A stretch of DNA of 64,000 bases from Trichodelitschia bisporula (lineage: Eukaryota; Ascomycota; Dothideomycetes; Phaeotrichales; Phaeotrichaceae): positions 1,210,217 through 1,274,216 of the forward strand of contig ML996690.1 in assembly GCA_010356995.1 (NCBI GenBank), in the 5' to 3' direction. This document shows positions 1 to 64,000 of this stretch, piece after piece. The position numbers and the translations under genes were made by a program. Positions within the stretch are counted from its first letter, which is position 1, and each line of letters opens with the position of its first letter. Under the pieces are notes generated by a model. That model saw nothing but the letters and a program-made list of their open reading frames with translations. It made no database searches and had not been told where the DNA came from.

Positions 1-1542
1 CTACCCTCCTCCCCTCCTCCTGTGTCTCCTTCTCTAGCTGCGGCCCTAACACGCGAACTCCCCGCGGGCACACGCCTCCGCGCATATCACCTCTCGTCCC
101 CACCGACGCGCTGCGATCCGCTGTTCTCCCCGCCACCGGGGCAGAGGGGCGAGAAAACATACCTCGAGTCGCATTTCCTCGGCGTCACGACCACTTCCTC
201 CACCACCACCACCCCTCCCTCACCCACTTCCCCCCCAGCCACCTCCGAGACCTTCATCCTCGCCCTGGAAGTCCAAATCTACACCACCACCCACCTAACC
301 ACAATCTTCATCTCCAAAGCCGACAGCACAGGCTACGCACCACCACACCCGCGCGGCGCGTCATCACCGCTGCGGGGCATAGCTCGCGCGTTCATCGCGC
401 ATCTAGTCCGGCACAGGCGGCGGCCGCACGTACCCCTGGTCGTGAGCCTGTTCGCGCGGGCGAGTGAGCAGTACCTGTTTCCTGGGAGTGTACGCAATGC
501 GGGGAAGCATGTTAGTGATGATCGGCAGTTGATACGGTGGTGGTGTCGGGTGCTTGACCCTTTGGTGGCTTCCCCCCCAACCACCACAACTCCCAACTTC
601 GCGAACGGCAGCGCCTCCGCCGTGAATGGCTCTATCACCCCAGCAGTGACAGCCTACCTCCTAATCCCCGGCATCGACAGCATATCCCCGTTCCTCCCCC
701 CCTCCAGCCGGGGCCGCTGGGTCGCCGGCCACCCCCTCCTCACCCTAAACGCCACACCCCCCGCCCCGCCCCGCTGCCTCATCCCGCACTTCCCCGACGA
801 CCCCAAAGCGCGTTTTCTAGACGAGTTAGACGCGGAACTACGTGGCTCGGATAGGGGTGTAGGGGATAGCCCGAGTAAGAAGGGCAGTGGAGCGTGGAGG
901 AGTGTGCGCTCCTTGGACCAGTTCTGGGATGCGATGGCGTGTCGGCAGGAGTGTGCTGCCGGGAGGGTGGTCGGGTTTTTGTGGGTTGTTTTTGGGGTTG
1001 AAGGGGAGGGGAGGGAGGGAATGTCTTCACCTGATGCTGCGGCTGCGCGCCGCGCGCCGCGCACGCCGAGGCGCGAGGTGAAAACGAAGAGGAAGAGGAA
1101 GGGTGTTTTGGCGGGCCCGATCACGCCGCGCACACCGCGGATTAAGATGAGTGATGAGGACGCGGTCGCGCGCCGGCCGGCGCGCTCGAAGTACTACTAC
1201 TGGCCTGAGACGGGACGGGGCGAGATTGTGCTTGTGGCGGAGAAGTATAGGAAGGCGACGGAACGGTTGCTCACTGGGGATTATGGGACGAGGGAGCAGG
1301 CGGTGATTGCGACGGGGCAGTGGGTGGGTGCGGTGGGGGGGTTGGTGAGGAGGGGGTGGGGGGTTGATGTCCTGGGGGCGGGGGAGGGGGTGAGAGAGGG
1401 GGGGGAGGGCGGGGAGATTGGTGGGGGGAAGGTGAATGTGCTGGGTGTGAGGAAGAGGGGGGGGACGATGGGCGAGGGGGAGCAGGGGGCGAGGGTTAAT
1501 GTGCTTGGGGCGGGGTTGGTTAGGAAGAAGGTTAAGACTTGA
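1..1542 (+). CDS. rtt109: Histone acetyltransferase Rtt109 (5' partial)
   Basis: Rtt109 acetylates newly made histone H3 (Lys56, Lys9) with the chaperones Asf1 and Vps75, in the nucleus, during replication and repair. The family signature is readable: YHLSSPPTRCD near the start, then ESHFLGV, an IYTTTHLTTIFISKADSTGY block, the LFARASEQYLFPGS block, RWWCRVLDPLV, and the late YYYWPETGRGEIV plus YRKATERLLTGDYGT blocks. The reading frame is open from base 1, and no ATG lies before the first conserved block, so the true start is upstream of the window. A GTG at base 22 is not a credible eukaryotic start. No intron is needed. A low-complexity basic insert follows the catalytic core, and the last ~70 residues are Gly/Arg/Val rich and poorly conserved; basic tails are usual in this family. 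Stop at 1540-1542. Confidence 0.93.
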   Translation, partial: LPSSPPPVSPSLAAALTRELPAGTRLRAYHLSSPPTRCDPLFSPPPGQRGEKTYLESHFLGVTTTSSTTTTPPSPTSPPATSETFILALEVQIYTTTHLTTIFISKADSTGYAPPHPRGASSPLRGIARAFIAHLVRHRRRPHVPLVVSLFARASEQYLFPGSVRNAGKHVSDDRQLIRWWCRVLDPLVASPPTTTTPNFANGSASAVNGSITPAVTAYLLIPGIDSISPFLPPSSRGRWVAGHPLLTLNATPPAPPRCLIPHFPDDPKARFLDELDAELRGSDRGVGDSPSKKGSGAWRSVRSLDQFWDAMACRQECAAGRVVGFLWVVFGVEGEGREGMSSPDAAAARRAPRTPRREVKTKRKRKGVLAGPITPRTPRIKMSDEDAVARRPARSKYYYWPETGRGEIVLVAEKYRKATERLLTGDYGTREQAVIATGQWVGAVGGLVRRGWGVDVLGAGEGVREGGEGGEIGGGKVNVLGVRKRGGTMGEGEQGARVNVLGAGLVRKKVKT

Positions 1543-2319
1543 TGGCGTACCGCTCAGAGTATGGGTTTGAGCTGTGGACTGGAAAAACGGTTCAGAGCGC
1601 ATGGATATATGGCTTGTAATGGAAACACGGCAATGGGGTTTTTCGAAATGGGATCTGTGAGCGTTTGTGGATTGATAGGGTGTTCGGCACGGCGTTGGTC
1701 TTGCAGTCGGGGGTTTCTCATCATCTGGCCTGGTGTTTGTATGCTTGCAAGGGCAATAATTGCAATGGCAATCGGCTCTTCAATCGGTGTCTGTGAGCGT
1801 TTGGTGTAGTTTGACTTAGCGTCCTGTTCGTCCTGGTGTTGGTGTTGGATTTCGGGGAGTTGCGCGCTGGGCCTAGGCTACAAAAGGGAGGTTACCTAAC
1901 CTACCATCGCCTTTGCGTTCGGGGATTACGAGAAGGTTTTGCGGCTCCTAGTCTTCGAGTCCTGAGGTGAGATGTGCGGAGTCGCCGGTACTGTACACTG
2001 GGGCACGCATAATCGAGAAACCGATTCCAAGGCTGAGCATCCGGAGCTAGTCGTTGCATGATCGACGCTACGGTACGGTACGCTGGTACCAACAAATGTG
2101 TGTCAGCGACTCTGATGGCCACATGGGGAGTCTGGACTTACCGGCTGATAAATCCGCATCGGCCACAACGTGGAAGCCGGCAGCGTGCCATGCTCCGACG
2201 CCGGAATTGCCGTGGCCTGGAACTGGAAAGTCTGACGGAGACGAATCCTCGCGTGGCTACGACCATGCTTATCGGAGACCCACACTGCAGCCTGGTCGTC
2301 ACCGGGTCGTTCCTCGCTT

Positions 2320-2435
2320 CGTCATCTTTTGACGGGTGCATGTGAACTGGTCGAGGCTTCGGTCTGGATATTCAACTCGTCATCTTTCGACGGCTGTATC
2401 TGAAGTGGTCGAGGTTTCTGTCCGGATCTAACTTC
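2320..2435. repeat. Two-copy imperfect tandem repeat, 58-bp period
   Basis: The string GTCATCTTT(T/C)GACGG starts at 2321 and again at 2379, and the similarity runs on through GTGGTCGAGG and TCTGGAT in both copies. The copies differ at roughly one base in six, so the duplication is not recent. Confidence 0.7.
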
Positions 2436-2930
2436 ATTCCTGCGAAGTCGAGGACGGCCAGGAGCAGGCTCAAATCGCCTTGTCATCGTCGAACTCGAGG
2501 TGCGGCGATGAAGAAAGAGAAAGCTCGATCGGTCCCTCCGAGACGTCCTATCACGTCTCGTACCAAACCGGAGTGAGGGATATTTCTGCGTGGAACCGTC
2601 AGCACAAATGCATCGACGAATGCTCGATATCATCCTAGCAAGCAAGCATCGTACAAAACAGGCACGAGAAAAAGCTTCGTCGTCAAACCTTGCAGCTCCT
2701 GTTCATCGTGATCTTCTGATGGCATTTCCGTTTCGGAGAGAAAGCACCCTAGAATGCATCGGACCAAGCCGGTACGACTTTACCAAATCGTCTGTTGGAA
2801 TCCATCGAGCCTCCAGTACTGCAACCCAGGGGGTTCGGCCGGAGATGCGCCAGTAGGGCTCGTATCAAAACGGGTGGACGATGGCTCTGCGTCAACCTTC
2901 AGCGGCAAGGTGTCATAACACTGCGATAGT

Positions 2931-3039
2931 ATTCTTCTTCGGTATCATTCTTCTTCGACATCACTCTTCTTTGACATCACTCTTCTTCGACATCACTCTT
3001 CTTCAAAATCCTTCTGCTTCAATGTCATTCTTCTTTTGG
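2931..3039. repeat. TTCTTC-rich tandem repeat, ~18-bp unit
   Basis: Units of the form CATCACTCTTCTTCGA recur about five to six times with drift (for example at 2957-3005). It is a degenerate minisatellite in the gene-poor spacer, with no coding frame to explain it. Confidence 0.75.
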
Positions 3040-5278
3040 AGCTGAGCTTGAGCTCTGCAAGCAGGAGGAAGTGCGAACAGGCCTTGTTTCGAAACCGGCA
3101 CTAGTTCTAAAGATTATGGTCGGTCAACCTTGTTGCGAGCCACCAAACCTCCGATATTGCGTTCCATGCGGCATAAGATCGACAGGGCCTGGAATATACC
3201 CTAACAAGCGTGCAAGCCTCGCACTGTACCGAAGTAAGCGATGGTCCTGCCTCGAATCGTCAGCCATGGCATCTCCACCTCCGATACCATCCCCCGTTCG
3301 GAGTTTTCCTTAAGCTTCGTCAGCCTGGATTTGCCCCGGCACGCCTCGAGCCAACCCGGTACCAAACGAGTGCGAAAAACGCTTCACCTTCAGACCTTCC
3401 ACTTCTAGTCCATCGCAACCCTTCGCCATCCTCCCCCATCGGACCTCAACCCCCAGCCCACCTCGCACCATCCTAGCTCAGAACAACGCTCTAGTCCCAC
3501 CTTCCAAGTCCTACCCAAACTCCTCGCACCAAAACGTGCCTTCTGGGCACCCCCTCATCGCACACAGGAAATGACCGCCATCCGGTCTCTCCACTCACCA
3601 CCCAGCGCAACACCCAGCTCAAAGCCTTCTGGCCCCCGTAACCCCCTCCCTACCAACCCCCAAATCTCCGTCCCGCAGCCTCACAACCAACGCCTGCAAC
3701 CGTACCATCGGGCCTTCTGAGTGCCCACCCGCGTTGCAGGCGGTACACGGAGCAAACCGGTGCCCGTAGCACCGGTGGGAAAGTCACGAACGTCCACACA
3801 GGCGCGACCAAAGAATGGCTGTAGTCCATCGACATCGTTCTTCAGTCAAGCGATGCCAGCGCGCAACGGCTGTCGACATAATGCAGGGCGGACGTCGCAG
3901 GCACCCGGCACAACGCAGGAACGCGGCCACGTCGGCGGCGGGGCGATGGGCCCGAAAATGAGATCGGATGGATGCCGCCCTAGGCGCCGCAGGAACCCCG
4001 CGCCACGTTGCGGTTCCTGCGGGAGGGATCCGTGCGCGGCTCCCCGGATTGGTCGGGGGGGTGCGCCGCTCCCGTTTCGGCCGTGCACTGGTGACAGGGG
4101 TCGGACGACGTCGGTGGATTTTGCGTGATCGCGGTACCTCCGTAACCAGATTCGACCATCAGAGCAGAGGGCGATTATGCTTTGCGGATACCGGACTGCA
4201 GTTGATGGACTTCGTTAAGGCCCTCCATGCTGATATTAGTATTTTCGAATTGGCGATTGGTGGTTTGCCCGCCCGCTCAGCCTTGCAACCCCGCGCCACT
4301 CAATCCGCGGCCTGGAACGTCCTTCAATTCCGCATTGGACGCCGTTACTCGCTCCCCGCCGCGCCGCGCCGATGTGAAACGCTCTCATGGCTTGAGAGGT
4401 TGATGGCAACGGTACGACGATGGCGGTGGGCGCGGTAAAGCTGAGGGGTTTTTCTGCACTTGCTGTTAGGGAGGGGGAGGGGGGGAGAAGTTGCCTGAGG
4501 GATTTCGCGGTTACCCAGCTTGAAATTGGGACAAGATGGAAGGATATAGGATCCCCTGGAAGGTGTAAGTTCCGTTTCCCGCATTCTCGACCTCGACTTT
4601 TTTCCAGGCTCTTGGGTGAGGTTTGGTTCGGTTTGTGCGGGTCTGTGGTTGCGAACTTGAGGACGAGGACGAGGCTGATTTCTGGAAGCAGATTTCCCTT
4701 TCCAAGCACCGCGATCGCCGACGAGGTTGTTGCTTTGTCTTCCTGGACTGCGATCAACAGCGGTTTGCGATCGTTGTCGAGACCACGGGGACGGACCTTT
4801 GGCGGTCTGGTATACCATTTTGCCGCCTCAGGCGACGATGCTGGCTCTATTGTTCCTTCCTCTTCGACCCACCGACGTTCCTTCCTCGTACGGTTTTGCA
4901 GTCGACCTCGACCGCGCTAGTCGGTGTTGCGGGCCGCCGATTGGTGCAGAGTGGCGAGTATCGAGGGTGGCCGTGTGCTAGGTCGTGGCGTTCGGTCTGG
5001 TGATATAACCTCGCGGTTGCAAACCTGGTTCTCACCTTTGCAACTACACTCAGCATTCTTTCCTGCGCCTCGCTTCCGCCCGTTTGCTGAACCCCGATTC
5101 TACCCGCGACATCGCCAATCCCCCTTTCTGCGCTTTGCTTCCTGATCATATCTTTCTAATCGGTCCTCTGGCTGGGACCGTGTCTCATCATCTACCTTGG
5201 TCATTCTTCGGCATCTCTCTCGTTCCGACTGTCCGTTTGTCCTTTCACAGTCACGGTTTCGGATTGCGTCTCAACACC

Positions 5279-6870
5279 ATGGGGATTGCGGTCATGAAGG
5301 CTTTTGCCTTGGCCTTCATCGGAACGACGTTCGCTCCGTTTGCCCAGGCGTTCTGGCGAATGCCTTGTCGGAGCTTTCCTGACTACGTCCGCATCGATCC
5401 GATCATCTCGCCTGGCCAGTTTAGTGATCACGCGCACTTGATCGTAGGAGGTAGTAACTTCGGACCGGAGGCGACTTACGAAGACCTTCGTGCCTCGGAA
5501 TGCACGAGCTGTACAATAACGGATGACAAGTCAGCTTACTGGTACGTTTGCGTTGCCGCCTTTGAACTATGTTAATAGGGGGCATAGGGTTCCCGCCATG
5601 ATGTTTCGCCATGCAAACGGTACTTTCGAGCCTGTTCCACGTACGCAGTTCCTCGTGTAAGTATGCATGCGCTTTTACTTATCGCATGCTGATTTCCCAG
5701 GTATTACCAACTCTTCGGCCAAGAGCAGGGTGAATATGTCCACGCGTTTCCCGCTGGATTTCAGATGATATCTGGGGACGCACCACGACGTAACTCTACG
5801 GTGCCTCACGAGCCTGAGAAGAGCTTGTGGGGTCCGGAGGAAACGGCGCCAGGCCGTCTGATCCAGAAAGCCCATGGGTTCATGTGCCTGCACTTCAACG
5901 TCGACCCCCCTGAAGAGTTTCTTGCAAGGCAATTTATGATACCCAAGGATGAGGTCGATACGAACTGCCCAGATGGTGTCCGCGCGGAACTTGTGTTTCC
6001 GGGCTGTTGGAACGGAAAAGACCTGACTGCTGTTGGCGGCAAGTCCCACGTGGCCTACTCCAGTCTCATCATAAATGGCATCTGCCCCGAGGATTTCCCC
6101 GTGCGTATTCCGACGTTGTACTATGAGGCTTGGTACGCTACGGCGGGGTTCAATGGTTACGACGGGGATTACGTCATGTCCAATGGCGACCCAACCGGTA
6201 TACTTCTTTCCCATCTCCCTTTCCGACTTGTCTAACACCATATGTAGGCTATGGTTACCATGGCGATTTTATGTCGGGCTGGGACCCGGACTTCCTTCAG
6301 CAAGCCATCGACTCCCATTGCAGTGATGAAGGTGTGATCGAAAGATGCCCACTCTTCACTCTCCAGTCGCCAGAGGAGGCGGGTACTTGCACGTACAACC
6401 CACCGGCCGCAGCACTCAAGGAGCATTGCAACTTCCCGGGCGACAAGTTGTGCGGCGATAACCCCATCTCGCGCGGCCCTGAACCGGCGATCATGAACAT
6501 CCACGGCGGTCCTTTCGGTGACTCTTCTGGCAACTACCCGTCGGCCTCTGCTCCTGGAAATTACGGCTCTGGAGAGGATTCGTCGGCCTACACTTTTCTG
6601 ACCTACAGTCCCAGCACGGGTTCCTCCGTCTTCGGCGTCTTCTATGACGGTTCTGCCACCGGTACCTCCGTCTCGACGAGTTCCTCCGTCTCCGATGTCG
6701 TGGATTACGGCTTCGCCACGAGTTCCTCGGTCTCAAAGACTTCGTCGCAGGGCGGTCAATGTGCTGAGGTTCCTACCGTCACCGTGGCGCCTACGCAGAT
6801 TGTGCTTGTTCAAGACGGGACGGAGTTCATCATTGAGCCCGTCACCGTTACTCTGACGACGTCCGTCTAG
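5279..6870 (+). CDS. Secreted DUF1996 protein
   Basis: Four exons: 5279-5541, 5588-5656, 5701-6197, 6248-6870, giving 483 residues in frame. The start gives a signal peptide ending ..FAPFAQA before FWRMPC, the usual mature N-terminus of DUF1996 proteins. Conserved blocks follow: RIDPIISPGQFSDHAHLIVG, ECTSCTITDDKSAYW, then VPAMMFRHANG restored across intron 1, AFPAGFQMISGD, HGFMCLHFN, FPGCWNGKD, KSHVAYSS and SNGDPTGYGYHGDF, the last restored across intron 3. The domain covers about residues 20-355. The tail is Ser/Thr rich, probably O-glycosylated, with no clear transmembrane end. DUF1996 proteins are common in fungal secretomes; their biochemical role is not established. Intron 1 has an alternative acceptor at 5578, but the chosen one fits the family motif better. 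Confidence 0.9.
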
Positions 6871-8140
6871 GTTCGCAGTCCGATGCCACCGGTGCGATCG
6901 ACTTGCGCCGTTATTCTTGGAAGCGCTTGTGCCTCATGACCATTACGGCTTGATGACTTTACGAATCAATGTCCAGAGTTAGTGCGCTCGATACCCACGA
7001 TAGATCATTGTTACTTCACCAGATCTTCACCACATTCACTCCAAGGTATACATCGCGCCTAAGTATACCTTGCGGCTGAGGACCGGGTTTTCTCTTCCGT
7101 TTCTCGCGTTCCGGTAGTGCCTTCTGTTTCCGATGTTCTGTTTCTCGCGATCCCCTTCTTCTGTCTAGCGGTGGCCTACGCACCCCGTAGTCTACGACGC
7201 TTGGTCTCTGGCGGATCATGTCCGGCGACGAGGCTCTAGAGCAGTTGATGGTCCGATCTGATTTTTCTTCATCTTCTTTCATTTGCTTTGTACCTAGCTG
7301 CCCCGGAGTCAGAAATTGAATGCGTTGCGTTCACTCTTCGCCGTGATTATTACCCTTACCCCCTCCACCCGCACCATCTCCTGCTCCCGCCCCACCCTCC
7401 ACCCGCACCGGGCGGTCCCGTCCGCACCTACTCAGTACTGCACCACCAACCCGCCATCTACACCCCTTCCCTATCCCAGCGCATACGCCCACAGACCACA
7501 GACTCCCCCAGTCAATGCGCTCACCGAAGTAACGCTGTGAATTCGTGCACTGGTTGACTTGCTTACGTGCTGCGGGTGATGCCCCCATCAGGGGTCGCGT
7601 GATATAGACATGGAAGGAGCATTCTTACATCAGGAATGAGCATACTGAGGGACATCATGTAATGAGCGCCTGGTAGAAGGAAGGAGCAAAGGAGGATACT
7701 TGGCATTGTGTCTTTAAGTCTCGAGAGTCTCTTCCTCTCTTTTTCTGTCTTCGACAGCAGTCTTCAGTATTAGTTGACTTCGACAGCAGTCTTCAGTATT
7801 ACAGTTGACTTCGCACGTAATGAGCTCTGCTCCCATCATCGCACCGAGCCGGTCTTTGTGGCGTGGCGCGGGCCGCTGGGTCGTCGGGCTTGGGGTAGTA
7901 ATCGGAGACGGGGTCCATCGAGCGGGTCGGCAATGGCGGTTTCTGCGGTGAGAGGTACATAAAGTCAAGGGAGTGAGGTACGCGGAGGAATGCGGGATAT
8001 CACTTCGCCAGCCAACTGCGCAGCATAGCACCTCTTTACGCACCCGACGTAAGCCCAAGTATACATCATTTCAATCCGCTCACCCCCGCATTCATTACCC
8101 TCCCCTCCCTTCCCTCTCCAAAACCCCCCAAAAACCAACT
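6871..8140. other. Spacer between DUF1996 and AA8 genes
   Basis: No supportable gene. It includes the 3' side of both flanking genes, a C-rich stretch near 7360-7510, and a fragment at about 7660-7815 that resembles the leader sequence of the F-box-like units at 52-55 kb. Confidence 0.6.
7660..7815 (+). repeat. Stray copy of the F-box-unit leader, with a 29-bp tandem duplication
   Basis: Bases around 7690-7735 (GCAAAGGAGGATACTTGGCA, TTTAAGTCTCGAGAGTCT) closely match 54900-54960 (GCAAAGGAGAATACTTGGCA, TTTAAGTCTTGAGAGTCT), which lies next to the F-box-like array. Inside this fragment a unit starting CTTCGACAGCAGTCTTCAGT is repeated at 7749 and 7778. No F-box coding part follows, so this is a leader-only relic. 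Confidence 0.65.
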
Positions 8141-9235
8141 CTAATCCTCCGCCTCCGTCTCCTTCGCCCTCCCCCACCCCCTCCCCCTCCCCCACCTCAA
8201 CCGCGGCGGCATCTTAACCCCCCCACCCCCAAACACAGCCGGATACTCAGCGGGACCAGCCTGAACCCCCGCACTCGTCCCTGCATTCACCACCCCCCCC
8301 GCCGTCGGCGCCGGCGCCGCACTCGCCGTGCTCGCCGTGCTGGTCGGGATAGGGATCTTGGGCGCGGGGAGCCCGGCTTTCGTTACGGCGGCGAGGTTGG
8401 CGGAGGTGGATTGAGCGGGGGCCGGAGCCTTGGGTGCTGCGGCTGGGGCTTTCGGAGCAGGGGATTTTGGGGCCACGGCAGGTGCGGACGAGGCCTTCTT
8501 CGCCCATTCAGAGTACTTGGGATTTGCGGCGAGTTTCGGCTCAACGGGAAATATGCCCTGCCCGTTGTCGTGAAACGCAAGTGTCCCCGCCGCGCCGGTG
8601 GGTGTCTGCGCGCCTTGCGCGAAGCCGAGGAGGAGGGCTTCGGAACTGAGGGATTGGTTCCCGGGCACGCCGTCGAAGGACCAGGAGAAGCAGTGCGCGC
8701 AATGATAGGTCAACGTAAAGTGCGTTGCGTTGACGGTGGAGGCAAGGGTGGTTAGTTTGGCAGCGCCTTTGTACGGCGCGGGCGGGAGGTAGTCGATGGC
8801 GTAGCGGAAGGACGTCTTGACGGTTTGCCCATCCGCCCACGCGATTAGGAGGAGGCCTTTCGTCATACCGCCTATGTGGCTTATGCCTGTGTAGCCGCGC
8901 CCGTTGGGACGGGATCCGACCTGCGCATAGGGTTAGCCGACGTCGTCCCGACCTGCGTCAGGGGGCAGGAGGGCGGGATACGCACGATGTGCCCGATGTA
9001 ATCATCACCACTTAGGTCCTGCGGGAAGGCGAGCCCGATTTCAAACCCGCCTTTCGAGGGAGGCTCGCCGACGGGCGCGTAGGACTGGAATTGGATTCCG
9101 GTTTTGGGCTCGGTGTATGGCTTCGCTAGGCCCTGTGCGAGCAGAGGCGTCGCGACTGCGGGTGTTAGCTGGGCGATTGGTAAGGAGATAAGACGTACAC
9201 AGCGTCGCGGCAAGCAGCATAATACTTCCAATCAT
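8141..9235 (-). CDS. Secreted AA8 cytochrome b domain protein
   Basis: Three exons on the minus strand: 9235-9199, 9155-8986, 8920-8141, giving 328 residues. A signal peptide (MIGSIMLLAATLF..) precedes a domain like the cytochrome of cellobiose dehydrogenase: FQSYAP, GGFEIGLAFPQDL, YIGHI, then VGSRPNGRGYTG restored across intron 2. Both axial heme ligands known from that family have counterparts: Met in HIGGMTKGLLLIAW and His in AFHDNGQGIF. The cysteine pair CAHC is also in place. After about residue 220 comes an Ala/Pro-rich linker and a basic Gly/Arg-Trp tail. There is no flavodehydrogenase and no carbohydrate-binding module, so it is a stand-alone hemoprotein, probably an extracellular electron carrier. 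It is divergent to an AA9 LPMO gene 0.7 kb away, a likely electron acceptor. The exact 3' end rests on a simple open frame in low-complexity sequence. Confidence 0.88.
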
Positions 9236-9939
9236 TGTCGCAACAATTCAAAATCCCGAATCCCAAAGCGAGTGACAAGGCTGACCCAACGTTCTCTTTC
9301 CACTCCAGCAAAATCGCCAGAAATCTTCCCAGCTCCCAATCGGGCGGTCCCCGGCCTCTTATCATCTCCCCCCCATAACCCAATCCAGCCCATCTCTGAC
9401 GTCGACACCTCCCTTCAAATTACCCTCCCCACTCCCGCGGGGACCATCAATGGTTGAAGTAAAGCACCCTTGGCACCGCCGGGTCTTGCCAAGCCCCTGC
9501 CACGGCGCGCTCGGCACGGGAAGAGGCCAGGCACGGCGAGCGACAGCGAGCGTCCGAGCGGGCCGAGCGCACTATATACCGGACAGGGTCCGCCGCGACA
9601 CACCCAGCCTCGACTTCACCTGCTCCTCCCAAAGCGCGATGCAAATAAACTCCATTCAGGCACCACGCGACGCCGTGGCTTGGGAGTTGGGTAATATAAA
9701 TACGCGACCGAAAAGGGTGCATCTGTCCGCATCGCGGAGGTGGGGGGGCGGGAGGTTCAGGTAGAGCGCGCGCTGCCCGCTCCGCGCACCCCCGGCCCTG
9801 GGCAGGCGTATATTATCCCGATGCTATTTGTCCGGTGGGTAAAAGGTCCTAGCGCCCCGCAATGGGTGCTTCTCGCACGTAGGCTCTTCATCGGCACGGA
9901 CGAGGGAGAAGACAGACAAGGGAGAAGTAAACGTCGAAT
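9236..9939. promoter_or_regulatory. Shared divergent promoter region, AA8 / AA9
   Basis: The only spacer between two outward-facing secreted redox genes. TATAAATA occurs at 9695-9702, about 240 bases before the AA9 start. Matches to the carbon-catabolite repressor core SYGGRG are seen (GCGGGG near 9437, GCGGAG near 9734, CTGGAG on the minus strand near 9303), but such short motifs are common in GC-rich DNA and prove nothing alone. Confidence 0.5.
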
Positions 9940-10803
9940 ATGCGGTCTTTCAGCCTTACAATCGTCCTGTCGGCGGTAGCGGTCTCCGCGCATACAATTT
10001 TTCAGCAGGTGTACGTCAACGGCAAGAGCCCGGGACATCTGGTTGGCATTCGCGCGCCGGATTATGATGGGTGGGTTGTGAGGCGCGTCATCGAGGCGGT
10101 GGTTAACAGCGCAGGCCCATCTACGATGTGACTAGTAGCGACATCATTTGCAACGGCGGGCCGAATCCGCTGAAGCGCATCTCGAAGGAGGTTATTAACG
10201 TAAGCCTCCGCTGCGCATTTCGTACCTCGCTGACGCTTCGGTACCGTAGGCCACCGCCGGCGACACCATAACCACAGAATGGCACCATACGCTCGACGGC
10301 GCAAAACCAGGTGACAAATCCGACCCCATAGACCCCGGCCACCTCGGCCCCACAATGGCCTACATGGCGCGGATCGACAACGCGCTGTCCCCCAAAGTAA
10401 CGGGTCTCAAATGGTTCAAGATCTTCGAGGATGGGATGGATGCCAACAAGCAATGGGGCGTATCGCGGATGTACAAGGCGGGCGGCAAGTTTTCGTTCAA
10501 ACTTCCGAGCTGTATTCCGGCGGGACAGTATTTGCTCCGCGCGGAGCTGATTGCGTTGCATGGGGCGGGGAGTCTGAAGGGGGCGCAGTTTTATATGGAG
10601 TGTGCGCAGTTGAATGTGCGGGGCGGGGGACGGGCGAATCCGCCGACGGTGAGCTTCCCGGGCGCGTATAAGCAGGATGACCCGGGGGTTGTGTTTAATG
10701 TGAGTGTGCCCGGCTGGGACGGGGGCGAGGCTGATGATGTTAGCTGTACTATCCTACGCCGACGGCGTATAAGATCCCGGGGCCGACGGTGTTCAAGTGC
10801 TAG
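9940..10803 (+). CDS. AA9 lytic polysaccharide monooxygenase
   Basis: Four exons: 9940-10070, 10115-10199, 10250-10699, 10744-10803, giving 241 residues. A 17-residue signal peptide leaves His18 (HTIFQQVYVNG) as the mature N-terminus, half of the copper histidine brace. The second brace histidine is in GHLGPTMAYMA, and the axial tyrosine is in GAQFYMECAQLNV, both typical of AA9. ICNGGPNP and the closing YPTPTAYKIPGPTVFKC complete the domain. The last exon lies in a different frame and is joined by a 44-nt GTGAGT..TTAG intron. AA9 enzymes oxidatively cleave cellulose or related glucans and need an electron donor; the AA8 neighbour could supply it. There is no cellulose-binding module. Regioselectivity cannot be read from the sequence. 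Confidence 0.94.
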
Positions 10804-10869
10804 GACGTTGGAGGGCACATACCGCAGCTTCAATCTTTTGCATCGTACATGTCATCGAGCGTGTCGTGA

Positions 10870-11470
10870 TCAAACTCCCATCTTGCCAAACGCGCGATCC
10901 AGCTCGTCGCCCGCCTTGCTCTCCTCATCCGCCCCCTTCTCCACCGGCGCCTCCTTCTCAGCCTCCTTCTCCGCTTCCTTCCCCCCCACACGCACAGGCA
11001 CGAGAATCCGATTCCCCTCCCCCACATCCAACCACCCCGGCGCCACCCTCCTCTTCTCCGCCAACTCCCGCTCCTTAATACTCTCTTCCCACGCCGCAAT
11101 CTCCTTTGCTGCGTCCTCCACCCTCTTCACCAACAACTCTCTTAAAGCAACCCCCGACGCCGCAATAGCCGAGGGGTGCGCCGCGTGCCCCGTTGCGGGC
11201 GAGACGACGTACTGGGCTAACCGTTGGGGGGCATCGGAGCCCGGCGGGGTTGGGTCATGCGGGGGTGGACTGTGGGGTGGCTCGGCGTCTGTGACGGAGG
11301 GGGGTAATGTTGAGGGGACGGATTTGTAGCTGTAGGGGAGGGGGACGGCGGTGGGGAGGGAGAGGAAGGGGGAGACGGTTAGGGGGAGTTGGGCGAGGAG
11401 GGGGTGGGGATCTGGGGGGGTTAGCTTGTTTGCGGGGGATGGCGAGGGGAGGCGTACGCTCGGAGTGCAT
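10870..11470 (-). CDS. Small conserved ascomycete protein, function unknown
   Basis: Two exons: 11470-11458 (13 nt) and 11411-10870, giving 184 residues. The 46-nt intron has a GTACGC donor, a perfect GCTAAC branch site and a CCCAG acceptor, and splicing turns an unlikely leader into the compact start MHSEHPHPLLAQLPL. The middle is Pro/Ser rich. Residues ~75-140 form a predicted helix (ALRELLVKRVEDAAKEIAAW, then ERELAEKRRVAPGWLD). The C-terminus is Lys/Glu rich. I recall similar uncharacterised ascomycete proteins with the REXAEKRRVAPGWLD type of motif but cannot name a function. It is convergent with the AA9 gene, 66 bases from its stop. Confidence 0.7.
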
Positions 11471-11830
11471 TTTGGTGGTGGTGTAGTGACGGGAAGAGTG
11501 GAAGCTTGAAGTATCTCCTTGTGTATTGAGTGCGATTTGTCGTGATGCGGGGATTCTCTCGCCGCAAGTAGGGGTTGCGGTCCGATCAGCGCCAAGGCAG
11601 GTGGCAGGGGATTTGGTCACAGCTAGGGCGAGCTTCACGAAGCTCTTCTACATCTTCAAGGCTCCAGCATCATCCGCAGCACCTATCTCCCAGGTCGATA
11701 CGAAGAATTGCCGGTAGTCGCAAAATAATCCAGTACTCCCGCTCTCCCGCTCTCCCCGTAATTCGACTGCGCCTCGTCTCCGACCGGCACTCCACGGCCA
11801 CCCCGTGCCCGCGCCCGAGCCGTACTCACA
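11471..11830. promoter_or_regulatory. Divergent spacer, 360 bp
   Basis: It lies between two outward-facing start codons (the unknown gene and CFIm25) and presumably serves both as promoter. No particular element stands out. Confidence 0.4.
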
Positions 11831-12788
11831 ATGTCGACCATTCCCCTGAACCTCCTCAAAAGCTCGAATCCGTGAGTACTCTACATGCTATAGAAGTCAG
11901 GCCAGAGCCCTCGCGCTGATGGACCCAGTCCCATCATCCCCCTCCCCTTCGACGCGAACCAGCCACCAACCATCCGCCTCTACCCCTTCAGCAGAAACGA
12001 GATCAGCACCAAAGCGCAACAACCAGAAGAAGATGCATCCGTCGAAGAGCGCCTCTTACGTCTAAAGAACCACTACGAACAGCATGGCATGCGCCGCTTC
12101 TGCGAAGGCGTCATGCTCTGCCACGAACACAACCACCCGCACGTCATGCTGCTGCAGATCGCGAATTCGTTTCACAAGCTGTACGGCCACAAAATTCCCT
12201 GACGAAGAGCGTTGCTGATGAGTGACAGACCCGGAGGCTGGCTGCGACACGACGAGCCCGAGATCGAAGGCTTCCAGCGCGTGCTAGATGAGCTGTTCGA
12301 GCCGGAGGGCACGCAGACCAGCACCAAGAAGTGGGAAATCGGCGACACGCTCGGCCAATGGTGGCGGCCTAACTTCGAGACGTCCCTGTACCCATATCTG
12401 CCGGTGCACGTCACGCGACCCAAGGAGTGCAAGAAGATGTACATCATCCCACTGCCGCAGCAAAGTACGACTCCCAACCTTGTCCCGAGCCATTACTGAT
12501 ATCCGAGCAGAAGTCATTGCCGTGCCTAAGAACCTCAAGTTCCTAGCGATCCCTTTTTACGAGCTCTACGAGAACGCACAAGCCTACGGGCCGCAATTGG
12601 CTGCGCTGCCGCACTATCTTGCGCGGTACAACTTCGAATATGTGGATGAGCATGGCAATGTCGTTGCCATGACGCCGGCGGGCATGCCCTCGTCGTCGCC
12701 CCCTGAGCGGAACAACCAGGATCAGAATATGGCTGATGCTGGGCAAGGCCAAGATGATCAAGGTACCAACGGAGCTAACCAGGCGTAG
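11831..12788 (+). CDS. Cleavage factor Im 25 kDa subunit (NUDT21/CPSF5-like)
   Basis: Four exons: 11831-11871, 11929-12180, 12229-12464, 12511-12788, giving 268 residues. This Nudix-fold protein binds UGUA in pre-mRNA and directs poly(A) site choice in the nucleus. Family hallmarks are clear: IRLYPFSRN, YEQHGMRRFCEGVMLCHEHN, HVMLLQIANSFHKLPGGWL restored across intron 2, GQWWRPNFETSLYPYLPVHV, RPKECKKMYIIPLP, then KVIAVPKNLKFLAIPFYELY and the terminal YGPQLAALPHYLARYNFEY. The Nudix box is degenerate, as usual for this RNA-binding, non-hydrolysing member. The Gln/Asn-rich tail of about 45 residues is an extension. Budding yeast lacks this subunit while filamentous fungi keep it. Confidence 0.94.
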
Positions 12789-13447
12789 GAATCGGGATGA
12801 TAATTTTTACGGGGTGTTGCGTCTGCCGCGCGGGTCCACTCGTGGGCGAGCTAGGAAATGAGCTTCATGGAGAGAGAAACGGAGAGAGAAATGGAAGAAC
12901 TGGAGAATGATGAGGGAGATGCCCGGACGTTGGGGCTATCAGGTCTGGGCTTCTCTCTGAGTTCCGCCTAACATAGGTGCATATTCATACCGGGGGAGTA
13001 GGTTTGTGGGAGGAGGAAGAGGCTTCGGATTGAATAAGGAATCAATCGTTCCACTGTCCGTGCAATTGGCGTTAAAAACGTGATATGAAAGCATCCATGC
13101 AGACCAGAAACTGCATTCTGTAGTCCGCTAGTTCTACGGAGGTAGCCTAAGTGCTATAAGCAAATATTCGGGCGCAACTATCAACGCGTCTCTATGCAGC
13201 CGTGGCAGCTCCGCCGCATAACGTGCCAACCGCCCGCAAAACCATGGCGCCTACCCCGCGCTTCAACCCCGCTTAGCCCGCTTCAAGCTCGCGCATGCTG
13301 ATCGTCACAAGTATCCAAGCTCGGCATCCTCGGATATTCAAAGGCTCATATTCGATACCATCCCCACCATGGCAGTAAGCACCGTCGCCGTCCCACTCCC
13401 CCCTCCTCGTCCCCGATCTCCCTCAAACCACCTCCCTCACATCCATC
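12789..13447. other. Spacer, 660 bp
   Basis: Contains the 3' flank of CFIm25 and the promoter of the thiolase-like gene. An ATG at 13369 opens a frame that is out of phase with the gene and has no splice acceptor before the real start, so it is not used as the start here. Confidence 0.5.
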
Positions 13448-15352
13448 ATGCCCCACGAAATCCCCGTCGTAATCGGCGTCGGCGACTACATCAACCGTTC
13501 CCTAAAAACCGAAGACGCAATCGAGCCCCTCGAGCTCATCCTCCGCGCCATCCGCAATGCCATTGCAGACACAAGCTTATCCCCAGCAATGGCGGAAGAG
13601 CTACAGGACCGAATCGACAGCATCGACGTCGTGGCCTCGTGGACATGGCCCTACGACGATCTGCCCGGCCTGGTAGCTGCTGCACTCGGCACGAAGCTGC
13701 AGCACAAGGCGTACAGCGCGCATGGGGGGAATCAGCCTGTGAAAATGTTCGATTGTGCGGCGAGGCGGATCGCGCTGGGCGAGAGTAGGGTTGCGGTTGT
13801 GACGGGGGGGGAGGCTTTGGCTTCGTGTATGTGAGTAATGACGAGTGTGTGAGGATGGGGCTGAGATGGGGTTGGCAGTGGTTGCATGCGCTGCGGCGAA
13901 GAAACTCCCGCCGCCGGGATGGACGAAGCCCGCGAAGAGGGTTGAGAGTGTCTTCTCGCCGACTACCCGTGACTTGGGGGATAGTATGCTTGCGGTTACC
14001 CGTTGTAAGGCGCTTGCTGATGCTGGGTAGATCTTGGGGCTGTACATTCCATTGGTGCTCCTATCCATCTTTACCCGCTGTATGAGAATGGATTCCGCGC
14101 GTCCAGGAAGCAGTCAATCGAGGAGAACAATGCCGAATCCGCCCAACTGTACGCCGAGTTTGCCAAAGTGGCGGAGAAGAACCCTATGGCGTGGAACTAT
14201 GGAAGGCCCGCGGTCACGGCCGATGAGATTGGCACTGTGTCCAAAAAGAACCGAATGATTTGCTTTCCCTGTATGCGGTTTGCGTTCTGGCTAAGAAGAA
14301 ACGCTAACGTCTGTGCAGACCCTCTCCTGATGAACGCCTTCAACAACGTTAACATAGCCGGAGCCTGCCTGTTGACGAGCGAGACCTTCGCGAAGGAGCT
14401 CGGCGTGCCAAAAGCCCGCTGGATATATCCTCTCGGGGGTGCCGGTACCCAAGATAGTGGCAACTGTGAGTTAAAACAGGTATCAACAAGTGTCCTCGAC
14501 TAACTAATCTGTGTTCAAGTCTGGGAGCGGCCCAATTACCACTCCAGCCCGTGTATATCCCGTTCGCTCGACGCCGGATTACAAGTCTCAGGCCTGAGCA
14601 AGGATCAGATCGACCTGTTCGACTTCTACTCGTATGTGCCCTGCCGACATCCATCGTGGACGAGACTAACGATTGTAGTTGCTTCCCCATTGTCCCAAAA
14701 CTCGCCTGTGACCACCTCGGCCTCCCCATGACCAAGCCCCTCAAGCCAATTACCCTCCTCGGGGGCCTCACTTCCTTCGGGGGTGCAGGGAACAACTACT
14801 CCATGCACGTAAGACACTCCCCGATTCATGCTTCACTCCCTCACGCGATGCAGGCACTCATAGAAATGGTACGCGAGCTCCGACAAAGCGAAGGCAAGAA
14901 CGGCCTCGTCCTCGCCAACGGCGGCTGGGTGACATACCAGCACGTTGTGTGTCTGTCGTCTGCTCCGCGCCGAGACGGGTCGGCGTATCCGGTGGAAGAC
15001 GTCTTGCCGGAGCTGATTACTGATGTTCCGGTGCCGGAGGTGGAGGTGAGCCCTGAGGGCGAGGCGGTGGTTGAGGTAAACTCGTCCCCTTGAATCGAGG
15101 CGCGGGTGGTTGCTAACTGAGCAGACGTATACTGTCGAGTTTGGCCGCGACGGGAAGCCGGAGCGGGGACATGTGGTGGGCCGGTTGAAGAGCAATGGGA
15201 AGCGGTTTTTGGCAAACCATGCTGATGGGGAGACGCTGGCGCAGCTGGCGAGTGGGACTAGGGAGCCCATCGGAAGGTCTGGCTGGGTGAAGGGCGACAG
15301 CAAGGTCAAGGGGAGGAACCTCTTTACGGTCGGAAGTGGCCAGAAACTGTGA
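13448..15352 (+). CDS. Thiolase-like protein type 1 (acetyl-CoA acetyltransferase family)
   Basis: Eight exons: 13448-13826, 13879-13983, 14031-14270, 14319-14465, 14520-14631, 14679-14808, 14854-15075, 15125-15352, giving 520 residues with every junction in phase. The N-terminal half shows thiolase-fold motifs: IPVVIGVGDYINR, YSAHGGNQPV, VAVVTGGEALASL (across intron 1), and LGAVHSIGAPIHLYPLYENG (across intron 2). The C-terminal half has GGAGTQDSGNFWERPNYHSS, FDFYSCFPIVPKLACDHLGL and GGLTSFGGAGNNYSMH. The last ~80 residues, TYTVEFGRDG to NLFTV, match the extra C-terminal domain of thiolase-like type 1 proteins. The Cys in SCFPIVPK and His in NYSMH sit where thiolase nucleophilic residues are expected. 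The substrate is unknown; acyl-CoA handling in a peroxisome or the cytosol is the family expectation. Confidence 0.93.
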
Positions 15353-15461
15353 TACGCAGGAAGCCATGGCCAAGTTAGTGGCATTATATGCGAACGAACC
15401 CAATGTACAGCAACCGAACATGAAAAATCCGAGGTGTATCCGTCTTACAACCCGCGCCATC

Positions 15462-16341
15462 CTACAGCTTCGCCTTCTCCCTCCTCTCCCGTTCCTCCCA
15501 CTCCCCAACCAACCGCTTATTCCTAACCAACGCCCACCCCGCCGCCGCCACCCCGACGGGGGGCACAAGCAAACACAACCACGTCCACCAAAGCGGACTC
15601 CGGGCATACACCTCGCGCATAACCCTCTCCACCTCCCCCCTCAACGCCTCCCTGTCCCCATCATTCCACACCACAACCCCGCTCTCACCCCTCGCCAGCG
15701 CCCGCCTCGCCTTATCCCTCACATCCCCCTGACTCAACACCCTATTCCTTGCATCCTCCTCACTGAGATGCGGATCGCGCTCGCGCAGCCGCTGCATTTG
15801 GACTGCGGGATCGGAAACCGCGACCACGGCCACGGTTCCCACGTAGCGCTCCCAGCCGGACTCGAACAGGAGTGGGATGTCGAGGACAACGGCGCGGTGC
15901 CCGGTGACGAAGTAATAGAACTACACCCATTACATTAGCCAAACCCAACCCAACGCAGGGCCACCCTACCATAAGTTTCCACATCTCCCTCCTGACTGCC
16001 GGATGCACAATCCCATTCAACACCTTCCTATCCCTCCCCCTCTCCTCCCCCTCCCCAAACACGCGCCGTCCCAGCGCAGGTCTATTCAACGGTCTCCCTC
16101 TCCCATCCTTCCCATCTTCCCTTCCTCCACACGCCGGATCACTAGCCGGGAGAAGCAGGTCCGGCGTGCTCGGTCCAAAGTACTTGACTATCGCATTGTA
16201 GCCACTCGTGCCGGGCTCGACGACCTGGCGCGCGATGACGTCGGCGTCGATGATGGGAAGGGAGTACGGCGGGGCGCGGAGGAGGTTGCTAACTGTGGAT
16301 TTGCCCGTGGCGATGGAGCCGGTTAGGCCGAGGAGGAGCAT
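15462..16341 (-). CDS. Dephospho-CoA kinase
   Basis: Two exons: 16341-15970 and 15920-15462, giving 276 residues. It phosphorylates dephospho-CoA in the last step of coenzyme A synthesis. The P-loop GLTGSIATGKS follows the start directly, then DADVIARQVVEPG and LNGIVHPAVRREM, and, after the 49-nt intron, FYYFVTGHRAVVLDIPLLFE. The C-terminal extension has one hydrophobic helix (TWLCLLVPPVGVAAAGWALV) followed by a charged tail; fungal members often have this, suggesting membrane attachment of the enzyme. It faces the thiolase-like gene tail to tail, with 109 bases between stops. A Gly/Asp/Arg-rich insert of about 30 residues follows the CoA-binding part. Confidence 0.93.
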
Positions 16342-16704
16342 TGTTGCGGATTTCAGGGATGGATTTGGGGGTGGGGGGTTACATTGTTGTGCTTTGGGTG
16401 GTGAGCGGGTCTTTATGATGGGGTGGGGTGACTTGCGCAAGGGTTGCGGGGCGGGATGGGGTGGGGCTGCCGAGGGTGTACCCGTTGTGGCTGGGGTTAG
16501 CCGGGGGTGACGGCGACACCGTTGTTTACCCGTTGCTCGGCGGTTGATGCTGCCGACGTTAAGGCCGACATCATGATCAGACAAGTCCCACGCATCTCGC
16601 ATCACGGTGAGTAGCGCTTCCTCAGCGACGTCATTCCAGATTCAAAAAAGCCCAAGATCTCTAACAGAACTTATAGACGCCTAAATGACCCGCGGGCCAT
16701 CCCC
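16342..16704. other. Spacer, 363 bp
   Basis: Promoter side of the dephospho-CoA kinase and 3' flank of the chitinase gene. No other signal was seen. Confidence 0.5.
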
Positions 16705-19700
16705 TCAGCGCAACCCAGCCAAGCTAATATCCATAATCACAGCCTCATAAGCCAACGACATACACGTGATATAAATGCCCCGCTCCACACCATTCATCTG
16801 GTTCGAGGGCGGGAGGCGCCCAATTATTTCGCTCGTGTACCTCTGAACGAAGGCCTGTGAGCTAGACTTCATCTGTGTAAAGGCAGAGCGTATCCACATG
16901 TCCCACGACGCGACCAGCTGGATCGGTCTCATAGGAAAGCGATTATTCCACTCGGTCTCGATGAGCTGCAGCTGGTCGCGGACTCTATTGCAAATGTCCA
17001 TGGCCTTGGGTCGGACGCTCGGATGCGTGTAATACGAGTATACCACCAGTACCTCAACGACAGTCAGTACTTGTCGGAATGGTCTAGGGTCGACTTACGT
17101 CTCGCATTGCCGATAGTGCATCCTGCCACTCATGCTTATCGAGATATCCCTTCATGACGTTCTCAGCGGTTGGAGCAACGTTTCCTCGCCACATCTACAC
17201 CCATCAGTATGCTGTCTGAGCAGGAGTAAAAGACATACGCGGCTCTTGAGTTCGTTCAGCCCCTGCCGGAGGAAAACTAGGTTCACGCGATTTGTTGAAC
17301 TCCCCAGAGCGTCATACAGGCGGTCCGAAGGCTGGCGGAGGTACTGTGTGCGACTTCCGGGGGAGGACGGTGCCGGCGGGGTGGTTATAGGTAACCAATT
17401 TTTGGTACCGAGAGCCTGATCCACGAAGCTACAGTCTAGTTTGTTCAATGGCAGTGGGCTTCCCATTGCATCTTTGCCTTGCGAGATATCGTTGAAGAAC
17501 CGCACGATGGTGTTCAGCTCGATGATATGCTCGACTGTGGGCATTAGTCACATTCTGACATGGAACAACGGTGCGTAGACCCACCCCCAAAGCCCTTTCC
17601 GTCCTTCGTTTCCGTTTTCTTGATATTTACGTTTTCACAGTCGAGGATCTGCTCGAAGTCGAAGGCACTTTTGAATAGCTCTGGCTCCCGAATCTTTAAG
17701 TTGGTGTCTGCGGCCTGTGGATATGGGCGGGACTTGATAACCTTTTGTACGCTGCCGCATATGAAGGTAAACGGGCGCGGAGACCCAACAAGCGGACTGG
17801 AGATATCCCTTGGTGAAAGGCTCCTAGACCGTCCATCAGTAAGAGAATAATCACCACTCAGAGTTTCCTACCGAGTATCATTGGCCGCAGACCATAGCCT
17901 GCGTTCGGCCACTCCATCCGGATCGAATGGCTCCCCCGACGGCGGATCATAGGGACAGCCCTCTCTGTCACAAAGGTCCCGATCGCAATCCAGCGGGTAA
18001 TGCTGTTTCCGACGCTCCTCATTATTGCGCGCGTCTCTCTGTCCTTGTTCGATCCATTTAACCAGATTGTTCGTCAGGTACATATTGCAGATGAGCTGGT
18101 TAGCCGCCTGGTTTGCATTGCGCACAGCAACCTGCCAATCGGGAAGCACGGGGCGAATATGCTCGATCTGAAGATTTGGGTACTGGTCCCGGACGATCAT
18201 GTCCCATCTCTCCGCCTGCCGCGCCTGTTGCGCGTTGAATGGTCCCGCGACTCTAAGCTGCATGATGAGTTGTCCCAGCCAACTCACAAGGAATCGAACA
18301 TGGTGATAATTCGGTCTCGGGGGTTGAAGCAAGGAAGAATATGCGTTCGGCTGGAGCAATCCCGCGGAGCCCTCCAGGCTGCGCCGAACCCTTGGGATGG
18401 GCCCAACTCCCGGTAGTCCTCCAAAAAGGTCGTCCGTCGGCATCGAGCCGAAATTCGAACCCGGGCCTTGGAAAGGGTTGCTCACGAAGGGGCTCGGGCA
18501 GATTGGATTCTTCATGAACTCTCTCAAGGACTCCTCGAGCTCTCCTAAGGTCTTGTCCTCGACCAGCACCAAGTTCTTGACGCTCACTTTGCAGCAGTTA
18601 GCCTTTGCGCCTTTGTCGCAAATGGACACGCTCATGCGAATCCGATCTCCCGGACACCCCGGTTTACAGGCGCCCTTCTTTTTCGGATTGGGGCCAATGT
18701 CCCGGAACCATTCGCAGCTCTCCACTCTCGTACCCTCCGCCTTGGTGTCGCAGCACAGGGGAGGCGGGCGGTTTTGAAAGTCATCGAAAACCATATGGCA
18801 ATTATCCGTTTCCTTCAGGAGCGAGTATCCAAACTGGTGATCCTGGGGCGCTTTGCACTTGGGGTCTTTTTCGCAATGAGACACTGACCCGAGTCCACAG
18901 GTGCCGTAAACAGCAACAGCTCTGTTCCCTGAGCAGCAGGCCGACTGGTAAGAGTCTCCTTTACAGTACTCGGCGTTTCTCCCAACTTCGAACATATCTT
19001 TTGGACACCCGGGTTTGCACTTTCCTTAAGGGCTTGTTAGCAAGTGCCTTGCAAGATTGTTTGGAAGAGAAAGACACACCGTTGCGATGTTCATACCTGC
19101 ATAACGTCAGCAGAGTCCAACAGAGAACTTAGGGGGAAGCTCACCATCCACACGTCGGCATCTCCTGACTTTCGGGACAGCAGAAGCTGGCGGGACTTAT
19201 CCCCTCGCAGCCAGTCCCATCAAGCATCCATTCCGGCCCCTTTTTATTGCGCGCGCCTTTGTCTTTGCGCTCCATAAGTCTGAATCCCGAAGGACACCCT
19301 AAGAGGTGAAATGGTTAATGGGACACCGAAAGCTTCCAACTGGAAAAGGGGCTCTCACCTTCTCCGCAGTTCGTCCACCGGCATTGCGGCATATCAACCA
19401 GCTGCCTATACTTGCTCGGATCTTTGTCCTTCAATGCCTCCGTCGACGATCTCCCCGCCGCCCGCCCAACGGCCCTGGAAAACCGACCATCTTCCATATC
19501 GTGCGTGATCGCCCACACCATGAGGCCGCCGAGACACTGGCCGCGCGCAAACTCGGCTTTCATCTCTATCGTCTGCTGATCATCGTACGCAACCCACTGG
19601 TCGTCCCAGGATATAACCTTAACCGCCTCATCGCGGTACAGCTGCGGTTTCAGATTCTTGCTCTTAACCGTGTCCATAATCTCGGATATAGTGAGGATGC

Positions 19701-20977
19701 CGGCTTCACGACTGCACCGACCTGGGTTTCCGGCGGCTTTGAATTTGCACCCGGGCGTTAGGCAGCTGGAAGACGTAGCGGTGAAAGCCCGGCCGTAGAA
19801 GCCGAGGCCGAGGACGACTTGGTCTGGCTTGATGTCGTTTCTCCACAGGAGGTCTAGAGCGGTTTGGATCTCGGTCAGATTCGAATGGGCATTGAGCCAA
19901 GGGCCTGTCCACTTGTTGTCGCGGTCCCAGAGGCCGTGCATGTCGTAGCTCATAAGGTTGAAGAACTCAACGTTTGGCTGGAGCTTCTTGATGTCGAAGT
20001 GCTGCAGGTACCAGTACGAGGCCGGCAAGCTGCGTTTCTTAGCTGCTGTCTCTGTGTACTGGAGGATACTTACGTGATACTCAGGCCGGACCTTCCTGCT
20101 GTTTTCAGGGTATCCATGAGGTTTGATATGAACTTGGTGAAGTTGTCGAAGTCCTCCGGACGCCCTCCGCGGTCGTCGGCTGCCGGATACTCCCAATCGT
20201 AATCAACGCCTGTCCTCGGTTAGTCCGGTCTCGCCAGTACGAATCCGCTCCCCACGCTAACTCACCATCAAAATTGAACGCAGACAGAAACGCAACCAAC
20301 GACTTAAAAAAAGTACGCTGATTAACATAACTCCCCGCAATATCAGAGAATGTCGACCTCGTCGGCCCCGGATCATTAAACGCCCACCCGCCCAACGCCA
20401 GATAAACCTTCAAATCCGGATCAAACTCCTTCAACTGCGCAATCCGCTTATACAAATCCACATCCTCTGTATTCGCCGGGCGCACCTGAAAACTCCCCGG
20501 CTCAATCGTCGCAAACGCAATATTGATATGCGTGTACACGCCGCGCGGAATACTCTCCGGCATGAACTTATCACACGGCCGCCGCGGTCCCCACGTCTCA
20601 TAATAGCCGACCACGCGCGCCATTGACCCACTCGATTTCGCATCGCAGCTCGGGCGCTGGATCTTCACATCGCCGCAGAACTCGGAAGTCGTGCCGCAGA
20701 AGCCGAATTTGGAGCAGCACACATTCAGTGGGCAGGAGTCTTTCTCCGAGTATCCGAGCGGCCAGGTGTCGGCCCTGCATTCGGACTTGACTTCGCAGTT
20801 TGCGACGCAGACTTCTGTGGCGCAGAAGTCGGGCCCGTAGCCGCAGTAGCCGAATTTACTGCAGCAGCCTTTGGGGCAGGGGTTAGATTTGGAGCAGTCC
20901 TGGCTGGCGGCGAGGGTGAAGAAGGTGAAATATACGAGGGACAAGAGGCAGCTGCCCGGGGGTGAGGCGAACCGCAT
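16705..20977 (-). CDS. GH18 chitinase, subgroup C, killer-toxin alpha/beta-like, with two CBM18 domains
   Basis: Ten exons: 20977-20266, 20209-20074, 20029-19359, 19298-19145, 19096-19080 (17 nt), 19024-17872, 17823-17585, 17534-17239, 17194-17099, 17052-16705, giving 1273 residues, all in phase. Order: signal peptide (..FTLAASQ), two chitin-binding type-1 modules (CCSKFGYCGYGPDFC, CCSKFGFCGTTSEFC), a GH18 barrel starting RVVGYYETWGPRRPC, and the catalytic DGVDYDWEYP rebuilt across intron 1 with Glu244 as the acid. Later barrel motifs are FFNLMSYDMHG and GLGFYGRAFT. The second half is Cys-rich to about residue 700, then a long helical tail without recognised domains. This layout is that of fungal subgroup-C chitinases, related to the alpha/beta chain of the Kluyveromyces lactis toxin. 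Likely secreted or wall-bound, attacking chitin of other fungi or remodelling its own wall. A LysM gene diverges from it. Confidence 0.92.
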
Positions 20978-21620
20978 GGCTACGCTGATCGACCCGGCAA
21001 GGCTCGGAATGGCGGGTTCGAAGGTTTCTCAGCAGCGAACTCTCCCAGTTCCAAAATGCCGCCAGACGAGGCTGAGGGGGTTATTTGGACCATGGCTGCT
21101 TGTGCAGTTCAGAACTGCAAAGTGAAAAACTAAGCGATGTTCCCAATAGGTTCATTCATTGCGCATCTACGCAGCCTCGAGGGTGGGAATCCTTCGCGAT
21201 CCTGCAAATATCGAGCCGCATTGTAGGATGCTGCAGCAAGTACCCGTCAATCTATATCCTTGGTTGTTAATACTTCTCGAAGACTGACCTGCAGATCAGG
21301 TACAATCTCGCCCCTCGAGATCCTTTTGTCCAAAATCCTGCAATTGAAAGTCTAGATGTATTCCACTTATTATGAGTCCCTGAGTGGTGCAGTAGACCAA
21401 ATGCACTTGCCGAAAGGAAGCGGGGTCGGCATTTGAGGCCGAGGCACAGGTTGAATCAAAGTTTAGGACCCGAAGGATCGTAATTGGTTAGCTTCCATCC
21501 CTGCAAGGCTGAAGCACAATATGAGCGTTCGGAGAGCCTAGCCGGACGACTGTTCCCGCGCTTTTGAGCCTTCTCTCGCTCATTTCTTCCAGGTCCTCAA
21601 TTCCGCCTCTCATCAGCACG
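20978..21620. promoter_or_regulatory. Divergent spacer between chitinase and LysM gene
   Basis: A 643-bp region between outward-facing starts; a shared promoter is plausible. No coding frame or strong motif was seen. Confidence 0.45.
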
Positions 21621-22804
21621 ATGATGGGTCACTGGAGCCTCGCTTTGTCCCTCTGGATTGTAGCTGTAGCTGCCAGCTCTGTACGCCGGAGCGTCAACAA
21701 TGGTACCGCACTCTGGAACAGCACCACACTCACCAACAGCACCGTCAACGGCAGCCTCACCGGCGAAGCCCGCTACCGCTTTGCCTACGACAACGCGGCA
21801 CCCAGATTCCAGGCCTTCTTCCCCGAAGATCTCGCGGACTCGCGCCTCTCAACCAACTGCCGGGCCGCCTTGACCATGAACCTCCCCTGCCATGCCCGCG
21901 TCGGTAAATTCGCGATCCTCCAGTACCGCGACACGCTCCCCAGCACCCAGCTAACTACCGCCATCTGCGCCGCGGAATGCAGCAGCGCCCTGGGACAGTG
22001 GTTCCATTCTGTGGAAGACGCTTGCAAGGGCGAGACGTGGGCCGGTGAGCCGCCGACGCTGATTCCTGGGCGCATGTGGCAGGGTTGGAATGAGAGTTGT
22101 ATTTTTGAGCCGAGGACGGGGAAGAATTGCAATGATGTCATTGACGGGTACTCGGACTATGAGAACGTTGAGGCGATGGACAAGGTGAGCTGCTCCATCC
22201 CGGGAAGGCCGGGCTAATGCGGTTGTAGGAACACCTCTGCTCGTACTGCTGGGTGCGCCGGCACGAAGCCATGCGCTCGCCCTACGGGATGTACGACGCG
22301 TACTACGCGCACGTCATGGAGGTGATCAACGCGAAATGCGGACTGTCCAAACCGACCTCCATCCCTTCCCCACTCATCGCCACCCCAGCGCCCAAATCCG
22401 CCTTCTGCGCCACGGCCACGTTTTACACCACCGTAGCGGGCGACTCATGCAGCTCGATTGGCCTGGCGAAGAACGTATCCTCCAGTGAGTTGAAGATGGC
22501 AAATCCGGACATCCTTCGGGAGTGCGAGGGCATTCCCGCAGGGAAGAGACTTTGCTTGCCGTATCCTTGCAAAGTGGTTAGTGTGGGCCCGAGTGATTCG
22601 TGCATGGGGATTGAGCTGAAGAATGATTTTCTCTATGGGACGCTGGTTAAGAATAATCCGTGGCTGGACTGGGGGTGCACCAATTTGCAGAGCGGAGTCA
22701 AGAACATGGGGAATGTCCTTTGCGTCACGCCGGCTGCGGGAACTGTCAATTTGACGGTCCCGGGCTTGGTGCTGCAGCCTGGGTCTGGCGGGCGGGGTGG
22801 TTAG
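21621..22804 (+). CDS. Secreted LysM-domain protein
   Basis: Two exons: 21621-22184 and 22229-22804, giving 379 residues. The start MMGHWSLALSLWIVAVAAS is a signal peptide; upstream in-frame codons offer no ATG. Residues ~25-235 are Cys-rich without a named domain (CRAALTMNLPCHARVG, LCSYCWVRRHEAMRSPYG). Two LysM-like modules follow: one at about 243-297 (FYTTVAGDSCSSIG .. ANPDI .. IPAGKRLCLPYPC) and a weaker one at about 300-350 (VVSVGPSDSCMGIE .. NNPWLDWGCTNL .. GNVLCV). LysM binds chitin or related glycans. It shares the promoter region with the chitinase, a pairing described for subgroup-C chitinases in other ascomycetes. The C-terminus is short and Gly rich; no GPI signal is obvious. Confidence 0.87.
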
Positions 22805-23135
22805 GTGTACTGTAGAATCAGCTGGTTCTCTCATAATGGAGGTATGGGCTTGACATGTGCAAAAGGCTACAGTTTGAAGTGAAGAGCTTAATGAAAGAGA
22901 ACAGAAGAAGGTAGTTAAGAGGCCCTCGAGACAAAGTACACGATGTGGCAAAAGTCCTCCAATGTTCCTTTCTCCCTTCGTGAGTACATTACATCATATT
23001 CCTTCCTGCACAGCAACGCTCTTTCCTAGTCTACATTATCTCCAGCCTACGAGCTTCAAGAATCCATTGCTTCTGAACTCTTATGGCGCATTGAACACCC
23101 GCAAAACATCTAAAGAAACCTCCTTCAACCCCACC
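22805..23135. other. Spacer between convergent LysM genes
   Basis: A 331-bp tail-to-tail spacer; nothing recognised beyond presumed 3' untranslated sequence. Confidence 0.5.
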
Positions 23136-24005
23136 TCACGCCTCAACACAAACATAATACCCCGCCGGCAAATTCCCACAATCAGTATGCACCCCCGGAT
23201 TCAGCCTATAAAACGTCTCCAGCGGAAGATTGTACTGCTGCCCAATCTGCCAACAACTGTTCCCCGGACTCACAAAATAATACCCCTTGCAATCCGCCGC
23301 CGTCCCTGGGAGCTGCGGCTGCGGGCCCTTCGGCGCCGGAACGCTGCTGACGCCGATGCATACCGGCCAGCCGGGCTGGATGCTGCATGCTGAGCCCAGA
23401 TTCCTGTATCGTCAGATTTGATTCTCCGGGCGGAGGGGGGCCGACTCACGGATTCCACTCCTGAAACGTGGTGAGCTGCGTCTGCGCCTGGTCCCGCGCA
23501 ATCAGCCAGCAATTATCCCCGGGCTTGACGGTGTAGAATTTGTTGCCTTGGAACGTCAGTCGCTGAGTCTCAGCTAGAGTGGGGACATACAGCTCGCAAC
23601 GGGCTTCGGCACCTGCTGCTTCGGCACCGGCGTCGCGCGCGGCGGCGTCACACTAGTAGGCTGGGGGGCCGTCGGACTCGGCGGCGCAGACGGCTTGGGT
23701 GACGGCGTTGGCGAGCCCTTCAAAGCCTCGACGCAGTAGGTTTTACCGGCTACGAAGGCGGAGCAGTCGGATTTGACTTCCGGGTTCTTCCCTTGTTAGC
23801 ATTGGGGGTGAGAGATTTAGGGGGGGAGTACCAGAAATGCGAATTGCCCGGTCGTCAGGCCCCAGTTGCTGGTGAAGAAGTCGCAGGTATCGCCGGGCTC
23901 GGAGGGGGCAGTTTTGCAGTAAGTTGGGCGCTGCCGGCGCTCGATGCTGGCGGCACCGGTGGAGACGGAGAGCAGGAGGGCGAGGGAGAGGCTGAGGAGA
24001 TACAT
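23136..24005 (-). CDS. LysM effector-type protein with three LysM modules
   Basis: Four exons: 24005-23832, 23786-23591, 23546-23450, 23403-23136, giving 244 residues. The signal peptide MYLLSLSLALLLSVSTGAAS is followed by IERRQRP, perhaps a processing site. Three LysM modules: residues ~31-81 (EPGDTCDFF .. NPEVKSDC .. GKTYCVEA), ~124-172 (FYTVKPGDNCWLIA .. EWNPNLGSACSI .. WPVCIG), and ~194-243 (YYFVSPGNSCWQIG .. RLNPGVHTDCGNL .. YYVCVEA). Introns fall inside modules 1 and 2, and each join restores the motif. A Pro/Thr/Ser linker separates modules 1 and 2. Short, secreted, multi-LysM proteins of this kind commonly shield hyphal chitin or scavenge chitin fragments. It completes the chitin cluster with the two genes to its left. 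Confidence 0.9.
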
Positions 24006-24425
24006 GTTTGTGGTTGAAGGGGAGGGATCGTCGAGCTGCGGATAGGCTCGGGAGGAAGGAAGGTTTCTATAAGAACTGCCATGCTGTACAGAGATGTCAC
24101 TCCCATCACGGTAGGCCCAGGATAGTTTGTGTAGGGAAGGCTTCCTTTCTTAATATCGAGGAAGGATTCATTTGGGCCAATATATACAAAAGGATCGTAG
24201 CGGGTCGGACCCCAGGGGAGACCTTTCATGGCCTGCCCGCAGGCCGTAATTAAGAAGGCCTCCACCGGTGAGGCTGAATATCGAAATAGAAGATGGGGTT
24301 CCAGAACGGAGTGCACTAGCCGGCCGCTCACCATACGTCCGCTGTCCACTCGGACAAATTACGCCTCTGAAGCGCCCCCCACTTCCTACTCACATTAGCA
24401 CTGAACATCAAAGAATCCAAAGAGC
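24006..24425. other. Spacer, 420 bp
   Basis: Promoter of the three-LysM gene and 3' flank of the next gene; nothing else was recognised. Confidence 0.5.
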
Positions 24426-25043
24426 CTACGTTTCCATCTCCGGCGCATCATTCTCGCCCGTCAACGCTACCCAGAACTCAAAGATCCTGTACAGCGAAAC
24501 CGGGAAATAGCCTTGCCAAGTGCGCACCGGCTCAGGGATCTCATCATCCTCATAATAGTGCATCTCGTCCTCCTCGTCGAGCCAAAAGTCAATCGGATCC
24601 GGCAACTTCTCCACCGCAGTGATCGTATACCCGCTCGGCGGTCCACTATACCCAGGCATATCATCCGGTGCATCAAGAATCCTCTCCAGCGTCGCCTCAT
24701 CAATCACCAGAAACGCCTTATACGTCCCCGAAAACAGTTGTCCAGGCACAGAACCCAGTCCAGCGACCCACGTGTCGAAATGCCTGGCCAGTTCATCGTA
24801 GTCAGCCTTGTCGAACACGTCCCTGCCCTCCATAATTATGGTTTGAAATTGATCCCAGGCAAAGTCTCGGTTTTGCTGATCGGCTTCCTCGTTATGCTTA
24901 TCGAAACCGGATCGAACGAGATCATTCAGTCGGTCCATAGCGGCTGGCCAGATTTCGTCCGAGCGTTCGGTGTATACCGTGCGGTAGATGACGAAACCCC
25001 AGGTCTGGGTGCGCTGTAGGAGACCCTGCACATATTCGGTCAT
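24426..25043 (-). CDS. Uncharacterised fungal protein, 205 aa
   Basis: A single exon encoding an acidic, soluble protein without signal peptide or membrane segment. It begins MTEYVQGLLQRTQTWGFVIY and has the pattern W-x-x-[VI]-Y-R-[TC]-x-Y near the N-terminus followed by W-x-x-[AF]-x-x-x-L. I associate this pattern with a large, often multi-copy family of ascomycete hypothetical proteins of unknown role. The middle (GTYKAFLVIDEATLERILDA) and end (FWLDEEDEMHYYEDDEIPEP) also look conserved in type. It lies beside the chitin cluster, but nothing ties its job to chitin. Confidence 0.75.
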   Translation of the reverse strand: MTEYVQGLLQRTQTWGFVIYRTVYTERSDEIWPAAMDRLNDLVRSGFDKHNEEADQQNRDFAWDQFQTIIMEGRDVFDKADYDELARHFDTWVAGLGSVPGQLFSGTYKAFLVIDEATLERILDAPDDMPGYSGPPSGYTITAVEKLPDPIDFWLDEEDEMHYYEDDEIPEPVRTWQGYFPVSLYRIFEFWVALTGENDAPEMET

Positions 25044-25540
25044 GTTGCCGGAGTCAACGGAGGTGTGCAGCGGGGTCGTTGGAATTCACTTTGTTGCCGA
25101 GGCTTGACTTTTTCCACGCTCTGGGTCTAGATTGACAACCTTGAGGGATTAGATGGGAAGGATTCCGGAAATGAGGGCTTACTTACCGGGACTGAAGGAT
25201 TGGGGCTGCAATTGCAGAACGGTCGAGCAATCCCAAGGGATGGGCTCGACGGGGATTTATACTGAAGGTGCAGGGCTTACACGTGATATGGCAGTTCTAT
25301 GTAGAGAAGAGGTGCTGAAATTGACCGGCTCTCGTCAACGGCGAAGCGGCCGGGACATGTGGTGGATATAGATTGCCCCCAGCCAGCCCTGGACTCGCGA
25401 TCGATCACCGGAACCTTCCACACAGAGAAATCCGGGATAACAATGTCAGAGGCTGAGGGGAATTCGCAGTTCAAGCACTCCTGCAATCATTCTTCTCCAG
25501 AGCCCCGGCAAGCCGAAGAACAATGGTGAAAAAGGTTCTT
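25044..25540. other. Spacer upstream of unknown gene, 3' of U2
   Basis: About 500 bases between the unknown protein gene and the U2 snRNA 3' end. No gene was seen. Confidence 0.5.
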
Positions 25541-25726
25541 CGCGTCAGCTCCAGGTAGTGCAATAGGAGCGACACAGTGCTGATCGACAATGCGCAAGCA
25601 CAGCGGCCGAACCAGCAGAGAACAAAAATAAGATTAATCTTGAAGATGACTCCGTAGAGTCGTTCCAGAGATTAAACTGAAAAGAACAGATACTACACTT
25701 GATCTAAGCCAAAGGCAAAGAGAGCT
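25541..25726 (-). ncRNA. U2 spliceosomal snRNA
   Basis: Read on the minus strand, the sequence has the U2 core: CTTAGATCAAGTGTAGTATC, which includes the GTGTAGTA branch-site recognition element, then TGTTCTTTTCAGTTTAATCT. A hairpin GACTC-TACG-GAGTC follows, then a U-rich Sm site (TTATTTTTGTT), and near the 3' end the stem-loop IV element TATTGCACTACC, which is bound by U2B''/A' in other eukaryotes. The order and spacing match a working U2 of about 186 nt; both ends are estimated. The 5' stem-loop reads GCC-TTT-GGC with a three-base loop, whereas GCC-TTTT-GGC is what I recall as usual. snRNA genes normally lie outside protein genes, and this one sits in a clear spacer. Confidence 0.9.
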
Positions 25727-27220
25727 GGAGAAAAGAAGAAGAGGTTTGGAAGGGGAGAGTGGAGGCTTTTATACCCACGCGGGGGAGAGGTGCACGGACC
25801 ACCAAGAAATATTGTGGCCGCTTCCGTTTGCAAAAGGCCCAGGGAGACCAGCCACAAGTTCTTTGAGTGGCCCCTTGATCATCGCCGAACTGCACCTTCC
25901 CTAGGAACAGACGCCCAGGTGTTTGCTCAACCACTGGATTCTTCCCGCTCATCTCCTCAACTACTGGACCTCATCGTCATCATGATGCTTTTGACACGAT
26001 CTGTTTCCCAAGCTGTACTGTCTTTTCTCCCATACTTCACTGGTTCATGACGGCCGTTGGGATCGCCGCCTTGATGTCGTGATGATCAAGCGCCCGGGGT
26101 GCCATTTCACAGTTACGATGGATTCCAGTAGCATCACCGGGCGGACTCGGGAAGCAAGTCCAGCTGGCAACGTATACAGCAACCTCCCTGCGATCTGCAA
26201 ACGAACTTCGCCATCTCACGATGCGTATCGCTCTCAACACCGATAATGGCGAGGAGGTAGACAAGCGGACAACCACTGTCGTCGCCCTACCCACACCAGC
26301 CTTCGGTCCCGAAGAGATGTATGCAGAGGATGCTCCTCTCTGACGTCTCCGAGCGGCGTTTCAACTCACCCTAGAATGGAAAGGTCAAGGACTGGACCCT
26401 TTGTCACAAGTTCCACGTAGTCGACTGGCACAAGTCAAATTCACAGACAAAAGTCCATGAACTACCACACCTCGATTCCAACAGTGCAAGCTGCCCGACC
26501 CGTCCCCGGGTCCTCGGAAACGGGAAGCTTACGACGCCAACGGCACGGCGCCATAAACCGCTTTAACGACCCGAATTTTCATCCAACACCACAACCAACA
26601 AGCTCCCAACACCCGTCCAACACAACCCCAGCGCTGATCCATCACATATCCATTAACACCAGCTCTGCATCCAAGAACCTGCAGTGCGACGCGCAGACCC
26701 GCTTCCCCGCAAGCACCTCTCCGACTCGTCCCGTACGCCTATCGGGAGACGATTTTCTTTGCCCTTTCAGGCGCGGCTGCTATCTCTGGTTCTTTTCCTG
26801 AGCAAGAGGAGACGCTGCACGCGTTGCACCACACCGCTCCTGCTCTCCGCGCGCACCCGACCACGCCCGAGGTCGGAGGAGCCGCGTGCGTGAAGGCTGC
26901 TGTGCGTCGTGCTTCCGAACCTCCATTCGACGTCAGCGAAATCTCAGGTACGTGACGTGTGTTCGCCCTATGTGAGTTAGGCGAGCACCCAATCAGCGGC
27001 CCAGGCGTTACCCCAGCATTACCCCTTCGAAACGGGGATTGGCTGGAATTTGGGCACCGTGACAGGTGGACGGGACTTGATATCGAGAACTTCATCCAGA
27101 TTTCTGTAGAGCAGGTTCTTACTTCTTACCAGACTGGCGGCCTGGGTTTTTTTGGATTAAAAAGAGAGCTTTCTGGGCTTTTGGGTGGATTTTGGGTTTT
27201 GAGTAGTTGAGAAGCTCGCA
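25727..27220. other. Spacer, 1.5 kb, including the U2 promoter side
   Basis: No supportable protein gene. The U2 promoter would lie just above 25726; no TATA box or other clear snRNA promoter element was identified. The 3' end of this stretch is the asparaginase promoter and leader. Confidence 0.5.
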
Positions 27221-29140
27221 ATGGCTACTCCGGTGTCGGCATCGCCGTCTGCGCCCGGCAGCGCTCCACACACTCGCGCGCCGTCCGTCGTACTCCCCGA
27301 ATACAGCGTGTTACCGCCGAACTTCGACTTCCCAGAGTCACGGGTGCTGATCATCATCACGGGTAACCCACTTCACATCCTTATCAGAACACTCCTCACT
27401 AGCCCCATAGGCGGCACAATCTGCATGCAGCGATCCGTAGACGGCTACGTCCCAGCAACAAACTTCCTAAAATTCGGCCTCGCACCCCGGCCGGACTTCA
27501 ACGACGGCAGCTACCCAGACCCGCTGGAGGTAGTGCTCGACAACGCAGGCACACGTAAGGCAGTGCAGAGTCTACGCACGCCAGCCAGCGCCTACGACCG
27601 GCGTGTACGCTATGCCGTGCACGAGTTCGAAACGCTGCTAGACAGCAGCAGCATCGATGCGCGGGGCTGGGATCTGATCGCCGAGACCGTAGCGCGGAAC
27701 TATAGGCTGTACGACGGGTTCGTAGTTCTGCACGGCACGGACAGTCTGGCGTATACGTCCAGCGCGCTGAGTTTCATGCTGCGTAATTTGGGGAAGCCGG
27801 TCATACTTACCGGGTCCCAGGCCCCGATGGTCGAGCTCCAAAACGATGCGACGGATAACCTGCTCGGTGCGCTCGTTGTGGCGGGCCACTTTATGCTGCC
27901 GGAGGTGTGCCTGTTTTTCAATGGCACGTTGTTCCGCGGTAACCGCGCTACCAAGGTCTCCGCTGACAGCTACGCGGCCTTCGCGTCGCCCAACTTTCCG
28001 CCGCTGGCTACGATCTCCAGCCGCAAAACGCAGGTCCAGTGGCATCTAATCCACCGCCCGACCTCGCTCGCCGAATTCGCAGTCCACACCAAACTCGACA
28101 CCGCACACGTCGCCTGCCTGCGCATCTTCCCCGGCATAAAACCCGAGATGGTGGACGCGGTGCTGCGCCTCCCCGACCTCAAAGGCCTAGTCCTCGAGTC
28201 CTTCGGCGCGGGCAACACGCCCGGCGGGCCGGACGGGGCGCTAGTCCGCGTCCTCGCCGAAGCCGTAGCCCGGGGGATTGTGATCGTCAACATCACGCAG
28301 TGCCTAGCCGGCAGCGTGAGTCCGCTGTATGCACCGGCCACGGTGCTCGGCCGCGCGGGCGTCGTCTTCGGCGGCGACATGACCTCCGAAGCGGCTTTGA
28401 CGAAACTGAGCTACCTGCTCAGCCGCGACGGGAGCCCCGAAGACGTGGCGCGTGACATGGGGATCAGCATTGCGGGGGAAGTGAGCGAGAGCAGGCCAAC
28501 GGCTTTCGCGCATCCGGGACTGGAGGGCGGGACCGGGGCGCTGACGCCGCAGGTTGAGACGTTGACGGCGCTGGGGTATGCGGTTAGGGAGGGGGATGAG
28601 AGGGGGGTGGAGAGGCTGGTTAAGGCGGAGGGGAGGTGGTTGTTAAATGATGCGGATTATAGCGGGAATACGCCCGTGGTGAGTGGCCCTTTCTTTTTAA
28701 TCCTTTCATCCCGATATTTAAGGAGTGGGGAGGGGACGTGGTGCTGCAACGTCGTTCGCGCGTTACGTACGCGTCACGCGCGGACATCGCGAGTGAGCCC
28801 GCGGAGATGCACAACTGCTGCTAGCCTCGCGCCTTACCGACGGGCCGACAACGGGTACGCAGCTGGAAGCTAACCTGCTCCTTACCAGCACTTCGCAGCC
28901 ACGGGGCCTAACCCGTCCATCCTGCGCTCGTTCCTCAAGGCCGGGGCCAGCGTGCACCTGCGCAATCGCGGCGGGCGCACGCCGCTGTTCCTTGCGGCAG
29001 CGGCGGGACTGGTGGATAATGTACGGTTGTTGCGCGAGGCGGGGGCGCATTTGCATGGGGGGGAGATACGCGCGGCGAGGAGTGCGAGGGATGAGGATGG
29101 GAATCGGGGGGTATGGGAGGTGGCGGGGTTGGAGGGGTAG
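27221..29140 (+). CDS. L-asparaginase (type I) with C-terminal ankyrin repeats
   Basis: Three exons: 27221-27362, 27411-28678, 28889-29140, giving 553 residues. It hydrolyses asparagine to aspartate and ammonia. The first active-site block ITGGTICM is created by splicing intron 1; the second is FVVLHGTDSLAYT with ILTGSQ after it (residues ~153-180), and the domain continues through NGTLFRGNRATK, LVLESFGAGN and VNITQC. There is no signal peptide, so it is cytosolic. After the enzyme domain (~to residue 400) comes a linker and an ankyrin-type tail: NDADYSGNTPVHFAATGPNP and RNRGGRTPLFLAAAAGLVDN. The second intron (28679-28888, 210 nt) is by far the longest supported here and splits the ankyrin part; its branch site CTAAC and CTTACCAG acceptor are good. 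Asparaginases with ankyrin tails also occur in other eukaryotes, including mammals. Confidence 0.92.
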
Positions 29141-29393
29141 AGTTGGGTTGATGGGGCGGGGTGGTAGGGAGGGGTAGTTAGAGGCAGGGATAGTGGGCGA
29201 TAGGCGACGGGTTGCGGCTGGGAGAGCCGGCGATACGAAAGGGAATCAGAAGCGGTGGGCTTGCCGAGCAAGAAGCAGCTTGAATGGTGTCATACCACTC
29301 GTGCACCGGCTCAGGCTCTCCATCTTCGAGACATAAAATTGTGGCAGTTTTGCGTACAATCGCGAATCTCACCCCCCAGCCCGGCGCTCCGCC

Positions 29394-29430
29394 TGCAAAG
29401 CAGTGCAAAGCAGTGCAAAGCAGTGCAAAG
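29394..29430. repeat. 10-bp tandem repeat, about 4 copies
   Basis: GCAAAGCAGT repeated head to tail without mismatch. Confidence 0.8.
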
Positions 29431-30810
29431 ATATCCTACCGCCTACCCGGCCATGCAAGCTCCGCTGCACGTACTGCATATCGCTGCATGGGCCGGCAAA
29501 GTCCATCAGGCACACGCGCACATCCTGCATGCATCCCCGTATCTATCGAGTAAAGGTGCAGGGGCGGAGGGGCTATCCTAATCCAGCACCAGATCTGGCC
29601 CCCGACGCGGCGCTGATTAGCCATTGGTGACGAATTTTGGATTGTGGAAGATTGTGTCTGATTCGTTGGCTGGGGGCGGCCGCTGTGCGATGATGTGAGG
29701 GCGCAGTGAAGATACCGGGCTTCATGGATTTGGGATTTTTTTTTTTTATGAAGCTGGGGGATTGGGACAGTGTTGTGATGTTTTGGGGTGGTTGCTTGCG
29801 GTGCTTGTCGTCGCTTATTTGGTGCTTGGGCGCGGCTTGATGGCGGGTATCATGAAAATGCGGGGCGTTTAGTCCTAGATTGCAATATCTTCGGAGTTCA
29901 CCGCGACCGGACTGGATTGCCTTGTCGGATATTTAGTTCTAGTTTTTGGGTGGAGCTGTGGAGTAGGCTGTACGTACAAATATCCCATAGCGAGCGCCTA
30001 ACGACATCCACGGATGCGTCGAAGGGCTCTAGCACGACGGCCAGACCTCCGCGAAGTCTATTCTACAAAAGGGACTAATGAGACACCTTTCCACAAGCGC
30101 AGGATAGGCTACTGTAGTACCGTAAGAAGAGATGCTTGACGCTATACACTAGGCGCTGCGGGTGCGGCTCTCGTGACGCGCTGGCTTTTGTGGGTGATGG
30201 CTGCAAGAGAAGGGTTCTGATATCGCTTCTCGTCTCTTCCTCTTTGGCTCTGCTGCACCTCGGAAGGTATATGCAGTTACAGCCATGCCTCGCCCAATCC
30301 ATTCCAATCGGCGCAACTCCCGTCGCACAGCATCAAACTTGCCCCTTCTCAGCATCCCCGCGGTGCGGCCTTGATGGCTGCCTGCCGCTGCGGCAACCGG
30401 CTTCCCCGCGTTTTGGCCATCATCCGCGCCATCCACGGCCTACTACGGGTATAACGTTTCCATGTCCAATCTGCCAATCCAATCCTACCGCCTGCCCGAG
30501 CCACCTGCGCCTGCGCTTGGTCTGTTGCTTTCCTAAGCCTCCGATGCATGGCTGTGCTGCGCTTTGCTGCGTGCTTAGATGCAAGGCCGTGAGCGGGTGC
30601 TCCCGGCTGCGGTTGGTGCTTTGCTTTGCTTGTACGTACGAGGACGATGTGGTCGCTAGCCGGGCTCGTTGCTGGCCTCCGCTCGCTCGTTTCGTGAACC
30701 GGCTTGTGCCTCCCTCCCCCTCCTTCCACTGCTGCATGCCCCGCCCCGCCTCGCGCGTGAGGTGGTTTACGTAAACCGAGCGACAGGAGCAGCAGGTTTT
30801 GCGTGTGCGG

Positions 30811-30845
30811 TGATGATGATGATAATGATGATGGTGATGATGATG
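30811..30845. repeat. GAT/ATG microsatellite
   Basis: A run of TGATGATGATGATAATGATG type, with a few interruptions. Confidence 0.8.
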
Positions 30846-31951
30846 CCTCTGTAAAGGTGCCCGACGCTGGGTGCGAGAATGCGGGCGAAGTAGCGGATGC
30901 CGGTTATGGGAATTTGAGGTGATGGGGTAAGTGAGTCGTCCTATCACTTATCGCTCTATCAGAGGCGGTATGAGAGTCCAGCCTCTTGATTGCGGCGGCG
31001 CTTCTCAGCCCCAGACTTTTACGCCGCTTGTCCCAGCTATCCGGCTGGCTGCTGGCTGCTGGCGGGCCGGCCGTGGACCGGGGATTTGCAACTAGGTGGC
31101 ATGTCGGGAGAGTGTGCCTAGCGATAGTGTGTGCGTGAGAAGAGGGAGGGGATGCAGACACTGTAATGGCGAGGTGTGAGCAATATCTGGTGAGCGATTG
31201 TATCATCCGTTTGCGAGGCTGCGCTAGAACTAGGGAAGGGGAGTGCGTCCAGCATAAATGCGATGCCTGGCTTCCTTTCTGTGTCTCCTCTTTTCTATCT
31301 ATTTTTGCACAATCTTTTTTCCTTGTTCTCGTCCCTCGTACGGTATTCTCAACATCTACGCCCGGGAGGGTAGTCGGCTACGCCTGCACGATTTATCACT
31401 ACGTACCACACACCACACTACATTCTCAACCACTATCGTCACCACCACCACAGCTCCTCCACACCGACCTGCATCTCACGCCCCCCTCACCCTCCCTCCT
31501 GCACCACACACCACCTCCTAAACAACCAACCCCAACTCCCCTCCTACCCCCCGTGGCCCCATACGCCGCATCCCACCAGTCAACCCGCTAACGAACCCCA
31601 CCTCCCCAAGCTCCTCGCTAGCTAACCGCAAGCGCCTCAAGCAACAAACGGGCACCCCCGCCTCTGCCAGTCCCTCGGACACTTTTTCCATTCCTTTTTT
31701 TCACCTCACCAGTCCCTATTCCAACCTCACTCCATAAATCCCGTCTCCCATCATCAGCAGATCCCTCCAAGGGGCCCTCACACATCACCACTCCGACTCC
31801 TCCGGCTGACACCTCCTCCGAGAAGGCATTACGTGTAACGCTCCGCTCGCCTTCGCGCCGCTCGATCGGAGTTTCCCCGCTATATATCGACGCAGTCCCG
31901 ACGGGCCAAATGGCCGCAAAGGCGTAGCGACGTGCCAGCCGAACCGACAAC

Positions 31952-33138
31952 ATGCAGCCCGCGCTGCCCTACCGCCCGCTCCCCTCGCCGCCCCTCACCT
32001 CCACCCCTCCAACGACATCTCCCTCCTACAGCTACTACAACACCTCGCCCGGGCCCTCCTCTCCGTCCCAAACCACTTTCTACACAGCGCAACCGCCCTT
32101 CTGCCCCCGCGTAGTCACAGTCAATGCCTCCGGCCGCCAAGCCGCCTCCTTCGTACGCGTCGCCAGCGCACTCGGCTGGCCCGTCCGCGCCCAGATGAAA
32201 GACAGGATCGGCATCGTCGCGCAGGACATATGCGCCCGTCCCGGCGTCACCGTCATCGAAGGCAGCCTCGCCGACCCCAAGGTACTCGAAGAACTCTTCC
32301 GCGGCTCCCCCGAAGTCGCATTCATAAACACGACGCACTGGGGTGATGAAGTGGCCATCGGGTGCGCCATCGCCGACGCCGCCGTCCGGGCTGGCGTGCG
32401 CCACTTAGTGTACAGCAGCATGCCTGACCACGGCGCGTGGCGGGGGTGGACAGGCTTACCGCTGTGGACTGGGAAGGCGGCTGTTGAGAGATATATTAGG
32501 GGGCTGGGTATTCCGACGACGTTTATCTATTGTGGGGTTTACCATAATAATTTTACGAGTCTGCCGTATCCGCTCTTTAGGATGGAGATGCAGGAGGGGG
32601 GGGGGTTTGTGTGGCAAGCGCCGTTTCATCCGGATCGGAAGTTACCTTGGGTGGATGCGGAGCAGGATGTTGGGCCGGTTGTGTTGCAGATTTTTAAGGA
32701 GGGGGTGGGGAGGTGGGGGGGACGGCGGTAAGTGTGTTTAATGGGTTTGATAGGGGAAGTGCTGATGAATGTAGGGTGCCGCTGGCGTTTGAGTACCTCA
32801 CGCCCCGCGAGGTGTGCCGTGCCTTCAGCCGCGCGCTCGAGCGGCCTGTCGAATACGTGCGTGGGCCTGTCGAGGTCGCGATCAGCATCCCAAGGGGATA
32901 CCAGCAGCACCTATCCATTTTGGAGAGCGTCCTGGGCTGGGGCGAAGCCCCATACTTTGGACCGGATCTGGAACCCAACTGCACGCAGCTGGCGCAGCAT
33001 CTGTGGCAGGGGAGCAGGGGGATTGAGGAGTATGCAAGGGAGGTTTTTCCTGTCGAGGAGTACAACAATGGGTTGCGGTGGATGGAGGAGGATGAGAGTG
33101 ATCAAAAAACGAATACCGTTTATGAGATGGGGTGTTAG
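31952..33138 (+). CDS. nmrA: Nitrogen metabolite repression regulator NmrA
   Basis: Two exons: 31952-32727 and 32775-33138, giving 379 residues. NmrA is an NAD(P)-binding, enzymatically inactive short-chain-dehydrogenase-like protein that binds the GATA factor AreA and damps it when ammonium or glutamine is present. The similarity to Aspergillus NmrA is strong by eye: VVTVNASGRQAASFVRVASA (dinucleotide-binding turn), VTVIEGSL, VAFINTT, GDEVAIGCAIADAAVRAG, HLVYSSMPDHGAW, then YHNNFTSLPYPLFRMEM, PWVDAEQDVGPVVLQIFKEG, and after the intron FEYLTPREVCRAFSRALERP with VLGWGEAPYF. The N-terminal ~50 residues are a Pro/Ser/Tyr-rich extension. The C-terminal REVFPVEEYNNGLRWM also matches. The start chosen is the first ATG in frame. 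Confidence 0.93.
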
Positions 33139-33558
33139 GTCTGGCCCTGGTTCGCTGGTTGGGAAATTTTGGATGAGAGGGGTAACGGGGTCTGGTGTTT
33201 TTGGGTTGGGGTTTTGGGGGGGGGGATGGGTAGATGGGAAAAGTTAGGCTTGCTTTGCTTGCGCGGGGGTGAGGATATACGGTAGCAAGTCATACGTGAG
33301 ATGTACGGAGTACCGTACAGGTCAAATACTCCGAAGATCGACATCTGCATCTCAGCCTTCCGTCTACCGATCGACGTCACGTGCCTCTACCATCTTTCTT
33401 CCACGTCTTCTCGAAGCCGAGCTGATTCGCCAATCAGCGTCGATCTGCGCACGGACCCATTGCCAATCCGCCGACGCAGACCAGACCTCACCTCCAAAAA
33501 CTCCGCATCGCCAACTCCGCGTCGTTGCCGTTCACCACAACTGCCGCCCACCACAATC
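33139..33558. other. Spacer, 420 bp
   Basis: 3' flank of nmrA and promoter of the mitochondrial ribosomal protein gene. Nothing else was recognised. Confidence 0.5.
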
Positions 33559-34491
33559 ATGGCAGTGCCTTCCCTACGCACAAGTATGACAACACCCTGC
33601 TTACGCACAACTCTGGCCCTGCGGCCTGCGGCTGTCCGTCCCGTCATGGCGGCCCAGCGCCGCTGGCATACCATCATCCCGCGCGACCAGTTGAGCAATC
33701 CGCCGGAGGGGATTCCGGTTACTTGGTTGAAGCGTAAGTCCTCCGTGCGTCTTCCCCATATACTTGCCCCATCCTCGCACGATTTCCTGACCTCTCACGA
33801 CTTCCTGACCGCCCACAACTTCCCTACCTCCCACGACTTCCCTACCTCCCACGACTTCCCCAGCCTTTCCAGGCAGCCTCCATCATTGACATGCATGCCG
33901 CTAACCCGGCGCAGCCCGCAAAAAGCTCTCCAAGATCTACGTGCACCCCCCTCCACGCAGCATGCCGAAGAAGTGCCCGGACCCAGTCGGCGTCGTTACG
34001 GCATCTCAGCTGGCTACATTGGATAGCAGTGGGGCACGCGCGCGGCTGTTCGACAAGGAGAATACTGAGGGTGTTCGGGTTGGAGATGTGTTGCACGTGC
34101 GGATGAGGGAGGGCGAGCCGGTGTCTGGGGTGTGTTTGAATATTCGCCGGAGGGGCGTGGAAACGGCTATCCTGCTCAGGAATCAGCTCACGCGTGTGGG
34201 CGTCGAGGTGTGGGTCAAGGTGTTCAGCCCGTTGGTGCAGAGTGTGGAGATTGTGCAGAGGAGGGTGAGACGGGCGAGGAGGGCGCGGTTGTATTACATG
34301 AGGTATGTGCGATGGACGTTTTGGGGGTGGGTGAGGGCTAACAGGGGTGCAGGCAACCGAAGCACGATATGGGCTCGGTGGAGGGTCTGGTGCGTACGTA
34401 CCTGCGCCAGCGCGCGGTGTTGGGGTCTGGGGGGAAGGGGGCGGCGGAGATGCTGGGGAAGAAGGGGAAGGGGAAGGGGAAGAAGAAGTAG
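33559..34491 (+). CDS. Mitochondrial large-subunit ribosomal protein bL19m
   Basis: Three exons: 33559-33733, 33915-34302, 34353-34491, giving 233 residues. The N-terminus is Arg/Thr/Ala rich (..RPVMAAQRRWHT), fitting a mitochondrial import signal. The L19 fold follows: ENTEGVRVGDVLHVRMREGE, VSGVCLNIRRRGVETAILLR, GVEVWVKVFSPLVQSVEIV and RRARRARLYYMRQPKHDMGS across intron 2. The C-terminal tail is Lys/Gly rich. The first intron, 181 nt, is unusually long for this locus because it holds an 18-bp tandem repeat. Other introns of this gene and its neighbours are about 50 nt. Confidence 0.9.
33778..33867. repeat. 18-bp tandem repeat inside the bL19m intron, five units
   Basis: Units CACGA(T/C)TTCC(T/C)(T/A)CC(T/G)C(T/C)C-like, starting at 33778, 33796, 33814, 33832 and 33850. 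The repeat accounts for most of the extra length of intron 1. Confidence 0.85.
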
Positions 34492-34992
34492 GCGGCTGGT
34501 GGAGTGGATTCGGAGTAGGCTGGAAGGGGAGACGGCTCGAGGGCGAGGTATCGAGCTTTCGTTGGGGCATCACGACTTCAGTTCAATGGCCAATGGGGGC
34601 ATCGCTTCCAACCGAGTTCTCAATCGAGGGAGTCCCTTCCCCTCCAGTACCGAATTGGGACGGCATTTGCACGGCAACACTCACCTAGGCCGGCGTCCTT
34701 CCCCTTTCATGGACGGCAATCGTGCCCGCGCGGTAGTGATGGCTTAGAAGGGAGGTCGCTATGCAGCTCATTGTTGACAGTCCATAGAGAACATATAACA
34801 CCGCCTTCTTCCTCTCTCTTCACTTCTGCAAAAACCGATCCCCGTTCACTCGTAACAGATTTCTCTCTCGCCAACCAACATCCATTTGAGACTATCTCAC
34901 CACCATTGTTACGATCACTTTTTTACCGATTATTTACAATTCTTTCTTACTTTTACACACGCTTCACCACCACCACCGACCACCAGACAACG
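34492..34992. promoter_or_regulatory. Promoter and leader of the giant gene
   Basis: About 500 bases between the bL19m stop and the first in-frame ATG of the giant gene. The part from 34790 on is pyrimidine rich and AT richer than its surroundings, fitting a transcribed leader. The reading frame is already open from 34771, but with no earlier ATG. Confidence 0.45.
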
Positions 34993-37900
34993 ATGCAGCA
35001 TCCACCCGCCGTCTCCACCGTAACAACGGTCGACATCGCGCAAAACTACACATTCATTTCCCGCCCCCCACCCGCTCGCCCCGGCCAGGCCATACCCCCC
35101 CCCACGCCCCCGCCCACGCGCACGCCCGTCCCATATCCAGCTAACCCCTTGGGCTGCAACCGACCGCCGCCATACCTGGTCGTGAAACACACCCCGCTCC
35201 CGCCGGATTGGGACAACAAACCACTGTTCGCCGATCCGCTGTACGCTGGGCCGCTTTTTGCCGATGCCGACGGGCGCCTCGGCCCGCCCCCCGCCCCGCA
35301 ATGTGAGCCCAGCACCCGCACCGCCCCGCTCGCCTTGCTCTTCCAAGTGGGCATCATGCTCTTGGCGGGCATTTGGTATTTGAGTCAGGGGCCCGGCCGG
35401 CGCTGGCAGCGACGGTTTGGGTACTTGGATGGGAGGATGAGGGGAGAGTGGGGTGTGGAATGGAGGGGTGTAGGCAAGGGGTGGAGACCGAGATTGGAGA
35501 CGATTGTGGAGAAGGGGGTGGGGGAGCAGGTGTACCCCACGCTCGACGAGGAGGAACGCGCTGCGCTCGCCTACACGGAGCTCGACCGGTCCACGCGCTC
35601 ACCCGCGCCTGAGCCGGAGACGGCCCCGCCTATGCCTGAGCTTGAGGTACGGAAGGTGAAGATGGACAGGATGAGCAAGTTGGAGGCGCGCAGGGGCAAG
35701 CGCGGTGCCCGCAAGTACAGCAATCCTCACGGGGGCCAGTACGGCCGCCTGGCCCGCGTTGCCGCGGGGAAGAAGAAGGGGGAAAAGACCGGACCTGCAC
35801 CTGGGATTGAGAGTGATGGGGAGCCATACCCGATGCCCCTGCCTACACCTGAGCCCCAGCCAGAGCTGCCTGCACCGAAGCCGGAGAAGAAAGGGCGGGG
35901 CAGGCGGGAGCGCCGTCGGTGGCGCGCGTTGGCGGCGGAGGATGTGGCGTTGCTTGCGACTGAGCATGGCGGGGTTTGGAATGAGCGGGAGAGGGATAGG
36001 CGGAGGGCGGTGGCGGCGGCGAAGAGGCGTGGCGATGTGGACGGAGGTGCGGGTGCGAGTACGCCTCTGCTTCAACCCGGCAATCGGCGTGAGGGTCTTA
36101 CCGAATCAGCACCGCAATATGTCTCTGGGACGGTGCCGGAGGGGTCGGCGTCCGGTTGGACAACTGTACCCCCGTCGCGCATCCTTCTAGTTTCTTTGCT
36201 AGCGCTCGCGCTCGCGCTCCCCGGCACTGGCGCTACGGTAATCTGTCCTGAACGTTACGTTTCGTCTTACTACCTGAGCACGTGTGCACCGTTCCCGTTT
36301 CCTGCCGGACCGTGCGCTATCCCGCCGACTCCACCACCATCACCCGCTACATGCTTCGTTCCTTACTCCCCGCCAGTTGCCGAACTATGCACCCGGACCC
36401 GCACGCCATGGACTGTCCCCGCGGAATGGCGCCCGAGACCAACATTCGAAACCCCCACGCCCCTCGCCCGCCGCGTGCTCGCTTCGCTAAGCCCGTACTT
36501 ACACATCACCGTGCGCGACTGCATCTGGCTCGCCTCCGCCATCTTCTTCCTGCTCTCCTGGGCCTGGCTTTGGAAATGGGGCACCGTGGCCCCGCCGCGC
36601 GGCCCGGTTACCTACGAGGAATGGCTAAGGGGTGAGGGGGAGCCGCGCCTGCGGCGGGTGGCTAACTACAAGGTTGTCGATGGGTTCCTGTGCGACGTCG
36701 CTGATTCCGAGGCCAACGAAGTTTCGACCCCAGACACCGCAGATGAACGCGAGGTTATGGGCGCTTTTTATCTCCCCCCCGATCACGACAGCTGGCCGGA
36801 TAGGAAACGCAGGCGGCGCCGGAGTGGCAAGCGGCGCCGGAGTAGCAGGACTGGACACTTCAAGATAAGTAGGGAGGAGAGGGAGGTGCGGGCTGGGGCG
36901 GAGAGGGACGAGGGGGGGGATGAGGTGGATGAAGAGGACTGTGATGTTCCCGTTGCCTCGGTTGAGGCCGAGGAGTTTGAACTCACGGAAGAGATTAAGC
37001 GGAAGTGGGATCGCTGGATGCGGAGCAGGCGAGGGGAGCGAGGGGTTATGGGTCAGGAGGGCCAAGCCGCTGTGGAACGAGAGGGGCAAGTCGCGGCGTT
37101 TCAAGTGGTACACGGCGAAGAGGTCCGAGTGGAAGAAACCGAAGCGCTCCGACTGGAAGAAGCCGAAGAAGTGTTCCGAGTGGAAGAAGCCGAAGCGTTC
37201 CGAGTGGAAGAAGCCGAAGAAGCGTTCCTAGTGGAAGAAGCCGAAGCCTTCCGAGTGGAAGAAGCCGAAGAAGCGGTCCGAGTGGAAGAAGCCNNNNNNN
37301 NNNNNNNNNNNNNNNNNNNNNNNNNNNNNNNNNNNNNNNNNNNNNNNNNNNNNNNNNNNNNNNNNNNNNNNNNNNNNNNNNNNNNNNNNNNNNNNNNNNN
37401 NNNAGTGGAAGAAGCCGAAGAAGCGTTCCTAGTGGAAGAAGCCGAAGCCTTCCGACTGGAAGAAGCCGAAGCGTTCCAAGTGCAAGAAGCCGAAGCCTTC
37501 CGAGTGGAACACGCGGAAGCGATCCAAGTGGTAACAGCCGAAGCGTTCCGAATGGTACAAGCCGAAGCGAATCGAATGGAGCAAGCTGAAGCGGACCGAG
37601 TGGAACAAGTCGAAGCGAATCGAGTGGAACAACTCGAAACGGCCGGTGTGGAAAAATCCGAAGCGGACCGAGAGGCCGCGGACCCCGTAAATTCTACCCA
37701 CGAGCTCACAGTGGGGGGCCTCGTTGGTGATAATCCTATTGAGTGGCAAAACTCCGCCATCACGCGTGACCAAGTGCGAGAATGGCATCTCGAAGGCGAT
37801 GCGGACGATTTTTGGCCCCCCTCACAGAGAAGGTGTTGGTGCAGCTATCAAGATGAGGCGCACGACGAGGTAGTCTGCGAGCAATATAAGACGATGCTTC

Positions 37901-40900
37901 GGCGCCGGCGCCGGTATTTGGCTAAGGCAGACCGCGAGGAGCGACGCAAGGGCCGTCGGCGAGCTGAGAGGCAAGCCGCGTCGAAGCGGTGGGCGAAAAA
38001 GATCAAGCGCCGGCGGGATGCCTGGGAGCTCAAAAAGTGGGAGCGTGGGCTGGGCTCTACGGAGCACTCCGGTGACTCGCGCGAGGAGCGACGCAGCTCT
38101 GACGTACACTATGCGTTCTTACTCAAGTACAGTGTCGCTACCGAGTTACGGTGTCGTCTCCAGGGACCGACGTCCAGTTACTCCCGCCTTTTTCTGTTTG
38201 GGTATCTGTATTGGGAGATGATGAACAAGGAAGACTTGGCGGGGTGGGTGGCAAGGGAGAGGGCGCAGGGCGAGAGTGGGGGCGCGAACGATTGGGTGGA
38301 ACCGCCGGAGGAGGTTCTTGGGTTGGAGGAAGGGGGCTTTGAGCGGATGAAAGAGATGGAGGGGAAGTTTAGGGACCTCAGGGAGTGGCGGAGGGAGTAT
38401 GCTGTGGAGGAAGAGAAGCTGCGCGGACCGTGGGAGATGGGCTATATGGCAGAGAGGTTCTGGCAAGAGGAGTGGGAGCAAGCTGAGATGGACCGGGCAT
38501 GGAATGATCTGAACAACCCTTTCGCGGTTCTTGCCGAGCTGTCCGGCACACCCACTAGCGACGACTCAAACACTACGGACCACGCCACCAGTCGACCGTA
38601 CGGCGCCTACTCCGCTCCGGCCTCCCTCGGCAAGCCTAACTTCGTCCCCCCACCCTGCCTCGCCTCCTCCCGGCCCGAGCCCCTTGCTAACTCCGTCGAC
38701 CTTCGCCCCCTCCCCCCGGTACCACCTTTCGTCAATACCCTCCTAGCCGAAGGGGAAATCACACCCTTCCTGCCCGTCGACCCCTGCCCAGCAGGCCCAC
38801 CTATCGACCCGGAACCCCGGCCGGGCGACACGATCTTCACCGTTAACGAGGAGTGCTACTCGCAGCCCCTCGAGCCCATAACAGACACCACGCCAGCCAC
38901 CGGCACGATCATGCCGCCGTTCCGCAAGATCGCGGACGTGGTCATCGCACTGCTCCGCACGATCCGTAATAGGGCCCACGGCCTCGTGAGCGTCGAGGTT
39001 AGGCCGGCGGATGAAACCGCCCCGTGGACGCCAGGCCCGCCCACGCCGCCGGAGCCATGGACGCCTCCGGAACGGCGCTCGGCGGCGGAGGCGCTGCGCC
39101 ATGCGGCGCGCAAGCCTGATGGGCCGGGAGAGGGGTCGTGTGTATGCTGTGTGCCGTGGAGATTGGGCCGGTGGAGGAGCGCGCGGAGGTCCACTGTGCC
39201 CGACGGGGGCGAGCGGGCCATGGAGATGACGACGTTTGCTGAGACGGTGCGGCAAGTGGATGGTGGCGGCGCCGCAGGTGGACAGCCGGATCCCATTGCC
39301 GAGGGTGAACAACCGAGCACCCATCCTGATCCGGACAACGAGACACATGCCAATTCGGAAAGCGATTCAGATCGGGGTTCGGACGACATCCCGTGGCTCC
39401 AGCATCCGACCCTACCGGCAATCGGAGAGGGGAGCGAGAACTCTGCGCCTGACGACGCCCCGGTACCGCGAGCCGCAGATCCCCCGCCGGCATCCACGCC
39501 GTTCTCGAACCTGGATATCGTCGAAGAAGCGAGTGAGCACTCCGAGCCTAGGGGCGGCGCTGCAGCGAAAGGTGCATACTCCCCACCAGCGTCCGCGTCA
39601 CGCTTCGTCTCGCTCCATGGATTCGTCCAGAGTGAGGACGGTACCTCCCTTTCACTCCACGGGACCGGAACTGGGGACCTGCCGCCGATAGAGGGCATCG
39701 AGGGCGCGCGGCCCAGTTCCGATGATATCCCGCCTCCGGGGCGCGGTCGCGGCAGTGGTCGGGCCGGCGAACCAGCTGCGCCGCCGGCTGGTACCGCGTC
39801 CGGTGGAGGACACCTGTTGATGGGCCCAGGGCCGGGGTACCGTGGCCGATACCGTGGTCGCAGCCGATACCGTGGTCGCGGCGGTAACCTTGGTCGAGGT
39901 GGAAACGCTCCTCCCGCTGGAAACGCTCCTCCCGCCGGACAAGAGCCTTCCCAAGCCGACCCGCCCTTTGAAGCCAACTCCGATGAAACCGCAGAGGAGG
40001 AGTTTGTGTCGACTGCTGATCCCTCGACTGCGGATCCTTCGCGGGCACAGGCTCCTCCGAGCCTCATTTTTCCGGAAATTCCGGCTCGGGGTCCTCCTGT
40101 GTGGGACTTTGTGGAGCCTTACATACCGTCCGCTGCGGATCCTCCAAGGGCATCAGCTGACGAGGCTGCGTCGGGAATGACTGATCCTTCGGGGGTGCCG
40201 GCTCCAAAGCTTTGGGAACCCCCAGCTGGAAAGACTTGGGGTGCGGTTGTTGTGGAGCATTTGGAAACGATAGCTGAATGTTCCTCGCCACCACCAGCAG
40301 CTCCACCTCCAGCTGCAGCTCCACCACCAGCTGCAGTCCCATCAACAGCTACAGTTCCAGCACCAGCTACAGTTCCAGCACCAGCTACAGTTCTAGTACC
40401 AGCTACAGTTTCAGCACCAGCTACACTCTTGCCACCAGATGTATTCCCACCACTAGAACTAGCTACAGTCTCACCACCAGCTGTTGCCCCAGCACCAGCT
40501 ACAGTCCCGGCACCAGCCGCGGTCCCAGCATCAGCTACAGTTCCAGCATCAGCTACAGTCCCATCACCAGCTGTCGTCCCATCACCAGCTACCGTCCTCC
40601 CACCAGCTGCAGTCCTCCCATCAGCTGCAGTCCCCCCACCAGCGGCAGTCCCCCCACCAGCTGAAGTCCCAGCACCGGCTGCAGTCCCAGAACTAGCTGC
40701 AGTCCCAGCACTAGCTGTAGCCTCAACACCAACTGCAGTCCCGGTACCAGCTACAGTCCCGGCACCAGCTGCAGCACCAGCCGCAGTCCCAGCACTGGCT
40801 GCAGTCCCACCACCGGCTACAATCAAGCGCAAGACGTATAGCGGGAGGAAAAAGCGGAAACTGAAGGCGGAGCTGTCAGAAGATGAAAAAAATGCATGGG

Positions 40901-43900
40901 AAACGATGGTTAGCGACGCACGCCTGGAGAACCGCTTCTTGAAAGAGAAGGTACAGGAATACCCCGACCGTCACTTTAGGGAGGCGATTGACCAGGCGTT
41001 GGATCGTCCTCCAAAAGAGACGATGTCAGGCACAACCGACCGATCAACCTGGGTGAAAATCCCGTACAACCCGGAGGCCGCAGGGCGTCAGACACGGCGA
41101 TCACATATACCACTGCAAATGCCAAAGTTACCAACTGGCCCCGAACTGGCAGAATTTATTCTTGAGCGTGTCAAAAAGTCCAATCCCTCTTATTTCTTCA
41201 AACTGCGGATGAAGGGTTCCTCTGAGGACACCGAAGACTGGCTTTCCTTCGATAGCGAAATTCTCACTGTGGCGCGCATCACATTCTGCCGTTCACTTGT
41301 GTGGACTGTCGGTACCCGAGATGCAACGCAGCCCAGGGACGGCGATGCAGGGGACGAGCAGCAAGCAGCAACGCAGCAACAAGGAAAATCGATCGAGCCG
41401 CCAGACATGTGGAGTCTAAGGCAAAACTTTGCGGCGGAGAGCCAAAGTGATGTACCGCTACAGCTGGTGAACTTGCTGATTATCACGTTCCGTCACCCGC
41501 CAAAGCCCGTTTTGCTCACGAACGAGGGGCAACTGTCAATCACTCTGGCGCTTCCTCGTCAGACACATTCCGTAACCAGTCTTCCAACCCCAGGCCCTCG
41601 AATGCCACAAACCGACGAAGAGAGGGCGACGGGAATTCTTCACGCGTTGGATTGGGATGTCTATGAGCCCCCAATATTTTCAACAATCGTCACCAACGGC
41701 GCTCATCCCAAAGCATTCTGTATTACTTACAAAGGTGATGGGCATCTCAAGCTTGAGACTACGCTTCATCCTATGCAAGCACTCAAAAAAGGAGACGAGG
41801 AAGGCAAAGCTGACCACAAAGCCTTGTCTGGGGCGCCTAGAGTCATGAAATTAGTATGCGCAGCATTCCGAAGCAAAACTGCGCCCATCATTGAAAACCC
41901 GAACGGTTCCTTCAGCGTCGCGCTCCCGATTCCCGGCAAAGATTTCGACGACGAGAAGATCAAGGCAATGCGTCGTTCCTTGAAAGCAGCGGGGGGTATT
42001 GACCAGCCAGGCGCGCCTCAGCCCAGCGACGACTACATTGCGGAAATGTTGTTACGGCAACTGGGGTTGCAGGGTGAGAAGCGGGAGCGATTTCTCAAGC
42101 GACTCCGGTATCAATGGCCGGACGGCAAGTTTCAAGCAGTAACGGTGCTCTCTTTGCCGAAGGACAAGATGACCATTGAATACCGTTATATATCCGCAGA
42201 CGGCACTGAGCAGTCGAGCTCCGATGAGGCCTCAGAGTCTTCAGAGGAATCAAGCGAATCGCGTTCCGAGGAGCCTCCTCGGCCCGCCGTCCTCCCCGCC
42301 TCCAAGCCGAAAACCAAACGTGCACCCAAGCCGGCCCGGAGTAGCACGGTGGAAGAGTCGGCCCGCAGTTCAGGATCGCCAGTCCCCGAGGCGCCCGCGC
42401 CTCCATTCTCTCAGCTGCCGCCCTCAGCTGCTCCCGTGCCGGTACCCGTCCCAGAGGGCTCATCTTCCCCGCCATTGTGGTTCGACCCAACTCGCAAGCT
42501 GCCCGGCCAGTCTCGAAAGCTGCCCGACCAGTCTAGCAAGCTGCCCAGCCAGTCTCGCAAGCTGCCCGGCAAGTCCAGCAAAAAATCGTGGCCCCCCAAA
42601 GCTCCCAAGCCATCACAGCCCGCCCAATCTCCGACCCCTCACCCAGCTCCAGCGGCGCCCACGCCTGCGTTTGCCCCGGTTCCCGTACTTGTCCCGATGG
42701 GCCCCCCTCCCACACCGGCGCGGCCCGCCCGACCTCCGACTCCACCACGACCTCCCCGGTATCCGGCCCCGCAGCCAGAGCCAGGGGTGCCTACGCCCTC
42801 AGACGCACCCGCGCCTGCATCTGTCATATTTGCCTCTACTTGGTGTCTGGGATTGCTTGCGGCAGTGCAGTCGGACGACGGTTCAGAACCGCAAGACTCT
42901 GTGGCATCTGTGCCCCAGGTCTCTCAGCCGCAACCCTCGGTCGCCCCCGTACCCGCACCCGTCCCGCAGCCAGCGCCAGCGGTGCTCGTGCCTGCACCTG
43001 ACGTGTCTGGGTCTCCTCAGCCTCCGGAAAGGCTTTCGGCGCAGGTGGAAACGACTGACGCGGAGACGTCCCAGGCTCTCGCAGGGGACTTGAACCAGTA
43101 TGTCTTCGTGACGGCGGCAGTTTACAGAGCAATTCAGGCCCGGATCGACGTCAACCATACTGTAGCCGGTACTAAGGAGCGCCGCGTGGCCATGAATAAC
43201 CTGACGCACGAACTCGCCGAATGCAAGAGATACCTGGACGAGCTGACAGGGGAAGATGAGGCGTGGCTCAAAAATTTCAGGACAATACTGGCAACTGATT
43301 TTCAGCAAGCCTTGCCGGCTAGCCCCGGCGAGGGTCATACGCGGGTGGGCACGGCTCACGGAGAGTCTTCCGCATCCTCGGTCCGCCAAGCAGCGGTTAA
43401 CGCGTTTTCACAAGCAATCGAAGCGCTTCTCAAAGTCAAGAGTGCTGGGGCCGATCCTGAGACGCTCCTTAGGAAGGGGCCCGCACTGGTGGCACATCGC
43501 CCGTGGTTAAGTGAGGAAGAGGCAACGGGTTTCGAAAGGTTGTTGGTGAACATGGAAACGAAAATATGGCTGGCCTCGTACAGTGGTGCTCAAGCAGACA
43601 CAGCTGATGTGGCATCACTCTCAGCACTGGATCGTGCAGGGCGACAGGCGCTTGCGGCAATAGACTACGTGTCCTTCCATTTTGACATTGCTAGTCATGC
43701 CTATTTCGAAACGAAGTGGAACGCCCTGGCGAGCAAAGAACTCGTGCTAAAGACGCGGAATGAGAGGTTGGGAGCGAAATGGGCAGCGTTAGCCGAAGAA
43801 GAAAATGAGGCTTTGGAAACGGGGGATGATTTGGTGATCCCCTTGAAAAATCGCGAGCTGAAGCAAGCAAGGGACGCGCTACGGGCGGAGTTCGTATCAC

Positions 43901-46900
43901 TGGACGGGCAGCTCGCGAAAGTGGAAACGGAAATAGAAGCGTTGGCCGAAAAAGTCCAGACGATGGAAGACAAATTGCTACCGGCTGCGCAAACCGCTTC
44001 CGGCGAGAGTGATGCGCGAGTGGACACGGCTAACACGGGGCCGTCCGAAAGCTCGGTTACAGCCGCGCCTGTCGGAGCGGGATCGCCTGCAAGCTCGGTT
44101 CAAGGCGCGCTGAAGGTTGGTGGAAAAGCCGAGCCTGCCGCTCTCATTCCGGCCTCGTCGCCGGCTCTCTCAGCGCGAGTGGTGCTTTTCGAAGCAATCA
44201 AGGCCCGTCTCGAACTGGAGCGTACTGCGCTCGATTCCGAGAAGCTCCACGTGACCAAGGCCAAGCTGAAGGCCGAAGTCGCTGCGGCACAGGCGTACCG
44301 CCCGGCGTTAACTGTGCAAGAACAGAGGGTGTTTGACGAATTCAAAGGGGCCCTGGGAACGAGATCAAGGCTAGCCTTGCCAGCTAGGCCCGACGATAGG
44401 GATATGACTAAAGCGGAGCTTTCTGCGCACCTGGCTCATCACATAGCGCAAATGGCGCTTTGGGAGGCATTCGTGGCGATTGTCCAAGTCGAGCGTGCTG
44501 CGGCCGACCCTGCGGCGCTCGAATCGAAAATTTCCGCGCTGCGACCCATAGCAGCCACGCTAAAGGAACACTTCCCGGTACTGACTGAGGCAGAGAAAAC
44601 GTGGTACCTCGAAGCTGAGGGGGACGTGAGAAAGATAAGGTGGCTGGCGGCCCCGATACCCGACGATGGTGATACACGGATTGACACGGCCAACACGACG
44701 TCTTCCGCACCCTTGGCTCGTGCAGCAGCGAAAAGGGCCCTTTCCGAAGTATTTGAGGCGGCTCTCGAATTGAAGAGTACCCCGGCCGATGATCAGACGC
44801 TCCAGGTGAAGAATGCCGTGTTGTCTCTCAAATTTACTGCACTCCTGGCACACAAAGCGTCGCTGAGTCAGGCAGAACTGGAGCCACTCTTCAAACTCTT
44901 GACGGAATTGGATAAGAGCATAATGATGGGCCCGCACACTGTGCCTGACCGGGGTGATACACAGGTGGGTACGGCCAACGCCGGGCCGTCCGCAAGCTCG
45001 GCTACAGCCGTGGCGGAGGTAGGTGGCGGAGCTGAGCCCACCACTCTAGTTCCGGCCTCGTCGTCTGGGCCCGCCCAGGTCTCAGTGCCTACGGAGCCCT
45101 CCTCTACCGTCGCCCCGGCGCAAGAGGGAGTACAGGCCATGCTGGAAGAGGGCGCGCGGTCGGCCACGGCTGATGCGCGGCTATTGTCAGAACATGTTCG
45201 TGTGGAACGAGAGGGGCTTGACGCAGTGAAAGAGGCGCATCGTGAATTGGACCTTGTTGATGCTACCGATTATGTGATGCGCGGCGAGAAGCGGCACCCG
45301 TGGGATCTCGCACTGAGGCGCCAAAAGTCCACGCTAGAAGCTCACTCTGCGACGCTGAACGCGAAATTAGCGGCGTTGGTCGACGAAGAAAAGAGCCTTA
45401 CGACTGTGGATAATCTTACCGTGCGCCGTGCGATGGAGGGCATGCTGAAGCTCAAAAAGACTGTCGCAGAGGCGGAGCACGCGTCACTGAACGCGAAGTT
45501 CTCGCAGCTGGATGTGGAATTATCGTCGTACCAAAAAGAAGTACAGACGTCAATGAAAATGATAGAGACGTCAATGGGAAAGATAGAGACGTCAATGGAA
45601 AAGATAGCGGCTCAGCTCATCACTAACCAAGAGGGTGATATGCGGGTCGAAAAGGCCAAGGGAGGACGGTCCGCCGGCCCGGTTCACGCAGCACCGGAAA
45701 CACCCGACGAAGCCGAGCCTGCTGCAGTGGCACGGCCCGACACGGGACTCTCAACCGGCGCGGCTCACGCAGCACCGAAGATGCACGGTGGGAAGAAGCG
45801 CAGCCACTACGACAGACTCCTCACGAAGCGCGCGAGGGTGAAGGAGGAAGTCGCGGTGCTCTTCAAAGAACTCTGGATGGTCGCGGACCGGGAACAACTG
45901 CAGGAGGCACTCCGTGAGCTGCTCGATGCACTCTGGGCAGACAGGGCGAAAAGAATTTCGCCGGCCATACAGATAAAGTGCAACAAGGGTGACACGCGGG
46001 CGCCTACGGCTGACACAAGGGTTTGGCGTGACCTCAATCGCAAAGTGCTGAAGTTATTTTCTAGCAAAATGGTCAAGTTGTTTTCTAGCAAAGTGGCCAA
46101 GTCAGGTCGCATCGCCGAGATTACTATATTGAAACCAGCCGCGCACGCCGCAGTAGACGACGGCGATACCCGAGCCGAAACAACGGATGCGGGATCGTGT
46201 GTAGATCCGGTTCACGTAACACTAAAACTGCGGAGCGAAGCCGAGTCCACTGCATCGGCACCAGAATCGGTTAATGTGGAATCGCCCGCAAACCCCTTAC
46301 AAGCACTGCCGACGACGCGTGACGATGCCGAGCATACTGCTTCGGCGGGTGTTGAAACACACCCCGTGACGAAGCGCGATCTGGCTCGCCAAGTCAAATG
46401 GCTCGTGGCGAGGCACAAGGACTTCAAGGCGAAACTTGCGGAGATTCGAGGCGATGTTGTGCTATACGAGAACGATGACCCGGACGAAACGATCGGCGCG
46501 GGGCTTATTACGAAAATGGTTCACGGGGGCCTCACCATGAACCAGATTCACGCATCACTGGATGAAGCCGAGTCTGCTGCTGCGGCGCCGGTCTCGCAGC
46601 CCACGCCACATGTGCGCGACACCCGGACCGAAACGCCCGACACGGGGCCTATTGTGGACCTGATTGATAGACTTCTGGAGTTACTCAACGACGTCGAGAC
46701 TACTGCAGTCGGACCGACTGCGCAGGCCGCACAAGACGAGAGTGATGCGCAGGCCGCACAAGCCGAGGGTGATACGCCGGCTAAGACGACTGACGCAGAA
46801 CCATCCGCAGTCCCCGTTCACGCAGCGTCGGAGCCCCGTGGCGACGCCAAGCCTACTTCAGTGGGACAGTCCGCAAGCCCGATCCACGCAGCGCTGCAGA

Positions 46901-49317
46901 GGCGTGGCTGCGCTGAGCCAGCTACTGCGGCATCAACCGGTGTAGGACCGTCCACAGAACCATTTCAAAGAACGCCGGAGGAGGTGCATGTCGCAACCTT
47001 GCTTAGGCTAGCGGCACTGGATCTCGCTGGATGGCCCAAACCCCCGGTTTACGCCGCACCGGAGACACATGGTGAAGTCGAGCCTGCTGCTGCGGCACCG
47101 GAAACGGCCGACACGGGAATGTCCGCAGCGCCGGTTGCCCCAGTTCCCGAGAAGTCTGTCGAAGCCGAGCCTACTGCCGCCCCGCGCTCGCAATCCACGT
47201 CAGACGAAACCGAGCCTGCTGTTGCGGCCCCGGAAACGGCCGACTCGGGACCGTCCACAGAACCGGTTCAAAAAACGCCGGAGGAGGTGCGTGTTGCAGC
47301 CCAGTTTACTCTAGAGGCACTGGAATTCGCTGGATGGTTTGATGTCCCGATTCACGCAGCACCGGAGACACGTGGTCAAGCCGAGCCAACTGCTACGGCC
47401 CCGGAAACGGCCGACTCGGGACCGTCCGCAGCCCCGGTCCAAGCCGCGCCGGAGACACGCAGTGAAGCCGAGCCTGCTGCCGCGGCACCAAAAACAGCGG
47501 ACGCGGGATTGGCCGCAGGCCCGGCGCACTTCACGTCAGGGCCGCGTGACGCAATCGAGCTTCCTGCAGCGGCACCGACCGACGCTGAACCGGCGTCAAA
47601 TCCAGGGGGTGCGGCTCTCCTACAATCGATCCTCAATAGCGCTGCCCGCAACATTCCGCACAGCTTCTTGGCGGCTTTGCGACCAGCCGCCGCTGAGCCT
47701 ACAACCGCACCACAGATCTCGCGGTTCTCGGCTATACGGCCCGCGCCTCCGATAGACGCACCTCATGTTCCCTCACCCTCGCGCCACGGTGTCTTGAGCC
47801 CCGCAGTGCAGTCCCTTGTCGCCTCTATAAGCCAACCCGGATCGCAGGCTACGCGAGGGAAGACAATGCAGCGAGCGGACGCAGCTACTGCGGTGCCATT
47901 CGGAGGCCCAGTTCAAGCAGTCCCGGAGACGCGTGACGAAGTCGTGTTGGAGAAGCATGGTGAAACCGTGCCGGAGACGCCGGGCGAAGTCGTGCCTGAG
48001 ACCCAGGGCGAAGTCGTGCCGGAGACGTATGGCGAGGTCGTGCCCGAGACTCGTAGCGAAGCCGTTCCGGAGACCCGTGGGGAACCCGTGCCGGAGACCC
48101 GTAGCGAAGCAGTCCCGGAGACGCGTGGTGAGACCGTGCCTGAGACACGCGGCGAAACCCTGCCGGAGACGCGTGGCGAAGTCGTGCCGGAGACGCGTGG
48201 GGAAGCCGTCCCGGTGACGCGTGCCGAAGCAGTGCCGGAGACGCGTGGAGAAGCCGTCCCGGAGACGCGTGCCGAAGCCGTGCCGGAGACCCGTAGCGAA
48301 GTTGTGCCGGACACCCTTGGCGAAACTGTACCGGAGACCCGAGGCGAAACTATGCCGGAGACCCGAGGCCAACCCGTGCCGAAAATATATGGCGAACCCG
48401 TGCCGGAGACACTTGGCGAAGCCGAGCCTGCGACTGCGACACCAGAAACAGCGGACACTGGACCTTCCGCCGCCCCGATGTCCTCAGCGCCAATGCCGCG
48501 TGACGAAATCGAGCTTCCCGCAGCAGCACCGACCGACGCCGGACCGGAGGTAATCTCCTGGGATGATCCCTTCTGGGATACTTTGGAACCAGCTGCCGAG
48601 GAGCCTGCACCCGCGTCCCGGCCCCCGCCGCCGCCCCCGCCGTCTCCCCCGCTCCCCGAGCGGCTCACGTCCCCGCGGCAAGCGTCTCCGATATCCACAC
48701 CTCGTGTCCCTTCAAAACTGCGTCACGTGGCCTTCAGCCCTGAAGCGCAGGCACATGCCGCCGTTACAGACCAAATCCCAGCGCAGGCTGCGCTGATTCG
48801 GGGCAAGAGAAAGCAGCGAGCAGACACAGCTGCCGAGGTGCCGGCTGCAGAAACACCAAACTCACAGGCGGCGCCAACCGAAGTCGAGTCTGCTGGGCCG
48901 GGCCCGGAAGCGGCCACCGCGTGGCAGTTTACAGACCCAGCTCAAGCGCCAGAGCCGAATGGCGGAGTCAAGTTACCTGTAGAGGCGCCAGCCTCGCAGG
49001 CTATGCCAACCGACGTCGAGCGTCTTGCATCGGTCTCCACGCGACCCCCGGGTATGCGGTCAGCGCCCCCGCCAGCCCCACCGAAGTCGGCATATCACCG
49101 ATCGCTTGTCCCGCCAAAGCCGAAACACCTCGTTACCCCTGGGCCCCCTCCACCCCCGCCGAAGTCGGCACAACTCCGCCCGGTCGTACCACCGAAGCCG
49201 AAAGAGCTTCGCCCTCTCACCCCCCCGCGAGACCCACTGAAGCCGAAAGGGCCTCACCCTCCCTCTTCCCCACGAAACCCACCCAAGCCGGCAAGGTTCA
49301 GGCCCCCGAGCTCGTAG
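34993..49317 (+). CDS. Giant repeat-rich membrane-anchored protein, ~4,774 aa, unknown
   Basis: One uninterrupted frame of 14.3 kb, crossing a 110-base run of N. I recognise no family. Three hydrophobic helices lie near residues 111-131 (LALLFQVGIMLLAGIWYL), 394-414 (LLVSLLALALALPG) and 510-530 (WLASAIFFLLSWAWLW); the loop between the last two has five cysteines in a Pro-rich segment. Then: a Val-Glu-Glu-Ala-Glu array (37.1-37.65 kb), a basic coiled stretch, an acidic/Pro stretch, an RGG-like patch (39.84-39.93 kb), a PAPATV array (40.3-40.8 kb), a non-repetitive ~440-residue region (40.84-42.2 kb), Pro-rich linkers, a set of degenerate helical modules with GDTRVDTAN linkers (43.1-45.0 kb), Ala/Glu/Thr-rich repeats, a 21-unit octapeptide array (47.9-48.4 kb) and a Pro/Lys tail. 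A further membrane helix sits just downstream in another frame (to 49445), so the true 3' end may differ. The start is the first in-frame ATG. Confidence 0.7.
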   Translation: MQHPPAVSTVTTVDIAQNYTFISRPPPARPGQAIPPPTPPPTRTPVPYPANPLGCNRPPPYLVVKHTPLPPDWDNKPLFADPLYAGPLFADADGRLGPPPAPQCEPSTRTAPLALLFQVGIMLLAGIWYLSQGPGRRWQRRFGYLDGRMRGEWGVEWRGVGKGWRPRLETIVEKGVGEQVYPTLDEEERAALAYTELDRSTRSPAPEPETAPPMPELEVRKVKMDRMSKLEARRGKRGARKYSNPHGGQYGRLARVAAGKKKGEKTGPAPGIESDGEPYPMPLPTPEPQPELPAPKPEKKGRGRRERRRWRALAAEDVALLATEHGGVWNERERDRRRAVAAAKRRGDVDGGAGASTPLLQPGNRREGLTESAPQYVSGTVPEGSASGWTTVPPSRILLVSLLALALALPGTGATVICPERYVSSYYLSTCAPFPFPAGPCAIPPTPPPSPATCFVPYSPPVAELCTRTRTPWTVPAEWRPRPTFETPTPLARRVLASLSPYLHITVRDCIWLASAIFFLLSWAWLWKWGTVAPPRGPVTYEEWLRGEGEPRLRRVANYKVVDGFLCDVADSEANEVSTPDTADEREVMGAFYLPPDHDSWPDRKRRRRRSGKRRRSSRTGHFKISREEREVRAGAERDEGGDEVDEEDCDVPVASVEAEEFELTEEIKRKWDRWMRSRRGERGVMGQEGQAAVEREGQVAAFQVVHGEEVRVEETEALRLEEAEEVFRVEEAEAFRVEEAEEAFLVEEAEAFRVEEAEEAVRVEEAXXXXXXXXXXXXXXXXXXXXXXXXXXXXXXXXXXXXXVEEAEEAFLVEEAEAFRLEEAEAFQVQEAEAFRVEHAEAIQVVTAEAFRMVQAEANRMEQAEADRVEQVEANRVEQLETAGVEKSEADREAADPVNSTHELTVGGLVGDNPIEWQNSAITRDQVREWHLEGDADDFWPPSQRRCWCSYQDEAHDEVVCEQYKTMLRRRRRYLAKADREERRKGRRRAERQAASKRWAKKIKRRRDAWELKKWERGLGSTEHSGDSREERRSSDVHYAFLLKYSVATELRCRLQGPTSSYSRLFLFGYLYWEMMNKEDLAGWVARERAQGESGGANDWVEPPEEVLGLEEGGFERMKEMEGKFRDLREWRREYAVEEEKLRGPWEMGYMAERFWQEEWEQAEMDRAWNDLNNPFAVLAELSGTPTSDDSNTTDHATSRPYGAYSAPASLGKPNFVPPPCLASSRPEPLANSVDLRPLPPVPPFVNTLLAEGEITPFLPVDPCPAGPPIDPEPRPGDTIFTVNEECYSQPLEPITDTTPATGTIMPPFRKIADVVIALLRTIRNRAHGLVSVEVRPADETAPWTPGPPTPPEPWTPPERRSAAEALRHAARKPDGPGEGSCVCCVPWRLGRWRSARRSTVPDGGERAMEMTTFAETVRQVDGGGAAGGQPDPIAEGEQPSTHPDPDNETHANSESDSDRGSDDIPWLQHPTLPAIGEGSENSAPDDAPVPRAADPPPASTPFSNLDIVEEASEHSEPRGGAAAKGAYSPPASASRFVSLHGFVQSEDGTSLSLHGTGTGDLPPIEGIEGARPSSDDIPPPGRGRGSGRAGEPAAPPAGTASGGGHLLMGPGPGYRGRYRGRSRYRGRGGNLGRGGNAPPAGNAPPAGQEPSQADPPFEANSDETAEEEFVSTADPSTADPSRAQAPPSLIFPEIPARGPPVWDFVEPYIPSAADPPRASADEAASGMTDPSGVPAPKLWEPPAGKTWGAVVVEHLETIAECSSPPPAAPPPAAAPPPAAVPSTATVPAPATVPAPATVLVPATVSAPATLLPPDVFPPLELATVSPPAVAPAPATVPAPAAVPASATVPASATVPSPAVVPSPATVLPPAAVLPSAAVPPPAAVPPPAEVPAPAAVPELAAVPALAVASTPTAVPVPATVPAPAAAPAAVPALAAVPPPATIKRKTYSGRKKRKLKAELSEDEKNAWETMVSDARLENRFLKEKVQEYPDRHFREAIDQALDRPPKETMSGTTDRSTWVKIPYNPEAAGRQTRRSHIPLQMPKLPTGPELAEFILERVKKSNPSYFFKLRMKGSSEDTEDWLSFDSEILTVARITFCRSLVWTVGTRDATQPRDGDAGDEQQAATQQQGKSIEPPDMWSLRQNFAAESQSDVPLQLVNLLIITFRHPPKPVLLTNEGQLSITLALPRQTHSVTSLPTPGPRMPQTDEERATGILHALDWDVYEPPIFSTIVTNGAHPKAFCITYKGDGHLKLETTLHPMQALKKGDEEGKADHKALSGAPRVMKLVCAAFRSKTAPIIENPNGSFSVALPIPGKDFDDEKIKAMRRSLKAAGGIDQPGAPQPSDDYIAEMLLRQLGLQGEKRERFLKRLRYQWPDGKFQAVTVLSLPKDKMTIEYRYISADGTEQSSSDEASESSEESSESRSEEPPRPAVLPASKPKTKRAPKPARSSTVEESARSSGSPVPEAPAPPFSQLPPSAAPVPVPVPEGSSSPPLWFDPTRKLPGQSRKLPDQSSKLPSQSRKLPGKSSKKSWPPKAPKPSQPAQSPTPHPAPAAPTPAFAPVPVLVPMGPPPTPARPARPPTPPRPPRYPAPQPEPGVPTPSDAPAPASVIFASTWCLGLLAAVQSDDGSEPQDSVASVPQVSQPQPSVAPVPAPVPQPAPAVLVPAPDVSGSPQPPERLSAQVETTDAETSQALAGDLNQYVFVTAAVYRAIQARIDVNHTVAGTKERRVAMNNLTHELAECKRYLDELTGEDEAWLKNFRTILATDFQQALPASPGEGHTRVGTAHGESSASSVRQAAVNAFSQAIEALLKVKSAGADPETLLRKGPALVAHRPWLSEEEATGFERLLVNMETKIWLASYSGAQADTADVASLSALDRAGRQALAAIDYVSFHFDIASHAYFETKWNALASKELVLKTRNERLGAKWAALAEEENEALETGDDLVIPLKNRELKQARDALRAEFVSLDGQLAKVETEIEALAEKVQTMEDKLLPAAQTASGESDARVDTANTGPSESSVTAAPVGAGSPASSVQGALKVGGKAEPAALIPASSPALSARVVLFEAIKARLELERTALDSEKLHVTKAKLKAEVAAAQAYRPALTVQEQRVFDEFKGALGTRSRLALPARPDDRDMTKAELSAHLAHHIAQMALWEAFVAIVQVERAAADPAALESKISALRPIAATLKEHFPVLTEAEKTWYLEAEGDVRKIRWLAAPIPDDGDTRIDTANTTSSAPLARAAAKRALSEVFEAALELKSTPADDQTLQVKNAVLSLKFTALLAHKASLSQAELEPLFKLLTELDKSIMMGPHTVPDRGDTQVGTANAGPSASSATAVAEVGGGAEPTTLVPASSSGPAQVSVPTEPSSTVAPAQEGVQAMLEEGARSATADARLLSEHVRVEREGLDAVKEAHRELDLVDATDYVMRGEKRHPWDLALRRQKSTLEAHSATLNAKLAALVDEEKSLTTVDNLTVRRAMEGMLKLKKTVAEAEHASLNAKFSQLDVELSSYQKEVQTSMKMIETSMGKIETSMEKIAAQLITNQEGDMRVEKAKGGRSAGPVHAAPETPDEAEPAAVARPDTGLSTGAAHAAPKMHGGKKRSHYDRLLTKRARVKEEVAVLFKELWMVADREQLQEALRELLDALWADRAKRISPAIQIKCNKGDTRAPTADTRVWRDLNRKVLKLFSSKMVKLFSSKVAKSGRIAEITILKPAAHAAVDDGDTRAETTDAGSCVDPVHVTLKLRSEAESTASAPESVNVESPANPLQALPTTRDDAEHTASAGVETHPVTKRDLARQVKWLVARHKDFKAKLAEIRGDVVLYENDDPDETIGAGLITKMVHGGLTMNQIHASLDEAESAAAAPVSQPTPHVRDTRTETPDTGPIVDLIDRLLELLNDVETTAVGPTAQAAQDESDAQAAQAEGDTPAKTTDAEPSAVPVHAASEPRGDAKPTSVGQSASPIHAALQRRGCAEPATAASTGVGPSTEPFQRTPEEVHVATLLRLAALDLAGWPKPPVYAAPETHGEVEPAAAAPETADTGMSAAPVAPVPEKSVEAEPTAAPRSQSTSDETEPAVAAPETADSGPSTEPVQKTPEEVRVAAQFTLEALEFAGWFDVPIHAAPETRGQAEPTATAPETADSGPSAAPVQAAPETRSEAEPAAAAPKTADAGLAAGPAHFTSGPRDAIELPAAAPTDAEPASNPGGAALLQSILNSAARNIPHSFLAALRPAAAEPTTAPQISRFSAIRPAPPIDAPHVPSPSRHGVLSPAVQSLVASISQPGSQATRGKTMQRADAATAVPFGGPVQAVPETRDEVVLEKHGETVPETPGEVVPETQGEVVPETYGEVVPETRSEAVPETRGEPVPETRSEAVPETRGETVPETRGETLPETRGEVVPETRGEAVPVTRAEAVPETRGEAVPETRAEAVPETRSEVVPDTLGETVPETRGETMPETRGQPVPKIYGEPVPETLGEAEPATATPETADTGPSAAPMSSAPMPRDEIELPAAAPTDAGPEVISWDDPFWDTLEPAAEEPAPASRPPPPPPPSPPLPERLTSPRQASPISTPRVPSKLRHVAFSPEAQAHAAVTDQIPAQAALIRGKRKQRADTAAEVPAAETPNSQAAPTEVESAGPGPEAATAWQFTDPAQAPEPNGGVKLPVEAPASQAMPTDVERLASVSTRPPGMRSAPPPAPPKSAYHRSLVPPKPKHLVTPGPPPPPPKSAQLRPVVPPKPKELRPLTPPRDPLKPKGPHPPSSPRNPPKPARFRPPSS
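37117..37650 (+). repeat. VEEAEAFR tandem array in the giant gene
   Basis: Alternating 24- and 27-bp units such as GAAGCCGAAGCGTTCCGAGT + GGAA encode VEEAEAFR and VEEAEEAFR. The array is nearly perfect next to the gap and decays toward the right end (AEANRMEQ, AEADRVEQ). Two other frames, one per strand, are also open across it as a by-product of the periodicity. Confidence 0.9.
37294..37403. other. Assembly gap (110 N)
   Basis: An undetermined run inside the tandem array. Both edges are the same repeat in the same frame, so the gap most likely marks an unresolved number of repeat units; its true length is unknown. Confidence 0.98.
40294..40824 (+). repeat. PAPATV-type 18-bp tandem array in the giant gene
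   Basis: Units like CCAGCACCAGCTACAGTC encoding Pro-Ala-Pro-Ala-Thr-Val, with many variants (PSPAVV, PPPAAV, PELAAV). About 28-30 units. The flanks are ordinary sequence on the right and acidic/Pro linker on the left. Confidence 0.88.
47917..48420 (+). repeat. 24-bp x 21 tandem array (VPETRGEA) in the giant gene
   Basis: Twenty-one in-frame octapeptide units of consensus [AVTP]-V-P-E-T-R-[GS]-E, exactly 504 bases, without frame slips. Variation is mostly at the first residue and at the Arg and Gly positions; the edge units are the most divergent. Confidence 0.93.
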
Positions 49318-49445
49318 TTCATGTGCCGGACTGGCTTCCGCTTTCGCTGGCGGCCTTGTTTTTGGCGCCGCTTCTGATCCTGGATTTGGCTTTGTACTTG
49401 CTGGAGTTCGTGCGGGCGATTTTGTCGGATGGGATGTCTGAGTGA

Positions 49446-50229
49446 TGGCGTTATGGTGGTAGTTTTTTGAAGCTGTGTGTGGTAGGATTTTGCATTTTTT
49501 GGGGGGTTTTTTGGCTGAACTTTTGGTTTGTGTCTGTATTACTGATGTCTATTGTTGCAACGGGTTGTACATTATGATATGGATTGGTTCTTTCGCTTGA
49601 AATCTCTACGCTTGTTGCATTTTGTCTTCTCTCATGAAGTGCGGGATGAGGTGTACGTTGTCGTGGTCGCGTACGTGAAGCTAACTGTCAGGGAACCCGA
49701 GTTGGCGGATGGTTGAGCTGCACCCCTTAAGCTAGTTGGAGAAAGTAATGACCGCCATGAGCAGCTAACCCGCAGCGCGAAGCGGCCAGAACTTTTCGTA
49801 TCGGCCCCCGCACGGTACCTGCGCCATTCGCAGCGCCGATCAGATCTTGCATCACACTTCGATCTGCATTCCGTCACCGGCCCAGTGACCAGCAGAAACT
49901 CTCTTCCAACCTCCGCGCGCTTTGCATCGGCTTGCAAAGGACGTTTCATACTATGACGTACCCAAACCCCCCCATCCAGCCCCCCGCACAGCCGAGGCTG
50001 AACAGGGCACCGCAAGGCTGGGCGTGCGCCACTGACGTCGTCGCACGGGCCGGGCCGATTCCAGATCGGCAGCCTGACAAGGCGAGATATCGGGCGAGAC
50101 CAATTGCGTAGTTTGTCTCACTTTTTGGCGGGGGTGGGTAAATAGCGCGTCGTGCCTGCGTGGAGATGGTGCAACTCTAACCTTATCCTCACTTCACGAG
50201 TAGTCAAGCATCACGGCTTCACCTTCACC
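49446..50229. other. Spacer, 784 bp
   Basis: 3' flank of the giant gene and promoter of the glutamate-cysteine ligase gene. T/G-rich up to 49620, then GC richer. No gene was recognised. Confidence 0.5.
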
Positions 50230-52022
50230 ATGTCAGACACGCAGCAGCGCGCAGTTGAGAACCCACAGCAGCCCACAGTCGCGAATACGCAGGAAGATGT
50301 ACCTTTCGTGCCCTTCACGGCGCTGGAGCCTCACCTGCAACGCTTGCACGATGTTAGCATCGAGGTGCGCCCCCATTCCCACATCCAGTCTCAACCCACT
50401 AACGCACGCAGTACATCCTCAGCATCTATCCCAAAATCTCCACCCGGCAAGCCTCAAACAAAACCTGGGGCGACGAGCTAGAATCCCAAATCGTAACCTT
50501 CAACCCCACCACCAAAACCGCCCTCCCCACCCCCATCCAAACCCACCTCCTCCAAACCCTCCCCTCCTCCTCCGCCGACCCCTCCGTCGCCGAACCAGTC
50601 TACCACCCCGAATTCGCAAAATACATGATCGAATCCACGCCCCCAACACCCTACACCATACTCCCCGCCTCCCTCCTCTCGGTAGAGGAATGCCTGCACT
50701 CCCGCCGCGCCACAATCCAATACAAGCTCCAAACGAACGAACAAGTGCTTAACCTCTCCCTCCACCCGCGCATCGGCGCCGACCTGCTAGCCGCACAACT
50801 CTCCCCCCCGGGCTCCCCCGCCTCTTCTTCCTCCACCTCAACTAGCCAGGCCCAATCCGCCCTCGACACGCTCATATCACCCGCGCCTTACACCGTCGCC
50901 CACGCCAGCATAACCGCGCGCCACCACCACACCCCCTCCATCAGCATCACCCCCTTCACAGATACCCACACGTCCCTTCCCCCCACCCTCACCCTACCAC
51001 ATATCCTCCCCGGACCCGGCGCGTGCGGCCTCCAAGCGACGTTTCAATGCGCCTCGCTCGGCCAGGCTAGGGCGCTGCACGATAGCCTCACGATCGTAGC
51101 CCCCGTGCTGCTGGCGCTCAGCGCGGCGACGCCCATCTACGCGGGCGTGCTCGTGGATACGGATGCGCGCTTCGCAAGGACGGGCATGGCGGTGGATGAT
51201 CGTGCGCCTGGCGAAGGAGTCGCAGCGCGGTGGGGCGTGCCGGGGATGTATCTCGCTGACGCGCCCATGGAAGATGAGACGCGGTACTTAGACCCCGGGC
51301 ACAGGCTTGGGGAGACGTATGTCGGGCGGCTTGAGGAGGCGGGGATGGACGGCGTGATGGCGCGGTATTTCGCTGCGATGCATGGGCGGGATCCGTTGTA
51401 TGTGCGCGGGGAGGAAGCAGAGGGACTGAGCGGCGAGGCGGTGTTCCGGAGTTTGTGCGGGAGTGATTGGTCCGCCGTGAGGATGAAGATACCTGAGCCA
51501 CAGGGGGCGGGGGGATGGAGGGTTGAGGTGAGGGTCATGGAGGTGCAGATGCGGGATTGGGAGAATGCGGGGCTGTTGGTGTTCGTCGCATTGTTGACGC
51601 GGGTTTTGATGAAGCAGGGGCTGGATTTGGCGATCCCGCTGCCGCAGGTGAGGGAGAATATGCGCCGGGCGCAGCGCCGGGATGCAGTACGCAGTGAGCG
51701 GTTTTGGTGGAGTGGTGGGAGGGACGGGGTTAGGGAATTGGGCATAAGGGAGATTGTGCTTGGAGGAGAGGGGTGGGTGGGTTTACTCCCGCTTGTGCGT
51801 GGGTATTTGGATGAGGAGCGGGTGGAGGGTGAGGAGCGTGCGCACTTGGAGCGTTATTTGGATTTTATTGGGCGGAGGGCGAGTGGGGACGAGAAGACTG
51901 CGGCGCGGTGGATCCGCAACTTTGTACAGGCGCATCCCGGGTACAAGGGGGATTCGCTTGTGAGCGATGAGGTGTGCTTTGATCTGCTGAGGGCGATGGC
52001 GGAGGCGGAAAAGGCCGGGTAA
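50230..52022 (+). CDS. Glutamate-cysteine ligase, catalytic (GSH1/GCLC-like)
   Basis: Two exons: 50230-50364 and 50412-52022, giving 581 residues. It joins glutamate and cysteine, the rate-limiting step of glutathione synthesis. Family blocks: TWGDELESQIV (the WGDE substrate-binding motif), VYHPEFAKYMIESTPPTPY, LLSVEECLHSRRATIQ, then GPGACGLQATFQCASLGQAR, IVAPVLLALSAATPIYAG, MAVDDR, RDPLYV, GSDWSAVRMKIPEPQ, WRVEVRVMEVQMRDWENA and VALLTRVLMKQGLDLAIPL with ENMRRAQRRDAV. It is somewhat shorter than the ~640-700 residues usual for eukaryotic members, and the block equivalent to FGMGCCCLQ reads GPGACGLQ, so it may be a divergent or second copy. No organelle signal. Its last codons are included in a 70-bp tandem duplication running past the stop. 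Confidence 0.88.
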
Positions 52023-52150
52023 TTGCACTCTTAGTGCCGGGTAGATCAGGCTGTCCGCTGCTTGGAGCTTGAATTGGATGAAGGCCGGGTAATAGCAGTC
52101 AGTGCCGGGTAGATTAGGCTATCAGCTGCCTGGAGTATGAATGATAGACG
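52011..52150. repeat. 70-bp tandem duplication across the GCL stop codon
   Basis: AAGGCCGGGTAAT at 52011 recurs at 52081, with GTGCCGGGTAGAT(C/T)AGGCT and CTGC(T/C)TGGAG following in both. The first copy carries the real stop, so the duplication copied the end of the gene into its 3' flank. Confidence 0.85.
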
Positions 52151-52219
52151 TTTTCGTTGACGCGGAAAGCCGACTCATGTCTGAACCACGAAGCCGGATC
52201 TATCTTCTATTGGACAGAT

Positions 52220-52680
52220 AGTATGCAAGATGCTCCACGTCGTCGTATGTCGGAGGTGCTTAGTCAACATGGTGCACTGCCCCCCTACAGCCTTATCGTG
52301 CCAAGTCCGGGCCAAACGCAACCCCACATCATCCTCACTTCCGCCATCCTCTTCATCGTCCCTATTATCATCGTCACCGACATGGCGGCCTCTTTCATCA
52401 TCAAAACGAAGCAGTCGACCATATGAGAGCCGCTTACCTACCTCTCCTCCACCGAACCACTCCCTCCCTTCCAACGTCGTGAATTCCAAGCCCAAGAGCG
52501 ATTTAAGAGTCTTCCTTTAGCTATTTTTCTCAACATCCTCTATTTTCTTCCAAAGGATCCAGTTCTAACTTTCGCCCTCACCTCTCACGCTACCAATGTC
52601 CTGCCACGATTATTTAGTGCATACCCGGATATGGGCAACAAGAGATGGCCGGGTAGACAAAGAACGAGGCTGACGCGGAA
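52220..52680 (+). pseudogene. F-box-like relic, unit A
   Basis: Related to the intact gene at 60.9-61.6 kb. The conserved ATG at 52382 (MAASFIIKTKQSTI) runs into an in-frame TGA at 52424. The F-box-like part resumes in another frame: REFQAQERFKSLPLAIFLNI, then LYFLPKDPVLTFALTSHATN. The region after the F-box has decayed, though WPGRQ can still be seen. It is host-derived and non-functional as it stands unless spliced in an unexpected way. Confidence 0.75.
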
Positions 52681-53337
52681 GCAGAAATCTCGGAGCCTCA
52701 AGGGGATTATTAGATCGACAGACTCAAAGCTCTATGTCAAAGATGTTTCATTTTGGAACTGTCTGCAGCTCAGAGATCACTAAGGAGAACCGAAATGCTT
52801 AGCATCTGAGTCGTCCATACGCACGCACCCGGAACGGGATATCGGTTCTGCTAGAGGCAAATCGGTGTCATGTGACCCACACTCTTGTCCTAGCCATCAC
52901 CGATTGAGAACCTCCTACTCACCTAGCTAGCTTATAAGACTATTCGCAGCATGGCGCGGAGCACTCTAGCCCTTAGTTCGCAATTCTTCTGCTCCAATCT
53001 TCAACTTACACAGTTGCAGTTGCAAGTGTTAAAGCTTTGCTCCTGGTGTAGAGAAGGATGTCACAAGCAGTGATTGGAGGCAAAGGTGAATTCAAAGACA
53101 CCCCTCGAAAGAGGAGCGGTGCTAATTTAGCTAGCCTAACTACAATCACTTGCCATGCCGCCTTCCTTGGCCCAGGGCGACACTGCCATAACAATGTCAT
53201 AAACAAACCAGGGACTGTTGCCATGTGTACGCACTGTGCCTGTATCGTACTCCCTAGTTCCTACTAGAATCACTAGTGTGCTTGCCATAATACATCCCAT
53301 CGTGCTCCACATCAGCTCATTACTTGTGTCGTATATG

Positions 53338-53778
53338 CTTAGCCAGCATGGTACACAGCCCCCTTCAGCCTTATCGTGCCGACTCTGGGATAAAAGCTAC
53401 CGTAGATCTCTTCAACCCCGCATCATCCTCACCTCCATCATCAGCATCATTTTCACCTACACGACAACCTCTACTGCCTCCTTTGTCGTTAAAACCAAGC
53501 AGACGACTATAGGAGCTCCGCTTATCTACTTCTCCTCTGCCGAACCACTCCCTTCCTTCCAACATCGCGAATTCCAAGCCAGAGATCGCTTCAATAGCCT
53601 TCCCGTTGGCGTTTTCTTTAGGATTTTGCTTTTCCTTCCATCGAATTCATTTCAAGCCTTCGCCCGCACTTGCCACGCTACGAATTACCTCTATCCAAGG
53701 TTTAGAGCACTGGATGACTTGCGCAATCAGATAGTTCTAGTACCAAGGGTATCTTCAGACAGCGAAGGGGCCTGCTAG
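53338..53778 (+). CDS. F-box-like protein, unit B, possibly truncated
   Basis: An open frame of 146 codons from the ATG at 53338 (MLSQHGTQPPSALSC), or longer from 53218. It contains the family core: FVVKTKQTTIGAPLIYFSSA, then REFQARDRFNSLPVGVFFRI and LLFLPSNSFQAFARTCHATN, an F-box-like helix pattern. Compared with the 60.9 kb member it lacks the Trp/Asp-rich C-terminal part, ending soon after the F-box with an unrelated tail. The short internal Met used in the other copies is lost. It could be a truncated gene or a pseudogene. Confidence 0.45.
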   Translation, partial: LSQHGTQPPSALSCRLWDKSYRRSLQPRIILTSIISIIFTYTTTSTASFVVKTKQTTIGAPLIYFSSAEPLPSFQHREFQARDRFNSLPVGVFFRILLFLPSNSFQAFARTCHATNYLYPRFRALDDLRNQIVLVPRVSSDSEGAC

Positions 53779-54359
53779 TCGCATGGTCGCCGAACCGCGA
53801 GCGAGAAATTTGGGCCCAAAAGACAATTTTGGGAGAGATATTGGCTGACATTGAATCTCTTCGATAAGCACCCGCTCGTTTTGTTTAGTGGAGGGAGTAG
53901 GATCTATTGGATGTAAATAATCAATCCGATCCATTGACCCAGGACCCATTGGGCGAACACCCTCGGAATGCCGGGTAGGCAGACATATAATCCCTAGCAT
54001 GGCGGGCAGCACTCGGGCCCTTAGCTCGCAATCTTCTACTTCAATCTTCAATTTACACAGTTGCCGTTGTACGTGTTTATGGTGTGGAAATACTGCATCA
54101 CAAACAGTGATGGAAAGCAAAAGCAAGATTGAGGACACCCGAACTAACTGGGTCCGGGGACTCACCCACCTCAGTACAATCCTCGTGCAGAGGCTCCTTC
54201 TTGAGCGTGGGTGCTCACCGTGCCCTGCCTCCTACCATATGTTTGTAGGCTCCTACTAAGATACAAAGATAACCTTGCTCTATGAGGCAATGTGTGAGAT
54301 ATGCTTGCTGTAACACCCTATGATCCTTCCCCACATCAGTTAAAGCTTTGCTTCGTTTG

Positions 54360-54800
54360 TATCGTAGATGCTTAGTCAGCGTAGTGCACGGCCACCCTCA
54401 GCCTTATTGTGCCGGCTGCGGGATAAAACCTGGATCCCCTCAGCCCTGCATCATCATCCCCATCATCATCATCATCAGCATGGCGACCCCTTTCATCGTT
54501 AAAACTAAGCAGTCGACTACAGGAGCCCCGCTTACCTACCTTTCCTCTATCGAACCACTCCCTCCCCTTCCAACGTCGCGAGTTCCAAGTAGAACACTTT
54601 GTTAGCCTTCCCCCAGCTATCTTTCTCAAAATCTGCTCTTTTCTTCCAGAAGATTCATTCCTAGCCTTCGCCCTTACCTCTCGCGCTATGGATATCTTGG
54701 AAATGTGTTTGGAAACAGACGCTTCCAATGAGAGAGTTTTAGGCTCCACGGAGTTCCTTAGGGAGGCCTTCCAGGTGCTTGGATTTTCGGCCGAATAGAG
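54360..54800 (+). pseudogene. F-box-like relic, unit C
   Basis: The conserved start MATPFIVKTKQSTTGAPLTY (ATG at 54480) is followed by LSSIEPLPPLP, then the frame is lost near 54566; the remainder of the F-box (CTTCCCCCAGCTATCTTTCT and on) is readable only in another frame. The spacing to unit B is about 1.0 kb. Confidence 0.75.
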
Positions 54801-55072
54801 AATGTTCGATAGGGCGATATCTACCCCGCTTGATTTTGACACTTGGTTAGAGCAAGTCTCCGAAGCAAACGAGCAAATGAACGCACGACACAAGGAAGTA
54901 GCAAAGGAGAATACTTGGCATCTTGTATTTAAGTCTTGAGAGTCTATGACTCTCTTCCTCTCCTCGTCGTCTACTTCAGTCTTCAGTTTGCACAGTTACC
55001 GTTGCACGTGTTAGAGCCTTTGATCCCATCAGGCCAGACCACGCGATTAGCTCGAATCGAAGCTCGAACAGC

Positions 55073-56152
55073 TCAAATCTCAGTACTAATCTCATTCAAC
55101 CACGGAATTGAGCTCTGAGCCCCCTTATTCTGAGTCGCTTTCGACGCCGCCTTCTGCGCAAACACCATCGCCCTCGTCATAGTCGCATCAGTCGCATCCA
55201 CACCCGCCGCCGCAACCCGCACCGCATACGCGCCAACAAACGTATCCCCTGCGCCCGTCGTATCAACAACCTTCACTTTTGGCGCGGCCTGTCTTATGCC
55301 CGGCATGCCCATCTTCTGTAGCGCTGCAGACTTGAAAAACGCCCCCTCAGCGCCCAGCGTGACCACCACGTACCGAACTCCGAGCTCGATAAATCGTGCA
55401 GCCAGTGCATCAAGATCAGATGGATCAGCCAGCGCTGGGGCGAACGAGTGAGCGAGCAGTTCGGCCTCACTCTGATTGAGAATCAGGTGCGTGATGTCGC
55501 GGTAGATATCAAGCGGCAGCGCCTGCGCCGGCGCGGGATTAAGGATGACCTACCTCGTCAGCGCGGCGACACTATGCGGGACTACGCACCTGCGCGCCGC
55601 TCGCCCTCGCCCTCCGGATATGATACAGCACCTGCGTCCGTTACCACCGCACCCCCGCCAGCCGGGGAAGGCGCATACCACATCCAACGGCGTCTCAAGC
55701 TGAAAAAGCACCAGATCGCCATAATCTCCACTCATAACCAGCGCATCGCTCGGCGTGAGGGCAAAATTCGCCCCGGGCGTAAACAGGATGCAATTCTCCC
55801 CCGTGCCCTCCTCCACCATGATCACTGCCGTGCCCGTCTGCGCCCCCTCGATCACCTTCACGCCCTGCACGTCCATCCCATCGGCCTCGAGGCTGTTCAG
55901 CATCGCGGGGCCGAATTGGTCGGCTCCGACGGCGCCGATCATCCGCACGGGTGCGCTGGCGGGCGAGTGGTCGGTTTGGGAGCGGAGGCGGGAGGAGCGC
56001 AGGGCGGCGACGGCTTGGTTGGCGCCTTTGCCGCCCCAGCCGACGTCGAAGGAGGTGGCGCGGAGGGTTTCGCCGGGTTTGGGGAGGCGCGGGGTTACGG
56101 TTACCATGTCGGTGTTGAGGGAGCCGATGACGGTTATTACGGGTGGGGTCAT
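55073..56152 (-). CDS. Ribokinase (PfkB family)
   Basis: Three exons: 56152-55679, 55631-55590 (42 nt), 55549-55073, giving 330 residues. It phosphorylates D-ribose to ribose 5-phosphate in the cytosol. N-terminal ITVIGSLNTDMV and GWGGKGANQAVAA are the first PfkB signature region; after the introns VILNPAPA and ILNQSEAELL follow, then the second signature VVDTTGAGDTFVGAYAVRVA with the catalytic Asp in GAGD, and AQKAASKATQNKGAQSSIP at the end. The middle exon (VLYHIRRARASGAQ) is short, and intron 2 is only 40 nt, among the shortest in this window. The start chosen gives the usual ribokinase N-terminus. It is divergent from the YIH1 gene with 151 bp between start codons. Confidence 0.92.
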
Positions 56153-56303
56153 GGTTACGGTACGGTTGTGGATGGCAAATTCTACATGCATGTCGTGACC
56201 TTGAGCGACGTGATGTCGTGCAGGTTGATGGTCAGGTGATGTGAAGCTGTTGGTTGTTGCCGCGCCGGACAAACGTTGCTCAGACCGGACCAACACCACC
56301 ACC

Positions 56304-57116
56304 ATGGCTGTGCCGAATGCGCTGAGTGACGAAATCACGTCCATCAATGCCATCTACGACTCAGAAACGCTGGTCCTCGTGTCAGAAGACCCGTTGATAT
56401 GTACACTCCAGCTACCGCAGCTATCCATCACCCTCCGCCTCCAGTTCCCTTCAGATTACCCAGACGGCCCACCTGTAGTGCTCGGTACACAAACGGTTGG
56501 AGAAAATGTCCCGCAGGGCCTCGGACATGAGGTAGTCGACATAGCACGCCGTGTATTAGGGGAGATGTACGCGCCAGGGGAGGAATGCGTGTTCATGTTG
56601 ATTGAAGAAATCGCGCAGCGGGCGGTGCAATATCAGCCGAACGACAACGAGCACATTAGCCACGAGGAAGCCCCGGACCCACCACCGCAGGATCTCGGCC
56701 CCCCGCCTCCCTGGAACGTGGCCGAGGCCATCATCGAGAAGCGCAGCGTGTTTGTGGGCCGCGCTGTTGCGGTCGAGTCGGTCGACCAGGCGAAGCAGTA
56801 CCTACAACATCTCCTCGCGACCGACAAAAAGGTCGCCAAGGCAACGCACAACATGACCGCGTGGCGTATCCGCGGCCCCAACGGCACCACCTTTCAGGAC
56901 TGCGACGACGACGGCGAAAACGCAGCTGGTGGCCGCATGCTGCACCTAATGCAGTCCATGGACGTGTGGGACGTTATGGTGGTCGTGACGCGGTGGTACG
57001 GCGGCGTCTTGCTGGGACCTGACCGCTTTCGCATCATCAATAATGCTGCGCGCGATGCACTGGTGGCAGGCGGCTTCGCGAAGGAGAAGGAGACCAAGCG
57101 GAAGGGCAAGCGGTAG
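56304..57116 (+). CDS. YIH1/IMPACT homolog (RWD plus UPF0029)
   Basis: A single exon of 270 residues. YIH1/IMPACT binds Gcn1 through its RWD domain and so limits activation of the eIF2alpha kinase Gcn2. RWD domain at residues ~1-110: LSDEITSINAIYDSETLVLV, LRLQFPSDYPDGPP, and the terminal helix region ECVFMLIEEIAQRAVQY. The C-terminal ancient domain (~140-255) starts IIEKRSVFVGRAVAVESVDQ and contains KKVAKATHNMTAWRI, DDDGENAAGGRMLHLM, VVVTRWYGGVLLGPDRFRII and NAARDAL. The Lys-rich end is typical. The start has a good CACCATGG context. It shares a 151-bp divergent promoter with ribokinase. Confidence 0.94.
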   Translation: MAVPNALSDEITSINAIYDSETLVLVSEDPLICTLQLPQLSITLRLQFPSDYPDGPPVVLGTQTVGENVPQGLGHEVVDIARRVLGEMYAPGEECVFMLIEEIAQRAVQYQPNDNEHISHEEAPDPPPQDLGPPPPWNVAEAIIEKRSVFVGRAVAVESVDQAKQYLQHLLATDKKVAKATHNMTAWRIRGPNGTTFQDCDDDGENAAGGRMLHLMQSMDVWDVMVVVTRWYGGVLLGPDRFRIINNAARDALVAGGFAKEKETKRKGKR

Positions 57117-57727
57117 CCGAGTCGGCAGTTCTTACCTCTCTGGAACGCATATTGCGCAATTTGCCGTGGAATGTATGGTGCCTTGCTTGCTGGCACTTCA
57201 ATTCCGGCCAAGGTCGTTGCCGCCTGGGTACCATGAGGGTGCCATCGGCCGACCTCAGGCGCTCGCATCGGCTGGCAGTCTCGTTGGCTCATAGGACACC
57301 AGTTGCTGAGTGCTACCGAAAATTTCCCACGAGATCAGACGTCAGCAATATCGGGCAAGCTTATTTGGGCCAAGAGAGCGAAGCGCCAGTCGAGAGTGGT
57401 ACTCGCCACCCTATGAACTGACGGGCAATCTGGGTCTGGCCTGCGGATCGCAGGGAAATTGAACCTCTTCCCAAGGATATTCCTCGCTCTCTACAGTGTC
57501 CCCACAACCCACTGGTCCAGTACCCGTCAACCAATTTGTTTTGGGTGGCGCCATAACCTCCTTGCGGCAAGCCCTATGTTTTACACATGGCCTCGTTTCA
57601 TACATGTTGAGGCGCAGTGACGCAGCCCCAACACTCAGCCACAGAAGCGAAAGTGGCAGCCAAGAATATATGCTCATTCCGCCCAGTGTCAACACGTAAC
57701 ACCGAACATCCACCCTCGCCGCCCATC
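57117..57727. other. Spacer, 611 bp
   Basis: 3' flank of YIH1 and promoter of the small membrane protein gene. No gene was recognised. Confidence 0.5.
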
Positions 57728-58173
57728 ATGAACACCTTCCCGGCCTTCCACCTCGAGCCAAGAGCCGCCAAGTAGGTACACGGAACCCGTTACCAGCTTT
57801 GATACTAACACTTATTGTAGACAGACATGCTCCTACGACAAGCACCATAACCTTGTCTGCAAGAAGGAGTCGTTCTTCCACCGCGTGGGCCGCTACATCC
57901 TGATCGGTGTGCTCCTCTTCCTGCTCCTGACCTTTTTGTGCTGCTGCCTCTGGTAACGTCCCCATGTTCCGGTGACTTCGCCTACCCTCGTCTCCTAACG
58001 TCGTCAGCTGCTTGAAGATGCGCAAGAAGAAGGCCAAGAACATAACCGACCCTAACGCACCCGCTCAGCACCAAAAATCAGGTCTCCTCAGCTTCCTGCC
58101 ATTCAAGAAGAAGCAGCCGCCGCAAGGCTACGACATGGGCAATCCGCAAGCGCATCCGTACGGGGGTGCCTAA
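57728..58173 (+). CDS. Small single-pass membrane protein with Cys cluster
   Basis: Three exons: 57728-57771, 57821-57952, 58008-58173, giving 113 residues. A short N-terminal part (MNTFPAFHLEPRAAKQTCSY), one hydrophobic helix (YILIGVLLFLLLTFLCCC), then a cysteine cluster (CCCLCCL, restored across intron 2) next to a basic stretch KMRKKKAKNITD, and a Pro/Gly/Gln tail. Both introns keep frame and have good branch sites (ACTAAC, CCTAAC). A membrane-edge Cys cluster with adjacent basic residues looks like a palmitoylation site. No family is recognised, though the spliced structure makes a real gene likely. Confidence 0.75.
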
Positions 58174-59880
58174 GGCCGGAAGTATTTTTAACCGCGGAGC
58201 TTAGTCCGACATTGCCAAGAGGGGGGTGCGCAAGCGCAGGCACTGCAGACGCAAGCGCTTTCAATTGCGAACGACGGGGTCTGGGCAGGGCAGTGGTGCC
58301 TGGCGGACCTGTAACTAGTATTCAATGACAGGAGATGTTAATGCGTTGAGATATTTTGCCGTCCGACCGTTGCCACCATGTCCAGAATCTTAACCCGTAA
58401 GCTTTTTTCCGTGTTGCTGACTCCGCCTGCAGCTCGGTTGTGGCCCGGCGTGCGGAGGCGCGGCAGTGTGGGGAAGCCTGGCGGGTGCCGGAAGCTTAAC
58501 GGCGATATGCCCGTCGATCACGGATACTGCGCCAAGTGCGGGGGAGACAGCAAAAATCAACCTCAGTCGTTGCGGCAGGAGCATAAACAGCGGAAAAACA
58601 AGCGCCGACGACGGAAAATGGATCACGACATATGACATTCTAGATGCCCCTGATCTGGCGCATCTGGCTAGAACAAACCGCGCACGCCCCGAACGCTTCG
58701 CTCCGATTTCTGGAATCCGGTATTCCGCTACCAAATAGCGCCATCTAGACGCTCGCTCTCGGGCGGCCAAAAATATCTACTGGTCCGAGTTTGGAGCAAC
58801 TTGCGCTCGCCCCGGTGTGAAGCTCGCAAAACCCTCAAAAGCCCTTTGACAAAGACGTGTTGCCGAACAGTGCCTTGGTGGGGCTGGTTTCGTGGACGTA
58901 ACAGAAACTTGTACGTGCGAATAGTTGCCCGAGCACGCACGGCGCGAGATGACTTCATATATGAAGGTAGATTGCGAGCTGACGAGGACAACCCCCCTGC
59001 CGTGATGCCACCGAGGCGTCCGTGTCTCAGATCCATTACCCGGGCCTGGGGGTCGAGCCCCTACCCTCCCCGCACGCCAATAAAAGCTTGGTGGTATGGT
59101 TATTTTGCGCTGATGAGCTTCTATGGGGTCTATGAGATTCTATTGAACACGATGGGTTCATTCTCCGCGATGCTGGACGTCGCGCAGGCATCAGAAGTCG
59201 CCAATCTGGCAAAACTAGATGAGCCGTCAGCACCGGAAAATACGCTCCTAACGCCATGTCGCTCTTCCGGTGAGGAGAGAAGGCGATGTTCGCCCTCCAA
59301 GATAACATACACAAGCACTCTAAGCTTTCGCCAAGTGCATCGAAACGAGCGCATCGCGACCTTTCATTCCCACCCCCGGCTTCTTCCCCCCCCCCCACGA
59401 CATACCACGAAGACCATCCGTCTGGCCCCGCGGCGTAATTTCGGTCCGTCTGTCACGTCGGCGAGCCCCTCCTATTGCCTGTCATGACGCCATGCAGCGC
59501 CTGTCCGTCGGCCCGCCAAGTACGGGCAATATGCGCAGACAACCGGAGCACGGGTTCGAGGTCGCAGGCTCTCTGGCCGCGGCGCGCCGCCGCGGCTGCG
59601 GAGGGCGTAGATTGCGCGCGGCCACGAGGTGCTATCTTCGTCCTTCGCGGAGAAACGCAATTTAGGCCTGGCAGAGGCCAAGATGCGTAGATGGCGATGG
59701 GCGTACCACGGTGTTGAGGTATGGGAGTTCGGGAAAAGCGAATTCCCCACCAACGAGGCGTCGCCTCCGCGAGGCTGGAAGTTGTATAAGAAGAGCAGCG
59801 GGATCGTCTGTTTCGAAATCCAGTTCTACAACCAGCATCCACTCATTCGATCAGCTGCACCAGCAACCCACACACTCACT
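58174..59880. other. Spacer, 1.7 kb
   Basis: No supportable gene. Short open frames exist on both strands without motifs. The last ~60 bases are the leader of the next gene, with a TATAAGAAG-like motif at about 59785. Confidence 0.55.
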
Positions 59881-60665
59881 ATGCATTTCACCAAGGCCAT
59901 CGCCCTGGCCATCCTGGGCTACAGGTTCGCACCCTCCCGCCCCCCCCACCTCTTCACCCAGCTAACCTCCCCCCCAGCGCCCTCGCCTTCGCCGCCCCCG
60001 TCGAAGCCACCACCGAGATCGCCCCGGCCGTAGCCGAAGTCGCCGCCCCGCAGGTCGTAGCGGTCCAAGCCGACGACCGCGACCGCTACGAGCGCGAGCG
60101 CCGCGAACGCGAGGAGCGCGAGAGGCGCGAGCGTGAGGAGCGTGAGCGCCGCGAGCACGGCCGCGGCGGCGACGACCGTGACCGTTATGAGCGCGAGCGC
60201 CGCGAGCGCGAGGAACGTGAACGCCGCGAGCGCGAGCGTGAGCGGGAGCGGGAGAGGGAGCGCGAGCGCGAGCGCCGTGAACGTGAGGAGCGTGAGCGTC
60301 GTGAGCGCGAGCATCGTGGTGGGCCGAGGGATCGGGATGGGCGGGACCGCGACCACCCCCGGGATCGGAATGGGTGGAAGCGCGATGTTGCCACTACTGA
60401 GGTTGCTGCGGATCGGCCTGGTGAGCACCGCGGGGATGATCGGCGCGAGAGGGAGGAGCGTGAGCGGCGCGAACGTGAGGAGCGTGAGCATCGCGAGCGG
60501 GAGCGCGAGCGGGAGCGGGAGAGGGAGCGCGAGCGTGAGCGCCGCGAGAGGGAGGAGCGTGAGCGCCGCGAGCGTGAGCATCGTGGCGATCGTGACCACC
60601 GTGGGGACCGTGATCACCGTGGGGACCGTGGCCGCGAGCACAACCGCGGGGGCAATGGCTGGTAA
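59881..60665 (+). CDS. Secreted Arg/Glu repeat protein
   Basis: Two exons: 59881-59924 and 59978-60665, giving 243 residues. The signal peptide MHFTKAIALAILGYSALAFA is completed by splicing and ends before APVEATTEIAP. From about residue 47 to the end the chain is almost wholly charged: RERREREERERRERE-type runs, broken by two more neutral patches (GPRDRDGRDRDHPRDRNG-like near 60.31-60.40 kb), then a GDRDHRGDRG-type end and NRGGNGW. Such a chain would form a long, single charged alpha-helix or be disordered. No catalytic domain. A secreted protein of this composition is unusual; the family is not recognised. Its donor site GTTCGC is weak, but the branch site (GCTAACC) and acceptor are good, and only this splice gives a signal peptide joined to the repeat frame. 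Confidence 0.72.
60046..60650 (+). repeat. GAGCGC-type hexamer and longer-period repeats
   Basis: Codons GAG/GAA and CGC/CGT alternate over most of this stretch, in larger blocks such as GAGCGTGAGCGCCGCGAGCG that recur many times. It is the coding repeat of the secreted protein. Confidence 0.85.
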
Positions 60666-60906
60666 ATGCTCGGTTTTGAGGGGGGTGTGAAGGTGGGATG
60701 GCAAGGTGGTGGTTATCTTCCAAAACGGGCATGCCCGGTCTCTGTCGTTTCCGATTTTGAATTTTTGTTTTGCTAGGTAGCTGATCAATAAGCCTCAGAA
60801 TTGCGAAACTGCGGGTCCGAGTGCTTCGCGCGATATTAGGGAATGCGTTTTTAGGTCTGCTTTCTGCCTCAGCCTCCTTGTCTGTCTACCCGGCATTACG
60901 CCGAAT

Positions 60907-61620
60907 CTAGGTTACTGGCGTACCCAGCCAGAGATCCCACTCATCAGGATCAGTATACCCAAGAACTGATATTGCCCACATCAACCTTTCGAACATTTCC
61001 CATTCGTCCTTAGTATGAGGCGAGTCGTTCGCTTCCTTGATGTCTGGCGGGCGGCCTGGCCACGCGTTGTCGCGCATGAACGCGTATGCCCTAAACCATC
61101 TTTGGAGGGTATACATGGCGTAACAGGTAAGGGCGAAAGCCGGAACTGAATCCTCTCGAAGAAGAGAAAATATGTTGAAAAGGATAACTGTGGGAAGACT
61201 AGTGAAGCGTTCCTCGGCCTGGAACTCGCGACGTTGGACGGGAGGGAGTGGTTCGGTACGAGTAGAGGAGAAGTAGGTAAGCGGATCTCCCGTGGTCGAC
61301 TTCTTGGTTTTGATGGTAAAAGAAGCCCCATAATAGCTAGGGTTTTGAGGAGAGGTCGCCATATCGATAATGATGATGATTGTAGGGAGTATGAGGATGA
61401 TGGCGGAGGTAAGGATGATACGGCGTTGAGGGGATCCAGCTTTTATCCTGGAGTCGGCACGATAAGGCTGAAAGGGGGTAGTGCATCCTGCTGACTTAGC
61501 ATCCACGGCGTAAAGACGTAGAGCATTTTGCATACTATCCATCGAAGAGAAGATAGGTTCAGGTAAGTTTTGTGCTTCGAACATGAGTAGGCCTTCTGCG
61601 TCAGCGAATATGTCAATCAT
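60907..61620 (-). CDS. F-box-like protein, intact member of the local family
   Basis: A single open frame of 237 residues, or 151 if translation starts at the ATG at 61362 (MATSPQNPSYYGASF), which is the start conserved in two of the three relics at 52-55 kb. The core reads REFQAEERFTSLPTVILFNI, FSLLREDSVPAFALTCYAMY and LQRWFRAYAFMRDNAWPGRP, matching the L-P-x-x-[IV]-L-x-x-[IV]-x-x-[FL]-L pattern of an F-box. The C-terminus is acidic and Trp rich (WAISVLGYTDPDEWDLWLGT), a type seen in many ascomycete F-box-like proteins. F-box proteins link substrates to SCF ubiquitin ligases. The part before Met 61362 contains a hydrophobic run that is probably untranslated leader, since the same DNA in other copies is not kept open. 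Confidence 0.65.
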   Translation of the reverse strand: MIDIFADAEGLLMFEAQNLPEPIFSSMDSMQNALRLYAVDAKSAGCTTPFQPYRADSRIKAGSPQRRIILTSAIILILPTIIIIIDMATSPQNPSYYGASFTIKTKKSTTGDPLTYFSSTRTEPLPPVQRREFQAEERFTSLPTVILFNIFSLLREDSVPAFALTCYAMYTLQRWFRAYAFMRDNAWPGRPPDIKEANDSPHTKDEWEMFERLMWAISVLGYTDPDEWDLWLGTPVT

Positions 61621-62006
61621 TGATATAGGTACGCAGGGGAAGAAAGAGCGTCACAGCCGAGCCCGCTTCCAGATTGTAGACTGAAAGCTCCCGCGTTGAC
61701 AATATGACTATGCCGAGCGACAGATAGATGCGTAAACTCGGTCTGGGGAAGCATCCAGATGCTAGAGCAACACCTAACAAGGTGGTAAAACTTCATTGTG
61801 TGTTTGCGAGCTGATATTCTCTCCCTAACTCAACGCGTGTAACGCCTTTTTCTCCCCCCGCGTCCCCAGCTAGCGTACTCCGACTATCACCACGTGCCGA
61901 TAAGACTTTCGTACCTGCGCCTCGAACCAGAACTTCAAGCTGTGATGCCCAAACACATCGCAACACCCCTCCATCAACAGCAAATCCCGCCTCCACGAAC
62001 CCCACA
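61621..62006. promoter_or_regulatory. Divergent spacer, 386 bp
   Basis: It lies between the F-box-like gene and pICln, which point away from each other. No particular motif was seen. Confidence 0.4.
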
Positions 62007-62822
62007 ATGTCCCTCGAGCCCCTCACCTCAGCCCCCACCGCCTCGCAATTCACCCCGCTCTCCGAGCACCAATCTCACACCCCCACCACCTTCTTCGGCG
62101 GCCCCGCCGTCCTGCACTACCACAGCCCCGCCTCCTCCCTCATCATCTCAAAAGCAGATTACGACCGCTACGCCCTGGTCCGCAACCTATGTGCCACGCC
62201 CCCCGCTGAAGACGCCGCAGACGTTCAAATAACCGGCGTGGATGTGTGGATAACCTCCGCGTATGCCCCTCGACCCCCCTTCCCCCACTTCTCGTACACC
62301 GCCTAACAAACCTCCAGCAACGTCCTCCTCTTCTCCCCCACCGCCTCCACAGGCCTCTCAATCTCCTACCCCATCATCGCCCTGCACGCACTGGGCACAT
62401 ACCCACCCACCTCCGCGCCGATGGTCTACCTCCAGCTCGACCTGTACGACGTAGAGCAGAGCAACTCAGACGACGACATCGAGACGCTGCACCTGAACAT
62501 CATCCCAGCCTCGGCCGGAGAGGGAGCGGCCGCAGACACCGCCACCCCCCCGGCGAAACAGCTCTTCGAAGCGCTGTGCGCCTGCGCAGACCTGAATCCC
62601 GACACTGAGGAGGACGGGGAAACGCCGGATGAAACGGCGCCGGGGGCAACGGGGTGGATTACTTCAGAGAACATGGCGGACTTCATGGATGCAGACGGGA
62701 ACTTTATCGGCGCGACGGAGCTAGGCCCAGGGGCAGGGACCGTACGCGGTCGGGAGGACGACGAAGTCGAAGACAACGACGGGACAAACGGGGAGGACAG
62801 CAAGTGGCAGCGTACAGAATAG
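62007..62822 (+). CDS. pICln / methylosome subunit homolog
   Basis: Two exons: 62007-62260 and 62318-62822, giving 252 residues. pICln is a PH-like chaperone that holds Sm proteins during snRNP assembly, with the PRMT5 methylosome in animals. The PH-like fold is readable: QSHTPTTFFGGPAVLHYHSP, then ITGVDVWITS joined across the intron to ANVLLFSPTASTGLSISYPI, followed by IALHALGTYP and VYLQLDLYD. DDDIETLHLNIIPAS and LFEALCACADLNPDTEEDG match the conserved closing helix, and the tail is acidic. It is fitting, but probably chance, that the window also holds a U2 snRNA gene. Confidence 0.87.
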
Positions 62823-62875
62823 TCTCCGCCTCCTCAATTCCATAGCTCACAAAAAAAGCAATCCCACACACCCAC

Positions 62876-63337
62876 TTAACTCAACCGATCCCCCTTCCGA
62901 CTCCTCCACACCTCACTAGCCTCATACTTGCTCTTCTCCCTCTCCTGCTCCGCCTGCGTCTCCGGTGCATGTCTCGTCGGCGCCGGGTCGGAGCTCGCCT
63001 CCCTACTCGGCTCGCCCGTGAAATCGCTCACCGCGTGCCCGTTCTGTGAGCGCCGGGCCCCTAGCGCCGCCAATGGACCCTCTGCGCTCTCTTTCACCGA
63101 CCCCGGATGCCGCGCGCCGTACTCAGCGTCCCGCAGGGCTTGTTGCCGGGCGGCGAGTTCGCGGTCCCGTGCGGATTTCGCAGCGCGCTCGGCGTTGATG
63201 CTGCGTTTGGCGAAGACGTAGGCGCCGCCGCCCGCGGCGATGAGCACCAGCCAGCCGTAGCCTACGGAGCGGACCTAGAGGTGCTGGTTAGCATTGCAAC
63301 GCGAGGAGAAGGGCCGGAGGAAGCGGACTGTATTCAT
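62876..63337 (-). CDS. Small membrane protein, DUF4748-like
   Basis: Two exons: 63337-63329 (only MNT) and 63274-62876, giving 135 residues. The join gives MNTVRSVGYGWLVLIAAGGG, then AYVFAKRSINAERAAKSARD, which resembles conserved fungal proteins that start MNT-x-RSVGYGW and have FAKxSINADRA. One hydrophobic segment (residues ~9-23), then a basic helix and a polar tail. The intron (63275-63328) has a good GCTAAC branch site and CTCTAG acceptor but a poor GTCCGC donor, so the first exon is less sure; without it the frame starts at Met 63247. It is convergent with pICln, 53 bases from its stop. Function unknown; a mitochondrial inner-membrane place is a guess. Confidence 0.68.
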
Positions 63338-63929
63338 TGTTCTATCTGGCGGTGAGAATTAATTGTTTGAGTTGTTTAGGGAGAAATTGCGGGGATTGTT
63401 TGGAGAGGGATTGGTGGTAATGCTTGGTGGAGGATGCTGTGTGCCCTACGAGGTTGGAAACTTTTGGTGAAGTGGTGCCACCTCCGCCCGCCGCCACGCT
63501 TGGCTGCGGGAGTGGCGCGGCGTAGGGCTGGGAAGCGTGGGGTGTGGCGCGAGCTGGGGCTGCTATGGCGGGTGGGTGGGCGAGGAGGGGTCGGCGGCGT
63601 GCTATGAGCTTCCATTGAGCTATGAGGGGCTATCCAGTTTACATCATTGCTTGTGCTTCGCTGTCTGGGACTGTGAGACCAATGTCTGCTCTTCATTTCA
63701 TCGGGCATTATCGCGAGTGATACTGTACGGGAGACCCATCGCGCGGTTCCTAAGTTCGCCCTTGTCTTTCAGTACGCGGTGCGCTCCGGCATGGGCAAAG
63801 GAACACCAATTCCCCTCGTTCAACCACTCGGGTATGCTCGCATATATCATGCGTCCTCGTGGTTTTCACATCATCACTTATTATTTTTTGAGTTATAAGT
63901 TTGCAATTAGTTTCATCTCGCATCAATTC
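63338..63929. other. Spacer, 592 bp
   Basis: Promoter of the small membrane protein gene and upstream flank of the tRNA. Nothing else was recognised. Confidence 0.5.
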
Positions 63930-64000
63930 GGCTCAATGGTCTAGAGGTATGATTCTCGCTTCGGGCCATTCATTACTCCCCCCAGCCCAGCTGGGTTCCT
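63930..64000 (+). tRNA. tRNA-Pro (CGG), 5' part with intron, cut by window end
   Basis: GGCTCAATGGTCTAGAGGTA and TGATTCTCGCTTCGGG match the 5' half of tRNA-Pro: acceptor strand, D arm with the internal A box, and anticodon stem CTCGC with loop TTCGGG. The anticodon CGG is at 63962-63964. The next bases (CCATTCATTACTCC..) do not form the 3' anticodon stem, so an intron begins after base 37 at 63966. The intron's 3' end, the T arm and the acceptor 3' strand lie beyond the window. Confidence 0.85.

Follow-up and report, generated by a model that had tools for sequence, protein, structure and literature searches.

Organization of the analysed locus

The window analysed in this study is a 64,000-nt stretch of DNA (G000:C4:1210217-1274216) from a 30-contig, 25.65-Mb assembly. 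A glutamate-cysteine ligase frame within it (50403-52022) showed 100% identity, in a search of the protein database, to a protein of Trichodelitschia bisporula, a member of the Dothideomycetes (Phaeotrichales). A stop-free frame spans positions 34519-49317 and, read from its only in-frame ATG at or before 34993, i.e. the one at 34993 itself, gives 4774 residues (referred to below as the main frame). It is preceded by a frame carrying a ribosomal L19 domain and followed by the ligase gene. The latter, the sole neighbour checked for introns, contains one of about 45 nt; the contrast between a single uninterrupted frame and neighbours split by introns of about 50 nt, drawn in the preliminary description of the locus, thus stands as far as the ligase is concerned. 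The features of the locus are presented in Table 1.

Table 1. Features of the giant frame and its downstream neighbour (positions within the window).
Feature	Position	Strand	Basis and remarks
Candidate giant gene	34993-49445	+	Starts at the first in-frame ATG; ends with the stop of the +2 frame, which takes over near 49.03 kb
Hydrophobic segment 1	35317-35385	+	Residues 109-131; Kyte-Doolittle maximum 1.95
Hydrophobic segment 2	36163-36249	+	Residues 391-419; Kyte-Doolittle maximum 2.02
Cys/Pro-rich loop, five Cys	36244-36390	+	Residues 418-466; Cys positions
Hydrophobic segment 3	36499-36555	+	Residues 503-521; Kyte-Doolittle maximum 1.63
Acidic VEEAEAFR-type tandem array	37117-37672	+	Repeats; Ns (110-N gap inside)
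18-nt Pro/Ala/Val tandem array	40309-40818	+	Repeat table; negative codon score
Non-repetitive part, 470 residues	40819-42230	+	Relatives not found; fold not predictable
Isolated TM-like stretch in Pro-rich surroundings	42811-42867	+	Residues 2607-2625; Kyte-Doolittle maximum 1.76
Helical modules M1, M2, M4, M5, M6 (one family), with M3 between	43090-45012	+	Pairwise z, alignment, model of M1
Helical module M7	45115-45657	+	Relative of M3 (43600-43977), z 10.9
24-nt array of VPETRGEA units	47915-48428	+	Repeats, substitution pattern
Transition of coding evidence, main to +2 frame	49014-49052	+	Change point 49028; range within 3 nats
Putative C-terminal tail, +2 frame	49053-49445	+	Hydrophobicity, codon scores, motif
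Glutamate-cysteine ligase gene	50230-52019		581 aa; downstream of the giant frame

Coding potential of the giant frame

The 14.3-kb open frame of about 4,770 residues noted previously was confirmed. Over 34993-49052 the main frame contains no stops. Its own codon-position composition would predict approximately 104, and the remaining five frames have 119, 165, 75, 152 and 102. Dinucleotide shuffling of 34993-49317, repeated 100 times, gave longest frames of 287 aa on average and 419 aa at most, versus 4774 in the native sequence. When nine separate blocks, chosen to exclude 37294-37701, 47915-48428 and the tail, were each shuffled 200 times in the same way, six never remained open and the other three did so in 7, 2 and 1 of the 200 shuffles.

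Codon scores for the three forward frames were obtained from a model trained on 14,917 codons of 32 frames free of Ns. The main frame was positive and the best of the three in 21 of the 23 600-nt blocks of 34993-48792. The exceptions are two blocks (39793-40992) in which the +1 frame scores better, yet has 3 and 8 stops. All 20 tandem-repeat rows inside the frame (some of which overlap) have periods divisible by 3, against 14 of the 19 rows found in the rest of the window, where 60.07-60.63 kb contributes 8 of the 14. A strict scan of the giant frame, a putative single exon, for intron motifs yielded five candidates at three places (0.35 per kb); such motifs are commoner on the + strand of the window overall (2.27 per kb). 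Taken together, the stops, the shuffles, the codon model and the in-frame repeat periods indicate that most of the giant frame is real coding sequence, and its length is far beyond chance.

The frame is not uninterrupted in the strict sense. Besides the absence of stops, which holds, it crosses a run of 110 Ns (37294-37403) that the preliminary description had missed. The gap lies inside a tandem array and is flanked on both sides by the same repeat in the same reading frame. Since 4 of the 20 10-kb stretches sampled from the assembly contained Ns as well (75, 104, 120 and 4174 Ns), it looks like an ordinary scaffold gap within a tandem array.

N-terminal segments and putative topology

The three N-terminal membrane helices and the Cys/Pro loop described earlier were both recovered, the former as hydrophobic segments and the latter with its five cysteines (Table 1). 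Segment 1 is followed by basic residues, and NYT at residue 18 may be a glycosylation motif; this fits a three-pass anchor with the N-terminus outside and the rest of the protein in the cytosol; we infer this topology from sequence features. The TM-like stretch at residues 2607-2625, if real, would complicate it. Residues 15-82 and 423-488 resemble each other weakly (E 3e-4 without composition correction, z 4.0).

The hydrophobic helices had been taken as a sign of selection. The segments do exist; however, by the same test 34993-49052 contains 19 TM-like stretches in the remaining five frames, against four in the main frame, and for this reason hydrophobic segments alone constitute weak evidence.

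Repeats and helical modules of the middle part

A Gly/Arg/Pro-rich part lies between the VEEAEAFR array and the 18-nt Pro/Ala/Val array. Further downstream, the set of helical modules proposed previously was borne out by pairwise comparison: among the 36 pairs formed by nine helical pieces, eight scored above z 4, seven of them at z 7.5-14.2. M3 and M7 make up a second module family, apart from that of M1, M2, M4, M5 and M6. M1, modelled with four relatives, was predicted to consist of three helices (pLDDT 75.5). The module duplicates were found by direct pairwise alignment and were missed in a BLASTP self-comparison, which we take as a limit of self-BLAST. In the 470-residue part no internal duplication was detected between units 1 and 2 (z 0.2) or 1 and 3 (z -0.7), and the score of units 2 and 3 (z 4.1) is suggestive at most.

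Selection within repeats and duplicates

Selection had been argued for on the basis of the hydrophobic helices and the non-repetitive part. This argument held in so far as the frame admits no stops and has largely fitting codon usage, while purifying selection at the level of residues is clear only in the VPETRGEA array, in the main frame. In this array mismatches were found at the third codon position in 314/824 comparisons and at the other two positions in 144 and 144, with pS 0.43, pN 0.16 and pN/pS 0.38; the copies are related to each other, so these comparisons are not independent.

The remaining repeats gave a different picture. For the module duplicates pS equals pN (0.42; 542 aligned codons, seven pairs), and variation by codon position amounts to 0.48, 0.41 and 0.38, the third position being the least variable. 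The main-frame pN/pS is 0.93 in the 37420-37672 part and 1.09 in the array starting at 40309. In three arrays (starting at 37117, 40309 and 42491) the pN/pS of the +1 frame is below that of the main frame (0.34, 0.62 and 0.21 vs 2.06, 1.09 and 1.06, respectively); the +1 frame has stops in the first two and a worse codon score in the third. Stops are thus avoided throughout, but most repeats hold their exact residues weakly. A linker for which length and general character count would be expected to behave in this way, and so, just as much, would an orphan under loose constraint.

Probable frame switch near the C-terminus

The C-terminus had been placed at 49317. This assignment is probably wrong, as codon statistics and a repeated motif shift to the +2 frame near 49014-49052, and this frame ends at 49445; the probable switch puts a hydrophobic tail in the place of the Pro-rich end. 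Permitting a switch to +2 gains 12.4 nats over the same bases (up to 49317). In a rough control, for which the switch point was not optimised and the draws overlap, 1280 draws of 87 training codons gave a +2 advantage of at least 12.4 only twice (15.1 and 15.1), the next-highest value being 11.0 and the mean -41.7. An earlier codon training set placed the change point within a nearly identical range (49014-49058). A P-T-E/D motif is read in the main frame upstream of the switch (48874 and 49006) and in the +2 frame downstream of it (49077 and 49233). Synonymous and nonsynonymous counts in the tail repeats (6/14 in the main frame and 7/16 in +2) do not separate the two frames.

The +2 tail carries the most hydrophobic segment found, a stretch of 35 residues (49323-49427) ending within 6 residues of the stop. 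Its Kyte-Doolittle maximum (2.43) exceeds those of the TM-like stretches in the other five frames (2.10) and in the main frame (2.02). The last approximately 90 residues of the main frame are probably misframed and, whatever the cause of the switch, main-frame residues beyond about 49030 should not be trusted.

An intron was considered as this cause. Four loose candidates all end upstream of the switch interval; the lone donor-like GTATG lies at 49052. Under strict criteria 48800-49420 contains a single branch-like site, at 49374. With no canonical intron detected, the switch may stem from an indel in the assembly, from an intron of unusual type or from a real frameshift.

Searches for relatives

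The preliminary description recognised no family, and the searches agree with it for the parts covered. Neither Pfam (searched with the whole main-frame protein and with six pieces) nor NCBIfam (three pieces) gave a credible match. The top NCBIfam row, IcmG/DotF (E 0.00042), was rejected, since its 20.1 bits lay far below the cut-off (200) and it fell on a coiled-coil stretch. For the 470-residue part no PDB sequence was found at E ≤ 5. The sole PDB match, ribosomal eL29 (E 0.00085, 19 bits), covers residues 4355-4449 of the VPETRGEA region and was attributed to composition.

Searches of the protein database, which depend on shared five-residue words, gave no match at E ≤ 1 either for residues 1944-2420 among proteins of 2625-8354 aa (3910 candidates) or for residues 1-700 in the 825-2625 aa range (the 7985 candidates with the most words in common). 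A third search, with the ligase, used as a control of coverage, revealed that besides the ligase of this species the database contains ligases from other fungi, several of which we take to be Dothideomycetes. The absence of homologues therefore carries some weight for the parts and lengths searched. Neither range returned the giant protein itself, which may thus lack a full-length annotation in the database. No paralogue of the parts searched was detected in the fungus's own genome, a weak match of contig C13 to the tail (E 0.007) being probably noise, judging from its reading frames. Literature searches on leashin, giant septal proteins, T. bisporula and Dothideomycete genomes turned up no paper on this gene.

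Comparison with leashin, spectrin and titin

The closest known design is that of leashin (Lah), a giant fungal organelle tether which, according to the available parts of two reports, attaches to Woronin bodies by one end and, through a helix near the other, to the septal pore (PMC2690989, PMC5345055), with a poorly conserved, spring-like middle (PMC2690989). The similarity comprises giant size, a repeat-filled and poorly conserved middle, a membrane-linked end and restriction to fungi, as far as leashin is described in the same sources (PMC2690989, PMC5345055). In the accessible text of PMC10023807, several septal-pore genes are restricted to Pezizomycotina, and are leashin-like in this respect.

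Several features differ. Three hydrophobic segments are N-terminal here, and such segments are not mentioned for leashin in the portions of PMC2690989 and PMC5345055 available to us. The predicted tail lies at the extreme C-terminus (in the last approximately 40 residues), with no domain after it, while the available text on Lah places the helix at residues 761-781 of the last 1000, followed by about 219 residues (PMC5345055). A helix and then a putative extracellular domain, within the last 288 residues, characterise the C-terminus of leashin. The net charge is -138 over the 4,774 main-frame residues, compared with -1088 given for Neurospora leashin in the part of PMC2690989 consulted. The length, about 4,775-4,820 residues plus the unsized gap, may or may not set the protein apart from the predicted leashins of Ng et al., listed there with 5,936-7,480 residues (PMC2690989). 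For the N-terminal 700 residues, proteins of 825-2625 aa yielded no relative; full-length leashins are longer than this. The protein resembles leashin in design, but with the C-terminal arrangement and the charge against it, membership in that family is not supported.

The three helices modelled for M1 recall spectrin-like repeats; the best row for the spectrin Pfam profile, obtained with one of five modules, reached 12.4 bits against a cut-off of 27. The VPETRGEA array, rich in P, E, V and basic residues, is similar to the PEVK region of titin in composition only, and any elasticity would be putative; as stated in the excerpt of PMC2690989, Ng et al. made the same comparison for leashin.

Interpretation of the giant frame

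Tentatively, and with confidence that stops slightly short of even, we interpret the locus as one giant gene encoding a single membrane tether or scaffold of roughly 4,800 residues. In this protein the N-terminus would be located outside the cytosol, with three helices serving as an anchor and the Cys/Pro loop also outside; the cytosolic portion would comprise about 4,150 residues, with small helical bundles and flexible repeats, and the final hydrophobic tail of the +2 frame may anchor or bury the other end. All of these assignments are predictions from the sequence. Such a molecule could act as a long flexible tether or scaffold joining a membrane to another membrane or complex, its length and springiness mattering more than its exact sequence. 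With one or both ends anchored in membranes, a long flexible middle, a Pro/Glu array and helical bundles, a protein of this design would function most like a tether. The giant multi-repeat protein of the preliminary description, membrane-anchored and restricted to this lineage, is still the best reading, even though that account missed the gap and the frame switch; whether it would serve as a cell-surface or an organelle-tethered scaffold is a matter of inference.

Several observations speak against this reading: the poor codon fit of 39793-40992, the 110-N gap, the equality of pS and pN in the modules, the lower +1 pN/pS in three arrays, the TM-like stretches in other frames, the one at residues 2607-2625 and the synonymous counts of the tail repeats. 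Alternatively, the stop-free frame may be shared by more than one gene, or belong to a gene whose introns are in frame, the weak block at 39.8-41.0 kb being the border. We regard this as fairly unlikely: the better score of the +1 frame in the poorly fitting blocks, the intron-like motifs at three places and the gap at 37.3 kb would agree with it, but the main frame is open throughout (39793-40308 was open in none of 200 shuffles, with a mean of 4.1 stops), the +1 frame has stops in both weak blocks, and the density of intron motifs is below that of the window overall. Somewhat less probable still is a real but loosely constrained orphan gene, whose low-complexity product would be made, perhaps dispensable, and drifting, with no tethering role. 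The weakly held residues of the modules and of the arrays at 37.4 and 40.3 kb, as well as the lack of relatives in the searches made, are what such a gene would give; the exclusion of stops over 14 kb, the clear constraint on one array and the hydrophobic tail that appears under the switched frame are less easily reconciled with it.

That the protein is this fungus's own leashin, the Woronin-body tether, seems highly improbable. Its giant size, repeats, Pro/Glu array and C-terminal hydrophobic stretch would point that way, and the middles of leashins are poorly conserved as described in the accessible part of PMC2690989; against this stand the N-terminal segments, the position of the tail and the charge discussed above. 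The least credible explanation of all is that the frame arose by chance in GC-rich low-complexity DNA. It draws on the three blocks that occasionally remained open on shuffling, but the other six never did, the other frames are full of stops, and shuffles of the whole region fall far short of the observed length.

Returning to the single tether or scaffold, a more specific version of it, which we consider doubtful, is a membrane-to-membrane bridge born within this lineage and unrelated to leashin, anchored by three helices at one end and by the hydrophobic tail at the other, with a Pro/Glu spring and tandem three-helix bundles between them. Giant repeat-rich tethers position fungal organelles and evolve too fast for homology searches to catch reliably; if two-ended anchoring were true, the protein would represent an independent solution to long-distance tethering.

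Other features of the window

The glutamate-cysteine ligase at 50230-52019 is a second, divergent one, as its best database rows besides itself are only 35-44% identical. Contig C16 of the assembly matches the ligase family far better (558 vs 287 bits), so the gene adjacent to the giant frame looks like a diverged paralogue. A 68-nt tandem repeat (52011-52142) starts at the extreme end of the ligase frame and extends into the flanking DNA. Elsewhere in the window we identified an AA9 (GH61-type) frame on the + strand (10250-11329), a chitin-binding GH18 frame on the - strand (20105-21028) and, at 59790-60794, long open frames on both strands with Arg/Glu-rich tandem arrays (60069-60630).
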